The notes under the pieces: model-generated
Told to the model about the DNA's origin: nothing
Seen by the model: the letters and a program-made list of their open reading frames with translations, nothing else
Databases searched by the model: none
Assembly: GCA_948567375.1 (NCBI GenBank)
Contig: OX419755.1
Location: 84,884,245 to 84,948,244, forward strand
Length of the DNA: 64,000 bases
Direction of reading: 5' to 3'
Source of the DNA: Lunularia cruciata
Taxonomy: Eukaryota > Streptophyta > Marchantiopsida > Lunulariales > Lunulariaceae
Made by a program: the position numbers and the translations under genes
Shown: positions 1-64,000 of the stretch, in pieces
How the letters are laid out: each line of letters opens with the position of its first letter
How positions within the stretch are numbered: the first letter of the stretch is position 1

Positions 1-249
1 AGTTTTTCACACAGAGGTTGGGACCTCTAGTGGTCAGGAGCATGACACTATTGCTCCCAAGGGCCCAATGTAGCAGTCAGTCAATACGTCTTCCACTCCT
101 ACTACAGTTACAGAGGATACTTGGGAGCCAAATCTTGGACCCAAGCTTATTGGAGAGGAAAGACGGAGGGTTTGGAGGTTCTTGAGGAGTCACACGAGTT
201 GTTTTGTCTTCATTATGAAGGATTTGGGTGCTCTGAAGGGACCTGGTAT

Positions 250-1054
250 ACAAAATTGGGCTAACTAGTGACACACCAGTTTTCCGACATCCTTATCGAT
301 ATAGTGAGATGGAGAGGACATTGATTCAGAGCCAGAGTAGTGACCTTTTTGAGGTTGGTTTGGTGGAGATTTCACATGGAGAGTATGCATCAACAACAAT
401 GATGCCAGCCAAGAAGGATATGCATGGCAACTATACATATAGGCGGATGTGTGGAGATTACCGTCCTATCAACCAACAGACCAAGGCTGATTGGTATGCC
501 ATGCCTACACCGGAGGAGATTTTTGATGCGATTGGGCATGCAAAGGTCTTCAATACTTTGGATCTTCAAGCGGGATATCATCAGTTGCCGATCAGAGAGA
601 AGGATAAGTCCAAGACAGCATTTTAGGCTATTGATCCTCACGGCAAGGATGTGTTATATCAGTGGAAGTTCTTACCATTTGGATTAAAGAATGCTCTTGC
701 TGAGCTCCAGAGGGTCATGGATAGGATCCTAGCTGGATTGGATTTTGCTTGGTGCTATATTGATGACATTTTGGTTTATAGTACTACTATGGAGGAGCAT
801 GAGAGACAATTGTTGGAGGTGTTTGAGAGGTTGAGATCTCATGGACTCAAATTACATCCTGGGAAGTGTAGGTTCTTCCACGAGCAGGTTGAGTATTTGG
901 GTCACACTATCTACCCCGGAGGACTTGGTGTTCATCAAACCAAGGTGGATGTTATTGCACGTATTCCTCGGCCTAGGGATGTGAGCAGAGTACAAGCATT
1001 CCTTGGGTTGGCAAACTTCTACGCCGCTATGTTAGAGGATTTAGTGCCATTGCC
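250..1054 (+). pseudogene. Reverse transcriptase domain of copy A (broken)
   Basis: The translation shows the Gypsy RT series: a segment around MCGDYRPIN, then FNTLDLQAGYHQL, then FLPFGLKNA, and the catalytic box CYIDDILVYS near 755-785 with the two aspartates intact. It ends in the connection segment with LHPGKCRFF, VEYLGH and FLGLANFY. One in-frame TAG near 625 splits it and a frame change near 1,020-1,060 separates it from RNase H. The enzyme copies element RNA into DNA in the cytoplasmic particle. This copy is non-functional as written. It is the best-preserved RT in the window. Confidence 0.93.
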
Positions 1055-1560
1055 AAGGCCTTGACAAAGCTGACCAAAGTTACACAAGAGTGGTGTTGGG
1101 GAGATGAGCAAGAGAGAGATTTTGTAGAGCTCAAGGAGAGGTTGACATCTGCTCCTATTTTGAGGAGAATCAGGGGACGACCATTTCAGGTTCACACTGA
1201 TTGGAGTATGTTGGGGCTTGGAGCGGTGCTCACCCAGCATGATGATGAGGAGAAGGAGTTTGTGGTGGCCTATGCTAGTCGCTCTAACAATTCAGAGGAG
1301 GCAAAGTATAGTTCATATGAGGGAGAGTGCTTGGCAGCAGTTTGGGCAGTAGCACATTTATGATGTTACCTATTTGGTAACCCCTTCACTCTCATCACTG
1401 ATCACCAGCCGCTGAAGTGGTTGATGGAGTCCAACAAGCTTTTAGGGAAGCTTGCATGATGGGCTCTGATTTTACAAGAGTATGATTTCATGGTTATTCA
1501 TAGACCTGGTATGGTGAACCGTGATGCAGATGGGTTGAGTAGAAACCCATGCCCCAGCCA
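1055..1560 (+). pseudogene. RNase H domain of copy A (broken)
   Basis: After the RT connection, the translation gives FQVHTDWSMLGLGAVLTQ, then EFVVAYASRSNN, KYSSYEGECLAAVWAV and TDHQPLKWLMES, ending with DADGLSRNPCPSQ. This is the Ty3/Gypsy RNase H pattern, with the first catalytic aspartate in HTDWS, the glutamate in YEGEC and a later aspartate in TDHQPL. RNase H removes the RNA strand during reverse transcription. A TGA near 1,361 and a TGA near 1,458 interrupt it. It directly follows RT and precedes the integrase, as expected. Confidence 0.9.
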
Positions 1561-1659
1561 GCAGGATCAGACCAGAGCACGTTGGCATGGTGAGACAGAT
1601 GAGGAGATGGTGCCAGGTTGGCATGCATCGGCCTTTCTGTGTATATTTGCAAAGGCTTT

Positions 1660-2830
1660 GGTGGTATCTCTATCAGCGCATACAGGAGGAGTTATTGAGG
1701 TCACAGATCCAGAGAGTGAAGATATTGGTACAATTCAGTGAGACATTCATGATGATGTCTTAGTGATGGACTATCTTTGCACTGGTGTTGTGGGTGGCAT
1801 AGTTGGGGCCAAGGAGAGAGACCATGTTCTTCAGCGAGCCAGACGGTTCAGATTGGAGGGTCGACACCTTTTGCATGTATGGGAGGATGGAAGAGTGTGA
1901 GTAGTACCACTTCCATCTTAGAAACCACAGTTGGTCCATCATGCTCATGAGGAGCTAGGACATTTTGGAGTAAAGCGTACCTATAGCTTACTCCAAAGTC
2001 ATTATTGGTGGCACGGTATGCAGACCAAGGTATAGCAATTTGTTGCCAAATGTGTGATTTGTGACCAAGTTAGAGCATCATTCAATGCTCCTACGCCATA
2101 GTTACACCCATTACCTATCAAGGGATTGGGTTACCATTGGAGTTTGGACTTTGCTAAACCCTTTACCGCTAACTGTGAGACATCATCGGTATGTTTTGGT
2201 GATGGTGGAGCACTTCTCCAAGTGGATTGAGTTGGTGGCACTTCCTGACAAGTCTAGTGAAGGGACAGCTTACTCATTCTTGGATCAAGTTCTTAGTCAT
2301 TTTGGTGCACCAGTTGAGGTTTTGACTGATCAGGGTACAGAGTTCTTGGGGGAGTTTCAGGTCTTGTGTGACAAGGCTTTGATTGATCATCATACTACCT
2401 CCTGAGATCACCTTGAGGTAGATGGCTTAGCACAAAGAGTGGTTCAGACGGTGAAGAGAGGATTGCAAAAGTATGGTTTGCAGAGAGGCCACTTGGGAGA
2501 TTGGGATCTCCAATTACCTTGGTTGGCCATGAGCTATTGGTTCAGCCGGCAAGCCTCCTTAGTATCCTTCTCTCCATACTTTCTACTCTATGGACAAGAT
2601 CCAGATTTACCTGCAGCCATTTGTCGAGATGCTACTGTAGTTTTGGACTTGGATGATCTCGATATATGGATGAGTGCATGTTCTCAGCGGGCAGAGATCT
2701 TTTGGAGAGTGATGATGATGGCCTTTGAGAACTTGGCGATTGCTCAGCAGAGAGATACTTTACGTTATGCTACCATTCAAGGAGGAGGTTATAGACCCTC
2801 AATCCGTTGATTTCATCCAGGCGACTATGT
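1660..2830 (+). pseudogene. Integrase of copy A: HHCC finger and catalytic core (broken)
   Basis: The zinc-binding end is visible as HHAHEELGHFG followed by CVICDQ near 1,938-2,070. The core shows a central LTDQGTEFLGEF box with the second catalytic aspartate near 2,325-2,350, then VVQTVKRGLQKYGL and LPWLAMSYWFSRQASL, where Gypsy integrases carry the fold that ends the core. At the position of the third catalytic acid this copy reads DGLAQRVVQ, whereas copy B reads DGLAERVV, so the acid looks lost here. Integrase inserts the cDNA into the chromosome. Several stops (for example near 2,402 and 2,808) break the frame. Confidence 0.9.
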
Positions 2831-3185
2831 ATATCTATAGCAAACAACACCGATGACACTTGATGTTACTACAAGCCGCACTATCTTGAGAGTGCATGAG
2901 GTTTTGCCATCTTGAGTCCTTGTGTTAGAAGGACGTGATGGTGTTGTTTAGAAGGATCATGTGCACAATTGTGCACCATGCCACCTTCCAAACATTGATG
3001 GTACTATGGACCCAAGCTTGGCACTTGTATGTGCAGGCTTGAGGTGTATGTTATGTGGCTCTTCTGGTGGAGCTGCTACTATGTTAGTGTGTGATAGCTT
3101 TTTGAGAGGATAGCATATGGCATGTATGACTCCTCCCCTCACGGTGGTTCCTCAAGGACAGTGGTTATGTCCTAAATGTACTTGA
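2831..3185 (+). pseudogene. Integrase C-terminal domain fused to a PHD finger, copy A
   Basis: A short domain containing VLVLEGRDGVV and CHLPNIDGTMDPSL follows the integrase core, as a Gypsy integrase C-terminal domain would. From 3,045 it continues in frame into a zinc finger: CMLC, an 11-residue spacer ending ATMLV, then C, then HMAC, and QWLCPKC at 3,160-3,179. The frame ends with TGA at 3,183-3,185, so the finger is the last domain of pol. Two positions are damaged: the fourth cysteine reads phenylalanine, and the tryptophan before the histidine is a TAG. Copy B has both intact. PHD fingers usually bind histone H3 tails; that role here is inference. Confidence 0.88.
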
Positions 3186-3344
3186 CCTATAGCTAGTTCA
3201 TTCTTTAAATGGTATAGATTGCAGACAGGCGACTAACAATGAGGCTCCATAGCACCTGGCCTCCTGATCTTTGCCCATTAGAGGGTATACCATATACCTA
3301 GAGTAGATGGCTATCTGGAGTTAGAGGGACCTAACCGCCAGCTA

Positions 3345-3350
3345 GGGGGG
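3345..3350 (+). other. Polypurine tract of copy A
   Basis: A run of six G follows GCTA and lies immediately before TGATTGTGGCAC. The same position in copy B reads AGGGGGC and in copy E AGGAGG, each directly before the same repeat block. A purine run just inside the 3' LTR is the expected plus-strand primer for reverse transcription. Confidence 0.7.
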
Positions 3351-4002
3351 TGATTGTGGCACTTTAGAGTCTATGTATGACTTATATGTCAGTTGTGCTT
3401 CTATAGTGTATGATGTTGACAGCAATGTATGTTGTGTAGCGATGTATATACGCACAACAGCTGTCACACCATTTGTAGTGCCGCATCTAGATGCTCGGAC
3501 ACTGGAGTTCCAATGATAGTAGTTAGAGTTATTTCAGCAGTTTCTCAAAGACTACTTTCCAATAGTCAGATTTTGTGTTCATGGTACTGACTTCATGGTG
3601 GGGCCCACTGTCACTTTGCACCATTTGCACCGTCAAGTGTGCCGTCAGTGGGACCATTAGGGTTTCAAAGCTAGCTTGAGTCCAAGGGGTATAGTTTTGG
3701 AGCTCACTTCTTTGATGTTGAGCCTTCGAGTTCTTGGCTATGGTGGACAGAGGCCTATGAGCGTCACCTGGATTCTCTATGCTTGAGTGGGTATGGCTTG
3801 ACTATAATCAGTGCCTAGTTGTTGGCAGTTTATAGAGTGATAGATCAAGTACTGATCTGAGTTGAGTTGAGTTGAGAGTGGTAAGCAATCTGATTATTGT
3901 GGCACTTTAGAGTCTTTGTATGACTTATGTGTGAGTTTTGCTTCTATATTGTATGATGTTGACAGCAATGTATGTTGTGTAGCAATGTATACACGCACAA
4001 CA
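3351..4002 (+). repeat. 3' LTR region of copy A, with a duplicated border block (U-L-U')
   Basis: Three blocks are visible. Block U (3,351-3,461) begins TGATTGTGGCACTTTAG right after the polypurine tract. Block L (3,462 to about 3,895) begins TGTCACACCATTTGTAG. Block U' (about 3,896-4,002) repeats U. The same U-L-U' order occurs in copy B, whereas the 5' LTR of copy B consists of L alone. The simplest reading is an LTR of U plus L followed by an extra copy of U, but L plus U' is also possible. The arrangement is seen directly; the LTR definition is uncertain. Confidence 0.72.
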
Positions 4003-4771
4003 CCTCTCTTCCCCTCAACTTCAGGACCTTCCAAACAATTATTGGTAGCTATCACTGCCATGACTCCTAGGAAATTGAAATTCTAGTTCTACACTAAAAA
4101 GGTAATACAAAGTTTATTCAAGACTTTGATCCTTGCTACAACATCTAACCTCTAAATTGCAAAGCTCCTTACTGCAAGGGTGTTCTTGACCTTCTTCACC
4201 ATGATTTGCTCTCTTATTCTTTGGAACTAGAAAACTATTCTCTCTCCTAGACGCAACACTCTAACCCCTTCTAGACTTCAGAAAATTTCACTCTCAATTG
4301 GCTTCTTTACATGCATTACTATAGGATGACTATGCACAAGAATTGGATATCTACTTGACATATTCAATTTCCCCCTGCGCAATTGCAATTTTATATTACC
4401 CTAAAGTGCAGTCATTCTTTAGTCAATTTCAAATCAACTCCTCCTTCTTCTACGTGTTGATTTCTTGTCATTGTCAAGACATGCTTCTTTTGCCTCTACC
4501 ATTTCTTGAAGTGTACTTTCTTGCCACATAGAAAGGTTGTTAGACCGTCTTTGTATTGGCCTTTGCTGCCCAATCCGAAGATGATCATCTTCACACTTGT
4601 CTCTTTGTACTCCCCTTTTGAGTACTTCCATTTTCTGACCCAAAGTAGACTTCTTTGGATCTACTCCAAAGACACACCCATCCATCCTTTTCTTTGTAAT
4701 TTGGCTTTTTTACTCACTTCTTCCTCAAAACATTAACAAAACATTAAAAAACAAAAAATGTGGGCACCACA
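4003..4771 (-). mobile_element. D' fragment: end of a D-family element
   Basis: This stretch is collinear with 14,323-15,078 of element D. Shared landmarks are the start (CTCTCTTCCC), a middle block ending CAAGACTTTGATCCT, the segment AAAGGTTGTTAGAC, and the terminal AAAAAATGTGGGCACCACA, which ends at 4,771. It holds only one terminus of the family. Relative to the reading frame of D (minus strand), it is the 5' end. It is much more AT-rich and CpG-poor than D, so it is an older copy. The reading frame is destroyed. Confidence 0.82.
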
Positions 4772-5538
4772 ATCTACCTTGGTTGACTTGGTGTTTAGCA
4801 TTCCAAGGCAAAAGCTATTGCATATATTCCTTGGCCTATGGATGTGAGTAGAGTGTAAGCTTTCCTTGGTTTGGTAAAATTTTATCACCAATATATTAGA
4901 GGATTTAGTGCCATTGCAAGGCATTGACAAAGTTGACCAAGCTTACACAATAGTGGATTTGGGGAGATGAATAGGAGAGAATTTTTATAAAGCTCAACAA
5001 GAAATTAATATTTACTACTATTCTCAAGAGATTGATCAAAGGACAACAATTCTAAGTTCATTTTGATTGGAATACATTGGACCTTGCTTACCTAATAAGA
5101 TGGTGAGAGGAAGGAGTTTTTGGTAGCCTATGCTAGTTCCTCCAACAATTTAGAGAGGTGAAGTATAGTTCATATGAGGGAGAGTGCTTGGCAACAATGT
5201 GGGCATTAGCACATTTCCAATCTTATTTATTTGGTAACCCTTTCTTTCTCATCATTGATCATCAACCACTAAAATGGTTGATGAAGTTTGACAAGCTTTC
5301 AAGGAACCTTGCACAATGGGCTCTGATTTTATAGGAGTATGTTTTCACAATTATTCATCAATCTAGAATGTTGAACTATGATGCAGATGGGTTGAGTAAA
5401 GACACATGTCCCAACCAATAGGATTTGACTAGAGCACATTGGCATGGTGAGACAAATGAGTAGATGGTGTGGAGTTGGCATGCATCTATATATATGAGGT
5501 TTTGATAGTATCTCTCTTAGCACATTAAGGAGGAGTTA
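4772..5538 (+). mobile_element. Copy E of the PHD-family Gypsy element, piece 1 (RT end and RNase H)
   Basis: From about 4,830 the sequence is collinear with copy A from about 955 to 1,695: the RT connection (CCTTGGCCTATGGATGTGAG), the RNase H boxes (for example the equivalents of YEGECLA and HQPLKWLM at 5,170-5,285), and the VNRDADGLS-like region near 5,370-5,400. The piece ends at 5,538 where a chromovirus LTR begins. The sequence resumes at 11,102 and then at 15,079. The bases 4,772-4,830 do not align cleanly and include a short inverted match to the family. All frames are broken. Confidence 0.88.
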
Positions 5539-6121
5539 TGTAATACCATTAGCTAGACAAATTATCTAGAGGTAGAAGTTGGCTTGATAATATTTTTAAG
5601 GATAAAATATATAATGATCTAAGTATATTAGATAGAGATGTCACTAAAAGAATACTTCTACTAATGAGGCAAAGGTCAAAACCACCCTAAAAACTTTAGA
5701 GCCAATTTTGGAGGCCTAAACAAAGAATTAGGCCTTGAGAGATAGAATCAGCCCCTCCCCTTCAAAAAAATAAGCATTGTCTTCTCCCATATTTATTGTC
5801 TCATTGGGATCTTTCCAATGGTACCTCATCCATGCTATTTTGAACTTCCTATATGAACATTCTCTAAAGCTTCCCTTTGGTAAAACTTGTTTGATCAACC
5901 ACATAAAACAAGGATCAATATGTAACCAATCTATGTAGTTAATCTAAAATTGTAGCTTGTTAACATGTCACTAATCCATGTATTTAATACAAGGATGTAG
6001 TTCCATTTGAGAGGATACTCTTTACTATAATAAAGACAAGGTGGTTCTTTGGGGCATCGGAATATTGAGAAATGAAACCTTGTGTTTTTCTTGGGATTTC
6101 TCATGTCCTTGGAAAATTTCA
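5539..6121 (+). repeat. 5' LTR of chromovirus 2a (LTR2 family, 583 bp)
   Basis: It starts TGTAATACCATTAGC and ends TTTCA, and is followed by ATGGTGTCAAAG. Related copies lie at 10,806-11,101 (+, truncated), 17,341-17,922 (-), 17,923-18,123 (+, 3' part only) and 23,773-24,360 (+). A candidate TATA box (TATAATAAAGACAAGG) near 6,030 in this LTR is kept in all copies that retain the region. Confidence 0.85.
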
Positions 6122-6122
6122 A

Positions 6123-6134
6123 TGGTGTCAAAGT
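6123..6134 (+). promoter_or_regulatory. Candidate primer binding site of chromovirus 2a
   Basis: TGGTGTCAAAGT follows the LTR by one base and resembles the plant initiator-Met tRNA site TGGTATCAGAGC (nine of twelve bases). The minus-strand copy 2b has TGGTAACAAA at the same place. Reasonable, but decayed. Confidence 0.55.
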
Positions 6135-6379
6135 AGGTGTTTCAATCCAAGTGAGTGGATCACCATCTTGGAGGACACATGCTATTGAGATTAAGTAATT
6201 TTGAGAGGAGAAAAAGTAGTGCAATTGATAGATTAAGATGTTTGGCATAGAGGATGGGATGGATGCTCATAGAGTGCAATGTCTTGCATCTCACTTTCCT
6301 TTCTTGAATTTGTTCCATATCAAGATTATGTACATCTAACTTGAGCAAGTGAAAGTATATCTCATTTACCATATGGAAT

Positions 6380-7560
6380 GGAGTTCATTAATGTAGTAAT
6401 GAAATTACCAAACCTTGTGATTCTACATATATGATATACAATAAAAAGTGAGGATTTGAAATTCTACATTTTGTTATGGTGCAATAGATTTGAATATACC
6501 ATATCCTCTTACTTTCAATACTCAAGTAGAAATTTGTTATGTAATTAGACCAAAGTGATGTTTAGAGATCTTGTACTCCACACTTTTGGTGAGGAATATT
6601 ATCAAAAAGTAATAGCTTCTAAGGTCCCAATGGTAGTCCTAATCATCCATGCTCTTTCTTGGGCAATAAAATTAACCCTCTATTGAAGTAAGAAATATTG
6701 ATTGAGCGTATATTGTGTGTATGAATCACGGTTGCAAGATTTGATGCAAGGAATACATGGGATGTTGAACAAGTTCTGAGAGATCAAGATAGCAATGAAG
6801 GCATTACAAAGTCAAGTACATATCTCCAAGAATTTATCATGTAATGCAAGAAGGGAAATCATCCCAAAACCTGATAACAATGGCCAAAGTTCATATAGAG
6901 TCACTCATGCCGATGAGACTGATTTTGATCAACAATGAAGTCACATTATTATTGCGGATAAAGAAAACATGCAATCAATGTTGGCAAAGGGAAGAGAGAT
7001 CACTTGGACAACAATGCAAGAAGAGTTGCAAAAAAATTTCCAATCTATGGATTTTATGCAAATGGCTCAAACCTAACTATGGGGGTTGAAGTAGAAGAAC
7101 AAAATTCAAGAATACATGGAGGTATTTCTTGACCTACCGGCTATGATAACTAATATGATCCCAACAAAATGTCTTGAAAATTTCTAACAAGGGTTAAAAG
7201 AGCAAATTCATCAAGAGGTAATCATGCAAAATCCTCATACCATTTCTAAAGCCATTAAAGGTGCTCAAAGAATAGCAAGAGTGCTTAACAAAGGTGAAGG
7301 GTAGTCCCAACACAACAATATCAAGCTAAAACACCACACTTTGGTGGACCACTTCCTATGGAATTGGACAACACTCATTTCTGTGACTAAGGATCACAAC
7401 CCTTCCAAGAAAAAAAAGATGGGCTAGAAAGGAGAGATGGAGTCACACAAGGAGAAGAGGCTTAAGCAAAACAACAATGTTGTTACAATTGTGGTAGAGT
7501 TGGGCACATAGCCATCAATTTGTGTGTTAACCTTCTTAGGGGCCCTTTAGGGTCCATTCT
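6380..7560 (+). pseudogene. gag region of chromovirus 2a (broken)
   Basis: No continuous frame survives. Helical, charged segments (for example 6,844-7,089) are followed by the zinc-knuckle-like CYNCGRVGH at 7,481-7,507, with a final cysteine at 7,523-7,525. The last spacing is one residue longer than the usual CX2CX4HX4C. Gag forms the particle and binds element RNA through this knuckle. Position between LTR and protease/RT supports the call. Confidence 0.7.
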
Positions 7561-7739
7561 TAGGGTCCATTTTTAAACAACTTGGAGAGACAAATGGAAG
7601 AGGAGGATGCTGAAATCACAGTGAAAAACAAAGATCATGAGTAAATATACCTTATTGGCTTAGTGGAGAGAAGTAAAATAAAGGGAGGAAGAGGATGAGT
7701 GTGCAAAGGTTGAAGAAGACAAACACACACAATTGATTG

Positions 7740-9400
7740 TTGTTAATGGATTCCAAGAAGACAATTAGGTGAGAGTATTAATAAACCTTGGAGAAATAGA
7801 GAATTTCTTGTCTTGCTTTGTTGCAATAAGGTTTGGATGGAACTAAAGAAAGATAAGAATGAAGAAGTAGAGTTACCTAATGGTCAAATAGAGAGCAAAC
7901 CTAAATCCTAAGAGCAAGAATTGCCTCTTTATATCATTAGGACAACAACTATTGTTAAGACAAATATATTTTTCATAGGTCTAATAAGAGAAGTCCAGAG
8001 TGCATAACTCAACGGAAAAAATTCCTAAGAATTTGAAAGATGTTATCAATGAGTTTCAATATGTCTTTCTTGATGATTTACCTTTAGGATTACCACCAAA
8101 AAGGAGAGTAGATCATAAAATTGAGATATTTCTTGGGAAGACACTTCCTTGTAAGGTCCCTTATTGACTATCACCTCATGACTTGGAGGAGTGCAAGGTT
8201 CAAATCAAAGATATGCTACAAAAAGGGTTTATGCAACATAATATATTACCATATGGGGCTCTTGATGTATTTTTGAAGAAGAAAGATAGTATGATACAAA
8301 TGTGCATTGATTACCAAGGCCTAAGTCTACAAATGGTGAAGAAAAAATATCCACTATCTTGCATAGATGACATATTTGATCAACTCAATGGGGCAAAACA
8401 CTTCACCAAACTTGATCGACGATGCGGTTATAACCAAATCAAGATCAAAAAGGAAGATGTACACAAAACTACCTTCTAGAGTATGTAAGTATCTAGTGAT
8501 GTTGGTCTCCTTCACCAATGCACCAACCACCTTCATGAGTTTGATGAATGACATATGTCATCAATACTTGGATAAGTCTATTATCAATTTTCTTGATGAT
8601 ATCTTAGTCTACAATTGGACAATAAAAGAGCACAAGCAATATCTATGAGAAGTCTTCCATATTCTATGACAAAACTAATTATATGCCAAAGTCTCAAAAT
8701 GCAAATTTGACAAGTCTGAAGTAGATTACTTGGAGCATATAGTAAGGATAACAAAGTTTCAATAGATAAAATAGACATCACTAAAAAATTGGGTGCTCCA
8801 AAAGATCAAACTCTCAACTCAAGAGTTTCTTAGGATTGATTGGGTTTCTATCATCAATTTATCAATGACTTCTCTAAGGTTGCACAACCCTTAGTGGCAC
8901 TACTTGGCAAAGGAAAGAAGTGGATGTGTGGAACCGCATAGGAATTGGCCTTTTAGGAATTGAAAGTTGCATTACTCCATGCACTAATCTTGAGATTGTA
9001 TGACCCAATATGTGAAATCAAGCTGGCTATAGGTGTTGTGATAGGAGCAATCCTACAACAAGAATGGAGTGACAGATAGCACCCAATTTCATATTTCTCT
9101 CAAAAGCTATTATTACCTAATTGCAACTATCACACCACTAAAATGAGAAGAGATTGCTATTGTTATTGTAACCAAGTATTGGAAGCACTATCTTGGCAAG
9201 AAGGCATTTGTAGTAGAGAAAGACAACAAACCAGTAGTCTACCTTAAGATATAGAAAGATCTATTGTGTAGACAATTTTGTTAGGTAGAGAAGAGACAAT
9301 GGTTCAATATGATAATCATGTATGTGGAAGGCAAGAAGCAACTTGCAGATGCATTCACCTTAATGCATATGATGAATAATTTGGTTGTAGAGGTCAAGAC
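7740..9400 (+). pseudogene. Protease / reverse transcriptase / RNase H of chromovirus 2a (broken)
   Basis: RT is clearest at 8,183-8,650: KGFMQHNILPYGALDVF and KKKDSMIQMCIDYQGL, then YPLSCIDDIFDQLNGAKHF, KLDRRCGYNQIKI and the catalytic-box equivalent NFLDDILVYN near 8,586-8,615. The order matches chromovirus RT, with two frame changes inside. The RNase H region (about 8,930-9,370) is recognisable from weaker similarity only. The protease region (about 7,740-7,990) is inferred from position; I do not see a convincing DSG box. A relic, not an enzyme. Confidence 0.8.
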
Positions 9401-9479
9401 AGACCAAGATTTATGGCCAAGGATTCTTATTGCTACAAAGATTGACCCATAGATTTTAAGAACTTAATCACCCAAAGGC

Positions 9480-10350
9480 ATAAATAGTACCCAAGGACTC
9501 ACCTTTCATGATGGCAACTTATCAATCTTGGATCTTGCAAACCTAAGACAAGCATTCAAGCAAATATCATGATTCTTCATGTTGGAGTGGACAAGACTTA
9601 GATGCAATCAAATGCTATTACTATTGTTCCAAGATAAGCAACAATATGATGGAATATGTTTGAAGCTACTTACTTTGTCAAAAAATAAAGCATATAATCA
9701 AATTCTCATCTAACTCCTTCAACCTCTCTCTCCTTGTACACAAATTAATAGTAGGTTAGCATGGATCTAGTTTGTGAATTGCTCAAGACCACCTCAAGTT
9801 TTGACTTCATTGTAGTCTTTGTAGACCAACTTAGCAAAATGGTTCATGTGCGTCCTACAACCAAGGATGTGGCTATACCACAATTATTTCAATTGTACTT
9901 AACTATGGTTTTATCTCACCATGGACTACCTTAAACGCTCATCATTGATATGGGCACTCAATTCACTAGTTTGTTTTGGAGAACCCTCTTTGGCATCTTC
10001 AAAACCAAACTTGTCATGTCAATGGCATACCATCTACAAAATAATGGACAAACAAGGTGAGGTAATCACACTATCAAGAACATGCTCTAAGGCTTCACCT
10101 TAGATAAGCAAGAAAGGTGAGACACATTACTTCCACTAGTTGGATGTGCCTACAAAAATTCAATGAATGCATCTACACATGTCACACTATTCTTCCTCAA
10201 GTAAAAAGAGCACTTTTTCACACTTTGAGCTTGGTAAAGATCTGGTTAGTGGCTACAAAAGTTCAAGACTTTTGTTTTTAGAATCCAATAGGGTGTAGAT
10301 AAACAAAATTTTCCAAAACCAATATGTAAATGCACATCATAAGCACATGG
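9480..10350 (+). pseudogene. Integrase of chromovirus 2a (broken)
   Basis: Scattered pieces match chromovirus integrase: a VFVDQLSKMVH-like stretch near 9,815-9,850, then a segment near 9,920-10,000 (MDYLKRSSLIWALNSL region in another frame) where the catalytic D-x-G-T-Q-F box would lie, and a QTDGQT-like stretch near 10,030-10,060 split over frames. Stops and frameshifts are frequent. Its place between RNase H and chromodomain fixes the identity better than the sequence alone does. Confidence 0.68.
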
Positions 10351-10537
10351 AGTTCAACATCAAGGATCAAGTGTAGTTGTCCATAACCAATCTTATGTTA
10401 GTAGGCCCTTGTAAGCTTAGACCTTGTTTTATTGGTCTCTTTCCCATCATCCATGGAATCAGCATAGTGAGCTATAGCACACACATGGATATTCAACCAA
10501 TGTTTCATGTTTCCTTGCTATGTAAATATGCATCCAA

Positions 10538-10765
10538 TTGCCCCACTTTCCTTCCATACAAGAAGCTTACCCTTGTCTAACACTCATTGATGGCACAAAG
10601 GAATATGAAGTCCAATGCATTCTCCAAAAATGCATCCATGGTATCCACCATCCATGTGGGGAATATCTTTTATATTGGAAAGAGTACCCATTGTATGAGG
10701 CAACATGGGAGCCCATAGCTAACTTGACCAATTCATTGTTGATAGTGCAATCTTTAGAGCAATAG
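10538..10765 (+). pseudogene. Chromodomain at the C-terminus of chromovirus 2a integrase
   Basis: The frame gives KEYEVQCILQKC, then GEYLLYWKEYPLYEATWEP and IANLTNSLLIVQSLEQ followed by a stop at 10,763. This is the chromodomain pattern: three strands with aromatic positions (Y in KEYEV, W in YWKEY, Y before EATWEP) and a C-terminal helix. In chromoviruses the domain binds methylated histone H3 and steers insertion to heterochromatin. It remains open over about 75 codons, unlike the rest of the element. The upstream start is unknown because the frame is broken before it. Confidence 0.88.
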
Positions 10766-10805
10766 CTTTGCAACAAGGACATTGCATCTTAAATGTGAGG
10801 AAGTT

Positions 10806-11101
10806 TGTAACAGCATTAGCTAGATAGATTATCTTGAGGTGGAAATTAGCTTAATAATATCTTTAAGGATATTATCTATCATATTCTAAGTAGATCAAAT
10901 AGAGAGGTCACCAAAAAAGTACTTCCACTAATCAGGCAAAGGTCAAAAACACTCTACAAGCAATTTTGGAGGCCTAAAGAAAAATTAGGCCTTAAAAATA
11001 GGATCTTACACCCTCTCCCCCCTCCTTGAGAGAAAAGGCATTCCCTTCTCCTCCCTTAAATTGTGTCATTGGCATCTTTCTAATGGGAGCTCACCCATGT
11101 T
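10806..11101 (+). repeat. Truncated 3' LTR of chromovirus 2a
   Basis: It begins TGTAACAGCATTAGC after the purine-rich GTGAGGAAG and follows LTR2 for about 296 bases, ending inside the LTR at the boundary with copy E piece 2. About half of the LTR and some 400 bases of copy E are missing at this junction, best explained by one deletion after insertion. Confidence 0.82.
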
Positions 11102-11448
11102 GTTAGGTTACCGCTAGAGTTTAGACTTTGTTGGACCCTTACCATTGATTCTCAAATATCATCAGTTGTTTTGATTATGGTAGAGCACTCCTCCAAGTGG
11201 ATTGAGTTGGTGGCACTTCCTAACAAGTCTAGTGAAGAGACAAGTTATTCATTATTAGATAAGTTTTTTAGTCATTTTGGTGCACAAACTAAGGTTTTGA
11301 CTGATTGGGGTATAGAGTTCTGGGGAGAGTTTTAGGTCTTGTATGACAAGGTTTGATTGATCACCATACTACCTCCCAACATCAACTTGAGGTATATGGC
11401 TTAGTAGAGAGTGGTTTAGATGATGAAGAGAGGATTGTGTAAGTATGG
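11102..11448 (+). mobile_element. Copy E, piece 2 (integrase core)
   Basis: This is collinear with copy A from about 2,129 to 2,475: the equivalents of HFSKWIELVALP, LDQVLSHFG and the LTDQGTEF box (here TDWG near 11,300), then the DGLAERVVQ region. It ends with TATGG at 11,444-11,448, which is repeated at 15,079-15,083 after element D. The frame is broken. Confidence 0.87.
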
Positions 11449-14400
11449 TGTGACAACCCAGCAAATATCACTTTTGCGGTAATCGGGTAAGTAAAGTTCG
11501 TTCCCATAGAGATACGAGTCAAAATTGGTCAAATACAAAGTCAAACAGTAACATGTAGTTCTTCTTGGTTGCGTCTTTAATCTCTCAGGTAGAAACCACA
11601 CCCAAAAGAGAGTAACAAGCACTGACTCGCAGTCTTGTCACAAATTAACACTCCATAATCACAACTCCATCAAATCTTTCCAAACAATCTTGATTGTGAT
11701 GATTCAGGCTCTCCCCTAAACAGCACTTCACTTCAAAACGACTTCGCCTCAGAATTTTGTTCCACCCCTCCACTGAAGGCACAACTTCCTCGATCAAAAT
11801 TGCTTCACATCAACTTCGTACTGCACTCCCAAATGCAGAATACTACCAACACTACAATTCCTCTCAGATCTGTCAAGGCATCGCTTCAATTGCACTTCAC
11901 TCAGGATCAAACACACAGAATGAAAATCAAGGTTGTGGAATCCAACATCCAACAAGCACTCTGACTTGCACTTTGAATTTCTCCAAACATTCACAAACAC
12001 AATTGCAAAATTGATACTCGGAATCAAGCTCAAGCGATGAGCACTACTTCACAGCACTTCGCTTTATCTATTCTCAGAAATAATGAGCACTGAACAACAA
12101 TTTCCTGCAAATGCCACTCTTAAATAGTGAAGCAATCGACAGTTCTAACATCTATACCCTTCTACAACAACTGTTCTAACTTGCAGATCCGAAATGACAA
12201 TGCACCTCTTCATATCTGCCCCTTCAAATCTCAAATCTGTTACTAATCCGATCCGATGTCTACTTCTTCCTCAACTTTCAAACCCGACCCCGAAGTAATC
12301 TTACTTCCTACTACATTTTCCTCGGGTTTCACCTCTCCTACTTCGTCGACCAGATCCAACAATTCTCTTTCCTGATCTGAAATTGCACTAGTGGGTAATC
12401 TATCTAACTCTTCATCTATCTAAGATCTTCTTGTCTACACAAGTTCTGAGACTAATCAACAAGGCATTCAAATCTGTATCTTTCACTTGTCTTTGCCTTG
12501 TCTCCTGCACCAACAACTTCAACTCATGCAACCTTGTTTCTTCAATCCGAACGATGGCTTCTGTACTTAACATTTCGTTCACTCTGAGGACTATCTCCTT
12601 CAATGGCTCCAATCTGGTCTTTCGTTCTCGTTCCCGATCTGCAAGCCATTCCTCTCTGTACATCGCCAACTCTTCTTCAAACTCGGCCTTCACCACTTCC
12701 TTCTCTTTCTCCTTCTGTACAATTTTCTCTTCCTGATTACAAAGTAGCTCTCGTAATCTCTCTTCTTCTCTATACCGCACAGACAACTCTCTTTGCCAGA
12801 GTTGCTTCTTCTCCTCCATACTCTCCATCACTCGATCAAGCTCTTGTTCCTTTGATGCTACCCTCGCCATAGCATGGATAAGCTCTACTCTTGAATCAGC
12901 AAACTATTGCTTCAAGATTTCAAATTCAGCTACATGTCTCTCCCTTGCGACGTCACTCTTCCTTGCAAGATCCTCTCGATAGCTCACTTCTCTCTTCAGG
13001 TCTTCAATTACCTGACTTTGCTCTACTGCTTCTGCTTTCAGTACTTCTCTCTCCTTCTCACCTTGGGTTATACTCTTCTTCAACTCCGAGTTTTCTTCTT
13101 CTAATCTCGCTACCACCTGCAATACAGTCTTTACCTCTGGACAAGTCGACTGCATCTCCTTCTTCTTCTTCTCCAACTTCACTAACAGCGGGCATACTAC
13201 CTCTCGCAGGCACTCCACTCCCTCACTGGCAACTTCTTCCTCCCACGGAGTAATTTCTTGTTTCTCCTCATGTTCTTTTGATACGCGCCTTTGTCGCTGA
13301 AGTCTTTGTATCGGAATTGATGCCTCACTACTCGTGTTGTCTTCTGCATCTGCCTTCACTTTACTCGGCCCCGCCTCACACTTTGCCTTACGTCTCGAGC
13401 GAACTCCTTGCTGTACTGCGATCTTCTTCTCCTTGAGCACCGGTACTTTGTCTTTCAGCGCCGCATTGTCTTTGGCTTCTACTTTGGCTTGCACTTCTTC
13501 TTTGTATTCTTCAGCCGCTGGTGCCGAGGTCATTTCTCCACCGTCTTCACTGTCACTGCTAGTATCTCCGCTCTACAGTGTCAGCTCAGGTTCCTCCTCA
13601 TGTTCCGAGTCCTCCGTCTTGAGCTTGGCTTCGCCTTCTGAGTCTTCATCTTCCGACTCAATCACCACCATCCCTCACCTCGGGTTATGTTTCTGCATCT
13701 TCCGAGGTTTCTTGTTTTCTTCAATTTCTGCGTGCCGAGTTCTCTTCTTCGTCGGGGTACTTACCACGACCTCCATGTTTTTCCCTGTCTTTGCATAGTA
13801 GTCGTCCGTGCTCCAGATTTGGAGAATGTATTGCTGCTCCTCCGCGTCGACTTCTCTTCTCAAGTCAGGATGGAAATGAGACACCATTCTATTGCGCTCT
13901 GCCAAATTGAGCAAATTCAACCTGAGGTAGAAATGTGCTGCAAATGGTACAATGTAGTGTGGAGGCGACTTATCCCGCAGATTCCACACCATCTGCCTTG
14001 TTCTCCCGTGAAAACACCTTGCCCAATTGATTGGTTCTCTTGCAAATAACTTGTGAAAGAACACCTCTTGGTGTTTCATCACATAAGTGGTTCTCTCCGG
14101 CTTCAGGATGGCCATTAGTGCACTCACAATTCCTCTCCTCACACGGTCTTTGTAGCTCTCAACTTTGTACCCATTCTTCGTTCTCTTTGACGAGAAGGCA
14201 TCTCTCACCCCCTACATTTCTTGGGCTATCTCTCCTTTCCCCAAGAACGTGGCTCCCTGCTCCGAACCCGCCTCCTTCCCGAGTACGAGTCTCCAATCCG
14301 ACTCTATCCAGCGAGCCGGATTTCCTCTCTTCCCTTCTTCCTTGGGACCATCAAGACACTTACTCTTGATGATTTCTATCATGAATCCTGGAAAACTTAT

Positions 14401-15078
14401 GTTCCAGTTCCATGCCAGAAAGGTGATCCAAAGTCAGCTCAAGACTTTGATCCTCACTACTACATCTAATCTCCAAATTGCATGATTTCTCACTGCAAAT
14501 TCAGATTTTTTCTTCCCTCCTCCCATCTCTTCTGCTTTCTTACTATCTCTCAATTTCTCTCTCGCGACTTCTCCCTTGAGCACTAACCCGAGTACAACTT
14601 TATTTCCCTTTCCCCAATCACCTACAAGATGACTTCTCAACGGCAAAGGAAAATTGCTCGACATTTCGTCATTGCAGTTTCGATTTTTATAGAGTTTGCA
14701 CTTCTTCGTCTTCCGTCATTTCGAGTTTCTACCGAGAAATCACACCTCTTGCATGCACCTGTCACTGTCAATCAACCTTCGCGCGTATAAGCCGCCAGTT
14801 TTGAAACGGCTCCTTCTTGAATTTCTTGCCCCGACGAAAGGTTGTTAGACTGTCTTTGCCTCGGGTTGAGCTCCCCCCAATCCGAAGACAATTTACTTCG
14901 TATGGTATGCTGACAAGGCATTTCCAAGGACTTTGCCTTATGACCCAAAGTCACTTTACTTCAAATTTCATCCCAAAGACAATTTTCTTTGCCTTCTTCG
15001 GCCATACAGGCGCAATCCAACTTCTCTATACACTTCTTCTCCTTTATTTTGAAAAAAACAAAAAATGTGGGCACCACA
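11449..15078 (-). mobile_element. Element D: 3.63-kb element with one long coiled-coil ORF, nested in copy E
   Basis: The unit starts TGTGACAACCC and ends GGGCACCACA on the + strand, and is flanked by the 5-bp direct repeat TATGG (11,444-11,448 and 15,079-15,083). Copy E resumes after it. TG...CA ends and a 5-bp duplication are typical of LTR-retroelement integration, but I do not find the same sequence at both ends, so it is not a simple two-LTR element. Its only reading frame (minus strand, 14,664-12,242) is related to the first reading frame of Gypsy element F. It could be a non-autonomous derivative of an F-like element, or a long solo LTR. It is CpG-rich beside its surroundings, so it is the youngest insertion here. 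Confidence 0.78.
12242..14664 (-). pseudogene. Long coiled-coil ORF of element D (about 800 codons, several stops)
   Basis: Four open segments (14,664-14,434, 14,208-13,675, 13,533-12,904, 12,870-12,412) lie in one frame. They are separated only by single stop codons near 14,434, 14,209, 13,675, 13,588, 12,904 and 12,412. The tail to 12,242 is open in another frame, implying one late frameshift. The likely start is the ATG at 14,664 (MSSNFPLPL), with CTCTATAAAAAT about 35 bases upstream as a candidate TATA box. The first part is globular with conserved W, RGNP, NGYKVESYKD and WARCFHGR segments. The second part is acidic and then a long coiled coil (LVKLEKKKKEM, LARLEEENSEL-like heptads, EEKKQLWQRELSVRYREEERL). 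No zinc knuckle, protease or RT is present. The first part matches element F near 22,900-22,690. A gag-like role is inferred. Confidence 0.75.
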
Positions 15079-16221
15079 TATGGTTTCTTGGGAGATTGGG
15101 ATTTCCAATTACCTTGGTTGTGCATGCACTATTGGTTCAGCCAACAACCTTCTTAGCATCCTTCTTTCTTTACTATATACTCTATGACAAGATCCAGATT
15201 TACCTACAAACATCTTTCATGATGCTATTGTAGTTTTGTACCTTGATGATCTAGATGCATAGGTCATCACATGTTCTCAATGGGTAGAGACCTTTTAGAG
15301 AGTGATACTGATGGCCTTTAAGAACTTAGCAATTGTGCATCATAAGGATACCTTATGCAATGCTACTATTTGAGGAGGATGTTATAGACCCTTGATCCAT
15401 CAATTTCATCTACATGATTATGTATATCTATAGCATACAGCATCGATGACACTTGATGTGACTACATGCCGTACTATCTTGAGAGTGTGCAAGATTTTTC
15501 CTTTAAGACTCTTAATTTTGGAAGGATGTGATGTTGTTGTTTGAAAGGATCATGTGTGCAATTGTGTGCCATGCCACCTCCCAACCATTAATGGCACTAT
15601 GGCTTGGTAACACTCCCAAGCCTTATAGTTGTTCATGTATGCTTGTGGTGTATGTTATGTGGTTCTTTTGGTGGAGTTGCTACTATGTTGATGTATGATA
15701 GTGTTTGAGAGGATGGCATATGGTATATTTGAATCCTCTCCTCTTGGTGGTTCCTCAAGACAATGGCTATGTCCTTGACTTATAGCTATTTCACTCTTTA
15801 TGTGATATAGATTGCAAACATACAACTAATGATGGGACTTTATAACACTTGGTCTCTTGATCTTTGCCCACCATAAAGCATATTACATACTTGGAGTAGA
15901 TGGCTATCCCAAGCTAGATGGACCTAATTGCCAACTAGGAGGCAATTGTTGTACTTTATGGTTTATATATAACTTTTGTATGAGTTGTGCTTCTATAGTA
16001 TATGATGTTGATAGCAATATATGTTGTGTAGTGATGTATATATGCACATAAACTATCACAACATTTGCAGCGCCAAAGCTAGTTTGCTATACATTGGAGT
16101 GATAGTCTTGTGATCAAAGTTGTATAAGTATTTGCCCAAAATACTACTTAATGGTGGCCAAAATTTTGTATTAGAGCTATTGATCATATTGTAAGACCCA
16201 TCATCACTAACATTATTTGCA
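15079..16221 (+). mobile_element. Copy E, piece 3 (integrase end, decayed PHD finger, 3' LTR start)
   Basis: Collinear with copy A from about 2,465: the integrase end (LPWLxMHYW-like, 15,095-15,150), the C-terminal domain (about 15,400-15,600), then CMLCGSFGGVATML near 15,655 where the PHD finger starts but degrades. A purine tract AGGAGG follows near 15,937-15,942, then block U (about 15,944-16,053) and block L beginning TATCACAACATTTGCAG at 16,054. L stops near 16,221 where another repeat begins. All frames are broken. Confidence 0.86.
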
Positions 16222-16470
16222 CCATCAAATGATCTCTAGAATGCACCTGCAAAATGATCAATGATCTGTGTTGTGAACAATCAAAGGTATTGATTTACTC
16301 TTGAAATCCAATTTTCCACCACTCACATGGAACATTTTCCCTTGTACCATCAAATAATCTCCAAAATGCACCTATAAAATGATCAATGATCTCCTTTGTG
16401 AACAATCAAAGGTATCAATTCATTCTTGAATTCCAATTTTCCACTACTCCCATGGAACATTTTCCTTGTA
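16222..16470. repeat. Tandem duplication, two units of about 125 bp
   Basis: Units 16,222-16,346 and 16,347 to about 16,470 both begin CCATCAAAT and both contain ATGATCAATGATC and GGAACATTTTCC. They differ at scattered bases, so the duplication is old. It lies at the junction between copy E and the truncated gag of chromovirus copy 2b. Confidence 0.8.
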
Positions 16471-17340
16471 AGGCTCAATGTTGCATGTCTTTTTCACTTG
16501 TAGTAACAATGTGGCTTGGTTGTTGATTGGAATCAGTGTCATTGGTATGCATAACTCTCTAGGTACTTTGATCACTAGTGCTGGTTGTTGAGATGACTCC
16601 TCTTCTTGCATTACTTGATCATTCTTGAAATATGTATTTAATTTTGCAATTCTTCCATGGTCATCTTGATTTCTTGAAACTCATTCAACATCACATGCAT
16701 TCCTTGCATCAACTCCTATAACTACGGATCCATGATTCCTACACATGGCCAATATTCAATTGCTACTTCTTATTTTAATAGAGGGTTATAATGATCACTC
16801 AAGAGGGAACATAAACTATGGGGACTTGATACCTCAAAGGCTATCACTCATTGATAATATTCCTCACCAAAATTGTGGACTACAAAATCCCTAACCATCA
16901 CTTTTGGTCTAACTACATAATGGATTTCTACTTGCATGTTGAAAGGGTGAGGATTTGGTACATTCAGATCCATAATATCATTATAGAAGGTAGATTGTCA
17001 AATCCCACTTTTTTTCTTATACCACCATAGGTAGAATCATCGGGTTTGGTGAATTCATCACTCATTCCATGAATTATGCTCAAAAGAGATAAAAAAGAGA
17101 TACTCTCATTTGCTCATGCTAAATGTACATACCCTTGATATGGAATGGATTCAAGAATGGGAAGCTAGGCAGAGGAAATTATGCTCCCAATGCTTCTATC
17201 CCATCTGCTTTTTAAAACACTTCCCAAGTCTAACAATTTCACTATGTTTTCTCCTCTCAAATTACTCAATTTTAGTAGCTCATGTTCTTCCAAGAGGGGT
17301 GATCCACTCTCTTGGATTAAAACAACTAATTTGTTACCAT
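16471..17340 (-). mobile_element. Chromovirus copy 2b, leader and partial gag (truncated)
   Basis: Read on the minus strand it follows the leader and early gag of copy 2a: the stretch near 17,320-17,060 matches 6,130-6,370, and pieces near 16,930-16,850 and 16,720-16,640 match 6,540-6,600 and 6,740-6,800. Only the 5' part survives; it stops at the tandem duplication. No open frame remains. Confidence 0.78.
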
Positions 17341-17922
17341 TGTAATATTTTGAGGGCAAGAGAACTCTCCAAGAGAGAAAATGCAAGTTTCACACTCAAT
17401 ACTTTGATGCCGCAAAGGAGCACCTTCTCTTTATTATATAGCAAAGAGGATCCACTCAAAGGAGCTCCATCCTTGGATCAGATACATAGATTGGTGACCT
17501 ATCAGCCAGCTCCATCCTTGGATTATTTGTTTGGATGGGTGATATGTCAATCTCGTCCTATTTAGTTGGTCAAATGGGTTTGACCAAAGGGAATCTTTAG
17601 GGAACCTTCTTATAGGGAACTCAAAATTGTGTGGGTGAAATACCGTTTGAAAGCTCTCAATGAGATGAATCATAATGGAAGAAGGCAAGGCTTTTTCCCT
17701 TGAGGACCAAAATTCTCCATTTTGAGGTCTAATTCATCCATTTAGGCCTCCAAAATTGGCTCTAAAGTTTTCAGGCTATTTTTTACTTCTACCCTATTAG
17801 TAGAAGTACTCTTTTGATGACACCTGAATTTGATATTCCTAGCCCATAGTACACAACATCCTTTTAGATATTACCAAGCCAATTTTTACCTCCAGACAAT
17901 GTGTCTAGCTACTTGTATTACA
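17341..17922 (-). repeat. 5' LTR of chromovirus copy 2b (LTR2, 582 bp)
   Basis: On the minus strand it starts TGTAATACAAGTAGC at 17,922, ends ATTACA at 17,341, and is followed by TGGTAACAAA, a decayed primer-binding site. Length and content match the LTR at 5,539-6,121. It meets a forward LTR2 fragment head to head at 17,922/17,923. Confidence 0.83.
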
Positions 17923-18123
17923 ATCATCCATCCATACAACTAATCTAAGGGTGTAGCTTGTTGACATGTCACCAACCTATGTATTTGATCCAAGGGTGGA
18001 GCTTCCTTTGAGAGGATACTATTTGATATATAATAAAGACAAGGTGCTCCTTTAGGGCATCGGAGTTTAATATGAAGATTTGTGTTTCTCTTGGGTGTTC
18101 TCTTGACTTCAAAACATTATTGG
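17923..18123 (+). repeat. 3' part of an LTR2 copy, forward orientation
   Basis: It matches the second part of LTR2 (for example 24,140-24,345): CTAATCTAAGGGTGTAGC, ATGTATTTGATCCAAGGG, the TATATAATAAAGACAAGG box, and GTGTTTCTCTTGGG. Its first half is missing and is replaced by the oppositely oriented LTR of copy 2b. Confidence 0.8.
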
Positions 18124-18800
18124 GCACAATAATGCTTATCAACATATTGCTTCTACCAATTTGAGCAATGAGAAGATGAGACTTGGCTTGGTGTAAGGAT
18201 TTAGATAACATGGATAAGAAGGTAGAAGAAATTTGCTGCCATCTCACTTTGAAAAATGTGAGATGGCGGCAAAGAAAGAAGAGAATCTAAAATAAGTGGA
18301 TCTTACTCAAAATTAAGAAAGAATGGAGAGAATCCAATGCTTGCATGCTTGGACTTATTATAGGTGAACTCGGAAGTTGCAAGGCAAAGTATCCTAATTG
18401 ACATGGTGACATTGACAAAGGGTACAAAGAATATTTTCCAATGTGAAATTTGAAACTTTTGTTTGCTCATCAGTTTGAGAATGATAGAATATAGATAAAG
18501 CAAGCTCGGTACCAAATAGCTTGAAGAGCAGTTGCCAAATTTTACCAATGAATCAAAGATAAGAATTCTTAGCATCCCATGGTGTTTGAAAACCATGTCA
18601 AAGTAAATCTTAGCTATTGTTAGAGCATCTAAGGTAGATGCCAAGTGAATCTTCTTGCTAAGTTTATTAACAAACACCATAATGGCAATATGGCCCTAAT
18701 TTGTCTTGTGCAAGGATATAATGAAGTTAAGACTTAGATGTTCCTATCAAGCAATTAGAATGGGAAGTGGTTGAAGTAGTCTGCCTAATTCCTGGTTGTT
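18124..18800 (-). pseudogene. Integrase of element F (broken)
   Basis: On the minus strand GRLLQPLPI (in another frame) precedes the core start VFVNKLSKKIHLAST (18,673-18,630). AKIYFDMVFKHHGML and LIFDSLVKFGN follow as the second-aspartate region, then a QTDEQTKV-like box after a frameshift, and ATSEFTYNKSKHASIGFSPF. Just left, SKSLHQAKSHLLIAQ (18,200-18,160) is the helical integrase end. This is the chromovirus-type order. Stops and at least two frameshifts break it. Confidence 0.85.
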
Positions 18801-19129
18801 GACCTTATTGCACTTGAAACTCTCATAAGATCAAACAAACTCTCAAACTTCTCATGCCATGTTAGCCACCATCATTAGAAGGTACTCAAGGCCACCACCA
18901 TTGCCATTGGAAAGTACTCAAGACTTTTCACACCCAAAAGACTAACAATAGGTAAGTCATTTCCTTCTTGAAGCCGCATAAGTCAAAGGTCACCCATAGT
19001 TTGAACATAGATCTGATTTTCACAAAATAGAAGGCACTATGTGAAGGAAAAATTGTTGTACTCCTTATCATGTGTTGCAACTTGCACCAATGGAAAGAAG
19101 GGGTCATGTTGTAAAGCAATCTTGAACTC

Positions 19130-20700
19130 TATGTGTACTTTTGAGTTGGTTAACACCATGGTGATTGCTACTATCATGGGAGATTAAGGAAGAGTCCTCA
19201 AACCAAGTTGTTATAATAAGAAATCAAGAATGATAGAGAACTTTTCTGGTTTGTATTCATGCTTGATCTCAAATAACTATAGTTGTTACTCCCATCAATG
19301 ATATTGCCTCTTCATATACTCCAAGTGTAAGGTCTACAACCAAGGTTTGTGATTTCTTTGCATGATCACTTGTTTTTCTTCTTCTTCTTCTTCTTCTTCT
19401 TGTTTCTCCAAGAATAATATCTTTGTATATTTTTGGCATATACCATGGCCAATTGTTTTCAGTCCCAATAAAATAATTGCTTTTTGTTGTGTTTAGTCAA
19501 TAGGACACAAAGGCAATGGGATGAAATCCATTTGGAAATTCATGTTGCAACATCCCTCTAATGGCAAATGTAGAAGCATCAAAATCAATCACCCAAGGTA
19601 GTTGAGGGTTGTATTGTTAGAAGATGGGTTGTGAGAACACCATATGCTTCAATTTCTTGAATTCTTCTTTGTGATTTGTGGTCCATGCAAAGCTTGATGT
19701 CTTCCTCAAGAGAGTGATCAATGGTGTGGACATATGAGCATAATAGTGGATGAACAATGGTGTGGACACATGAGCATAATAGTGGATGAATTATTGGTAA
19801 AAGCTCACCAATCTATTAAATGCCTAAAATTTTGTGGCATCCTTAAGAGTAAGCCAACCATTAATGGCCTTGATTTCTCCTCTTCTGTCGTGGTCTCCTC
19901 TATTGAAGACTTTATGATCCAAGAAGGCAACCTCTTCCTACCAAAAAATACACTTTGACTTCTTGCAATAAAACTTTCACTAACATAGTTGTTGTATGAC
20001 TTCTTGTACATGGTTCTTGTGTTCTAACTCCTTTTCACTATATATGAAAATATCATCCAAGAACACCAACGCATATAGATTCTATATCCCTTCCAACACT
20101 TGATGTATTTGATATGTGATAATTGTTGGAGCATTAGTGAACCCAAAAGGTAAAAATTGTCCATTCAAAATGCCCATACATTGTACAAGAGGTAGTCTTG
20201 TTCACATCCTCTTAATCAATGGAAATCTACCAATAGCCACTTGGAAATCCAAATTTGAGAAGTATTTTGTTCCATGTAATTGGTCCAACAATCATCAATT
20301 TGAACTAAGGGATAAAAATTCTTCTTGGTTTGTTTATTAAGGCCATGGTTGTCAATACAAAAGCACAGCACTCCATCCTTCTTTGGTACAAAAAGTACAA
20401 ATGCTCTCCATGGAGATGCACTATGTCATATGAAATCCTTCCCCAACAATTTGGTCAATGTTGTTTGAAGTTCCTCTAACTCCTTTGGTAAGAGTCAATA
20501 GGTTGATCTGCTCACTAGAGTACTACTTGGTAATAGCTCAATCTTGAAAGGCATGCCTCAATCAGAGAGTAACTCCTTTGGAAGGTTAATTTAGGAATAC
20601 ATCTACATAATTTTGAACTATTTGATTAACCATTAGCTTCTAATCTTTCATCAAAGCTCCCTTGCATAACAAGTTTGATCTACATTGCAAAAATAGGAAT
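19130..20700 (-). pseudogene. Reverse transcriptase / RNase H of element F (broken)
   Basis: The minus-strand translation across several frames gives [49 protein letters not shown] and QIDDCW (20,540-20,330), then the LPFGFTNAP equivalent and the catalytic box VFLDDIFIYSEKE near 20,070-20,025. The downstream RNase H region (to about 19,200) is weaker. Clear Ty3/Gypsy RT; not functional. Confidence 0.85.
19376..19401. repeat. TTC/CTT microsatellite
   Basis: Nearly nine perfect CTT units in a row inside the RT/integrase remnant of element F. A simple repeat with no evident function. Confidence 0.95.
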
Positions 20701-21079
20701 ATCTTCCTCCAAGGCTTGCTCTAGAGTTGCTATATTTAGAATTTTGTATCTTGGGACTAACTATTCTTAGGATTTTTACTTAAAGGTGCCAAACAACCTA
20801 ATTAGTAATTCTTACCTTGGTGTTGTACTTGAATTTTTTGTTAGGCCCAATCAAATTAAATCTTATGATGTTCAAGCCAAGCAAAACATAGAATTATATC
20901 ATAATGTACATGAGCTCTTATGAATTTCATACACTTTGAATACTCCTTCTCAATCTTGAATGCAACAGGATGTGAAATACAAAATGTGGAACTCTACCAT
21001 CTATCATTACCATCTACTATCTACCATTGCAATCTTTCATCATCAATATGCTACCAAATACCAAATTGACAAGAATACA

Positions 21080-21210
21080 TAATTCCTTTGCTAATTGCAA
21101 GGACACACAATTCTCTAGATTCCCAAAATCAACCAAAACCTTACAATCACAATCAAATATCATACCTTGCAAGTAAATCAAACTTGCATAGGTTGTGCCA
21201 TCAATTGCAG
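21080..21210 (-). pseudogene. Retropepsin-like segment of element F
   Basis: The translation DCKVLVDFGNLENCVSLQLAKEL matches the shape of the Gypsy protease (VLIDSGATHSFIS...LA), with the active-site DSG reading DFG. It sits directly between the coiled-coil ORF and RT. Decayed but positionally convincing. Confidence 0.62.
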
Positions 21211-21269
21211 TAGAACTAATAAGGTTCTAATAAGTAGCAGAATATCACCTACTAAGACTATTTTTTCCT

Positions 21270-22960
21270 TGATCCTTTAGTTCTTCTTCTTACTTTTCCT
21301 TTGCTTGAGTCTCCAAATATAGGGCTAACCCCTTCCAATCCTTGGTCATCTGAATGTCTTAGGTAGCAAACTTGATCTTAATATCATTCATCTCACGACC
21401 AAGACTTTCTACTTCTTTGTCTCTTGCATTCAATTGGTCCTTGTAATTGATATGCATCTCCTTCTTCTCCATGTGTAGTTTTCTTCACTCAAGTTGTACT
21501 TGGCCTAGTTCTTTCTCTTGCTCCTTCTACAAGAAACAAAAAAGGCACTCTACCTTCTTACCTTGAATAACTCTTACATCAAGGAGTTCACCTTCTTGGA
21601 CTCATCCTTGAATTGATCTTGGGCCTTAGTCGCATCCTCCTTCAATTTATCCTCCCTTGCCTTCTTGGCATAATTTTCCTTGTGTGTGCTCCTCACCAAG
21701 GTAGTATAGTCTATAATTTTGTGGCACTTCTTTTGATAATGAGAAAGTATTAATTCTAACAATTACTAAATTATCTAACAAAGTGGGATCCATCCATAAC
21801 TTGGGTGTTGGTGGTTTTGCTCACTTTGCCTTCTCCTTCTTTGTGCAATTTTGGAAGAGGGACTTAAGCTTCAACTTTTAGCAGTTTTTGAACTTCCACT
21901 TCTATTTCTACTTCTTCTCCTCCTTGGCTCTCACCTCCTGTCTTGCCAATGTTTTCTTGAACTTCAAAATGTACTTCTTTCTCCTCTCCTTTCTTTGGAT
22001 GTTTGCTTTCCTACCTTCTACTAAGGGGCTAGAGAAAAAAGGTTAGGAGGCTCATTGAGGTGAGGTTACATTTCTTCTTACTTCCTTCACTATAGTCACA
22101 TATTAAGCTAGGTTTGGAGCTCTTTTTATTTCTCCTCTTCTTCCTCTTGTACTGCAAACTCTTATAGAGTGAATGGACCTTTTTTTCTTCATCATATTTG
22201 TCTTCTTTGTTTTCTTTCTCCAAAGTTGCTTCTTCTTCTTTGTACAAATTTACAATCAATAACTTTTAGATTCATTCTTACCTTCTTCTTTTCTATGATA
22301 TAGGCCTTTGGTGGGGCAAGACCATGCTTCTTCATCTTTGATATTGCTCCTTCCTCATCTAAAAGCACAAAATTGCATATCTTTGCATACTCCACATCTA
22401 CTTTTTGGTATTTTTTTTATCATCAACTTCTCTTTGGCTTGGGAAGTGAATACCTTGTGGGAGGGAAGTGACTAAAGAATTCCTTTGAAAAAAAATTTCT
22501 TCAATAGGCTGAGACCCATGTATGCATGGATTGTGAATAGTATTAGGTAAGTGACTTCATTATCTTCTTTGAAATCTTGGGGAATGGATCTTGCTTGAAG
22601 TTATAACATGTTTTCCTCAGTTTGTTGGTTCCACTATATACATAGTGAAAGATAAGAACCCATTAGGTAAGTCATTCATTTATGCCATAATATATTTCTA
22701 ATGGCTTCCACAATTGCCCTTTGGTCTGGATCCTTGTAGCTCAAAACTCTCCAATCATTGTTCTTGTTTTGCTTCTTCCTAAAGGTTGCCTTGATTCCTT
22801 TGGTTAAGTACTTTTCAAGGTACTTTGTGTCAATGTTCATCACCCTTGATGGTCCATCATCTGTTCCTAACACATTCTCCCAATGCTCTCTGATTCAACC
22901 AAAGGGATTCCCTCTCAAATCCCCATTGTTGCTCTCTCTTCTCCCTAGTTAACAATGCAC
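21270..22960 (-). pseudogene. ORF1 of element F, related to element D (broken, coiled coil)
   Basis: The minus-strand translation near 22,900-22,680 (REGNPFG, then KKQNKNNDWRVLSYKDP and RAIVEAIRNIL) aligns with element D (KRGNPARW, KRTKNGYKVESYKDR, RGIVSALMAIL) in order and spacing. It continues as lysine- and glutamate-rich stretches (22,400-21,400) of coiled-coil character and runs into the protease region. No CCHC knuckle is visible. It occupies the gag position. Heavily broken. Relationship to D is seen; a capsid role is inferred. Confidence 0.65.
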
Positions 22961-23772
22961 CAAACAAATCTCATGGCAAATTAATTGATTCAAGTAATCA
23001 CATAAGTAACGAGAATGTAGCATCTATATTAGTGCAAGGTTGATGACTATCTCCAATGATGACATTGCCTTCTCAATGTAGAGTTCTAATGGTAGAAAGA
23101 AGAACTACAAATTGGAGCACCTATGGGATAAATACTTAAAGAAAAGAGGCTGATATTTTCTACAAGAAGCAAAAATAAAAGATGTCCTTGTAGTAACTAT
23201 GTGAATAGCAAGATAAGGGTGGAAGATCTTATCTAAAGTTCCATAGGTTATATTGGTATTATTGTGGAAAATACTTTTATAACTTCTACACATTTTCAAA
23301 ATTTTAGCTAAGCCCAAAAGCTGCTTCCTCATTTTCAATAGAAGCCTTGTTCATTTTCAAGTAGAATAATAAATTGGAAGTATAGCCAATAGTTATTAGC
23401 ACAAAGTTGACAAAAGCAAAGGTTGATCTTCTTACACATAATGATTTATCCTTGTTGAAGGTAGGATGTACTTCTAAGTACATTTCAATATAGAGTTTTT
23501 GTCTTCTAGATTGGATGTAGACTTCTCAAAATTCTGAAACAAGCAAGTGATTTGATTCTCCTTGCAAGTAGAAGTAGAAATTGGTATAATAATCATACAA
23601 CATATTAAAAAATAAAAAGCTCAAGTTGCAAGTATATGAAAAAATCAATAGGTATTACTAAGTGTAGGATATTTCTTGGTGGAAATAGTAAAGCTCTTGA
23701 TTTCTTTTTTCAAAAATATTAAGATGAATTAGTATTGCTAAGTTATATACTCTACTTATGTGGTTATCTACT
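22961..23772. other. Unassigned AT-rich stretch upstream of element F ORF1
   Basis: No gene or family is recognised. By position it should hold the 5' leader and LTR of element F, but it does not match the terminal part of element D (14,700-15,078). The open stretch at 23,105-23,338 (minus) has no recognisable domain. Confidence 0.5.
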
Positions 23773-24360
23773 AAACCAATAGCTAGACATATTATCTCAA
23801 GGTGGAAATTGGCTTAATAGCATCTAAAAGGATGTTATATATGATGGATAAAGTATATCAGATAAAGATATCACCAAAAGAGTACTTTTACTAATAAGAC
23901 AAGAGCCAAAAACACACTACAAACTTTAGAGCTAATTTTAGAGACCTAAATGGAAGAATTAGGCCAAAAAAATGAAAAAAATTATCTCCTTCAACCAAAA
24001 AATTTACCTTCATCCATTGTTTGTCTCATCAAGAGCTTTCCAACAATGCCTCACCCATGCAATTCTAAGCTTCCTTCATGAAGATTCTCTAAATATTTCC
24101 TCTAGTCAAACTCATTTGACCAACCAGATGAGACAAAGACTGACATGTCACCCATCCATGCAACTAATTTAAGGGTGGAGCTTGTTGACATGTCACCAAC
24201 CCATGTATTTGATCCAAGGGTGGAGCTTCCTTTGAAAGGGATCCTCTTTGCTATATAATAAACACAATGCTCCTTTTGGGCATTGGAGTATTTAGTATGA
24301 AGCGTTATGTTTTCTCTCTTGTGTTTCTCTTGGGGGGTCTCCTTATCCTTAGAGTATTAT
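23773..24360 (+). repeat. LTR2 copy, probably a solo LTR
   Basis: It follows LTR2 from AGCTAGACATATTATC near its start to CTTATCCTTAGAG at its end, about 588 bp, including the TATATAATAAACAC box. Neither chromovirus leader nor 3' coding sequence follows or precedes it, so it looks like a solo LTR left by recombination. Its first bases are decayed and I cannot verify a target duplication. Confidence 0.78.
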
Positions 24361-26640
24361 ATTATCATTCTTGCTCTTAAAAAGTTAAGAAGTCTTTGTA
24401 AGAGACATATAATTACTAAGGAGTCATTTATTCATGGATAGATATATATTATGTTTTTCAAGAGATATAAGGTATAGATATTAGTGAAGATTTGATTTAT
24501 CAACCATATTATCCCATGTAGAGTTCAATTTCCTCATTCAAAAGTATCCAAATAAATCTATAGATATATACACATTCATTATTTGAAATAAAGTACATAT
24601 TTGTGGTTATAAAATTTTTATGGAAGGTAAATTCATGCCGTTTCAAAGATTTTACCACTTGATGATGGGCAAATGTTAAGGATTTGGAGATGAATCCATA
24701 ACAATTCAATTATACATACTATTTAAGAAATTGTTTATCTTGAACTATTCAATTTGAGCTAAGTACCAAAATAAGAAATTCCTCTTCATCATCATCACAA
24801 TTTTGACTCCATATTTACATGCCAAAAAATTTCAATCCTATCAAATTAGTAATTTTTTTCCCAAAATAAGTTCATCCTTAAGGATTTTGGGTTACAAAGC
24901 TATTTTTGTTGAGCTTAATGGAATAGTTTGATGAGGAGCTCCAACTCAATAAACATTCCAAGAATTTGATGGTTTTGACATTTGTATCCATGGAGCTCAA
25001 TGGTGTTAATTGATTCAATGAGGTTACTCAACTTGGCGAACATCAACAGTATAAATTCAGCTTCTATATCTATGGTCAAATTCACTCTCTCATACCTAAA
25101 AATCACCATGAAAAAAATTTAAGTATTCTAAACTTAGAAATTAATGTCCAAATCCTTTACTAAATAACCAAAATTCCACATATAAGAATTTGGTAATTGG
25201 TTGTCATACCACATACATTTTTTGTATACCTTGGTCTAGTCTCGTACCTAATCTTATACTTTTAGGGAAGAGATATATTGTGTACATGGCATTCCTCGAG
25301 ATTAAGTTAAACCTTAAGTAAATCAGATCTAACTATTTCTTCCTTAATCTCCTCTACCAACTTGGAATTTGATGTCTAAATCTTCATATGATCAAGTCTT
25401 ATTAGTTGGTTTTATCTAAATTGCAAATATCATTATTTTGCAAATATAGATGGTGCTTTGTTGTACTTCTTCACTTTGACATTCAAAGCACTTGGAAAAA
25501 TCAAATTGTATCAACATTGTAAGGACCATCACATTACTTTTAATCAAATAGTTTCATTCTCCTCATCCATACTAATTTAAACTTGGCTATTTACTATTTG
25601 AATGAAGTTCTAGTATCACAAAACACCATGGTATTGTACATCTTTTGCTCAAATTGTATGCAACATTTTGCCCTCACCATACTAAGAAATTGGGCATACC
25701 ATGGATAACCTATCAAGGTTGAAGTATAGACCTAAAATTTGATCCTCAAAGCAAATTCCTTCCCAAAGTTATTAATTTGTTTATTCAACCACTCTTACAT
25801 GTATTGTTTACTAATAAGATAATTTTCACCTTGGAGACCTAATGCAGTCATGAGCATGAGATTATCCACCTCCAAAATTTAAAGAGGTATAGAAGGCACA
25901 TTAGACACTTCAAGAAATGCAATGATTTACCAATTACTAATCTCATCTCTATATAATGCAATTTTAGGGTAGGCATGTTGTTAAAAATAAAAATAAACTT
26001 TTCCTAAACTCCCATTGGAGTCTTTGGATTCAACCACATTATTATCCTCTTTTGCATCTCAATTAAGAAATATTGGCATGATCCCATTTCAATGTATAAC
26101 ATTTATTATACCTTTGACACAAGATTATTTTATCTCATGTCTAATTGCTACTCATACAACCATTGTACACTTTAGTCTTCAAAGTTCCTGTTTGAATATT
26201 TTTTACTAACAGTGAGATTTACATAGGAGCCATTTTACTCTAGTTCATGCTTATTACTATACTATGATCTTTAGGCTCTCCTACGCATTGGGGCTTTGTA
26301 TTCACCAATAATAACTAAGTGAAGATCATGTACTTCAACACTATCAAATTTGTGGGGCATATCATTAAGCAAATGCGGGTGTGCATCTTTCTTAGTGGAC
26401 TTTAACTTCCATGACCACCACTTTGTTGTTTTAACAACATATTTGGGAGATATAGGTTAGCACACAATTTGGCATTATATTATAATTTATAGTTCATCTT
26501 GCATTGGTTACTATGCTTACCAAAAATGATACACTTAGAGTGTTTGAGTTATATGTGAAAGGTTCAATTCAAGCAACCTTGGCATTTGACTTGTTTATAA
26601 TTTGAGAGTAGATCATGGATATTTATTTTTTATAGCCTCC

Positions 26641-26698
26641 AATCGTTTGCTTTACCTTATGAAATTTCTAATCATTTGTTTTACCTTATGAAACTTCT
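26641..26698. repeat. Tandem duplication, 2 x 29 bp
   Basis: Units 26,641-26,669 and 26,670-26,698 both contain TTTACCTTATGAAA and differ at three bases. Confidence 0.85.
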
Positions 26699-29111
26699 TG
26701 TGCTCCAACTATCCTTAAGGGTACTTTAGGAAGAACTAATTACTACTAGTTCAATTATTCTTATGCTCCTATACCTCAAGTCTAACAAAAGATTTGAACA
26801 TGAGTGTGGCTACAAACCTCCATGATAATTTCATCTAACCTTGCACTATTCAAGCATAATTCCACATCTTTATCTCCCAATAAGCATAATCTTACTTGAA
26901 CCTTCTCCAAAGGATTATGGTTGGTTGATGTAATGCCATATGGAGAAAGATCATGCTTGTAAATTTATTTGCACCTCTCTTGGGCTTATCATCCATTGGT
27001 TTTCATGCATGTAAACTCCTTGGTCCATGTTTCAAGACAAGTAAAATGAAAGCCCACTATGATAGTGTCTCTACCATGCACATGCTCTTTTAATAGCCCA
27101 TCCAAAAAAGAGTATGCACTTTGATGGCCATCCAGATTGCTAAGCTAGCAATGCAAGGCCAACATTTTTCCCACCTTTGTAGCCTCCATTGACACTTTAT
27201 ATTGAGCCATGGACATGCTTATGCCATTCCACATCCAAATGGAGCAAAAACAAAGTTTTTTTACAATTTTTGTACTCCCATAATTCCAAGCACCTATTTA
27301 ACTCTCTCTAGAACTTCCTTAAAAAATTTCCTTGTTCAATTTTTTCACTTCCCAATATTTAGCCTTGGAAGGAATTTACCTTTTTCGTAGTATTGCATTC
27401 CTAAATAGACTAAATTGTAGGTAGCACCTCATAGAGAAATAGAGTCCAAGCGCAATATCACACTCTTTGAATCCACTTTCCTAAGAAGTTGAGCTCGTTA
27501 TGCTTCAAATGAGACTTCTTTAAAGTACAATTCTCATGAAAAAATGGCTAAATTTAAAGTTAGTATCTTTTTGTTTGCTTGCTACTATAAAGGGAACCCT
27601 TATTAGTTTCTTTTCCTTTCCTTAATGATATGCTTAAACTCAATAGGTAATCTTGCTTGGTCTTGGATTTGTTACTAGGTTTATGCTTACTTGACCATCC
27701 CAATCTTCATAAAATTGATGCATCAAAGAAAAATTACAACTTATCTGTTGCTTTTGCTTGTTATCAGAGTGGATTTAAACTCTAAGGCTAAATCATCTTT
27801 ACACATGGCTAAACTCAAGTATACAAAAAATTCTGCATTTAAACCAACCATACTAGTAGCTATATTAATGTACCTATGCTTTAAGGGTTATATAATGTAA
27901 TGTTCTTTTCTTCCATGTGAAATGTTAAAGCAAGTGGCATTTTTACTAGAGGTGTCAAACATCCCAAAGGTGAAAACTTATCTTTCAGGGTTATCTTCAA
28001 TTCTTATCCTACTTAATCAACTTAAGCATGATGATTTAAGCAAAAGCAATCTTAAAATGAGATCATAATGCAATATTGTAACTATGAAATTCATTGCTTG
28101 CATATCTCTTGAGAAGTATTGGATTAAGTGCAAGAAATAGGATATACATATGTATATAGAAGGAGATGAGAAAATCCTTTGCTTCTATCTATCTCATGAG
28201 GATATTTCACCCCATTGATTCAAAATAGACTTGATTTCCTTTGTTGACGTGTCATCTTTCAATTCTATAGGACACCAAAATCTCATACGGTAATCTAGAT
28301 CATACAATAAAGGTAAAAAATTTTTCCTTGTTAAATATTTCACAACACATAAACTTATTGCTATTAAAAAAGTTGCTTAATCTTTTTTCTTGGCATTGGT
28401 ATTTCTTAACTCTTTTCTACATTTAGCTTGTGCAATGAATCAGTTCACCTCATCTAATATGGAAAATTTGTAATATAATGTCTAAGTTGTTAGTAAGAAC
28501 AAACGTATCATGCAATATATAGTTATCCTCTTCCAAAATTGGTTAACAGCTTACATTGGACATTCTCAATTTTGATTATCAAGATAAATCTCTTCATTTC
28601 CTTCTATATGATGCACTTGTATAATTTGTTGATGTTATATATACACAAGTGTTGAAGAGACAAAATGTTGAAGTTATTCATAGTCTATATGGCTAATTAT
28701 AGGTTACATGTTCTTTTATGATTATCTCTATTTCTGAACAATGATTCAACCTATACATGAACAATCTAAAGCTTCTACTTCAAAAACTTTTGGAATTTAC
28801 ATGAGAGTATTCAATAAATTAACAACATAACTCTTCACAAAACCAAAATATTTTAACTTTACAATTTATTTTTGTGCTTCTTTTGTTAAATTGATGATTT
28901 GATATCAAGGTATAATGGTTCCTTTTTAAACCATTGATAAATCCCATTTGAGAGTGTAAAACCATGTTATTGGTGATTTACTTAAAACCTTTACCAATAT
29001 TTTTTAGTGCACTCTAATTGACTTATTGCTAATAGAATTAGTGATCATTATCCTTTATGTTGGTAGTATAGAAATTTTACCCATAATCAAATATGAAACT
29101 CCAATCTACCT

Positions 29112-29199
29112 TAAATTTTCTTCACATCACATAGTTTTGGCTTGAAATAATATACTAAATTTTCTTCACATCACATAATTTTGGCTTGAAATAATATAC
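29112..29199. repeat. Tandem duplication, 2 x 44 bp
   Basis: Units 29,112-29,155 and 29,156-29,199 both begin TAAATTTTCTTCACATCAC and differ at a single base, so the duplication is recent compared with its surroundings. Confidence 0.92.
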
Positions 29200-29310
29200 A
29201 TAACTTGTTTTATCTTCAAATTTAATGCCTTTTATTTATTTAGTTCAGCAAGAGACTCCAATGCTTGAGTAAGATACTCAAGTTGTTGTTTTTGTAATGC
29301 TTGAATCATA

Positions 29311-29462
29311 GTGTTATATTGATATATTTATCTTTTTGACTAAACATGTAATGTAATTTATTTTTACTTTGACAATAATATCAACAAATTTCACTATTTT
29401 CAAAGTAAAAATAAATTACATGTTTTGTCAAATAAAATAAAATCAAATCAAATCAATATAAA
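29311..29462. repeat. Imperfect inverted repeat (hairpin)
   Basis: The inner arms are 29,338-29,372 and 29,400-29,429: apart from a 5-base insertion in the left arm, TTTATTTTTACTTTGA and ACATGTAA pair with their complements. Weaker pairing extends outward on both sides to about 29,311 and 29,462 (TTATATTGAT against ATCAATATAA). The loop is about 27 bases. It could be a foldback element remnant or a by-product of AT-rich sequence; no flanking duplication is evident. Confidence 0.75.
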
Positions 29463-29869
29463 TTTAATATAATATATACAATTTTAGAGAACAAGACATG
29501 ATGATAAAATAAGGAGAGATAGACCAAGAACTGAAAATTGCAAACTTGGAATGCTTAAGATTGCCATATGACTTGCTATTCATATATTGTGTGCTTGTTA
29601 ACTTGCTTCCTAACCCGTGAGTTTCTAGTCAAGTTGTTTCTTAACCACACACTCAATCCTTAAAAGGTTCCTCAACACCTTATATCCCAATAAGATTTCC
29701 AAGTACAATACTAGATACTATACCTCTTAAAGAGGTTTTTAGTCACACCCAAAATACTCCTTTATAAATGTAATTTATGAATTATATTAAAAATAGATAG
29801 ATTAATTAATTAATTAATATTATGATAAACTCCAATACAATTACACTATCTCACTTGTTATTTTATCTT

Positions 29870-30532
29870 TGTCGTGTATATACTTATTGTTATACACATT
29901 GCTATACAACATATATCATTGTCAACATCATACACTATAGAAGCACAACTCACACATAAGTCATACATGAACTCTAAAGTGCCACAATGAATCAATTTGT
30001 TTACACAACTCAAATCACACACAATCAGATGAGTAGTTGATCTATTGCTCAACAATTTGCCAACAATTGGTACTAATTATAGTCAAGTCACACCCACTCT
30101 AGCTAAGAGACTGTAGGTGACACTCATTGGCTTTCTATCCACTCTAGCTAGGAACTCAAATGCTCAACATCAGATAAGTGAGCTCTCTAGAGCTACATTT
30201 CTAGAGTATACTCTTGATTTTGACCTAGGTCAATGGTCCCATTGACAGCACACCCAACGGTGTGAATGGTGTAAGTGACAGTAGGTCACACCATGTAGTC
30301 AATACCCCAAACATGAAATCAAACCGTCAAGAAGTAGTATTTGAGTAACTGCCAAAATACATCTAACTACTATCACTACTACTTTAATGTCCAAGCAATC
30401 TAGATGCAATGCTACAATGGCATATGTCATGCATATACACATTGTTATACAACATACATTGTTGTCAACATCATACACTATAGAAGCACAACTCACACAT
30501 AAGTCATACATGAACTCAAAAGTGCCACAATT
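29870..30532 (-). repeat. 3' LTR region of copy B (U-L-U')
   Basis: On the minus strand: block U (30,532-30,430) directly after the polypurine tract, block L (30,429-29,988), then block U' (29,987-29,870), a second copy of U. L matches the 5' LTR (39,293-38,864), with CAACATCAGAG, GAGCTC and ACTCTTGATTTTGACxTAGG stretches on the + strand in both. The same U-L-U' order is found in copy A. Confidence 0.78.
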
Positions 30533-30538
30533 GCCCCC
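30533..30538 (-). other. Polypurine tract of copy B
   Basis: AGGGGG followed by C on the minus strand, directly before block U, at the same place as the six-G run of copy A. Confidence 0.65.
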
Positions 30539-30701
30539 TAGTTGGTGGTTAGGTCCCTCTAACTCCAGATAGCCATCTGTTCCAATTATATGGTAAATCA
30601 TATGGTGGGCAAAAGAATAGGAGGCTAGGTGTTGTCAAGCCTTATTGTTAGTTGCTTATCTGCAATCTATACCATATAAAGGATGAACTAGCTATAAGTC
30701 A

Positions 30702-31080
30702 AGTGCAACTAGGACATAACCACTGTCCTTTAGGAACCAACATGAAGGGAGGAGTCATACATGCCATATGCCATCCTCTCAAACAACTATCACACACTAA
30801 CATAGTAGGAACTCCACCAGAAGAGCCGCATAACATACATCGCAAGTCTACACGTACAAGTGCCAAGCTTAGGTCCATAGTACCATCAATGTTTGGGAGG
30901 TGGTATAGTCCACAATTGTGCATATGATCCTTCCAAATAACACCATCATTTGTTTCTAACACAAGGACTCCAAATGGCAAAACCTTGTGCACTCTCCAGA
31001 TAATATGGCTTGAAGAAACATCAAATATCATTGATGTTGTTTGTTGTAGATATACATAGTTACCTAGATGAAATCAAGTG
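30702..31080 (-). pseudogene. Integrase C-terminal domain and intact PHD finger of copy B
   Basis: An open segment of 110 codons (31,031-30,702) begins inside the integrase C-terminal domain (VLPFGVLVLETNDGV and LPNIDGTMDLSL). It continues into a canonical PHD finger at 30,839-30,705: CX2CX11CX2CX4HX2CX14CX2C, with W just before the histidine (RGWHMAC), TPP after the sixth ligand, and W two residues before the last cysteine pair (QWLCPSC). All eight zinc ligands are present and the stop follows one residue later. PHD fingers read histone H3 tails; here it takes the place a chromodomain has in chromoviruses. A targeting role is inferred. Apart from single substitutions it matches copy A and the decayed copy E. 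Confidence 0.93.
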
Positions 31081-31084
31081 ATTG

Positions 31085-32230
31085 AGGGTCTATAACCTCC
31101 TCCTCAAATGTCAGCATATTGTAAGGTATTCCCATGCTGAGCAATCGCCAAGTTCTCAAAGGCCATTGGCATCAGTCTTTGAAAGATCTTTGCTTGTTGA
31201 GAACATGCACTCATCCATACATTTGGATCATCCAAGTCCAACACTATAGTAGCATCTTGACAAATGGTAGCAAGTAAATATGGATCTTGTCCAGAGAGTA
31301 GAAAGGAAGGAGAGAAGGATAGTAAGGAGGATTTCCGGCTAAATTGATAGCTCATGGCCAACTAGGATAACTAAAGATCCCAATCTTGCAAGTGGCTTCT
31401 CTGCAAACCACTCTCGTCATTGTCTAAACCACTCTCTCTGCTAAGCCATCTGCCTCAAGGTGATCTTGGGAGAGTAGTACAATGATCAATCAAAGCCTTG
31501 TCATAAAATACCTAAAACTCTCCCAAGAACTCTGTACCTTGATTAGTCAAAACCTCAATTGGTGCACCAAAATGACCAAGAACTCGATCCAAGAACAAGT
31601 AAGTTGTCTCTTCATTAGACTTGTCAAGAAGTGCCAACTCAATCCACTTGGAGAAGTGCTCTACCATCACCAAAGCATATTGATGATGTCTCATAGTCAT
31701 TGGTAAAAGTCTAGCATAGTCCAAACTCCAGCGGTAACCCAATCCTATGATAGGTAATGGGTGTAACTATGATGTAAGAGCATTAAATGATACTCTAACT
31801 TGGTCACAAACCACACATCTTGCAACAAATTGTTATACATTGGTTTGCATACCGCGCCACCAATAATGATTTTGGAGTAAGCTATATGTACACTTTACTC
31901 CTAAATGTCATAACTCCTCATGAGCATGATGGACCAACTCTGGTCTTTGAGATGGAAGTGGTACTACTTTCACTCTACCATCCTCCCATACATGAAGAAG
32001 GTGTTTACCCTCCAATCTAAACCGTCTGGCTTGCTAAAGGACACAATCTCTCTCCTTAGCCCTAACTCTGCCACCCACAACACCAATGCAAAGAAGTCCA
32101 TCATTAAGACATCATCATGAATGTCTTGCTGAATTGTACCACTATCTCTACTCTCTAAATCTATGACCTCAATAACTCCTCTTGTATGCACTAAGAGAGA
32201 TACCACCAAAGCCTCGAAAAATATACAAAG
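31085..32230 (-). pseudogene. Integrase of copy B (broken)
   Basis: The minus strand shows the HHCC finger (HHAHEEL, then CVVCDQV near 31,930-31,800). The core has HFSKWIELALLDKS and FLDRVLGHFGAPIEV, then LTNQGTEFLGEF, in which the catalytic aspartate reads asparagine (31,560-31,515). ADGLAERVV follows near 31,440-31,415 with the third acid present, then AMSYQFSRKSSL (31,361-31,310). Stops interrupt it. Same layout as copy A. Confidence 0.9.
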
Positions 32231-32269
32231 AAAGGAAAATATTTGCCAACCTCACACCATCTCCTCATC

Positions 32270-32880
32270 TAATCTTGATGGTTGGGACAATGGGTTTGTA
32301 CTCAACCCATTTGCATCACGGTTCACCACTCTAAGTCTATGAATAATTGTAAAGTCATACTCCTATAAATTCAAAGCCCATCATGCAGGTTTCCCTAAAA
32401 GCTTGTCAAACTCCATCAACCACTTCAATGGTTGATGATCAATGATAAGAGTAAAGGGTTTACCAAATTAGTACCATAAAAGATGTGCTATTATAAGCAC
32501 TCTCTCTCATATGAAATATTCTTTCACTCAACTAAATTGTTGGAGCAACTAGCATTTAGCCACCAAAACTCCTTCCTCTCATCATCATGATGGGTGAGCA
32601 CTGGTCCAAGCTCCAACATACTCCAATCAGTGTGAACCTGAAATGGTCATCCTTTGATTGGCCTCCTCAAAACAGGAGCAAATGTCAACCTCTCCTTGAG
32701 CTCTACAAAAGCTCTCTCTTGCTCATCTCTCCAACACCACTCATGTATAAGCTTGGTCAGGTTTGTCAAGGCCTTGGCAATGGCACTAAATCCTCTAACA
32801 TAATGGCAATAAAAGTTTGCCAACCCAAGGAATGCTTTCACTCTGCTCACATTTGTAGGCCAAGGAATACATGCAATAAC
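32270..32880 (-). pseudogene. RNase H of copy B (broken)
   Basis: VHTDWSMLELG near 32,640-32,605, then KEFWWLNAS-like and YERECL segments, LKWLMEFDKL-like near 32,420, and NRDANGLSTNPLSQ-like near 32,330-32,285. Equivalent to copy A 1,180-1,560. Several stops and frame changes. Confidence 0.82.
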
Positions 32881-33640
32881 CTCCACCTTGGTCTATTGAA
32901 CACCAAGTCCTCCAAGGTAGATAGTAAGATCCAAATACTCAACCTACTTGTGGAAGAACCTACACTTCTTAGGATGTAATTTAAGTCCATGAGATCTTGA
33001 CCTCTCAAACACCTCCAACAAATGTCTCTCATGCTCCTCCACAATGGTGCTATAGACCAAAATGTCATCAATATAGCACCAAGCAAAATCCAATCCAACT
33101 AGGATCTTATCCATGATCGTCTAAAACTTAGCACAAGTGTTCTTTAACCAAAATGGTAGAACCTCCACTAATATAACACATCCTTATCACGAGGATCAAT
33201 AGCCCAAAATGCTATCTTGGACTTATATTCCTCTTTAATTGGCAATTGATGATATCCTACTTGAAGATCCAAAGTATTAAAGATCTTTGCATGCCCAATT
33301 TCATCAAAGATCTCCTCCAGTGTAGGCATGGCATACTAATCAGCCCTAGTATGTCGGTTGATAGGATGGTAATCTCCACACATTTGCCTCTATGTGTAGT
33401 TTCCATGCATATCCTTCTTGGTTGGCATCATTGTAGCTGATGCATCCTCTCCATGTGAAAGCTCTACCAAACCAGCCTCAAAAAGGTCACTACTCTAGCT
33501 CTAAATCAATGCTCTCTCCATGTCATTATATTGATAAGGACATCAGAAAATTTGTGTATTGCTAATTTGGTCAATCCATGTACCAGGTCCCTTTAGAGCA
33601 CCTGAATCCTTCATATTAAAGGCAAAGCAACTTGTGTAGC
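32881..33640 (-). pseudogene. Reverse transcriptase of copy B (broken)
   Basis: SSDLFEAGLVELSHGE, MMPTKKDMHGNYT, MCGDYHPINRHT, YAMPTLEEIFDEIGHAK and FNTLDLQVGYHQLPI run from about 33,490 to 33,225. The catalytic box CYIDDILVYS is at about 33,080-33,050, followed by SHGLKLHPKKCRFF and GLANFYCHYVRGFSAIAKAL (32,830-32,770). Frameshifts separate the parts. Motif for motif it matches copy A. Confidence 0.9.
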
Positions 33641-34109
33641 TCCTTAAGAACCTCCAAACTCTTCCTCTTTCCTCTTGGATTGAAACTTACAACTTGTAAG
33701 TTTCAATTCAAGATCTGGCTCCCAAATATCCTCTATAACTATCATATGAGTGGAAGACATATTGACTAGCTGCTGCATTGGGCCCTTTGAAGCAATAGTG
33801 TCATGCCCCCAAGCACTAAAGGTCCCAACCTCAATGTGAAAAACTCCCTCTAATCTAGTTATAAGCTCCATATATCCTCTCACTGCATCCCAATTAGACC
33901 AAGGGTGTAATCCCAATAGCCCAAGCTCATTTGGATGGACTCCAAGTAGACCACCCTCTCTAGTAGCCATTGGTTGTGTCCCAATAATACCCTATCCACT
34001 TGGTCTATCACCCCCACCATTTGCTTGAACCATCTTGATAGGCACAAGGCTCGCAAGTGTCAGAGTGGTGATGCCTATCAAGTGGATCCTACATTGCTCT
34101 ACCAAACCA

Positions 34110-35110
34110 AGGCTCACAACCCAAGTCAAACAATTCAGGTCCATAGCCCAACCTAACATTTGATGCCTGGATGCCTCTTACATTGCTAGAACAAAAATAA
34201 TACCAATGCAAAAACCCATCACCCATTATCTCTCATTGGCATTGGGTCCACCAATTGTTGTAACTATGAGTCCCAAACCAATCTAGGACCTCTCTCTCAA
34301 AAAGCATAGGAGCATAGGAAACTCATAAATGTAGGAAAAGTGGCTCTAGGCTTGTCTAACTAGGTTCACCACTGCCATAAGTGACTTATCAGCCACTACC
34401 CATTCTATGAGATTGACGCCCAACATCCAAGATGTCATCAACAATGATGTGGTCCTATCATAAGCATGTTGTAGAATCTCTCTAAATAAGAGGTTCATCC
34501 ACCAAAGATGAAGATGATGAGCTCGTGATCCCACTCTAGCTACATCTAATAACATGGAAAGTTCTATCCAAGAATGGACTTGATGTGTACTCGCCACCAC
34601 CCGAGTGTAAGAATCACACATCAAAGGGATGTTCTCCAAAATATAAGCTAGAAAAATAGACTGATGAACTTGGAGATATCATAGTATACATAACATCTCT
34701 CAAAACACACCAGAGCATGGATCTTGAAGACCCAAACACCTCGGCTAACACGTGTGACCCAAACACCCAACATGGCTATCCAAAAATCACCAAATGAATA
34801 GGATCATGTCTCTCCAAATCCTACACCCCCAGCAAGGAAATGTCTAATGGCAAGGTCTCATAGTAACCCTTGACTAATGACATTGGTAATAACTTTGGAT
34901 ACCAATAGGCCAAGTGTGTTACATGATGTAAAGAGACTTGCTTAGCTATCTCATCTCTCTCTACATTCAACTATTTTTATACTCATACACCCACATGTAG
35001 TATTGCAACTAGTCCAATGCTAATCCCACCAAACAACTCCAATAGACATACTCCCTCTATTGGATATTGCCAAGCAATGAGTGTGGTATCTAGAGGTGTC
35101 AAGGTGATGA
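34110..35110 (-). pseudogene. Cytosine-5 DNA methyltransferase domain inside the pol of copy B (broken)
   Basis: On the minus strand the order of conserved motifs is that of class I C5-methyltransferases. Motif I is LELFGGISIGL (35,042-35,010, S-adenosylmethionine loop). Motif II follows as YLNVERDEIA-like, with the acidic residues. Motif IV has Pro-Cys at 34,775-34,770, the catalytic cysteine, preceded by HLVIFG. Motif VI is ILENIP (34,642-34,625). Motif VIII is VGSRAHHLHLWWMNL (34,534-34,490). After a short target-recognition region come ER-x4-MGF (34,234-34,211) and motif X LGWAMDLN (34,156-34,133). Length is about 310 residues, similar to DNMT3-type catalytic domains. Five or more stops and one frameshift near 34,730 inactivate it. 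It lies between protease and RT. The enzyme would transfer a methyl group to cytosine; the target is unknown. Confidence 0.9.
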
Positions 35111-35362
35111 ACTTTGAAGGGTCATCCTCACATTGGTCTCTTGGTGGTACACAGGCTCCACTCCAAGCTTGCTGCACCCACCAATCTACATGTTGTTGTA
35201 GTGGTTCCTTTGAACTCCACAATGGAACATCCAAGGTGGATAGAAAAATCCCACTCATACTTCAAATCTGAGTGACCTCCTCTGGTACTTGAGTATCCTC
35301 TGCATGGGCGTTCCACTTCAATAAATCACCAAGCTAAGTAACAAAACCACTGGAAGTTAAAA

Positions 35363-36000
35363 CTAATGTTGCCATGGTCCTTGACTATAGTGAGCCAAGA
35401 CTACTACTTCTAAAGCATAATAGTAGGTGACATATGCATCCCTCACCTGCTTGCCAACCTGGTATATAGGAGGTTGTCTCCTCCCAATAGTTAATATTGA
35501 AACCCCTGAGGTACAACATTGCTTCCCAACTAACACATCATATGACTCAACTGTGGTTGCAATGGCATGAACTCTCACCACAAAGCTATTAGTCGGATGA
35601 CCAGGCTGAATCTAAACAACAAGCTCTCTACATGTGATATACTTTGTAGAAACCACCACCTAGAGATGTTTGGATTTGAAATGGACACCTCTCCATGTTA
35701 GTCTTCCGTAACTCCAAACCAACAATTATAGCCTTCTCCAACATAAGAGGTTGTGCACTAGAGTCCAATAAGACACTCTATGGTGTATAGACCTTCTAAA
35801 GGTCACACCAATTGAAAAATCTCCCTCTGGTTATCCAATAGGACAACTCTAGGTGTAAATTGTGCTTACTCAAAGGCCAATCTACTTGGTAACTCTTCCA
35901 ATCTAGCTGTTGCTACCTACCATAAACCATTGGTCATTGAGCAAATCTCATGCTCCTCAACCAAGTAAGCTCCACTATCAACCACCTCTGCTCTAGTAGT
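35363..36000 (-). pseudogene. Retropepsin-like protease of copy B (broken)
   Basis: FTPRVVLLDNQREIFQL and PLEGLYTIECLIGL lead (through a frame change) to the active-site box DSSAQPLMLEKA, Asp at 35,765-35,763, where DSGA is usual. The strands CPFQIQTSLGG follow, and then TVESYDVLVG (35,550-35,520), where retropepsins carry the second hydrophobic-glycine box. It lies downstream of gag and directly upstream of the methyltransferase. It would cleave the polyprotein. Confidence 0.83.
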
Positions 36001-36479
36001 AGGGACCACATCATCCTTAATCTCACAAATCATGGCAGCCAATTAGAACACTAGGTTTGGGTCAACTCCCAATGTACACATGTCATTAGCTAAGAATAAT
36101 GGAAAGTGCATAATCAACTAAGTCACCTCCAACATCATGTTAGACTCAATCTGTGTAGTAGAAGGTGGCTGACTAGTAGGTAGTCCATCATGCACCCCAT
36201 CACCACCTACCTACCTACCTACACCAGGACGTCTAGGAGCCATGAATGTTTGTCTATAATGCCTTGAAGGGTGTAAAAGATTTGGGAAATCTGACCTATC
36301 TACCAATCTCTCCTTTATGTGGGTCCAACTCCATTAATGCTCCTCTAGGCTTTGGATCATGTACCGCACTCCTAGTCATTGCGGTAGAGGTATCTACCTC
36401 TTCTACTCCGCACATGAAATCCAAGATATCTCTATCACTGACATATGAGGTGGAAGCCTCAACACCCCAATCTAATCCC

Positions 36480-37935
36480 TTCTAAGCTATGGTCATGCTA
36501 GCCAATCTTTGCTCTAATCTCCCAATGCAAGTAGCCATGGCCACATCAAAAGTAAGGGTAGGTACTACACCCCTACTGGTTATGGATCCTCTACCACCAC
36601 CTCTTCCACCTCGTCCTCCATGACCTAGAGCTCCTCTACTAGCTGTCATAGCAGCTCTACCACTCCGTAACTTTGGGTGTAGGTCAAAGCATTGGTCATT
36701 GGTGTGACCAAATCTGTGGCAATGCTCATATTATCTCTATGCTGGCCGTGATGCACCAAAGGTATTAGGTCCGCTACCTTGAGTGCACTCTCTCCTATGG
36801 TGAGGTCCACCACAAGTCCAACAAGCAAAACCACCACTCATTGGTTGGTGTTGACCCAAAAGTGAAGGTAAGGGTCTAGCTACACTAAGCCCTCCACTCA
36901 CTCCATAGGATCTAGGCTATCCACCTTGTCCTTAGAAACCAACATGGCGTGGTGTGCTCTACTACACTCTAGAAGAAGTAAACCTATGGATGAGGTCTCC
37001 TTACCAAATCCATATGTCACCACTCTCTCTTCCACCATGTTGAGCTCAATATGCTTAGCCAAACCAAAGACCATTGCCAAAGTAGGCAAAGTAGCATGTA
37101 ACAAATGTAGCATCACAGACTTTACATTGTTACTCCTGGTACAATATCCCATACCAAAATTGGATTGCTTGGGCCTCAATAACTCCTTGAGTAAAATTGA
37201 TCAGTTATCTCATGCAAGTGTATGCCTCGTATAGGCTCTTTCTAGCCTTTTGTTGGAACTCTTGCAAGCTCTTCAACCTTTTAGTCCGCACTCCTTGGTA
37301 GTTTTGCCTCAAATACTAGAAGAACTCTACCATGGGGTCAAACCTTGGTACTAAACCACCTCCTATAGTAGTACCTCCACTTGTAGTAGCGCCATCTCCA
37401 AGAGATCCACCAATGCTACTAGAGCTAGAACTCATAGGTATAGCAATCTACCCCTCAAAACCAAGACTAAAGTGATGAAGATATAGTTTAGAGACCTATA
37501 TTGTCTCCATAGCTCAATCTCCTCCAAGTGAACACTCTTGAACTCATGGTAGTTGTCCATTGATGGACCGTCCAAGTGTTGAAATAACCTCTTCTATGCC
37601 ATGAAGGGTGTGAACAAAGTTGGGTTTTGCATCTACTATAGATCACACCAATTATCAAACTCCTGGATGAAGTCATCCAACTCAATGGTACCCTTTGTAC
37701 TAGAGTAACATTTGGGACCTTTGGAGGCACCATGAATCTTGTCCATACCCCATAACTATGGTGCATACACATCAAGTGTACTCTCAATTGAATTAGCTCT
37801 TGTACCAAATTCCAACTTAGAGTCAATTTTCTCCCTCATTGGGACCTTAGATACATGCTGATATTAAGCACCATTCTGAGTAAACCCATTGTATATTATG
37901 GAATTATCTCCTCCAAAATCCCCAAAGAACTCCAT
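36480..37935 (-). pseudogene. gag of copy B: capsid region and two zinc knuckles (broken)
   Basis: The likely start is the ATG at 37,935 (MEFFGDFGGDNS). The retrotransposon gag pattern is clear: LDDFIQEFDNWCD, NPTLFTPFMA, KRLFQHLDGPSMDNY, HEFKSVHLEEIELW (37,700-37,490), then FDPMVEFF, NYQGVRTKRLKSLQEFQ and AQAIQFWYGIL (37,340-37,130), then LAKHIELNMVEERVVT. The first knuckle is CWTCGGPHHRREC (36,823-36,785), a perfect CX2CX3HX4C. The second (36,730-36,689) has Tyr in place of its first Cys but keeps CHRFGHTNDQC. A Gly/Arg-rich stretch follows (GGRGGRGGGRG). Gag packages element RNA. Several TAG/TGA stops. Confidence 0.9.
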
Positions 37936-38863
37936 CGTGACAAAGTAACCAAGAACTACAACCCACAATCAAAACCACCATAAGTACCCTACCAAAAATC
38001 ACCACCAAGTGCCAACACCAATAAGTGTAAGCATCACCAATTGAGCATCATCGACTAATGTAGCTCTAACTACGATAACTACACTAGGAGGAAAAGAAAC
38101 CTATAACTTGCCATCACAACATGCACTCTCACGGTCTACATGTCATCACTTCCTACTTCATTGGAGAGAAACACAAGTAGTCTGACTGGTCATCACTCTA
38201 GTCCTCATTGCCAAGAGCACACCAAAGCACCAACGCTCTAAATTTAGGGCACCTCACACAAACATGGTGCACAAACAAGAAGTAGAGAATGGATGGGGTC
38301 ACAAGAAGCCCAAACAAAAACCCTCCATCTCATAAATTAACACCATACTAACCTTGCTACCATTTGGAATTTCATATAATTGGAGTAACTATCTACTTCT
38401 TGAGCTATGAGGATCATTGAGAACAAGATCATATATTTTCTCACCAAAATTTGATGTAAACCCTTCACAAAATCTGACATAAATCTAACGTAAAATCCCA
38501 TAGAAATCCCTAAAGTTGGTTGACCACTAAATCCTCTGCTAACTCTTCACTCAAGCCAAATTGGAAAGATGGAGATCTATAAATCTCTAATTTGTGTGAA
38601 TAGGTTCCCAACTCTAACCTCAATTTCACTTTTTGAGCTCAACTTGCACCAAATTGGTCCTACTTTCACCTCCTACGCTCAAAATCACAACTACTACTTG
38701 AAAATTGCTTCTCTTTGCTCAAAATATGGCTAGTGCTTCTACACACAATCATTCCCAAGGAAATCAAAATTGCAATCAAGGTACCATGATCCATTGGGCT
38801 TAGAGATACCACCACCATATTCAATTCTTACACCCAATTTCCCCTCGGCTCTCACTTCTCTGA
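37936..38863 (-). other. Leader of copy B with candidate primer binding site
   Basis: Untranslated region between the 5' LTR and gag. Directly after the LTR the minus strand reads ACATCAGAG, sharing the ATCAGAG core of the plant initiator-Met tRNA site, followed by GTGAGAGCCGAGG, so a decayed primer site is plausible at 38,866-38,850. No other feature is seen. Confidence 0.55.
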
Positions 38864-39293
38864 TGTAATCATTTTTTTTACAGAAGTCAAATCACACTCA
38901 ATCAGATCAATACTTGATCTGTCACTCAACAATCTACCAACATTTGGGTATTGATTATAATCAAGCCACACCTCCTCCAAGTGATGCTCATCGGCTTTCT
39001 ATCCATTCTAGCCAAGAACTAGAATGCTCAACATCAGAGAAGTGAGCTCTTTGGAGCTACACTTCCAAGGTATACTCTTGATTTTGACGTAGGTCTCACC
39101 CCAACGGTCTTGTTGATGGCACATCCAATGATATAGACGGTGCAAGTGATTGTGGGCCTTACCATGTAATCAATACCTCAAACACAAAATTTGACTGTCA
39201 GAAAGTAGTCTATGAGTAACTACCAAAATACCTCTAACTACAATCATTGCTACTCTAATGTATGAGCAATGCAATGCTACAAATGGTGTGACA
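38864..39293 (-). repeat. 5' LTR of copy B (430 bp, block L)
   Basis: It starts TGTCACACCATTTGTAG at 39,293 and ends TGATTACA at 38,864 on the minus strand, with TG...CA ends. It matches block L of the 3' LTR (29,988-30,429) over its full length with many substitutions, so the insertion is old. Block U, present at the 3' end, is missing here. Confidence 0.83.
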
Positions 39294-41689
39294 TCATGGT
39301 CTTATTTAGCACATTTGCATCTATCTTATCTTTTACATTTCTAACTTGAAACCTATCATCTCTAATATACTCTTGTTTTTAGCTAGTTCAACCCAATTTT
39401 CAACTTGTCCATACAATCTATTACCTTGATCAACTAGAGAGGATAGTATCATGTACAAAGTTGATTAATCCTTACCATATTATCAATTGCAACTGTCACA
39501 AACATGTGGAGTACTAGTTTCTTTAAGAGTATTACCCATTTCATAATTTTATGGATGCACTTTCACTTTCTTACTCATGCTCTAAGTAGCATCTAATAAT
39601 AAAAAGTCAAAGTTTTTATAGGATGTTATTGATAAGCACAAGATAACATAACAATATTGCCATTTACCATGATAAGTTAATACAATTTTCTACTGTAAGT
39701 AACAAAAACTTCTTGAAGATACTCTAATAAGTACTTAAGAAGTTTCATGAAGGAGTATTTAGAAGGTACCAAGGAACCTTCCTTAGATTAGGAAGGCCTA
39801 TATGGTACCTAAGAACCTTATAAGAACTTGGCTAAGAAGTTATCTTAGTTCAAAAGCTAGTGGTTAAATTTGCCCAAAAGTAAGCTTTAGTTATCTTCAG
39901 TATGAATAATATGACCTTTGTACACTAGGAGTATGTTATGTTAAATTCTTAGTCATCTAAAATTTTGGTCTTTTAGGGTTAATTAAATTACAAAAAATTC
40001 CTTCTTACCAAACTGCTAAGCAAGAGTGCTACCATACCTCATATTGTGTTTCCTTGTTCCTTATGCAAGAAGCTAATTGTTTAAGGCTTTGACATGTCAA
40101 CCGCTCTCAAAATGTTTTAATGTAATGCAAAAAAGGTTTCCTTCAAACCCAAATATAACTAACTTGGTTATTAAGCCCTTGTTTCAATATAAGTATAAGT
40201 CATTTTCACTAAAATACTCAATCTACCTTGAAAGAAAAGTCTCGACGATGGAAGAAAAAATCAATGATTTAATATGCGTAATTAATGTGAGTTATTTCTA
40301 TATGTCAAATTCACACTTATTGTTTAATTGTGGGATATTAATGTTTAACCATAAAAGGCAAACTAGTATGTATAGCAATAGTAACTAAACTATATAGTAA
40401 ATATACTCACATTTTGATGTCCTAACTTAAAGTAAAAGACCTATTCAAAATCACTCTAAATTGTATCATAAGAAAATAAAATTCCTTCACCCATATACAC
40501 CTTATTAAAAAGGAAGTACCTTACTTTGATTGGGAAGCAAATCCTAGCTCATCTCAAGATTCAATCTTAAATAAAATAAAAATAAGATTGAGGGTTGTAA
40601 ATGTGGAAATATTATAAGAATAAAAGTTAAACAAATCTGAGAATTACGTATAAAATGTGAGGATTGCAAAGAAAGTTTAAGAAAGTTTGGTAGATTTCCC
40701 TTATAAGTATGTTTTTTCTATTGGTTCTATTGAAAATTGTTAATTTGTTTTGCTTGTTGTGTTTCTTCTATAAGATCTGTTAATGATTCAGGAGAAAAAT
40801 ATATAGTTTGAAAAGTATATGTTATTTAGTCTTCATATAAAATTTAGGTTTATAAGAAAATATCTCCAATTTGTTTGTCTTTTGAAATTTACAACACTTC
40901 AACAAATTATATAGATGTCAAGTCCTTTTAAGCTTATTAGTGTAGATAACCATTAGGTAGGATAAAATATAAAATTTAAACAACTAGAGAGCTTGATTTG
41001 AGATGATAATCTTTTACACTACTTATCTTCTAATGTTGAGACATCTTGAATCATTTTCACTTCAAATATTGCTTCTTTCTTCCTCATGATACATGTGTTA
41101 ATTTTGCCTTGTTTGTGGTCAATTTGCAAGGGGATTCTTTGACAAATGAGACTTTACAAGAACTGCTAAAAGTGAATGTCCTACGCATATAGGATAGCAG
41201 AAAGGATAAAAGGAACCCATGAAGCTCAAGATGCACTTCTCAAAGCATAGATGGTTGACTTGCAAGCTCTCCTCTTTGTAAATATATATATGAAAATTAA
41301 CTTATGAAGGAAGGAAGACACCAAAAACTAGGAGAAAAGAAGAGAATTAAAAAATAGGAAAAAGGAAACACATGAAATGTTAAGGTATGCTCTTGAGATA
41401 AAACTCTAAAATAATTGAAGTTAATACAATTTTTGATGGGTTTGAAAATTTTCATTTTGAATTTTTTAAAACCAATATATATGAGATATGAGGTGACAAA
41501 TGCAACCGTGTGTCTAAACAAGAAGATTGGAAGACCCCATCAAGCCATACAAGGAAAAGCAAAGAAAACAAAAGGAGCAAAATGGAACTAAGCCTAAATA
41601 GCATCATTAAGAAGAATCTACCCTAGAACACATAAGATTTCTAAGTTATGCAAGTCATTTGGTCTACAAACAACTAGAGCATCTAAAGA
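39294..41689. other. Unassigned AT-rich region
   Basis: No gene or known repeat recognised. The open stretch 40,077-40,388 (103 codons, plus) shows no domain and is not supported by anything beside it. Confidence 0.5.
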
Positions 41690-42370
41690 AACATCACCTA
41701 GTGTGATGGCTTTCTTAAAAATTGCACCAACCAATGCTCTCTATATAGAAATAGACACACACTTCTTAAAATATGAGCATGAGAGTGATACTTGTGACAT
41801 CTAAAATGATATGCCCTTGTGCACTCCTTGACAAATGTGTCAAATACCATGCCCATTGCTCCATATAACTCCAAGGCTATAGGATCAAAGAGGTGACCTT
41901 GTTGCATACTCTTATACTTGGAAACCTTGCTTATTGCCACTCTACTTGCTCTCTATCCAAGAGGATGTGTGATCACTCACTCTAACATTGCATCTTGTGT
42001 AATGGTTCTAACCACAATAATTACTATTATCATTTGATCATCTCAAACCAAGTATGAATCTACCTTGATTTGTGTTGTATGCAAAGCATACCAATGCTCC
42101 ATCAAGGCAAGGTATCCATTCTCTCATGCCATGACAAACACTATATCCTTGATAGCATTATGGGTAACTATCCTCTATCCTCCAAAAGGACATTGTGTCA
42201 TGATTGGTACTACATCTAACCCTAAACCACACTCACACATGAGTAATGAAGATGCAAATAAGTGTGGATCAAACATAGGTGCAACCTCATTGTTGTAAAG
42301 AAAGTAGTTTGTGCCAGTCAGAATGCAATAATACATGGTCAAACTAGGATCCAAGTGCATGCATATTTGC
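41690..42370 (-). pseudogene. Possible remnant of a non-LTR-type retroelement C-terminus
   Basis: On the minus strand 42,360-42,175 reads LTGTNYFLYN, then CECGLGLDVVPIMTQCPFGG, resembling the C-C-H-C block (CxCG...D..GDH...C) that follows RT in some non-LTR retroelements. About 70 codons later 41,940-41,780 reads AISKVSKYKSM, then FDPIALELYGAMG, resembling the KxxKY...FxPLxxExxG block at the end of the same proteins. The two pieces in the right order support the idea, but no RT is seen and the histidine of the first block is not clear. Confidence 0.35.
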
Positions 42371-43425
42371 TAGAGCAAGAGCAAAGATGTGCTCTAGTAG
42401 CAAGGAATGGAGGAGTCAACTAAGAGAGAATGTAATGTATGTTGAAACTATTGGTCCATCAAGGAAGATTGGAAACCTTTGGTCCAATTTGACAATAGGG
42501 AAGCAAAGGATGGAAGATCCTCTCATGCTTATGGAGATATACATTTGCTCATATGCAGCAATAACACTTGGAGAGAAAAAGGTCCCTTCTACACCTTGGT
42601 CAGATATGTCTCCAAGACTAGCCTATCAACAACCACAAATCGAGAGGAAAGTAAAGGTGCAACACAACTACCCAAAAATGAGATCGGTGCTATCTCCTCC
42701 ATCATAGTCAATAGGGCTACTCCTCCACACTAGATCAATAGAGATACGAATATGATTGCGGATGTGGACACTTGGAGAGTGCTTTACCCGGCTTAGTGAA
42801 GATTAGACCTTTAACCAAAGATCTTAAGGCCACCTGATATCTCCATTTGATACATGTATTTCAAGTAAAAGAATAAAGTAGTTTTTCTTCTCTTTGATTA
42901 ATGGTTATGTTCAATGATGAGAAGAAAAAGAGACTCAAGGTCATCCCTTATCATAAAAGACCGGAAGTATTTCTCATTTATAATAAATTAGGTGTTTTAA
43001 ATGATTTAACAAAAATTAATGTTCACATGATAGAGCTATTTGTAAAGAGTGTAGTATAGATTCTATGGTGGATTATAAATGTTTTGAATCGTAGATGGAA
43101 TAATGGCTATTTATGCTCGTTCTTAGTTATATTTTATTCTAGAGTCATCCCTAGCACGGACATCATACTAATAGAAGAAAAAACGGAGAGCTTCTATGAA
43201 GACCGCATCGAGAATGTTGAACCAGTTTCGCTTTGCTTTATTCCTTCTTCGGCATATGGTAAATGTATAGAAATCTTTAGAGTGCTTACTGTATTTCTAT
43301 GCTTTGAGTGAGAAGAGAAAACATGAAATCTTGACACTCACTCTAGTCCCAATGAAAAATCTGTTGGTAAAATTACGATACACAAGTCTTATTTATGGAA
43401 TTTGTGATAAGGTGTGCCTTCACCC
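42371..43425. other. Unassigned region
   Basis: Open stretches at 42,387-42,707 and 43,084-43,311 (plus) have no recognisable domain. No RNA gene seen. Confidence 0.45.
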
Positions 43426-43475
43426 AACATTGGTAATTTAGTTCTGGTTCAACATTGGTAATTTAGTTCAGGTGA
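43426..43475. repeat. Tandem duplication, 2 x 25 bp
   Basis: AACATTGGTAATTTAGTTC is present at 43,426 and at 43,451, followed by TGGTTC and AGGTGA respectively. Confidence 0.85.
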
Positions 43476-44239
43476 ACCAGGAAGGCAAGGCTGCATGGTG
43501 AAGGTTGAAGTGAGAAGAAGGCGACCGCGTAGGAGAAACGAAGGTTGGGAAGACCCCATCAAGCCCCAATAGAGTCTATACGAGAAAGGTTGAAGTCGGG
43601 AACCATCCACTAGCGAAATTCTCAGCTAATGCTTTGGGCCTTGGACTCCTGTTCCCTCATGATCATCACATTTCTAATCGAGACGCAAAATTGTTTAGTG
43701 CTGTATATTGGTCTGTTTCTTGAATCTACCAGATTGGAAATTAGTCGAGTTAGACCCGTTAAATTTTAAACGAAGATCATTCATTACGAATTTCTTATCG
43801 TATTCTCATACATGCTCTAAACTCATTTAATTTCCTTAAGGTTCTAGGCCATATTAATTCGAACCCGAGACTAAGAAATGACCACGTGGACGGCGGCCTC
43901 TATGGTTGAAGTCAGCTGGAAAAGGGTGTCCTTCACTGTGCAAGGGAGACGACGACGCTCACATTGCGTTGGACCCGAGGTTATGACTGGACCAGTGCAT
44001 ACAAAGTGGGAAGGAGAGTAGAGATGACCCGACGTGAGTTAGGCTGAAGCAAAGGCAGGGAAACAGGGAAAGGAAGGAAGGTGCACGAGAGGAGAAGGAG
44101 AAACAATGTCTTTTGTTGTTGTTGTCGCGGGGGAGGGGAGGGGGGCAAAGGGAGGGGAGCTCTCGACGCCATAGCCACATAGTGGAAAGAAGCCATTAGA
44201 AGTGAAGGGTTCACGAGTAGGAAGATATAGGAGTAGAAG
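43476..44239 (+). promoter_or_regulatory. UPF1 upstream region and 5' untranslated region
   Basis: CpG becomes frequent from about 43,500, in contrast to the repeat block on the left. No convincing TATA box is placed at a fixed distance from the ATG. A G-rich run near 44,130-44,160 and a purine-rich leader (GGAAGATATAGGAGTAGAAG) precede the start codon. The transcription start cannot be placed from sequence. Confidence 0.5.
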
Positions 44240-47200
44240 ATGGCGACGCAGGCTGTCGTTGCGCACAATTTGTACGAAGCAGCAACTCAACCGCACGAAG
44301 ATGCCTACACTTTTTTGGAGTTCAATACCCAGGGGGATGATTTTGATTACCCGGAGTTTACAGAGCTGAGCCAACCTGCAAGGCCATCCGTGTGGACCGA
44401 TAGCTCGGTACTTTCGGTTGCAGGAGAGGACTCGGACCTGGTGGTAGGGCAAAGTGAGCTAATAAAGTCGGTAGGAGATGTCGTTGTGGAGTCGAAACCG
44501 AGTAGCCAGACAACTGTTGGGGCCTTAACTTCAGGGATAGGCGAGTTGAGTTTTGATGATCCGGGGGACGATGATATACACGACTTTTCCAAGAGAGATC
44601 TTCCGGAACATGCTTGTAAATATTGCGGGATACATAATCCAGCGTGCATAGTTCGGTGCAACGTTCCTTCATGCAGAAAATGGTTTTGCAATTCACGTGG
44701 CAATACATCTGGCTCCCATATTGTTAACCATTTGGTAGGCTTCTGTCTCCTTACAAGATTCCTGCACTAGTTGCAGTGGTGTTAGAGTTTTAGGCAACTT
44801 CGCCGTGTCGGTTAGTTTTTCAATTTTTTAGGGTTTTAGGTTTTCGGAGCGTTAATTCGTTGAAACACGTGGCTCTCTGTTAGGTTGGTTTCTACCGTGT
44901 GTGTTTCCAAAACTGGATCAGAGTTTGTTTTAAAAGTACCAGCCAGAGTGCCTTTTGGGTCAAGCGCGATACAATCTGGGTCTTTAGCAGTTAAGGTCGT
45001 TGTCATTGTTCAACGTGCGAGACTACTCGGATTGATATTTTAGCACACGAGATTTTAACCTTTCTTATTCTGAATCTGTGCATTCGTTACGTACTGTATA
45101 TTTGAATGCCTCATAATTTATTTTCTAGGGTGAATCGTTGTTATCTACCTGAGGCCGATGTGAGGGAAAAGTATGTTGGGAAATAAAGGTGTGGCTGTAC
45201 GAAGGCACCGACGGTGCCCGTGAGCAATCTTGGCCATCGTTACCGAGATAACAGTCACATGAACTGGACAATCATCAAGCGCCTGAGCATTTTAACATCT
45301 GTAGAGGGGTTGTTTCGAACCTTTATGAGCTCACCTTTATCAAGTCCAGTATTGTCGTCATATTTGCTGAAGGCATGTTAATTAACAAGTCATTGAGAAA
45401 GTCCAAAGGCTTAGAGGAGTTTATGCAAGATCCTCACTGAATTACGCACTTTTTTCGGTACATAATCAATGTGCAGGTCCGTGCCAAGCACAAGGAGGTC
45501 TGCCTTCATAAAGATAGCCCACTTGGAGAAACGATATTAGAGTGCTACAATTGCGGATGCCGAAACGTCTTCTTGTTAGGGTTTATTCCCGCCAAGTCAG
45601 AAAGCGTCGTGGTGTTACTATGTCGGGAACCTTGCTTGAGTGTAAATGGTTTGAAGGACATGAACTGGGATCTTAGTTCCTGGTTACCCCTTATCGATGA
45701 TCGATGCTTCCTGGAGTGGCTTGTCAAGGTGAGCCAGCATCTCCTTTCTCTGATTTCTGCATCTTCCACTTTTTAGGTCACCTGCGTTCCTGTTCTCGAG
45801 GTCAATTTGGGCTTTCGGAATCTGTACTCCATCATGTCTTATCGACATGGGGGACAGAAAGCCTAAGTTTTACTGCTTTGTGTGTCATTGCGACGTAAGA
45901 AAATCGCTGAAGACACATTTGCTTCTTTAGTCAAAATATCGAGCTCCCTGTTATTTATTTTTGGCTATCCTGCCGCAAAATCAAGCAAAGCTCACTCTAA
46001 ATCCTCATGGTTCTGCTAAACTTTAAGCTCCGGTACGTATGAGATTTCCTGGATTCCTCTGCTACGTCAGTTGAACTCGTGGAAGCATTGTGGACCCGCA
46101 ATTTTCATCCTCATGTGTGGAGATTTTTGGTGGCCTTGTCCAGGTTCCATCAGAACAGGAACAGCTTAGGGCTCGTCAAATAAGCGCTCAGCAAATAAAC
46201 AAGGTTGAAGAGTTGTGGAAAACCAGCCCTGAGGCCACACTTGAGGACTTGGAGAAGCCTGGTGTGGATGATGAACCACTACCTGTGGTCCACAAGTATG
46301 AAGATGCGTATCATGTGAGTTCCCAATCTTAGAGACGACTTCCTTCTACTATATATGTAGAAGTCTGGGGTTTCTAAGTGCCATTTACTCGCCTTTCATT
46401 TGATGATGTTTCTTCTCTATATATATGCAGGTGTTTCAATATGTTTGCTTCGATTATGCCATTGCTGTAGGTTACCTTCGATGCATTCTAACTTAGGGAT
46501 TTAATACTACTCTAGCGTTGCGTATCATGTACATCTTGCTTAACGATCTTTTGCACCTCATGAGTTCTGGATAACCCGTTCCCAGAACGGCATCTGTTCT
46601 CGTATACCTATATATGTAGAAGTCTGGGGGGTCAGTTTTTCTGACTGGTCCCCTGGTCAGCAACTTTACAACTTCAGTAATCTCTCTTATGCCTGCAGAT
46701 ATATATTTGTCTTCTGGATACAAGTTACACTTCCCTATTTAAGTATGGCTGCAGCCTTAAGTCAGTTAGCACTAAGACATATTGGAATTGTCTAGCGTAT
46801 AGTGTACGGTCTGATAGTGGCTGCAGTAACAGTATCATTGTACCTGAAGCGCTTAAGAACACGTTCTGTTTTGACCTTACTGGTGTTTCTCTGCAGTATC
46901 AAAACGTCTTTGCACCTCTGGTGAAGTTGGAGGCCGACTACGATAAGGTGAGTAGGTGTGTTCTATGGACTATCAGGTTGAGGATGGGAATGGTTCTGTG
47001 TCTGGCCGGGTTTTAGGCTAAAGGAATTGAAAGGTGTGTCTTGTGCAGAGGACTTGTTGGCTCGACGAAAGGTCAGAGAAACATACTTCAGTAATGCTTA
47101 GGTGAATGTGAACTATGACAAACAACGACCCACTGAGTGAAAAGTTGAACGTATCAGTTGAGTCTCAAATCGTAATGGTATTAGGTCCTTGGTCAAAGTA

Positions 47201-50200
47201 TTTTGCTGATTTCAAGACTCCATAAACTGCCTGTGCTCATGCTCTGCTTTCAGATGATGAAAGAGTCGCAAAGCAAGGATAACATCACTGTGCGCTGGGA
47301 CATTGGATTAAACAAGAAGCGTGTTGCCTACTTTGTCTTTCCTAAGGTTTGTCAAGCTTTCTCGCGTTTATGAAACTCTTTTTCAACGTCTTTACTTAAT
47401 GACTGACTTCAATGACTTTAGAGCAAGACTCTCTATTTTCCCACTAATTCGCGGCTATATTTTATACTTTACTAGCTAGTTTGCGGGAGCCCGACCTAGG
47501 GTTTAAAAAGAGCAGGAGCTCCCAAGCAGTGATACTGCTTGTGATGGGATAGAAAATCTATTATGACGGAGTATGAGGTTGGTCATAATCAAACAACCGG
47601 ATATCTTGACAATGTGGATCTTCCTCTCCACTGTGAGATTCAGGACACAATGTACTAATTGGGATGTTCTGGTCACAACAGGAGGATAATGAGCTTCGTC
47701 TAGTTCCAGGTGACGAACTAAGGCTACGGTACCCTGGAGATTCGACTCATTCTGCCTGGCAGTCAGTCGGACACGTGGTAGGAGACCTGGCACCTTCTCA
47801 GCACTGTTCCTTTTCTAGCTCTTAGTCGTTACGTTCTCTAGTGCTTCATAAATTTGCCGATGATCTTGGTTCATTCCGGTTGGCTTCGCCCTTCATGTTC
47901 ACAGATCAAGCTAACTGCACAAGAGGAGGTCGCTCTGGAACTTCGTGCTAGCCAGGTGATGAATTTATCTTTTAGATCAATCCGCACCTCGTTTGATCCA
48001 CTGAAGAAATTTCGTTCTGTTATGTCAAAGGATGGTTGTCTTGCCTGGGCCAAACTTCTGCTGAAACAATCCGGGCTATCCGTGCTTCCTCTAGACGAAG
48101 TCTGGAGCTCCTGCTTGTTCATGAATATTAGTTTTAAGGAAGCGACCACTATTGATAGACGTGTTGATTTGTTTCTAAGCTTCTTCTGCACTGTTCCATG
48201 CTTTTGTGGCCTGCAGGGTGTACCTATTGACGTGAATCACAACTTTAGTGTAGATTTTGTTTGGAAGAGCACTAGTTTTGACAGGATGCAGGCTGCTATG
48301 AAGACGTTTGCTGTGGACGAAACCAGTGTCAGTGGGTGGGTATTACTCACTTCGCCTTGATCATTTGTGGCGTTTTCAAAAAGATTTGGTCCGCCTCCTT
48401 GATGTTCTTATTAATCAAGGTCTTGATGGGTGTGTACTTTAGTTCATTTTTTTGAGAGAGGGGTAGTATTTAGTTCCTCAGGCTGTAACTTATTACAAAA
48501 GATGGGTTTGACCTCTTGCGTCTATAGTGTTCCTACCTGACTCCAGCCCACGTTTTTAATTTGTATCGTTCGTGCACTGCTACTGGCAGTCTTTTACATA
48601 GCGTTTCCTATTTCTTGCAGTAGTTTGCATAGAGTTCTTGATTTCACGTTTGTTTACTAGTCTGTTAGCCTCTGCTTCAAGTTACATTCGATGCATTCTA
48701 CCTTATGGATCTCACCATTCTAGCATTGTGAATCATGTACTTCTTGCTTACCAATCATTTGCACTTCATGAGTTCTGGATGATCCGTTCCCAGAACGGCT
48801 TCTGCTCTCATATAGCTATATATACCTCGTATACCAATATATACCTCGTTCTTTGATATGCACACCATTTGCACGAAATGAGTTTTGGATCCCCCGGTTT
48901 TAGAACGGCTTCTGCTCTCATGTCTGAATATATACCTCGTTCTTTGAAACTCGGTATGAGGGGTACTGACAATTGCTCAGCTACTTTGGCACTGCGTGAG
49001 GCACTGATGAAGTCGCAGGTGTTTTCGTGAAGGCTTATTATGGCCGTCTTCTGCTTCCCTTCTGCTTCCCTTTGCTGTTTAGCATCTCAGGACTCAAGCG
49101 TCCGTAGCGCTTGTTGCGATATACTTTATATCCTGTCCTATTTCGCTTCGCTCTTGCTAACCTGTTACACTTCGACAGGTTTCTGCAGCCACACCATCCG
49201 ATAGCTCTCGCATTGTTCCACTCCATTACCCAGCCAATTCCCTCCCTATCAACTTTCCTTCGCTCTTTGCCTGATTCCTGGGTTCAACCTCTCGTGTATA
49301 CAGTGTTCCTACCCAACTCCAGCCCACGTTTTGAATTTTTATCGTTCATGCACTGCTTACTGGCAGTGTTTTACATTGCGTCTCCTATTTCTCACAATTG
49401 TTTGCATAGAGTTCTCGATTTCACAGTTGTTTACTAGTCTGTTAGCCTTATGTTATTCTCATGTTGTTTCAATTATGCCTTTGCTTCAAGGTATATTCGA
49501 TGCATTCTACCTTATGGATACTATTCTAGCATTGTGAATCTATACATCTTGCTTACCAATCATTTGCACTTCATGAGTTCTGGATAACCCGTTCTTAGAA
49601 TGGCTTCTGTTCTCACTTCATGAGTTCTGGATAACCCGTTCTTAGAACGGCTTCTGTTCTCATATACCGATATACCTCGTTCTTTGAACGGCTTCTATTC
49701 TCATTTCCCAATATATACCTCGGTCATTACTCCTATAGGCTTGCATACCATGCAGTTGTACGGGAGTTCTACTTGACTTCTGGACTTGTATATATACAGT
49801 CTACGACTAATTTTCTGCCATGTAGTCTTAGAGGGTTTGCTTCTGGACACGTGGGCCCACCTTGTCCATCACTTCATCCGGGGCAGATTTTGCCTCTTTT
49901 CTTTACTTTTTCCTGCGGTGCTCTAGGTCCTTTCATGCTTTTCCTTCCTTTCATGCTTCTCTGTTCTTTCTTTCTTACACTTCGCCTTTGCTTTTCTTGT
50001 TTGAGTAGGCTCGCCCCTTCCCTTGCAGCGCTGGTGTTTCTTGGTCCCCTCTCGTATTAATCATGAACCTTTGCTTGACAATTTCTCATTGCTGTGTCCT
50101 GGATTTTCTCTCTACTTATGGATGTTTGTGATTTCAGGGATCCATCAGGTAGGTCTCGATTCCTTCCCTCCTCTTACTCATGTTGATTCATTTCTTTCTT

Positions 50201-53200
50201 GACTGGTTCTCACTATGCGGCTGAGACTCCTGCAAAACTTAGGTGCCTGCACTTCTGCTTGCTCTTTCTTTCCACGCTTCCACTTCTGTTCTTCTGTTTT
50301 TTAACATTCCCATTACTTATGAGAGGCACTTTAGGGGAGCAACCGTGTTTGCCTTGGCACTCATGAGTTTTCGAGCAGAAAGTAGGTACGAGGGGTACTG
50401 ACACTTGCTCAGCACCTTTGGCACTTAGTGAGGCACTGATGAAGTCGCATGTGTTTTCGTGGAGGTTTACTATGGCCGCCTTCTGCTTCCCTTTGCTGTT
50501 TAGTGTCTCAGGACTCAAGTGTCCATAGCGCTTGTTGCAATATACTTTATATCCTGTCCTCTTTCGCATCGCTCCCCTTACCCTGTTACACTTCAATATG
50601 TCTCTGCAGCCACACCTCCATAAGCTCTCGCATGTTCCACTCCTCCATTCCCCAGCTAATTCCCTCCCTACAATTTTTCCTTTGCACTTTGCCTGATTCA
50701 TGGTTTAACCTCCTGTGTCTAGACTGTTCCTACCCGACTCCAGCCTATGTTTTAATTTTCATCATGCACGCACGGCTTACTGGTGGTCTATTACATAACA
50801 CTTTTTATTTCTCGCATTAGTTTGCATAGCTGTTATGGATTTCAAGTTCTTTACTAGTCCTTTAGATATATGTTATACTTAAACTGTTGCAATTATGCCT
50901 TTGCTTCAGGTTACATTCGATGCATTCTACTTTATGGATTTATCACTATTCTAGCATTGTGCATAAAGTACATCTTGGTTACCGATCATTTGCATTCATG
51001 AATTCTGGATCACCCTTTCCCAGGACGGCTTCTGCTCTCGTATACCTATATATATCTCGGTCATGCTTTGCCCTTTCACGAGATGCCCTCACTTTTTTCA
51101 GTGCTTTTATTTGCTTCTCTGTTTGCCTTTGTTTCGCCTTTTTGAGTTGCCTAGTCCTCTCCCGTGTAGCGCTGATGTTTCTTCGCTGATGTTTCTTGCC
51201 CCCTGTATCACTCATGCACCTTTGCTTCATTATTTCGCTTTGCTGTGTCCTGGATTTTCTCTCTACTACTGCATGTTGATTTCATAGATCGATCAGGTAT
51301 GTCTTGTCTTCTTCCCTCCTCTTACTCATGTGGATTCTTTTCTTTCTTGCCTGATACTCATTATGCGGTTGAGACTCCTGCGCTTATTTCTGTACCTACA
51401 CTTCTGCTTGCCCTTTATTTCCACATTTCCATTTCGGTTCTTCTGTTCTCTCGACATTCCCACTACTCATGAGCGGCACTTTAGGGAGCAACGGAGTTTG
51501 CCTTGGCACTCATGAGTTTTCGAGCAGAAACTGGTACGAGGGGTACTGATTTTTGGTCAGCTACTTCGGCACTGCATGAGGCACTGATGAAGTCGCAGGT
51601 GTTTTCATGGAGATTTACTATGGCCGCCTTCTGCTTCCCTTAGCTGTTTAGCGTCTCAGGACTCCAGCGTCCATACGGCTGGTTGTGATATACTCTACAT
51701 CTTGTCCTCCTACGCATCGCTCTCATTACCCTTTAACACTTCGACCCGTTTCTGCAGCCACATCATCCAAGAACTCTTGTTTTGTTCCACTCCTCTATTC
51801 CCCAGCTTCATTTCCTTCCCTAGTATTTTCCCCTTCGCTCTTTGACTGCTTCCTGCTTCGCCCTTTCGTGTCTACAGTGTTCCTACCCGACTCCAGCCCA
51901 CATTCTTCATCTTGGTTCATGCACTGCTTACGGGCGGGCTCTTACATCACGTTTCCTATTCCTTGCTATCGTTTGCATAGATGCTCTTAATTTCATGTTC
52001 TTTACTAGTCCGTATGCCATTGGTTATTCTCAATTTGTTTCAATTATGCTTTTGCTGCAGGTTACATTCGATGCATTTTACCTTAGGGATTTCACACTAC
52101 TCTAGCATTGTGATTCATGTGCATATTGCTTATGCAATCATTTGCACTTCATGAGTTCTGGATAACCCGTTCTAGGAATGGCTTCTGTTCTCATATACCA
52201 ATATATACCTCGGTCATTATTTAACACTCCTCTAGCATTGTGATTCATGTACATATTGCTTATCGATCATTTGCACTTCATGAGTTCTGTATAACCCGTT
52301 CTGGAATGGCTTCTGTTCTCGTATACCTATATACCTTGGTATATAGGTATACCATTATTTCATTATCTCATTATTTCATTGCTTCCATATGCATGTTTTT
52401 GTTTCGGTCCTAAGTGGGTTCTGGATCCTCCTTTGGGTTAGTGGAGCAGTCGTTCACGGAACGGGGGGATCAGGATCCATACGTTAAATATCTCCATCAG
52501 GCATTGACCCACTAATCGGGGATGGTTATTTTATAACGTTAAAAAATAGCTCGAAGGAGCAATACCCCGCCGCATTCTGAGCATTGTCGAATTTGTACTG
52601 TAGTTACATCTACCATCGTCTTTTGGGACACGAAGTGGAGCTGCAGACAGTTCGCAACACACTGCCTCGACGATTCGGAGCACCTGGTTTACCTGAACTA
52701 AATGCGTCACAGGTATGGACAATGATGTGTTGATTGTTGGAAGTACGGAACTTTTCTGTCTATTCACGTATGTGAAACCGAGTTCCCGTCACCGGTGTCG
52801 CATTTCACTCTGAATTTTTCTTATTGACGCCTACTTTCGGATTTGTCTTTCCGGTTGATACACGATATATTTCTTCTACCGCCTTCCAATCTGACCACTC
52901 ACTTTCGTTTTCATCCAGGTGTACGCTGTGAAGAGCGTTCTGCAAAAGCCAGTCAGTCTTATCCAGGGTCCTCCCGGAACAGGAAAAACTGTAACATCTG
53001 CGGCAATAGTCTACCATCTTGCAAAGCAAGGCCAGGGTCAGGTACTAAGACAGTCGTTAGTTTGCTCTGCTATATCCTCTGCTCTGCTGTATACTAGGAC
53101 GCGCTGCTCTACGCTGCGAGTCACACGTGTGTTATTAGGAGGGTACTTATTGGAAGGGTACTTCCATTCACACACACGTCTTTTAGGCGTGTATTTCCAG

Positions 53201-56200
53201 TTTAGAGAGTCCTCCATCTGTCTTTGGTTTCCATTCCCCGTGTAGATCCCTATCTCGGTAATGTACAATCATCGGAAATTACTTCTCAATCACAATGTCA
53301 GAGACATGTCCTGTCCATTACGTGGGTATGAATACGTGTTCAAGTGACGGGATTATTCATCGGTACTATCTGAGTAATCGGCTCGTCATTACACGGAACC
53401 CTAATCTTACCGTTCTAATTATCTTCTTGTTTCAGGTACTGGTATGTGCACCTAGTAATGTGGCAGTTGATCAACTTGCAGAGAAAATCAGTGCCACTGG
53501 TCTGAAGGTATCCTCCATGAGACGATTCCCAGCATCTGTCGCCCATATGTATTTGCGTAGAACGGGCGCATTGGAGCTGTCTCCTGGAGCTTATGAACTA
53601 GATAGCAGATTCTGCAATGCACTCATGTAATTCCGCAATTTCATGTAATCAGTTGATGATCCGCTGCTGTCTATGTTTCCAGGTTGTCAGACTCTGTGCC
53701 AAATCTAGAGAGGCTGTGAGCTCCCCTGTTGAGCACTTAACTTTGCACTATCAGGTACAAACCTAACTCTTTTCCACAATAGTAGTTAACCACGACGAAA
53801 GGGATCTCCAATTTCGGGACTTATTAAGAATGGTTCCCACTTTGGGGATACCCATTTCCTCTACCAACTCACCTTGAGGTCTTTCGCTTTTGTTGTTTCT
53901 ATTTCCAGAACGGGCTCAATGGTCGAAGTTACGTAAAGTTAAATCTTAAAGAGTTTGAGTTACCTTGAAGCTTTCTCAGGCTTCTAGATATGTAGCTCCC
54001 AGATTTGGTTCGTTGTGAATTCGAGAAAGGAAGCTGACACATTTCGGCACTCATCCTATCAGGTGAGGCATCTGGATACGTCTGACAAAAGCGAGCTACA
54101 TAAGCTGCAACTTTTGAAAGATGAGCAGGGTAAGTTTCACGCGATTCTTTGTGCGTTTGTAGGATTAGTTTTTCTAGATCATCATGAAGGTATGATTAGC
54201 GAATTTTACTGTTGACTTCAGCACTATGGGGAGAAGAAATGCATTTGGTCGATACTTCAATCCTCGAGTCTTAGTCCTGAAGTGTTATCGCATAGCCTGA
54301 AAACCTGCTCAGGTTTCCACAGAATCGAAGGAGGCCTAACTAATTCATTTGAAGCCTATCTTGACCCTTATTCAGTGTAGCAAGTTAAACTTGTGGCAGA
54401 CGCGGAGGTTGTCTTAAAAAGCGAGGCCTGCTTGCTCGGAGAGTACAGATCTGGCCACCTTATTGTAGTCTTAACGTAGTACTTGAGATATACATCAAGA
54501 ATACACGGTACTCATACACAGCTTCTTCGGGTTCAGGAAACTTAGGAAGATTTCTTGCTTTACATTTAGCTGCTCTATGAAATGAAGATTGATGAAATCT
54601 AATACATTGACTAATCATCAAAGATAATTGTTTTACAGTAATCTCGCTTGCAGGTATACACTAACAGAGGAGCTTGCTTGCCTCTAGGTGTGAATGACGG
54701 TTATGAGGGATTTACTGCTTGTACCTCGTCGTGTCTTGTCCAGTCGATGTCAAGTGGGTATTTGAACCGTGCTCTAACCAACGGGTTCCATATTCAAGCA
54801 CTCAATGTACATTAAGAAATTAAACATGCGCTGCCTTGAACTTGAGCAGGGGAACTATCGAGTGCGGATGAGAAGAAGTACAAGGCTTTGAAGCGAGCAA
54901 CTGAACGAGAAATTACGCAAAGTGCGGATGTAATATGCTGCACCTGCGTGGGTGCTGGTGATCCACGATTGTCCAATTTTAGATTTCGCCAGGTATAATA
55001 TTCAAAGATATAGGAGCCCTTTGGCGTTCAGATATATTTAGCCACGTTATGACATGAATATTGATAAAATCTATCACCCTCTAACTAATCACAAAAGAAT
55101 AATCGATGATTATTCTTTCGTGGCATTAATCCTCGATTGCAGGTACAAACTAACAGGAGAGCTTGCTCACCACTAAGCGTCAATGATGTTTGAGAGAATT
55201 ACCTCTTACAAGTCATTCACTATGTCAATGTCTTGTCCAGTCTTACGGGGGCATAAGACCGCGTTCTATATATATATAGGTATATATATAGGTATATAGG
55301 TATTCCCCTTTGCTGTTTAGCGTCTCAGGACTCAAGCGTCCATAGCGCTTGTTGTGATATACTTTATATCCTGTCCTTTTTCGCTTCGCTCTCTTTACCC
55401 TGTTACACTTCGACAGGTTTCTGCAGCCACACCATCCTATAGCTCTCGAATTGTTCCACTCCTCCATTCCCCAGCTAATTCCCTCCCTATTATTTTTCCT
55501 TCGCCCTTTGCCTGATTCATGGGACCTCTTGTGTATACCGTGTTCCTACCCGACTCCTTTGTGTTTTCATTTTTATCATTCATGCACTGCTTACTGGCAG
55601 TCTTGTACATAGCGTTAACTATTTCTCGCAGTTGTTTGCATAGAGTTCTCAATTTCATGGTGGTTTACTAGCCTGTTAGCCATATGTTATTCTCAATTTG
55701 TTTCAATCATGGCTTTGCTTCAAGTTACATTCGATGCATTCTACCTTATGGATTTCGCACTATTCTAGCATTGTCAATTATGTACATTTTACTTATCGAT
55801 CATGTGCACCTCATGAGTTCTGAATAACCCGTTCCCAGAACGGCATCTGTTCTCGTATACCTATATACCTATATATACGCTGAATTGCTGCTCTCGATTT
55901 CACGTTCTTTACCGTCCATTGGCAGTACGGTATTCTCAATTTCTTGCACTTATGCCTTTGCTGCAGGTTATTTTCGATGCATTTTACATTAAAGCTTTAA
56001 TACTACTCTAGCATTGTGATTCGTGTACATGTTGTTTATCGGATATGTGCACTTCATGAGTTCTGGATAACCCGTTCTGGGAACGGCTTCTGCTCTCATA
56101 TACCAATAGACCTATAGATACAGTCAATTGCTGTAGGTTACCTTGCTCTCATATACCAATAGACCTATAGATACAGTCAATTGCTGTAGGTTACCTTCGA

Positions 56201-59200
56201 TGCATTCTAACTTAGGGATTTAATACTACTCTCGCGTTGCGTATCATGTGCATCTTGCTAACCGATCTTTTGCACCTCATGAGTTCTCGATAACCCGTCC
56301 CGAGAACGGCATCCGTTCTCGTGTACCTATATATACAGTCAATATATGACACTTCGCTCCTTCTCAGCTTAGAGACCATCCACTTTCTTCCCCTTCGCTC
56401 CAGCTCACATTTGTTGTTTTGCTTCATGGTTCCCATACATGTGTTCTACACAGTCTGTCAGTTTCAGTTCTCTTGAATGGTTTAGTTTTGACTCGTGGGT
56501 CTTCAATTACAGCTTGTTTATTTCACTACATGCTTTACTTAGCGCTGATGTATATCTGTTCTCTACTGTTGAGCAGGATATAGTGATATTGCGTTTGTGC
56601 TTAACCTCGCATTTAATCTGTTAGATTCTTTACCTTATTTAGGGTTTCATTGCTCATCTCGATTTGCACACATCATGTTTACGTTTCATATGCACACCTT
56701 TTGCACGTAATGAGTTTTGGATCCCTCGTTCTTAGAACGGCTTCTGCTCTCATATCTGAATATACAGTCAATATATGAGCCTTTCGGTTTTAAGTTTTAA
56801 TGAACTCATTTTGACATAGAGCATACTGGGTTAAATCCCCTTACTTGTACGATGACTTTTGCTTTACTTGTAGCCGGGCCATTACATGATCAATGATACA
56901 AACAATTACACTTCGACAAACGAGGATGCGTTTCACTATTTACTTATACTCGCTTGCAGATACGCATTAACGGGAGAGCTTGCTTACTACCATGTGTGAG
57001 TGTTGGTTGTGAGAGATTTACTTCTCATATCTGGCTCACATTGGCATGTCTCGTCCAGCCTTACGTGGGTATAGAACCGTGTTCAAACGAACATGTTCAG
57101 TATTCATATACATTATACGAGCGTCAATTCGCCTTCATTGATAGTTATGACGATCTTTACCGAGATACCAGCATATGCCAGGGTCAGTCAGTATTGTCAG
57201 ACGTACGTATGGAACCGTGTTGTTCACAACGGGTTCTGTATTTCATTATGCAATACATGAGCCTCATTTCTCAAATATACGAGCCTCAATTTGCCGCATA
57301 AAGAACTAGCTCATTGTTTTGCCTCCAGTTGTAACTGGCTCATTTGTTTTGCCGGAACGTGGAATGTGATTTGGGGAAGTTGTCTCCTCTCCACTTCTAA
57401 GTTGTTCTGAAGATGCTGAATATATTTGTGAAAGCTGTGGTAAAGAATAGCGGGACTGCTGGCTAGGCGCTAGTTCTGCCTCTCATGATCATTATCCTCT
57501 TGTATATTTCAGGTGTTGATAGATGAATCAACCCAAGCAACAGAACCAGAATGTTCTATTCCTCTAGTCCTTGGTTGCAAGCAGGTATCCTTTTCCTTTC
57601 ATATTGAGCAGCTTATACACAGACTGCATCTCGTGACCCTCGGTTTCAGTTTGATGCCAGGTGTTTCTGATGTTAAAGACTGAACTACTGTAGCTCGATT
57701 GTTGAATCTTGACGTGGTTACATTTAAATTTACTCTTTGCAAGAATTTATCTCTTAAAGTAGATAGATTCTCTCAACTGCTAGACGTGGTCTGTAATGGA
57801 TACAGAGTCTAACCTCTGCTGCAAGTAATTTAAAGTTTTAAGTTAGTATTCAGATAAAATTTTGTGCCCTGTCATTGTCGGTACAGGTTGTGTTGGTTGG
57901 AGACCACTGTCAGCTCGGCCCTGTGATAATGTGCAAGAAAGCAGCGCGTGCTGGTCTGTCTCAGTCTCTATTTGAGCGCCTTGTTGTGCTTGGGGTGAAG
58001 CCCATTCGATTACAGGTACATAATCCGAGTTCTTTCTCGTCAAAAGAGAGGCCCATTTCCATTTGACTAGAGGCGAATACGCCCCGTAAATTCTTTTATT
58101 ATGTGTTTTTCAGGCAATCGTCTTGCTTAAATTCCGGCGTCAACTGTATACATTCACTCAAAGTATAGTTCCCTTATGCTTGCCATGCTATCAGTTATTC
58201 TAACTGTGCTATCGGTTATCCAGTTAGAATCCTCGATATTTTGTAGAAACGAATTTCTCTTTACGATGTTGACAGAGTTTGTCGAGTGGACCAAAAGGTT
58301 AAGTTTTATGTGAAGGCTGTTTTGAGATCGACTCAAATCGTAATGAATAAGCGTCAAGATACTGGTTCTAAAGAGATACAGTTTTGATTTCTATGGTGGG
58401 TTCAGGTGCAATATCGCATGCATCCATGTTTATCCGAGTTCCCTTCAAACAATTTCTATGAAGGAACACTACAGAATGGTGTTACAATGAATCAGAGGTT
58501 GTCACAAGGAATAGATTTTCCCTGGCCTGTCCCCAACAGGCCTATGTTCTTCTATGTGCAGGTAATTCTTTGGACCTCTTTGTTTGCAACTCCTGTGAAT
58601 TCGCTCTTGTCATGTTTTTGAAGTTTCTGACATTATTAATGTGTTTCATCTCAGATGGGACAAGAGGAAATAAGTGCCAGTGGCACGTCGTACTTGAATC
58701 GGACGGAGTCGGCAAATGTTGAGAAAATCGTCACCACTTTCTTGAAGAGTGGGGTCAATCCAAGTCAGGTATGATTGGAAACTCAACGTGTATGCTCTGC
58801 TTGCGCAGTCTTCCTGTCATCATCTTAAGTCAAAGATTTGCTGTCATCTGCAGTTTGAACGTGTTCTGAACGCCGAGTGTTTTGCAGATTGGTGTGATTA
58901 CCCCATATGAAGGTCAACGAGCTTACATTGTAAATCACATGGCAAGGAATGGCTCCCTTCGACAACAACTATATAAAGAAATCGAGGTATAGGACGCAGA
59001 AAAGCATCTTGAGCTTTATGAAGCAGAGGTGTCCCTCTCCGTATAGTAGAGAACCTATACAGATGCTCATTTCAAGTTTTTGATTTTATTAACTATATAA
59101 GTGGTGCCTCGGGATGTTTACCAGGTCGCAAGCGTCGATTCCTTCCAAGGTAGAGAGAAGGATTACATTATTTTGTCCTGTGTGAGGAGCAATGAACATC

Positions 59201-62016
59201 AGGTAATGCGCCCCTCTAGTGCCACCTCTTTTGCTCGTCTTTAGATGTTTTCAGTTCAATTCCGAATGAGTTTATCAACTGGTTTGAGTATCACCTCGTG
59301 CAGGGTATTGGCTTCTTGAATGATCCGCGGAGGCTGAATGTCGCCCTTACAAGGGCCCGATATGGAATTGTCATACTAGGAAATCCTAAAGTGCTGAGTA
59401 AACAGCCCTTATGGAACAGTCTGCTGACTCATTACAAGGTGTGAACCGAACTATTGTATGGAGTCTTTCTTGTCTGTTTACTGTTACGTTTCGACTGTTG
59501 GGCTTGCATCTTTTGGTGCAGGCCACAAGATTGAAGCTTAATAAGCCAATAACTGCTACTTCTATATCAATGCTCTTACTCTAGCGTTGGGAGTCTTATC
59601 TTTCTGTTGAAAGATGAATGGTCTAGAATTTCGAGGGTGTGATACTTTTGGCTAAAATTTAAATTTGCTTTATGTAGGAGCATGAGTGTCTTGTCGAAGG
59701 TGCTCTCAACAATCTGAAACAGAGCATGGTGCAGTTCCAGAAACCTAAGAAGGTAAGTTGAAGTAGAGTTGAAGCAGTCACTCGTTGCACCTAATCATCA
59801 AACCTCATTGTTGTGTTCACGTATAGAAAAGTAGAGATTTTATCTATATTGCGCAGCGGTGGTGTGTGAGATAAAACCTTAACCCGGTATGGAACCGGGT
59901 TGCTTACAGCGTGTTCTGTATTCCAATATGTCATATGTCAGATCGTACCTCCATTTACTATCTATAGTCCACAATCCCTAGACCTGAACATAATGATCCG
60001 AGTGGATACAGATAAGTGAACTGAGTTCTGTCCTGTGTTGCATGTTTACGTGGGTAAGAAACCGTGTCCTCGCAATGGGTTTTGCATTCCATTACTCAAT
60101 ATGTTTTCTTCTGAAATTCATCCAACGACCATGTGGGACTGGTCACAGATCTACAATGATCGCCGTGTATATCCGGGGGGCGGTCCTGCAACTGGATCAG
60201 GCGATGGTTTTGTGCCAGTGCCACCGGCCAGTGCTGCCTCTGGGACAGGTTTCCAAGATAGGCGGAGCGGGCGTGGACGAGTTGTGGAAGGCCGTAATGG
60301 TACGCACATGGTTTCAGTCCCCATCTCCACATAGCAAAGTAAACCATATGGTAATTTTAGTATGTCAGTGTGGCTCAGGTCTAAGAGGAAGTTGGGTGTT
60401 CTCGTTGCCAGGAAGTGGGTACATGGGTTTTGGAGGCATGACAAACGGGGTTCTTAAGTCTGGTGTTCCGCATCACGGTGGTATGGCCCCCTCCCGCATA
60501 CCACTTCCAGCCTTCCCTGGTGCACCACATACCCAACCTTATGCTATCCCTTCTCGAGGGGGTGTGCATGGTCCGATCGGGGGTGTTCCGCAAGGGCCTC
60601 AGGCTGGCAGTAGAGGTTTTGGTGCTGGTCGTGGAAGTGCTGGTGGACCTATTGGGGGTCATCTTGCTCACCATCAGGCTTCACAGTCGCATGGGACCAT
60701 TGGAGCAGGGTTTTCGTTTGCTGGCATTGAGAATCCAGCTACACAGCCTTCTGTTGGTGGGCCTCTTTTGCAGCAAGGTTTGATGACACAGGTAGGACTG
60801 GAAAGATATCAAAACTGTTGGGTAAGTTGAATGTTTACGGGCTCTCAAGAAGAACACTGCTACGTATTATCCTTATTCTGTTATTGGCATCTATTAGTAT
60901 TTTATTTTTACTTGTCTCACAGAAAGGAACTTGTATGGCAGACGCAGTCACAAGGCTTGAGTCAAAACCTCCGAGATGGTTTCTCTTTGGGCATGTCACA
61001 GGTATTTCGAAACAGTTTGAACATGTCCAGTGATATAAGTTAGCTGTTTAGTCCCACGTCGTGCCATTTTCGTGTCAGTGCAGCTTGAATTTTCAACTGG
61101 CTGTTCTTGTGAGAGCACTACCGAACATGGTTTCTCGTTTGGAAGTTCATAGGGAACTCACGGTGATGTCGTGACTGAACTCATTCTCCATTGTGATGTC
61201 GCTACATCGCGGCAGGATTTTCTGGGAGACGACTTCAAGTCGCAGGGTTCTCATGTGGCCTATACGGGTCCTGAATTTTCTACTCAGGTTGGTTTTCAAT
61301 CTTCTTCCCTTGAAGCTTATATCTACGCTTGCTTACGGATGTGTGGGAAATGTGTGATCAGAGATCCATGTTCGGGTGAATATGAACTCCTGTGCATGGA
61401 ATGTGCAGGCCTCCCAGGGTGGTTACGGTGTTGAGTATGTCACACAGGGAAGCCAAGGGACCTACTCAGGAGATTTCATGAACCAAAACTCTCAAGGTGG
61501 CTATCAGCACGGTACAACCGGGAGTGATTTCATATCACAGGTGTGTGCCCGTTGTCACTTCTGTCACTTTTTGACGTTCAAATCAGTAGTTGTACTACAA
61601 GTTGTATGCTTCAGCCAATGTGTCACAACTAATCATGTTTATGGTGTCTTCAGGATTTTATCCCTCATGGTTCCCAGGGGCTCTTCACGCAGGTTGGGTT
61701 TAGCGATCGTACACAGGACGGCCCATCTACTCAGGGGCATTATGGACTTGGCGGTCCGCTTCAATCACAGGTGTTGTATTTTGTCATATTGAGCGACCCT
61801 AAGTGCTTCAATACAATTCGATCCCACTTTTTTGTTCTGGCTTTAGTCTACGAGGTAGAATTATCTCTAATGCTCCGGGAATCTCGTTTCGAATCCCTTC
61901 AGGGTATCATGGGGCCCCTGTACTCACAGCCCTTCACCCAGTACACGCAGCCATTAACTCCGCAGCAGCAGCAGCAGCAAACTTCACAGCATCAGCGGCG
62001 CCACTACAATGGCTAG
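44240..62016 (+). CDS. UPF1: UPF1, ATP-dependent RNA helicase of nonsense-mediated mRNA decay (29 exons)
   Basis: UPF1 is the central helicase of nonsense-mediated decay, acting in the cytoplasm on terminating ribosomes with UPF2/UPF3 and SMG1-type kinase. Exons: 44240-44734, 45477-45728, 46144-46314, 46897-46947, 47254-47346, 47682-47777, 47905-47955, 48217-48335, 52604-52712, 52919-53041, 53436-53507, 53683-53754, 54063-54129, 54850-54992, 57513-57584, 57887-58015, 58406-58561, 58655-58768, 58888-58986, 59125-59202, 59304-59438, 59678-59752, 60149-60299, 60412-60791, 60927-61001, 61216-61287, 61409-61540, 61654-61770, 61903-62016. All introns are GT-AG and phases agree. The sum is 3,813 bases, 1,270 residues, close to other plant UPF1 proteins. 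The ATG at 44,240 follows a purine-rich leader and begins [10 protein letters not shown]. The 3' border of intron 24 (before 60,927) is the least certain: the in-frame AG is not the first AG. Introns run from about 90 to 4,268 bases. Confidence 0.95.
44615..46314 (+). other. UPF1: UPF1 CH domain (UPF2-binding zinc region), exons 1-3
   Basis: From residue 126 the cysteine/histidine-rich domain is complete: [36 protein letters not shown] across the exon 1/2 junction, [22 protein letters not shown] and LLCREPC. It binds three zinc ions and docks UPF2, which relieves its inhibition of the helicase. The acidic stretch before it contains [16 protein letters not shown]. Exon 3 begins the linker and stalk ([20 protein letters not shown]). 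Confidence 0.94.
46460..46625 (+). repeat. Intronic repeat, copy in UPF1 intron 3
   Basis: The order GTTACCTTCGATGCATTC, CATGTACATCTTGCTT, CTCATGAGTTCTGGATAACC, CGTTCCCAGAACGG and ATACCTATATATG is that of the repeats in introns 8 and 14. CCGTTC and GAACGG can form a 6-bp hairpin with a three-base loop. Confidence 0.85.
47956..48216 (+). other. UPF1: UPF1 intron 7: 261 bp, in frame and without stops
   Basis: The intron has GTGATG...TGCAG borders, a length divisible by three (87 codons), and no stop in the reading frame of exons 7 and 8. Retention would insert 87 residues into domain 1B rather than introduce a premature stop. The family alignment (exon 7 ending ELRASQ, exon 8 starting GVPIDVNH) shows it is removed in the ordinary protein. 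Confidence 0.8.
48336..52603 (+). repeat. UPF1 intron 8 (4,268 bp), made largely of repeated units
   Basis: A unit of about 1.1-1.4 kb recurs with starts near 49,010, 50,440 and 51,590. Each unit holds GGCCGxCTTCTGCTTCCCT, CTCAGGACTC, ATATACT-TATCCTGTCCT, TTTCTGCAGCCACA, GTTCCTACCC-ACTCCAGCC, then CGATGCATTCTAC, and the CCGTTC-GAACGG hairpin block with TATATACCTCG. A block with GCACTCATGAGTTTTCGAGC precedes units two and three. Further hairpin blocks lie near 48,770, 48,890, 49,580-49,690, 52,150 and 52,290. No protein domain is recognised; minus-strand open stretches inside it are by-products of the repeat. Confidence 0.83.
54993..57512 (+). repeat. UPF1 intron 14 (2,520 bp) with further copies of the same repeat family
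   Basis: One long-unit copy lies at about 55,300-55,870. Extra hairpin blocks lie near 56,050-56,110, 56,270-56,335 and 56,700-56,765, with a 51-base local duplication near 56,095-56,200. The flanks at 54,655 (intron 13), 55,140 and 56,955 carry another short shared motif (AACxGGAGAGCTTGCT). Confidence 0.8.
60149..62016 (+). other. UPF1: UPF1 plant-type C-terminal tail rich in SQ/TQ, exons 23-29
   Basis: Exon 23 starts [13 protein letters not shown], the plant-type spacer. Exon 24 is Gly/Pro-rich ([33 protein letters not shown]). Exons 24-29 contain more than twenty SQ or TQ pairs, the sites that SMG1-type kinases phosphorylate to recruit decay factors. A run of five CAG plus CAA (61,963-61,980) encodes six glutamines just before the end. 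The protein ends RRHYNG followed by TAG. Confidence 0.92.
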
Positions 62017-63100
62017 CTAGCACTTTTGTCGAAGGATGGTGATTGCATGACTCTGGTCAAGAATCCTGGAGAGTAAAGAAGCATAGCTATCTCTTTCTTG
62101 GGGCCTACAATCGCATATGTAATGGTTCAACAGGATCTCAGTGCACTGGTTATGTGGGCCAAGGGAGAGTCGAAAGTTTGAGTAGCATGGAGTTACTAAG
62201 TGTTGGCCACGTGAAAGGTTCGTCCGCAAAGAGCACTGTGTGGGAACTGATTCCAAGATTCTTACGGGCGACTAGGGCTGGCCGAGGAATCACTTGCATC
62301 AGTGCCTACAGGATCATTGATGTCCTATGCAGGGACCTTATATGTACAAAGATGTGCTTCTCTTGTTTCAAGAGCACAAGCTGGTGAACAATGAGCTTCT
62401 CAAGGTGGCAATCGCAGTATGACTAGGAAGTTGATGCAACTTAGGTTGCACGTGCTTGGGCAGCCTTTTTAACCTTTGTAGCCACATCTTTCAGAGCACG
62501 AATTCGTCTTCGTCAAGAATATCCTCCTCAAGTCTTCTCTGTGGGTTCCAGTCCTGCCCTCATAATTATCTCCTTCAATATCACTGGAAATTACATGCGC
62601 ATACCCTCCAAGTTGGAGATTCAGTGGAGGGTTGTATTGCATTCCAGCTATTGCAAAGCTTCGTCAGACCCGCCTTGTTCCGGGACCGCCAGGGAAGGGC
62701 CCTCTCTGGTTCGATTCAGGGGCACCTCTGTTACTGAGATGGTTGGACAGTTGCTCGTGCAGTGGGTCTCTTAAGAGGATCAAAGCAAGTGTTGTTCTTC
62801 TAAGGTTGAATGTCTACTTGTAGGAAGAGGATAGTCGTGGAGCTCCCAGTCACAGTTTTATGACCACGTGGGCGAGAAAGCCAAAGGTTATGTCAGCACG
62901 CCCATCTTCTCTACGTGAAAAACGCCTTGGGAGGACACAGCTAACGGCTTAAGCTGAGGGTTTTGGCTGAAGTTGTGTTGTGGTGTTCATTTCTTCTTTC
63001 TTGGAGCTACTGTTTATGAACAACTTTTAGTTCAGTATCGCTTTCGTATTCTATTAAGTACTTCTCACTTAATCTGAAATGACTTAGCACATTTCCTGCC
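62017..63100 (+). other. UPF1 3' untranslated region and downstream sequence
   Basis: No further exon with a recognisable domain follows the TAG at 62,014-62,016. The sequence stays CpG-containing and gene-like in composition to about 63,000, which fits a long 3' UTR. No clear AATAAA polyadenylation signal is visible, so the end cannot be set. Open stretches at 62,043-62,387 and 62,456-62,774 have no known domain. Confidence 0.5.
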
Positions 63101-64000
63101 GTAGGCTGTTTGTGTGCCCCTTGTTCCATATGTGCTTGACCGGTATCACTGCGGAGTATCAAGCCTTAATCTATTGGCAGCAACTTATTCTCTTAGCATA
63201 CTTTGGTCCTATCTAGTAGTGGAGTAAAGAATACAAAGGTAAATTTGTGCGAAGAACATCGAGAATGCATCCGTGAATTTGCATACATTTGTTTTTTATT
63301 ACTCAAGGCTAACTAGTTGGATTGCCTTTGCGTGAATGGGTGAAACGTTATTTCAGCTTTCTAGTTTCGTGGTCAACAGCGCCTGTGGATTCGTGGATTG
63401 TTCTTGGCCTAGATAAGCTTTCTGAAATGCTTGATATGTTTTGTGAAACGACTAAATCCACACGCGGCAATGTTGTTGTTGAAGTCCAAGGTACACCATC
63501 CTGGAAAGGGAAAGATTGAGATCTCTTTCTCCAGGGTATTGTGTGCACAGGCTACCGTTTTTTCTTTTAATATTAAACGGTTTGCCCGATCAGCAACCCT
63601 AACCCTTAAATTCCTTCTACCGAGGTGTGGAACCTACTTGGGTTCAAATGTGTGGGGCTCTGGTTTACTTATAGGAACGCTTGCTTCTGAATAATGTGAT
63701 TCACTTTAACAATGATCTAGAACTCTACTAAAGGTGAAAGAGAGGCGATAATGAGCAATTTCTACCGTCGCCTGTTGGTGCCGGGTGAGTGCGAGAGCGC
63801 TTACAATCCACATTGACGCGCATTGGATGCGTGATAATAGTCAGAAACTTTGTTGTGGATTGTAAGTAAGCAACAGAAACAGTGCAAAACCTTCCGGTGG
63901 TGTTATACATTGTCGTTAGAATTAGCCCCGTGCATGATGCACAGAGCTAAAAGGAACCTCTTAAATATATATCGTCCCCATCCCCACCCTTTATCCCTGT
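63101..64000. other. Unassigned region at the right edge
   Basis: Short open stretches on both strands (63,322-63,519 plus, 63,728-63,910 minus) show no recognisable domain. No RNA gene or repeat identified. Confidence 0.45.

Follow-up and report, generated by a model that had tools for sequence, protein, structure and literature searches.

Lunularia cruciata carries a very abundant family of Ty3/Gypsy retrotransposons with a domain that sequence comparison and a predicted fold support as a DNMT3-like cytosine-5 methyltransferase (MTase). Its elements are arranged as A1 - ORF1(Gag-CCHC-PR-MTase) - UAG - ORF2(RT-RH-IN-PHD) - B1-GC-A2 - B2, where A and B are repeats, PR is the protease, RH is RNase H and IN is the integrase. 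The kind is already known from a charophyte alga; bryophyte hosts, placement of the MTase on the Gag side, the PHD tail and a palindrome set the L. cruciata element apart. Here we describe a stretch of 64,000 nucleotides (the window) holding a full-length decayed element (copy B) and part of a younger one (copy A), together with copies fetched from the same genome (Table 1).

Table 1. Features of the element family in the window
Feature	Position	Strand	Evidence
Copy B: full-length decayed element (A1-ORF1-ORF2-B1-A2-B2)	29891..39293	(-)	blastn to L015/L032, 82% over 8647 columns, plus repeats
A1, 5' terminal repeat, begins TGTCACACC; inner end approximate	38860..39293	(-)	about 449 bp in young copies
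Protease region, LLDSSAQ active-site relic; limits approximate	35480..35790	(-)	translation; motif counts
DNMT3-like cytosine-5 methyltransferase domain (putative), relic	34070..35099	(-)	translation; blastn to young copies; family ORFs
UAG site between ORF1 and ORF2; CAG in copy B	33773..33775	(-)	alignment to copies
RT and RNase H relics (Pfam spans)	32357..33165	(-)	PF00078 2.7e-12, PF17919 3e-11, PF17917 1.4e-4 (below cut-off)
Integrase: H2C2 zinc domain and rve core	31458..31952	(-)	PF17921 1e-14; PF00665 1.6e-6 (below cut-off)
PHD finger, C-terminus of integrase ORF	30705..30839	(-)	PF00628 4.4e-8
B1 repeat	30425..30531	(-)	blastn to young copies
A2, internal copy of 5' terminal repeat	29990..30421	(-)	blastn to young copies
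B2, 3' terminal copy of B	29891..29988	(-)	blastn to young copies
Copy A: ORF1/ORF2 junction to B2, younger	1..4008	(+)	93.7% to L015 over 4020 columns
Copy A UAG, then CAGTCA, also fits CARYYA	71..73	(+)	sequence

Elsewhere in the window, an isolated rDNA fragment on the minus strand (25813-27647) represents a partial eukaryotic large-subunit rRNA (RF02543, 333 bits, model positions 24-1888 of 3401). Three adjoining minus-strand ORFs of 163, 222 and 178 codons (12412-14211) are partly charged or of low complexity and resemble repeat or retroelement proteins. A first-exon-like ORF on the plus strand (44237-44770), which we take to resemble plant UPF1, has several diverged direct repeats of 190-230 bp downstream of it (46423-56356). 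The window reaches to the end of its contig; the final 5 kb contain no TTTAGGG/CCCTAAA unit, so plant-type telomere repeats do not close the contig.

The methyltransferase relic and its genomic copies

The initial annotation had placed a cytosine-5 methyltransferase on the minus strand of copy B at 34110..35110. The location stood, the limits were corrected to 35099-34070, and all of the motifs it had named were present on translation: LLELFGGISIGL, VERDE, stop-PC, ENIP, GSRAHHLHLWW, ER-stop...MGF and LGWAMDLN. The copy had also been called a relic, which it is: the domain is interrupted by stops and changes from frame 0 to frame 1 near 34650, the Trp codon of motif IV has turned into a stop, and PF00145 gave 0 matches in copy B in all three frames. 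Across the methyltransferase region (1071 aligned bases), copy B is 82.3% identical to a young copy, and its identity to young copies overall is 82-83%. The Pfam comparison proposed as a check, which failed in copy B, succeeded in the family, with matches over the cut-off of 22 bits in the L006 ORF (34.9 bits, E=1.5e-8) and in L009 (29.8 bits).

A profile search of the 565,766,749-base assembly returned 123 scored PF00145 matches, most with one common profile span. Eight of these were opened. Four (L005-L008) were the methyltransferase-bearing Gypsy element, and two (L003, L004) contained no ORF of 150 codons. By motif order we read L001 and L002 as host genes of the DNMT3 type and the rearranged (DRM-like) type, respectively; L001 pairs with DNMT3A in the MTase tree (support 0.976). 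When the MTase of L006 was used as genome query, 117 of 13,841 loose candidates were scored as matches, each at 95-100% identity. Twenty of these 117 places were fetched, all through the MTase match and most chosen for long open frames, a choice that biases the selection measures given below. Motifs I, IV, VI, VIII and X were intact in nearly all young copies (motif counts) and stand in the class I (un-permuted) order that had been proposed. In the window, 15,453 of 64,000 bases (24%) belong to this family. In the 3' flanks of the fetched copies other than L020, L021 and L028 (17/20), its share is 1,365 of 20,400 bases.

The initial annotation would have given up its claim had other copies lacked the domain. 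The domain stood at the same position in 20/20 fetched copies and was also present in copy A (as L063, 94% identical, just beyond the window edge), in Marchantia and in other species. A chance insertion or host-gene fragment confined to copy B, in whose favour only the Pfam failure of that copy speaks, is refuted by this distribution and by the 117 genomic matches, and we regard it as vanishingly improbable. A cytosine-5 methyltransferase in a land-plant Gypsy element, as had been claimed, is thus supported by sequence, by the predicted fold of a relative, and by many copies and species.

Reading frames, stop codon and domains

In the young copy L009, ORF1 (546-4829) encodes Gag, two CCHC knuckles, a protease with the motif LLDSGAQ, the MTase (3501-4535) and a 98-residue tail, and ends in TAG. 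Pfam detects only the MTase in this ORF; Gag, knuckles and protease were assigned by motif and by likeness to relatives, in which the protease is also detected by Pfam. ORF2, which carries a stop of its own in L009, follows in the same frame; it encodes RT, RNase H and integrase and ends in a PHD finger. The domain had been described as lying inside pol between protease and RT. Its position between the two holds, but it belongs to the Gag-protease-methyltransferase ORF upstream of a conserved UAG and not to the RT-integrase ORF. The initial annotation did not mention this UAG, nor the split repeats, target duplications and PHD finger described below.

The stop between the two ORFs reads TAG-CAG-CCA in 20/20 copies, at the DNA level and in one genome; the site is TAG-CAG-TCA in copy A and CAG-CAG-CTA in copy B. 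Each remaining codon of the ORF1/ORF2 frame is a stop in at most 4/20 copies. In plant RNA viruses, UAG-CARYYA is described as the type I motif for readthrough (PMC5382211), and by its sequence UAG-CAG-CCA is a type I readthrough context.

The order PR-RT-RH-IN with a DDE integrase, as in Ty3/Gypsy elements, was found; the D, D and E residues were identified in young copies (motif counts), and no tyrosine recombinase occurred among the Pfam matches. The integrase ORF ends in a C4HC3 PHD finger (PF00628, 5.2e-11 in a young copy), whose nearest solved relatives include CHD4, KMT2D, DPF3 and KDM5; PHD fingers of this kind bind the histone H3 tail. Chromoviruses are Ty3/Gypsy elements with a chromodomain at the integrase C-terminus. 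The L. cruciata element likewise has a histone-reader module there, a PHD finger instead of a chromodomain, and Pfam found no chromodomain in copy B or in the young copy.

Constraint on the domains was estimated from variants shared by at least two copies, using 20 copies for ORF1 and 15 for ORF2 (L020, L021, L022, L025 and L027 dropped). The N/S ratio relative to the neutral expectation was 0.34 for the MTase (17 N, 20 S), 0.33 for gag, 0.33 for PR, 0.19 for RT-RH and 0.48 for integrase. Pairwise pN/pS was 0.31 for the MTase, 0.34 for gag and 0.31 for RT-RH, the values for integrase and PHD finger being distorted by truncated copies. Singletons in the MTase were also depleted (0.49), and the contrast of shared with singleton variants gave a Fisher p of 0.55 for the MTase, 0.012 for gag and 0.00015 for RT-RH; both the depletion and the non-significant contrast of the MTase are expected from picking copies by MTase similarity. 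Comparison across species suffers less from this choice of copies. Identity to Marchantia P0150 is 72% for the MTase, 65% for gag, 63% for PR, 46-55% for the linkers and 40% for the tail, and identity to P0153 and P0156 is 49-53% for the MTase and 26-28% for gag. RT-RH is better conserved than the MTase (341/424 vs 228/333 in P0061).

The domain might instead have been kept for binding RNA or other nucleic acid, or as a building block of the particle, and not as a DNA methyltransferase. Its place in the Gag-side ORF would suit such a role, as would the reading GWEC in place of GWPC in motif IV of several relatives. We nevertheless consider it unlikely in view of the intact motifs of the young copies, of the motif IV Cys and motif VI EN, nearly invariant and invariant, respectively, in 28 aligned relatives, and of a predicted DNMT3 fold over 273 residues in the relative P0001.

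Split repeats and mode of integration

The element opens with the 449-bp repeat A; 3' of ORF2 follow a PPT-like G run, B (107 bp), GC, A and B. The terminal repeats are thus split as A...B-A-B around a palindrome, and intact direct LTRs at both ends were not found. Copies start TGTCACGCC and finish CGACA, a few with point changes. Four-bp target duplications were present in all 18 copies whose two ends could be read (5 by eye, 11 by script, L020 from its flanks and L024 again by eye); of the 20 copies, L010 and L017 were excluded for their rearranged 5' ends. Copy B, its own ends decayed, is flanked by ATGA and AAGA, which have 3/4 bases in common. Because of the 4-bp duplications, insertion is attributed to the integrase and not to a tyrosine recombinase. 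In five copies, 4-15 mismatches per about 450 bp separate A1 from A2, which marks these insertions as young. No primer-binding site was found by eye after A1.

The B1-GC-A2 joint forms the palindrome GACAGCTGTC in 15/20 copies. Of the exceptions, L023 and L026 have one change, and L020, L021 and L027 lack A2. These last three, one of which (L021) is also missing part of ORF2, end at a single B and yet have 4-bp duplications without mismatch. Recombination between B1 and B2 and insertion of a one-junction circle fit such A-ORFs-B copies (3/20) equally well.

If a circle B-A-ORFs-B-A were opened at a single palindrome, with both strands cut after CA, the product would be exactly A-ORFs-B-A-B with ends of the retroviral type. 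As an analogy, foamy virus integrase is reported to cut the palindrome of the LTR-LTR junction in vitro (PMC1180852), and a similar paper exists for HIV-1. The element may also replicate as an ordinary linear LTR element, with the split repeats arising in reverse transcription and no circle cut by integrase. The PPT-like run just 5' of B1 makes a plus-strand start at B possible, as in ordinary LTR elements, and recombination of B1 with B2 accounts for the single-B copies, but the insertion cuts fall precisely at CA/TG within the B-GC-A palindrome and not at the PPT/B boundary. We rate linear replication as plausible, if on balance improbable.

The PAT/DIRS arrangement of split repeats is A1-ORFs-B1A2-B2. 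The L. cruciata element shares it and differs from these elements in its DDE integrase, its 4-bp target duplications and the lack of a tyrosine recombinase among its Pfam matches.

Relatives, proposed mechanism and meaning

The solved structures closest to the MTase are those of DNMT3, both by sequence profile and by the predicted fold of P0001 (re-comparison of Foldseek matches, 50 listed). Relatives of the MTase came from Marchantia polymorpha, M. paleacea, Calypogeia fissa, Sphagnum species, Closterium sp. NIES-53 and Monoraphidium neglectum (one search giving the best 120 of 208), and some of their protein records are already named DNA (cytosine-5-)-methyltransferase. One further relative, P0074, from a MAG labelled Candidatus Obscuribacterales, is probably a stray contig. 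Relatives P0035, P0036, P0039, P0042, P0043, P0044 and P0179 have GWEC in motif IV, with Glu for the usual Pro before the catalytic Cys. A viral origin was considered and rejected: the 28 IMG/VR loci were phage-C5-MTase-like, 27-47% identical over short stretches, with no close relative among them.

Three layouts were seen. The MTase closes a Gag-PR-MTase ORF in P0150 and P0153-P0157. PR-MTase-RT forms one ORF without a stop in Closterium P0179 (Pfam), and P0097 (43% identical) and P0182 likewise run from MTase into RT; at the sequence level, the UAG between MTase and RT is therefore not universal among relatives. The Marchantia gene models P0061, P0017 and P0151 also continue past the MTase, and such models may skip a stop by splicing. 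In P0158, P0159, P0164, P0173, P0177 and P0178, whose hosts appear to be algal, a single ORF encodes RT-RH-MTase-IN-PHD; these elements share the MTase family (34-42% identity) and the integrase-PHD, with the MTase placed between RNase H and integrase.

A tree of 58 retroelement and 11 other MTases placed the retroelement enzymes in one clade apart from phage enzymes and DNMT3; since these are three groups, sisterhood to DNMT3 cannot be read from it. This tree placed Closterium P0179 beside P0178 (support 0.906). In the RT tree of 24 elements, the members with the MTase before RT (L. cruciata, Marchantia, Closterium, P0182) formed one group (support 0.992). It had been left open whether the land-plant element inherited or regained the gene; the Closterium layout and the RT group favour inheritance, and the MTase tree conflicts with it. 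The simplest reading would be that the MTase was captured once, long ago, and later moved within pol; two captures of related enzymes, or horizontal transfer, may have occurred instead.

Capture by a Gypsy element in charophytes, noted in the initial annotation, is indeed documented: KnitGypsy-Dnmt3 of Klebsormidium nitens is described with Gypsy domains, a non-rearranged Dnmt3-like MTase and a DIRS-like repeat arrangement (PMC5890265), a combination that the L. cruciata element shares. By its description, the DNMT of KnitGypsy-Dnmt3 lies in the Pol ORF, whereas the MTase of L. cruciata closes the Gag-PR ORF before the UAG in 20/20 copies; the integrase PHD, the demonstrated target duplications, the bryophyte host and the very many copies are further differences, KnitGypsy-Dnmt3 being described as having fewer copies than are present in Symbiodinium (PMC5890265). 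No K. nitens record occurred among the matches listed in the relative searches (one giving the best 120 of 208). SymbioDIRS-Dnmt3 of dinoflagellates, also a retroelement with a Dnmt3 domain, is described as a separate acquisition whose enzyme methylates CG in yeast (PMC5890265), and it is a DIRS element of the tyrosine-recombinase class, not of the Gypsy type. Retrotransposon-embedded DNMT3 is also described from streptophytes and dinoflagellates (PMC12344493). Within the literature searched (by title and abstract, most subscription journals and bioRxiv lying outside it), there was no bryophyte report of such elements, and the presence in liverworts and Sphagnum, the Gag-side MTase with a readthrough-type stop, the integrase-PHD, the palindromic junction and the 4-bp duplications are new.

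Our reading, for which as a whole (including the mechanism below) we see an even chance, is that a Ty3/Gypsy lineage has carried a DNMT3-like MTase, probably since before land plants. Ribosomes would mostly stop at the UAG, giving Gag-PR-MTase at the level of Gag, and a few would read through it to RT-integrase; because Gag-PR-MTase would be made at Gag level, the MTase would be packaged in the particle. The packaged enzyme may then methylate new double-stranded cDNA before integration, probably at CG, and so confer a host-like mark, although KnitGypsy-Dnmt3, the one Gypsy relative assayed, is reported to have produced no methylation in yeast, a result judged inconclusive by its authors (PMC5890265). 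Circular cDNA would be opened by the integrase, which would cut each strand after CA in the palindromic B/A junction and insert the DNA with a 4-bp stagger. The PHD finger may steer the integrase to chromatin via the H3 tail of histones, a role that chromodomains play in chromoviruses.

C-to-T change relative to young copies was 0.43 at CG, 0.375 at CHG and 0.109 at CHH in copy B, and 0.26, 0.124 and 0.025, respectively, in copy A, a ranking expected of a fossil trace of host methylation. Because old copies decay at CG and CHG, any methylation by the MTase does not stop later methylation of the silencing type. The same ranking, being that of methylated copies, would also suit self-silencing, raised as one possibility in PMC5890265, in which the MTase methylates element DNA and holds copy number or host damage low, so that mild elements persist. 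However, the family is very abundant, decay at CHG and CHH suggests the work of host enzymes more than that of a CG-type DNMT3, and self-limitation is hard for within-genome selection to maintain; self-silencing appears improbable to us.

Returning to premethylation, a broader and rather doubtful version is that the elements form an ancient retroelement order of their own in green plants and algae, with Gypsy proteins, a DNMT3-like MTase and an integrase-PHD, in which circular DNA would integrate after the integrase cuts its encoded palindrome and MTase at Gag dosage would premethylate the cDNA. Bursts of Ty3/Gypsy elements are credited with the doubled L. cruciata genome (PMC12885004, PMC9985172), and the main text of the Gypsy-burst paper contains the word 'methyltransferase' 0 times (PMC9985172). 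If true, a premethylation strategy in L. cruciata could have driven these bursts.

A genome parasite here carries the same kind of tool that its host uses for silencing it, and this methyltransferase-bearing element is abundant in a land plant, with copies that are young by repeat divergence. The split repeats, palindromic junction, DDE integrase and 4-bp duplications together bear on the integration mode of such elements. With relatives in Marchantia polymorpha, a species with strong genetics, the question of why a transposon bears a silencing enzyme becomes directly testable.
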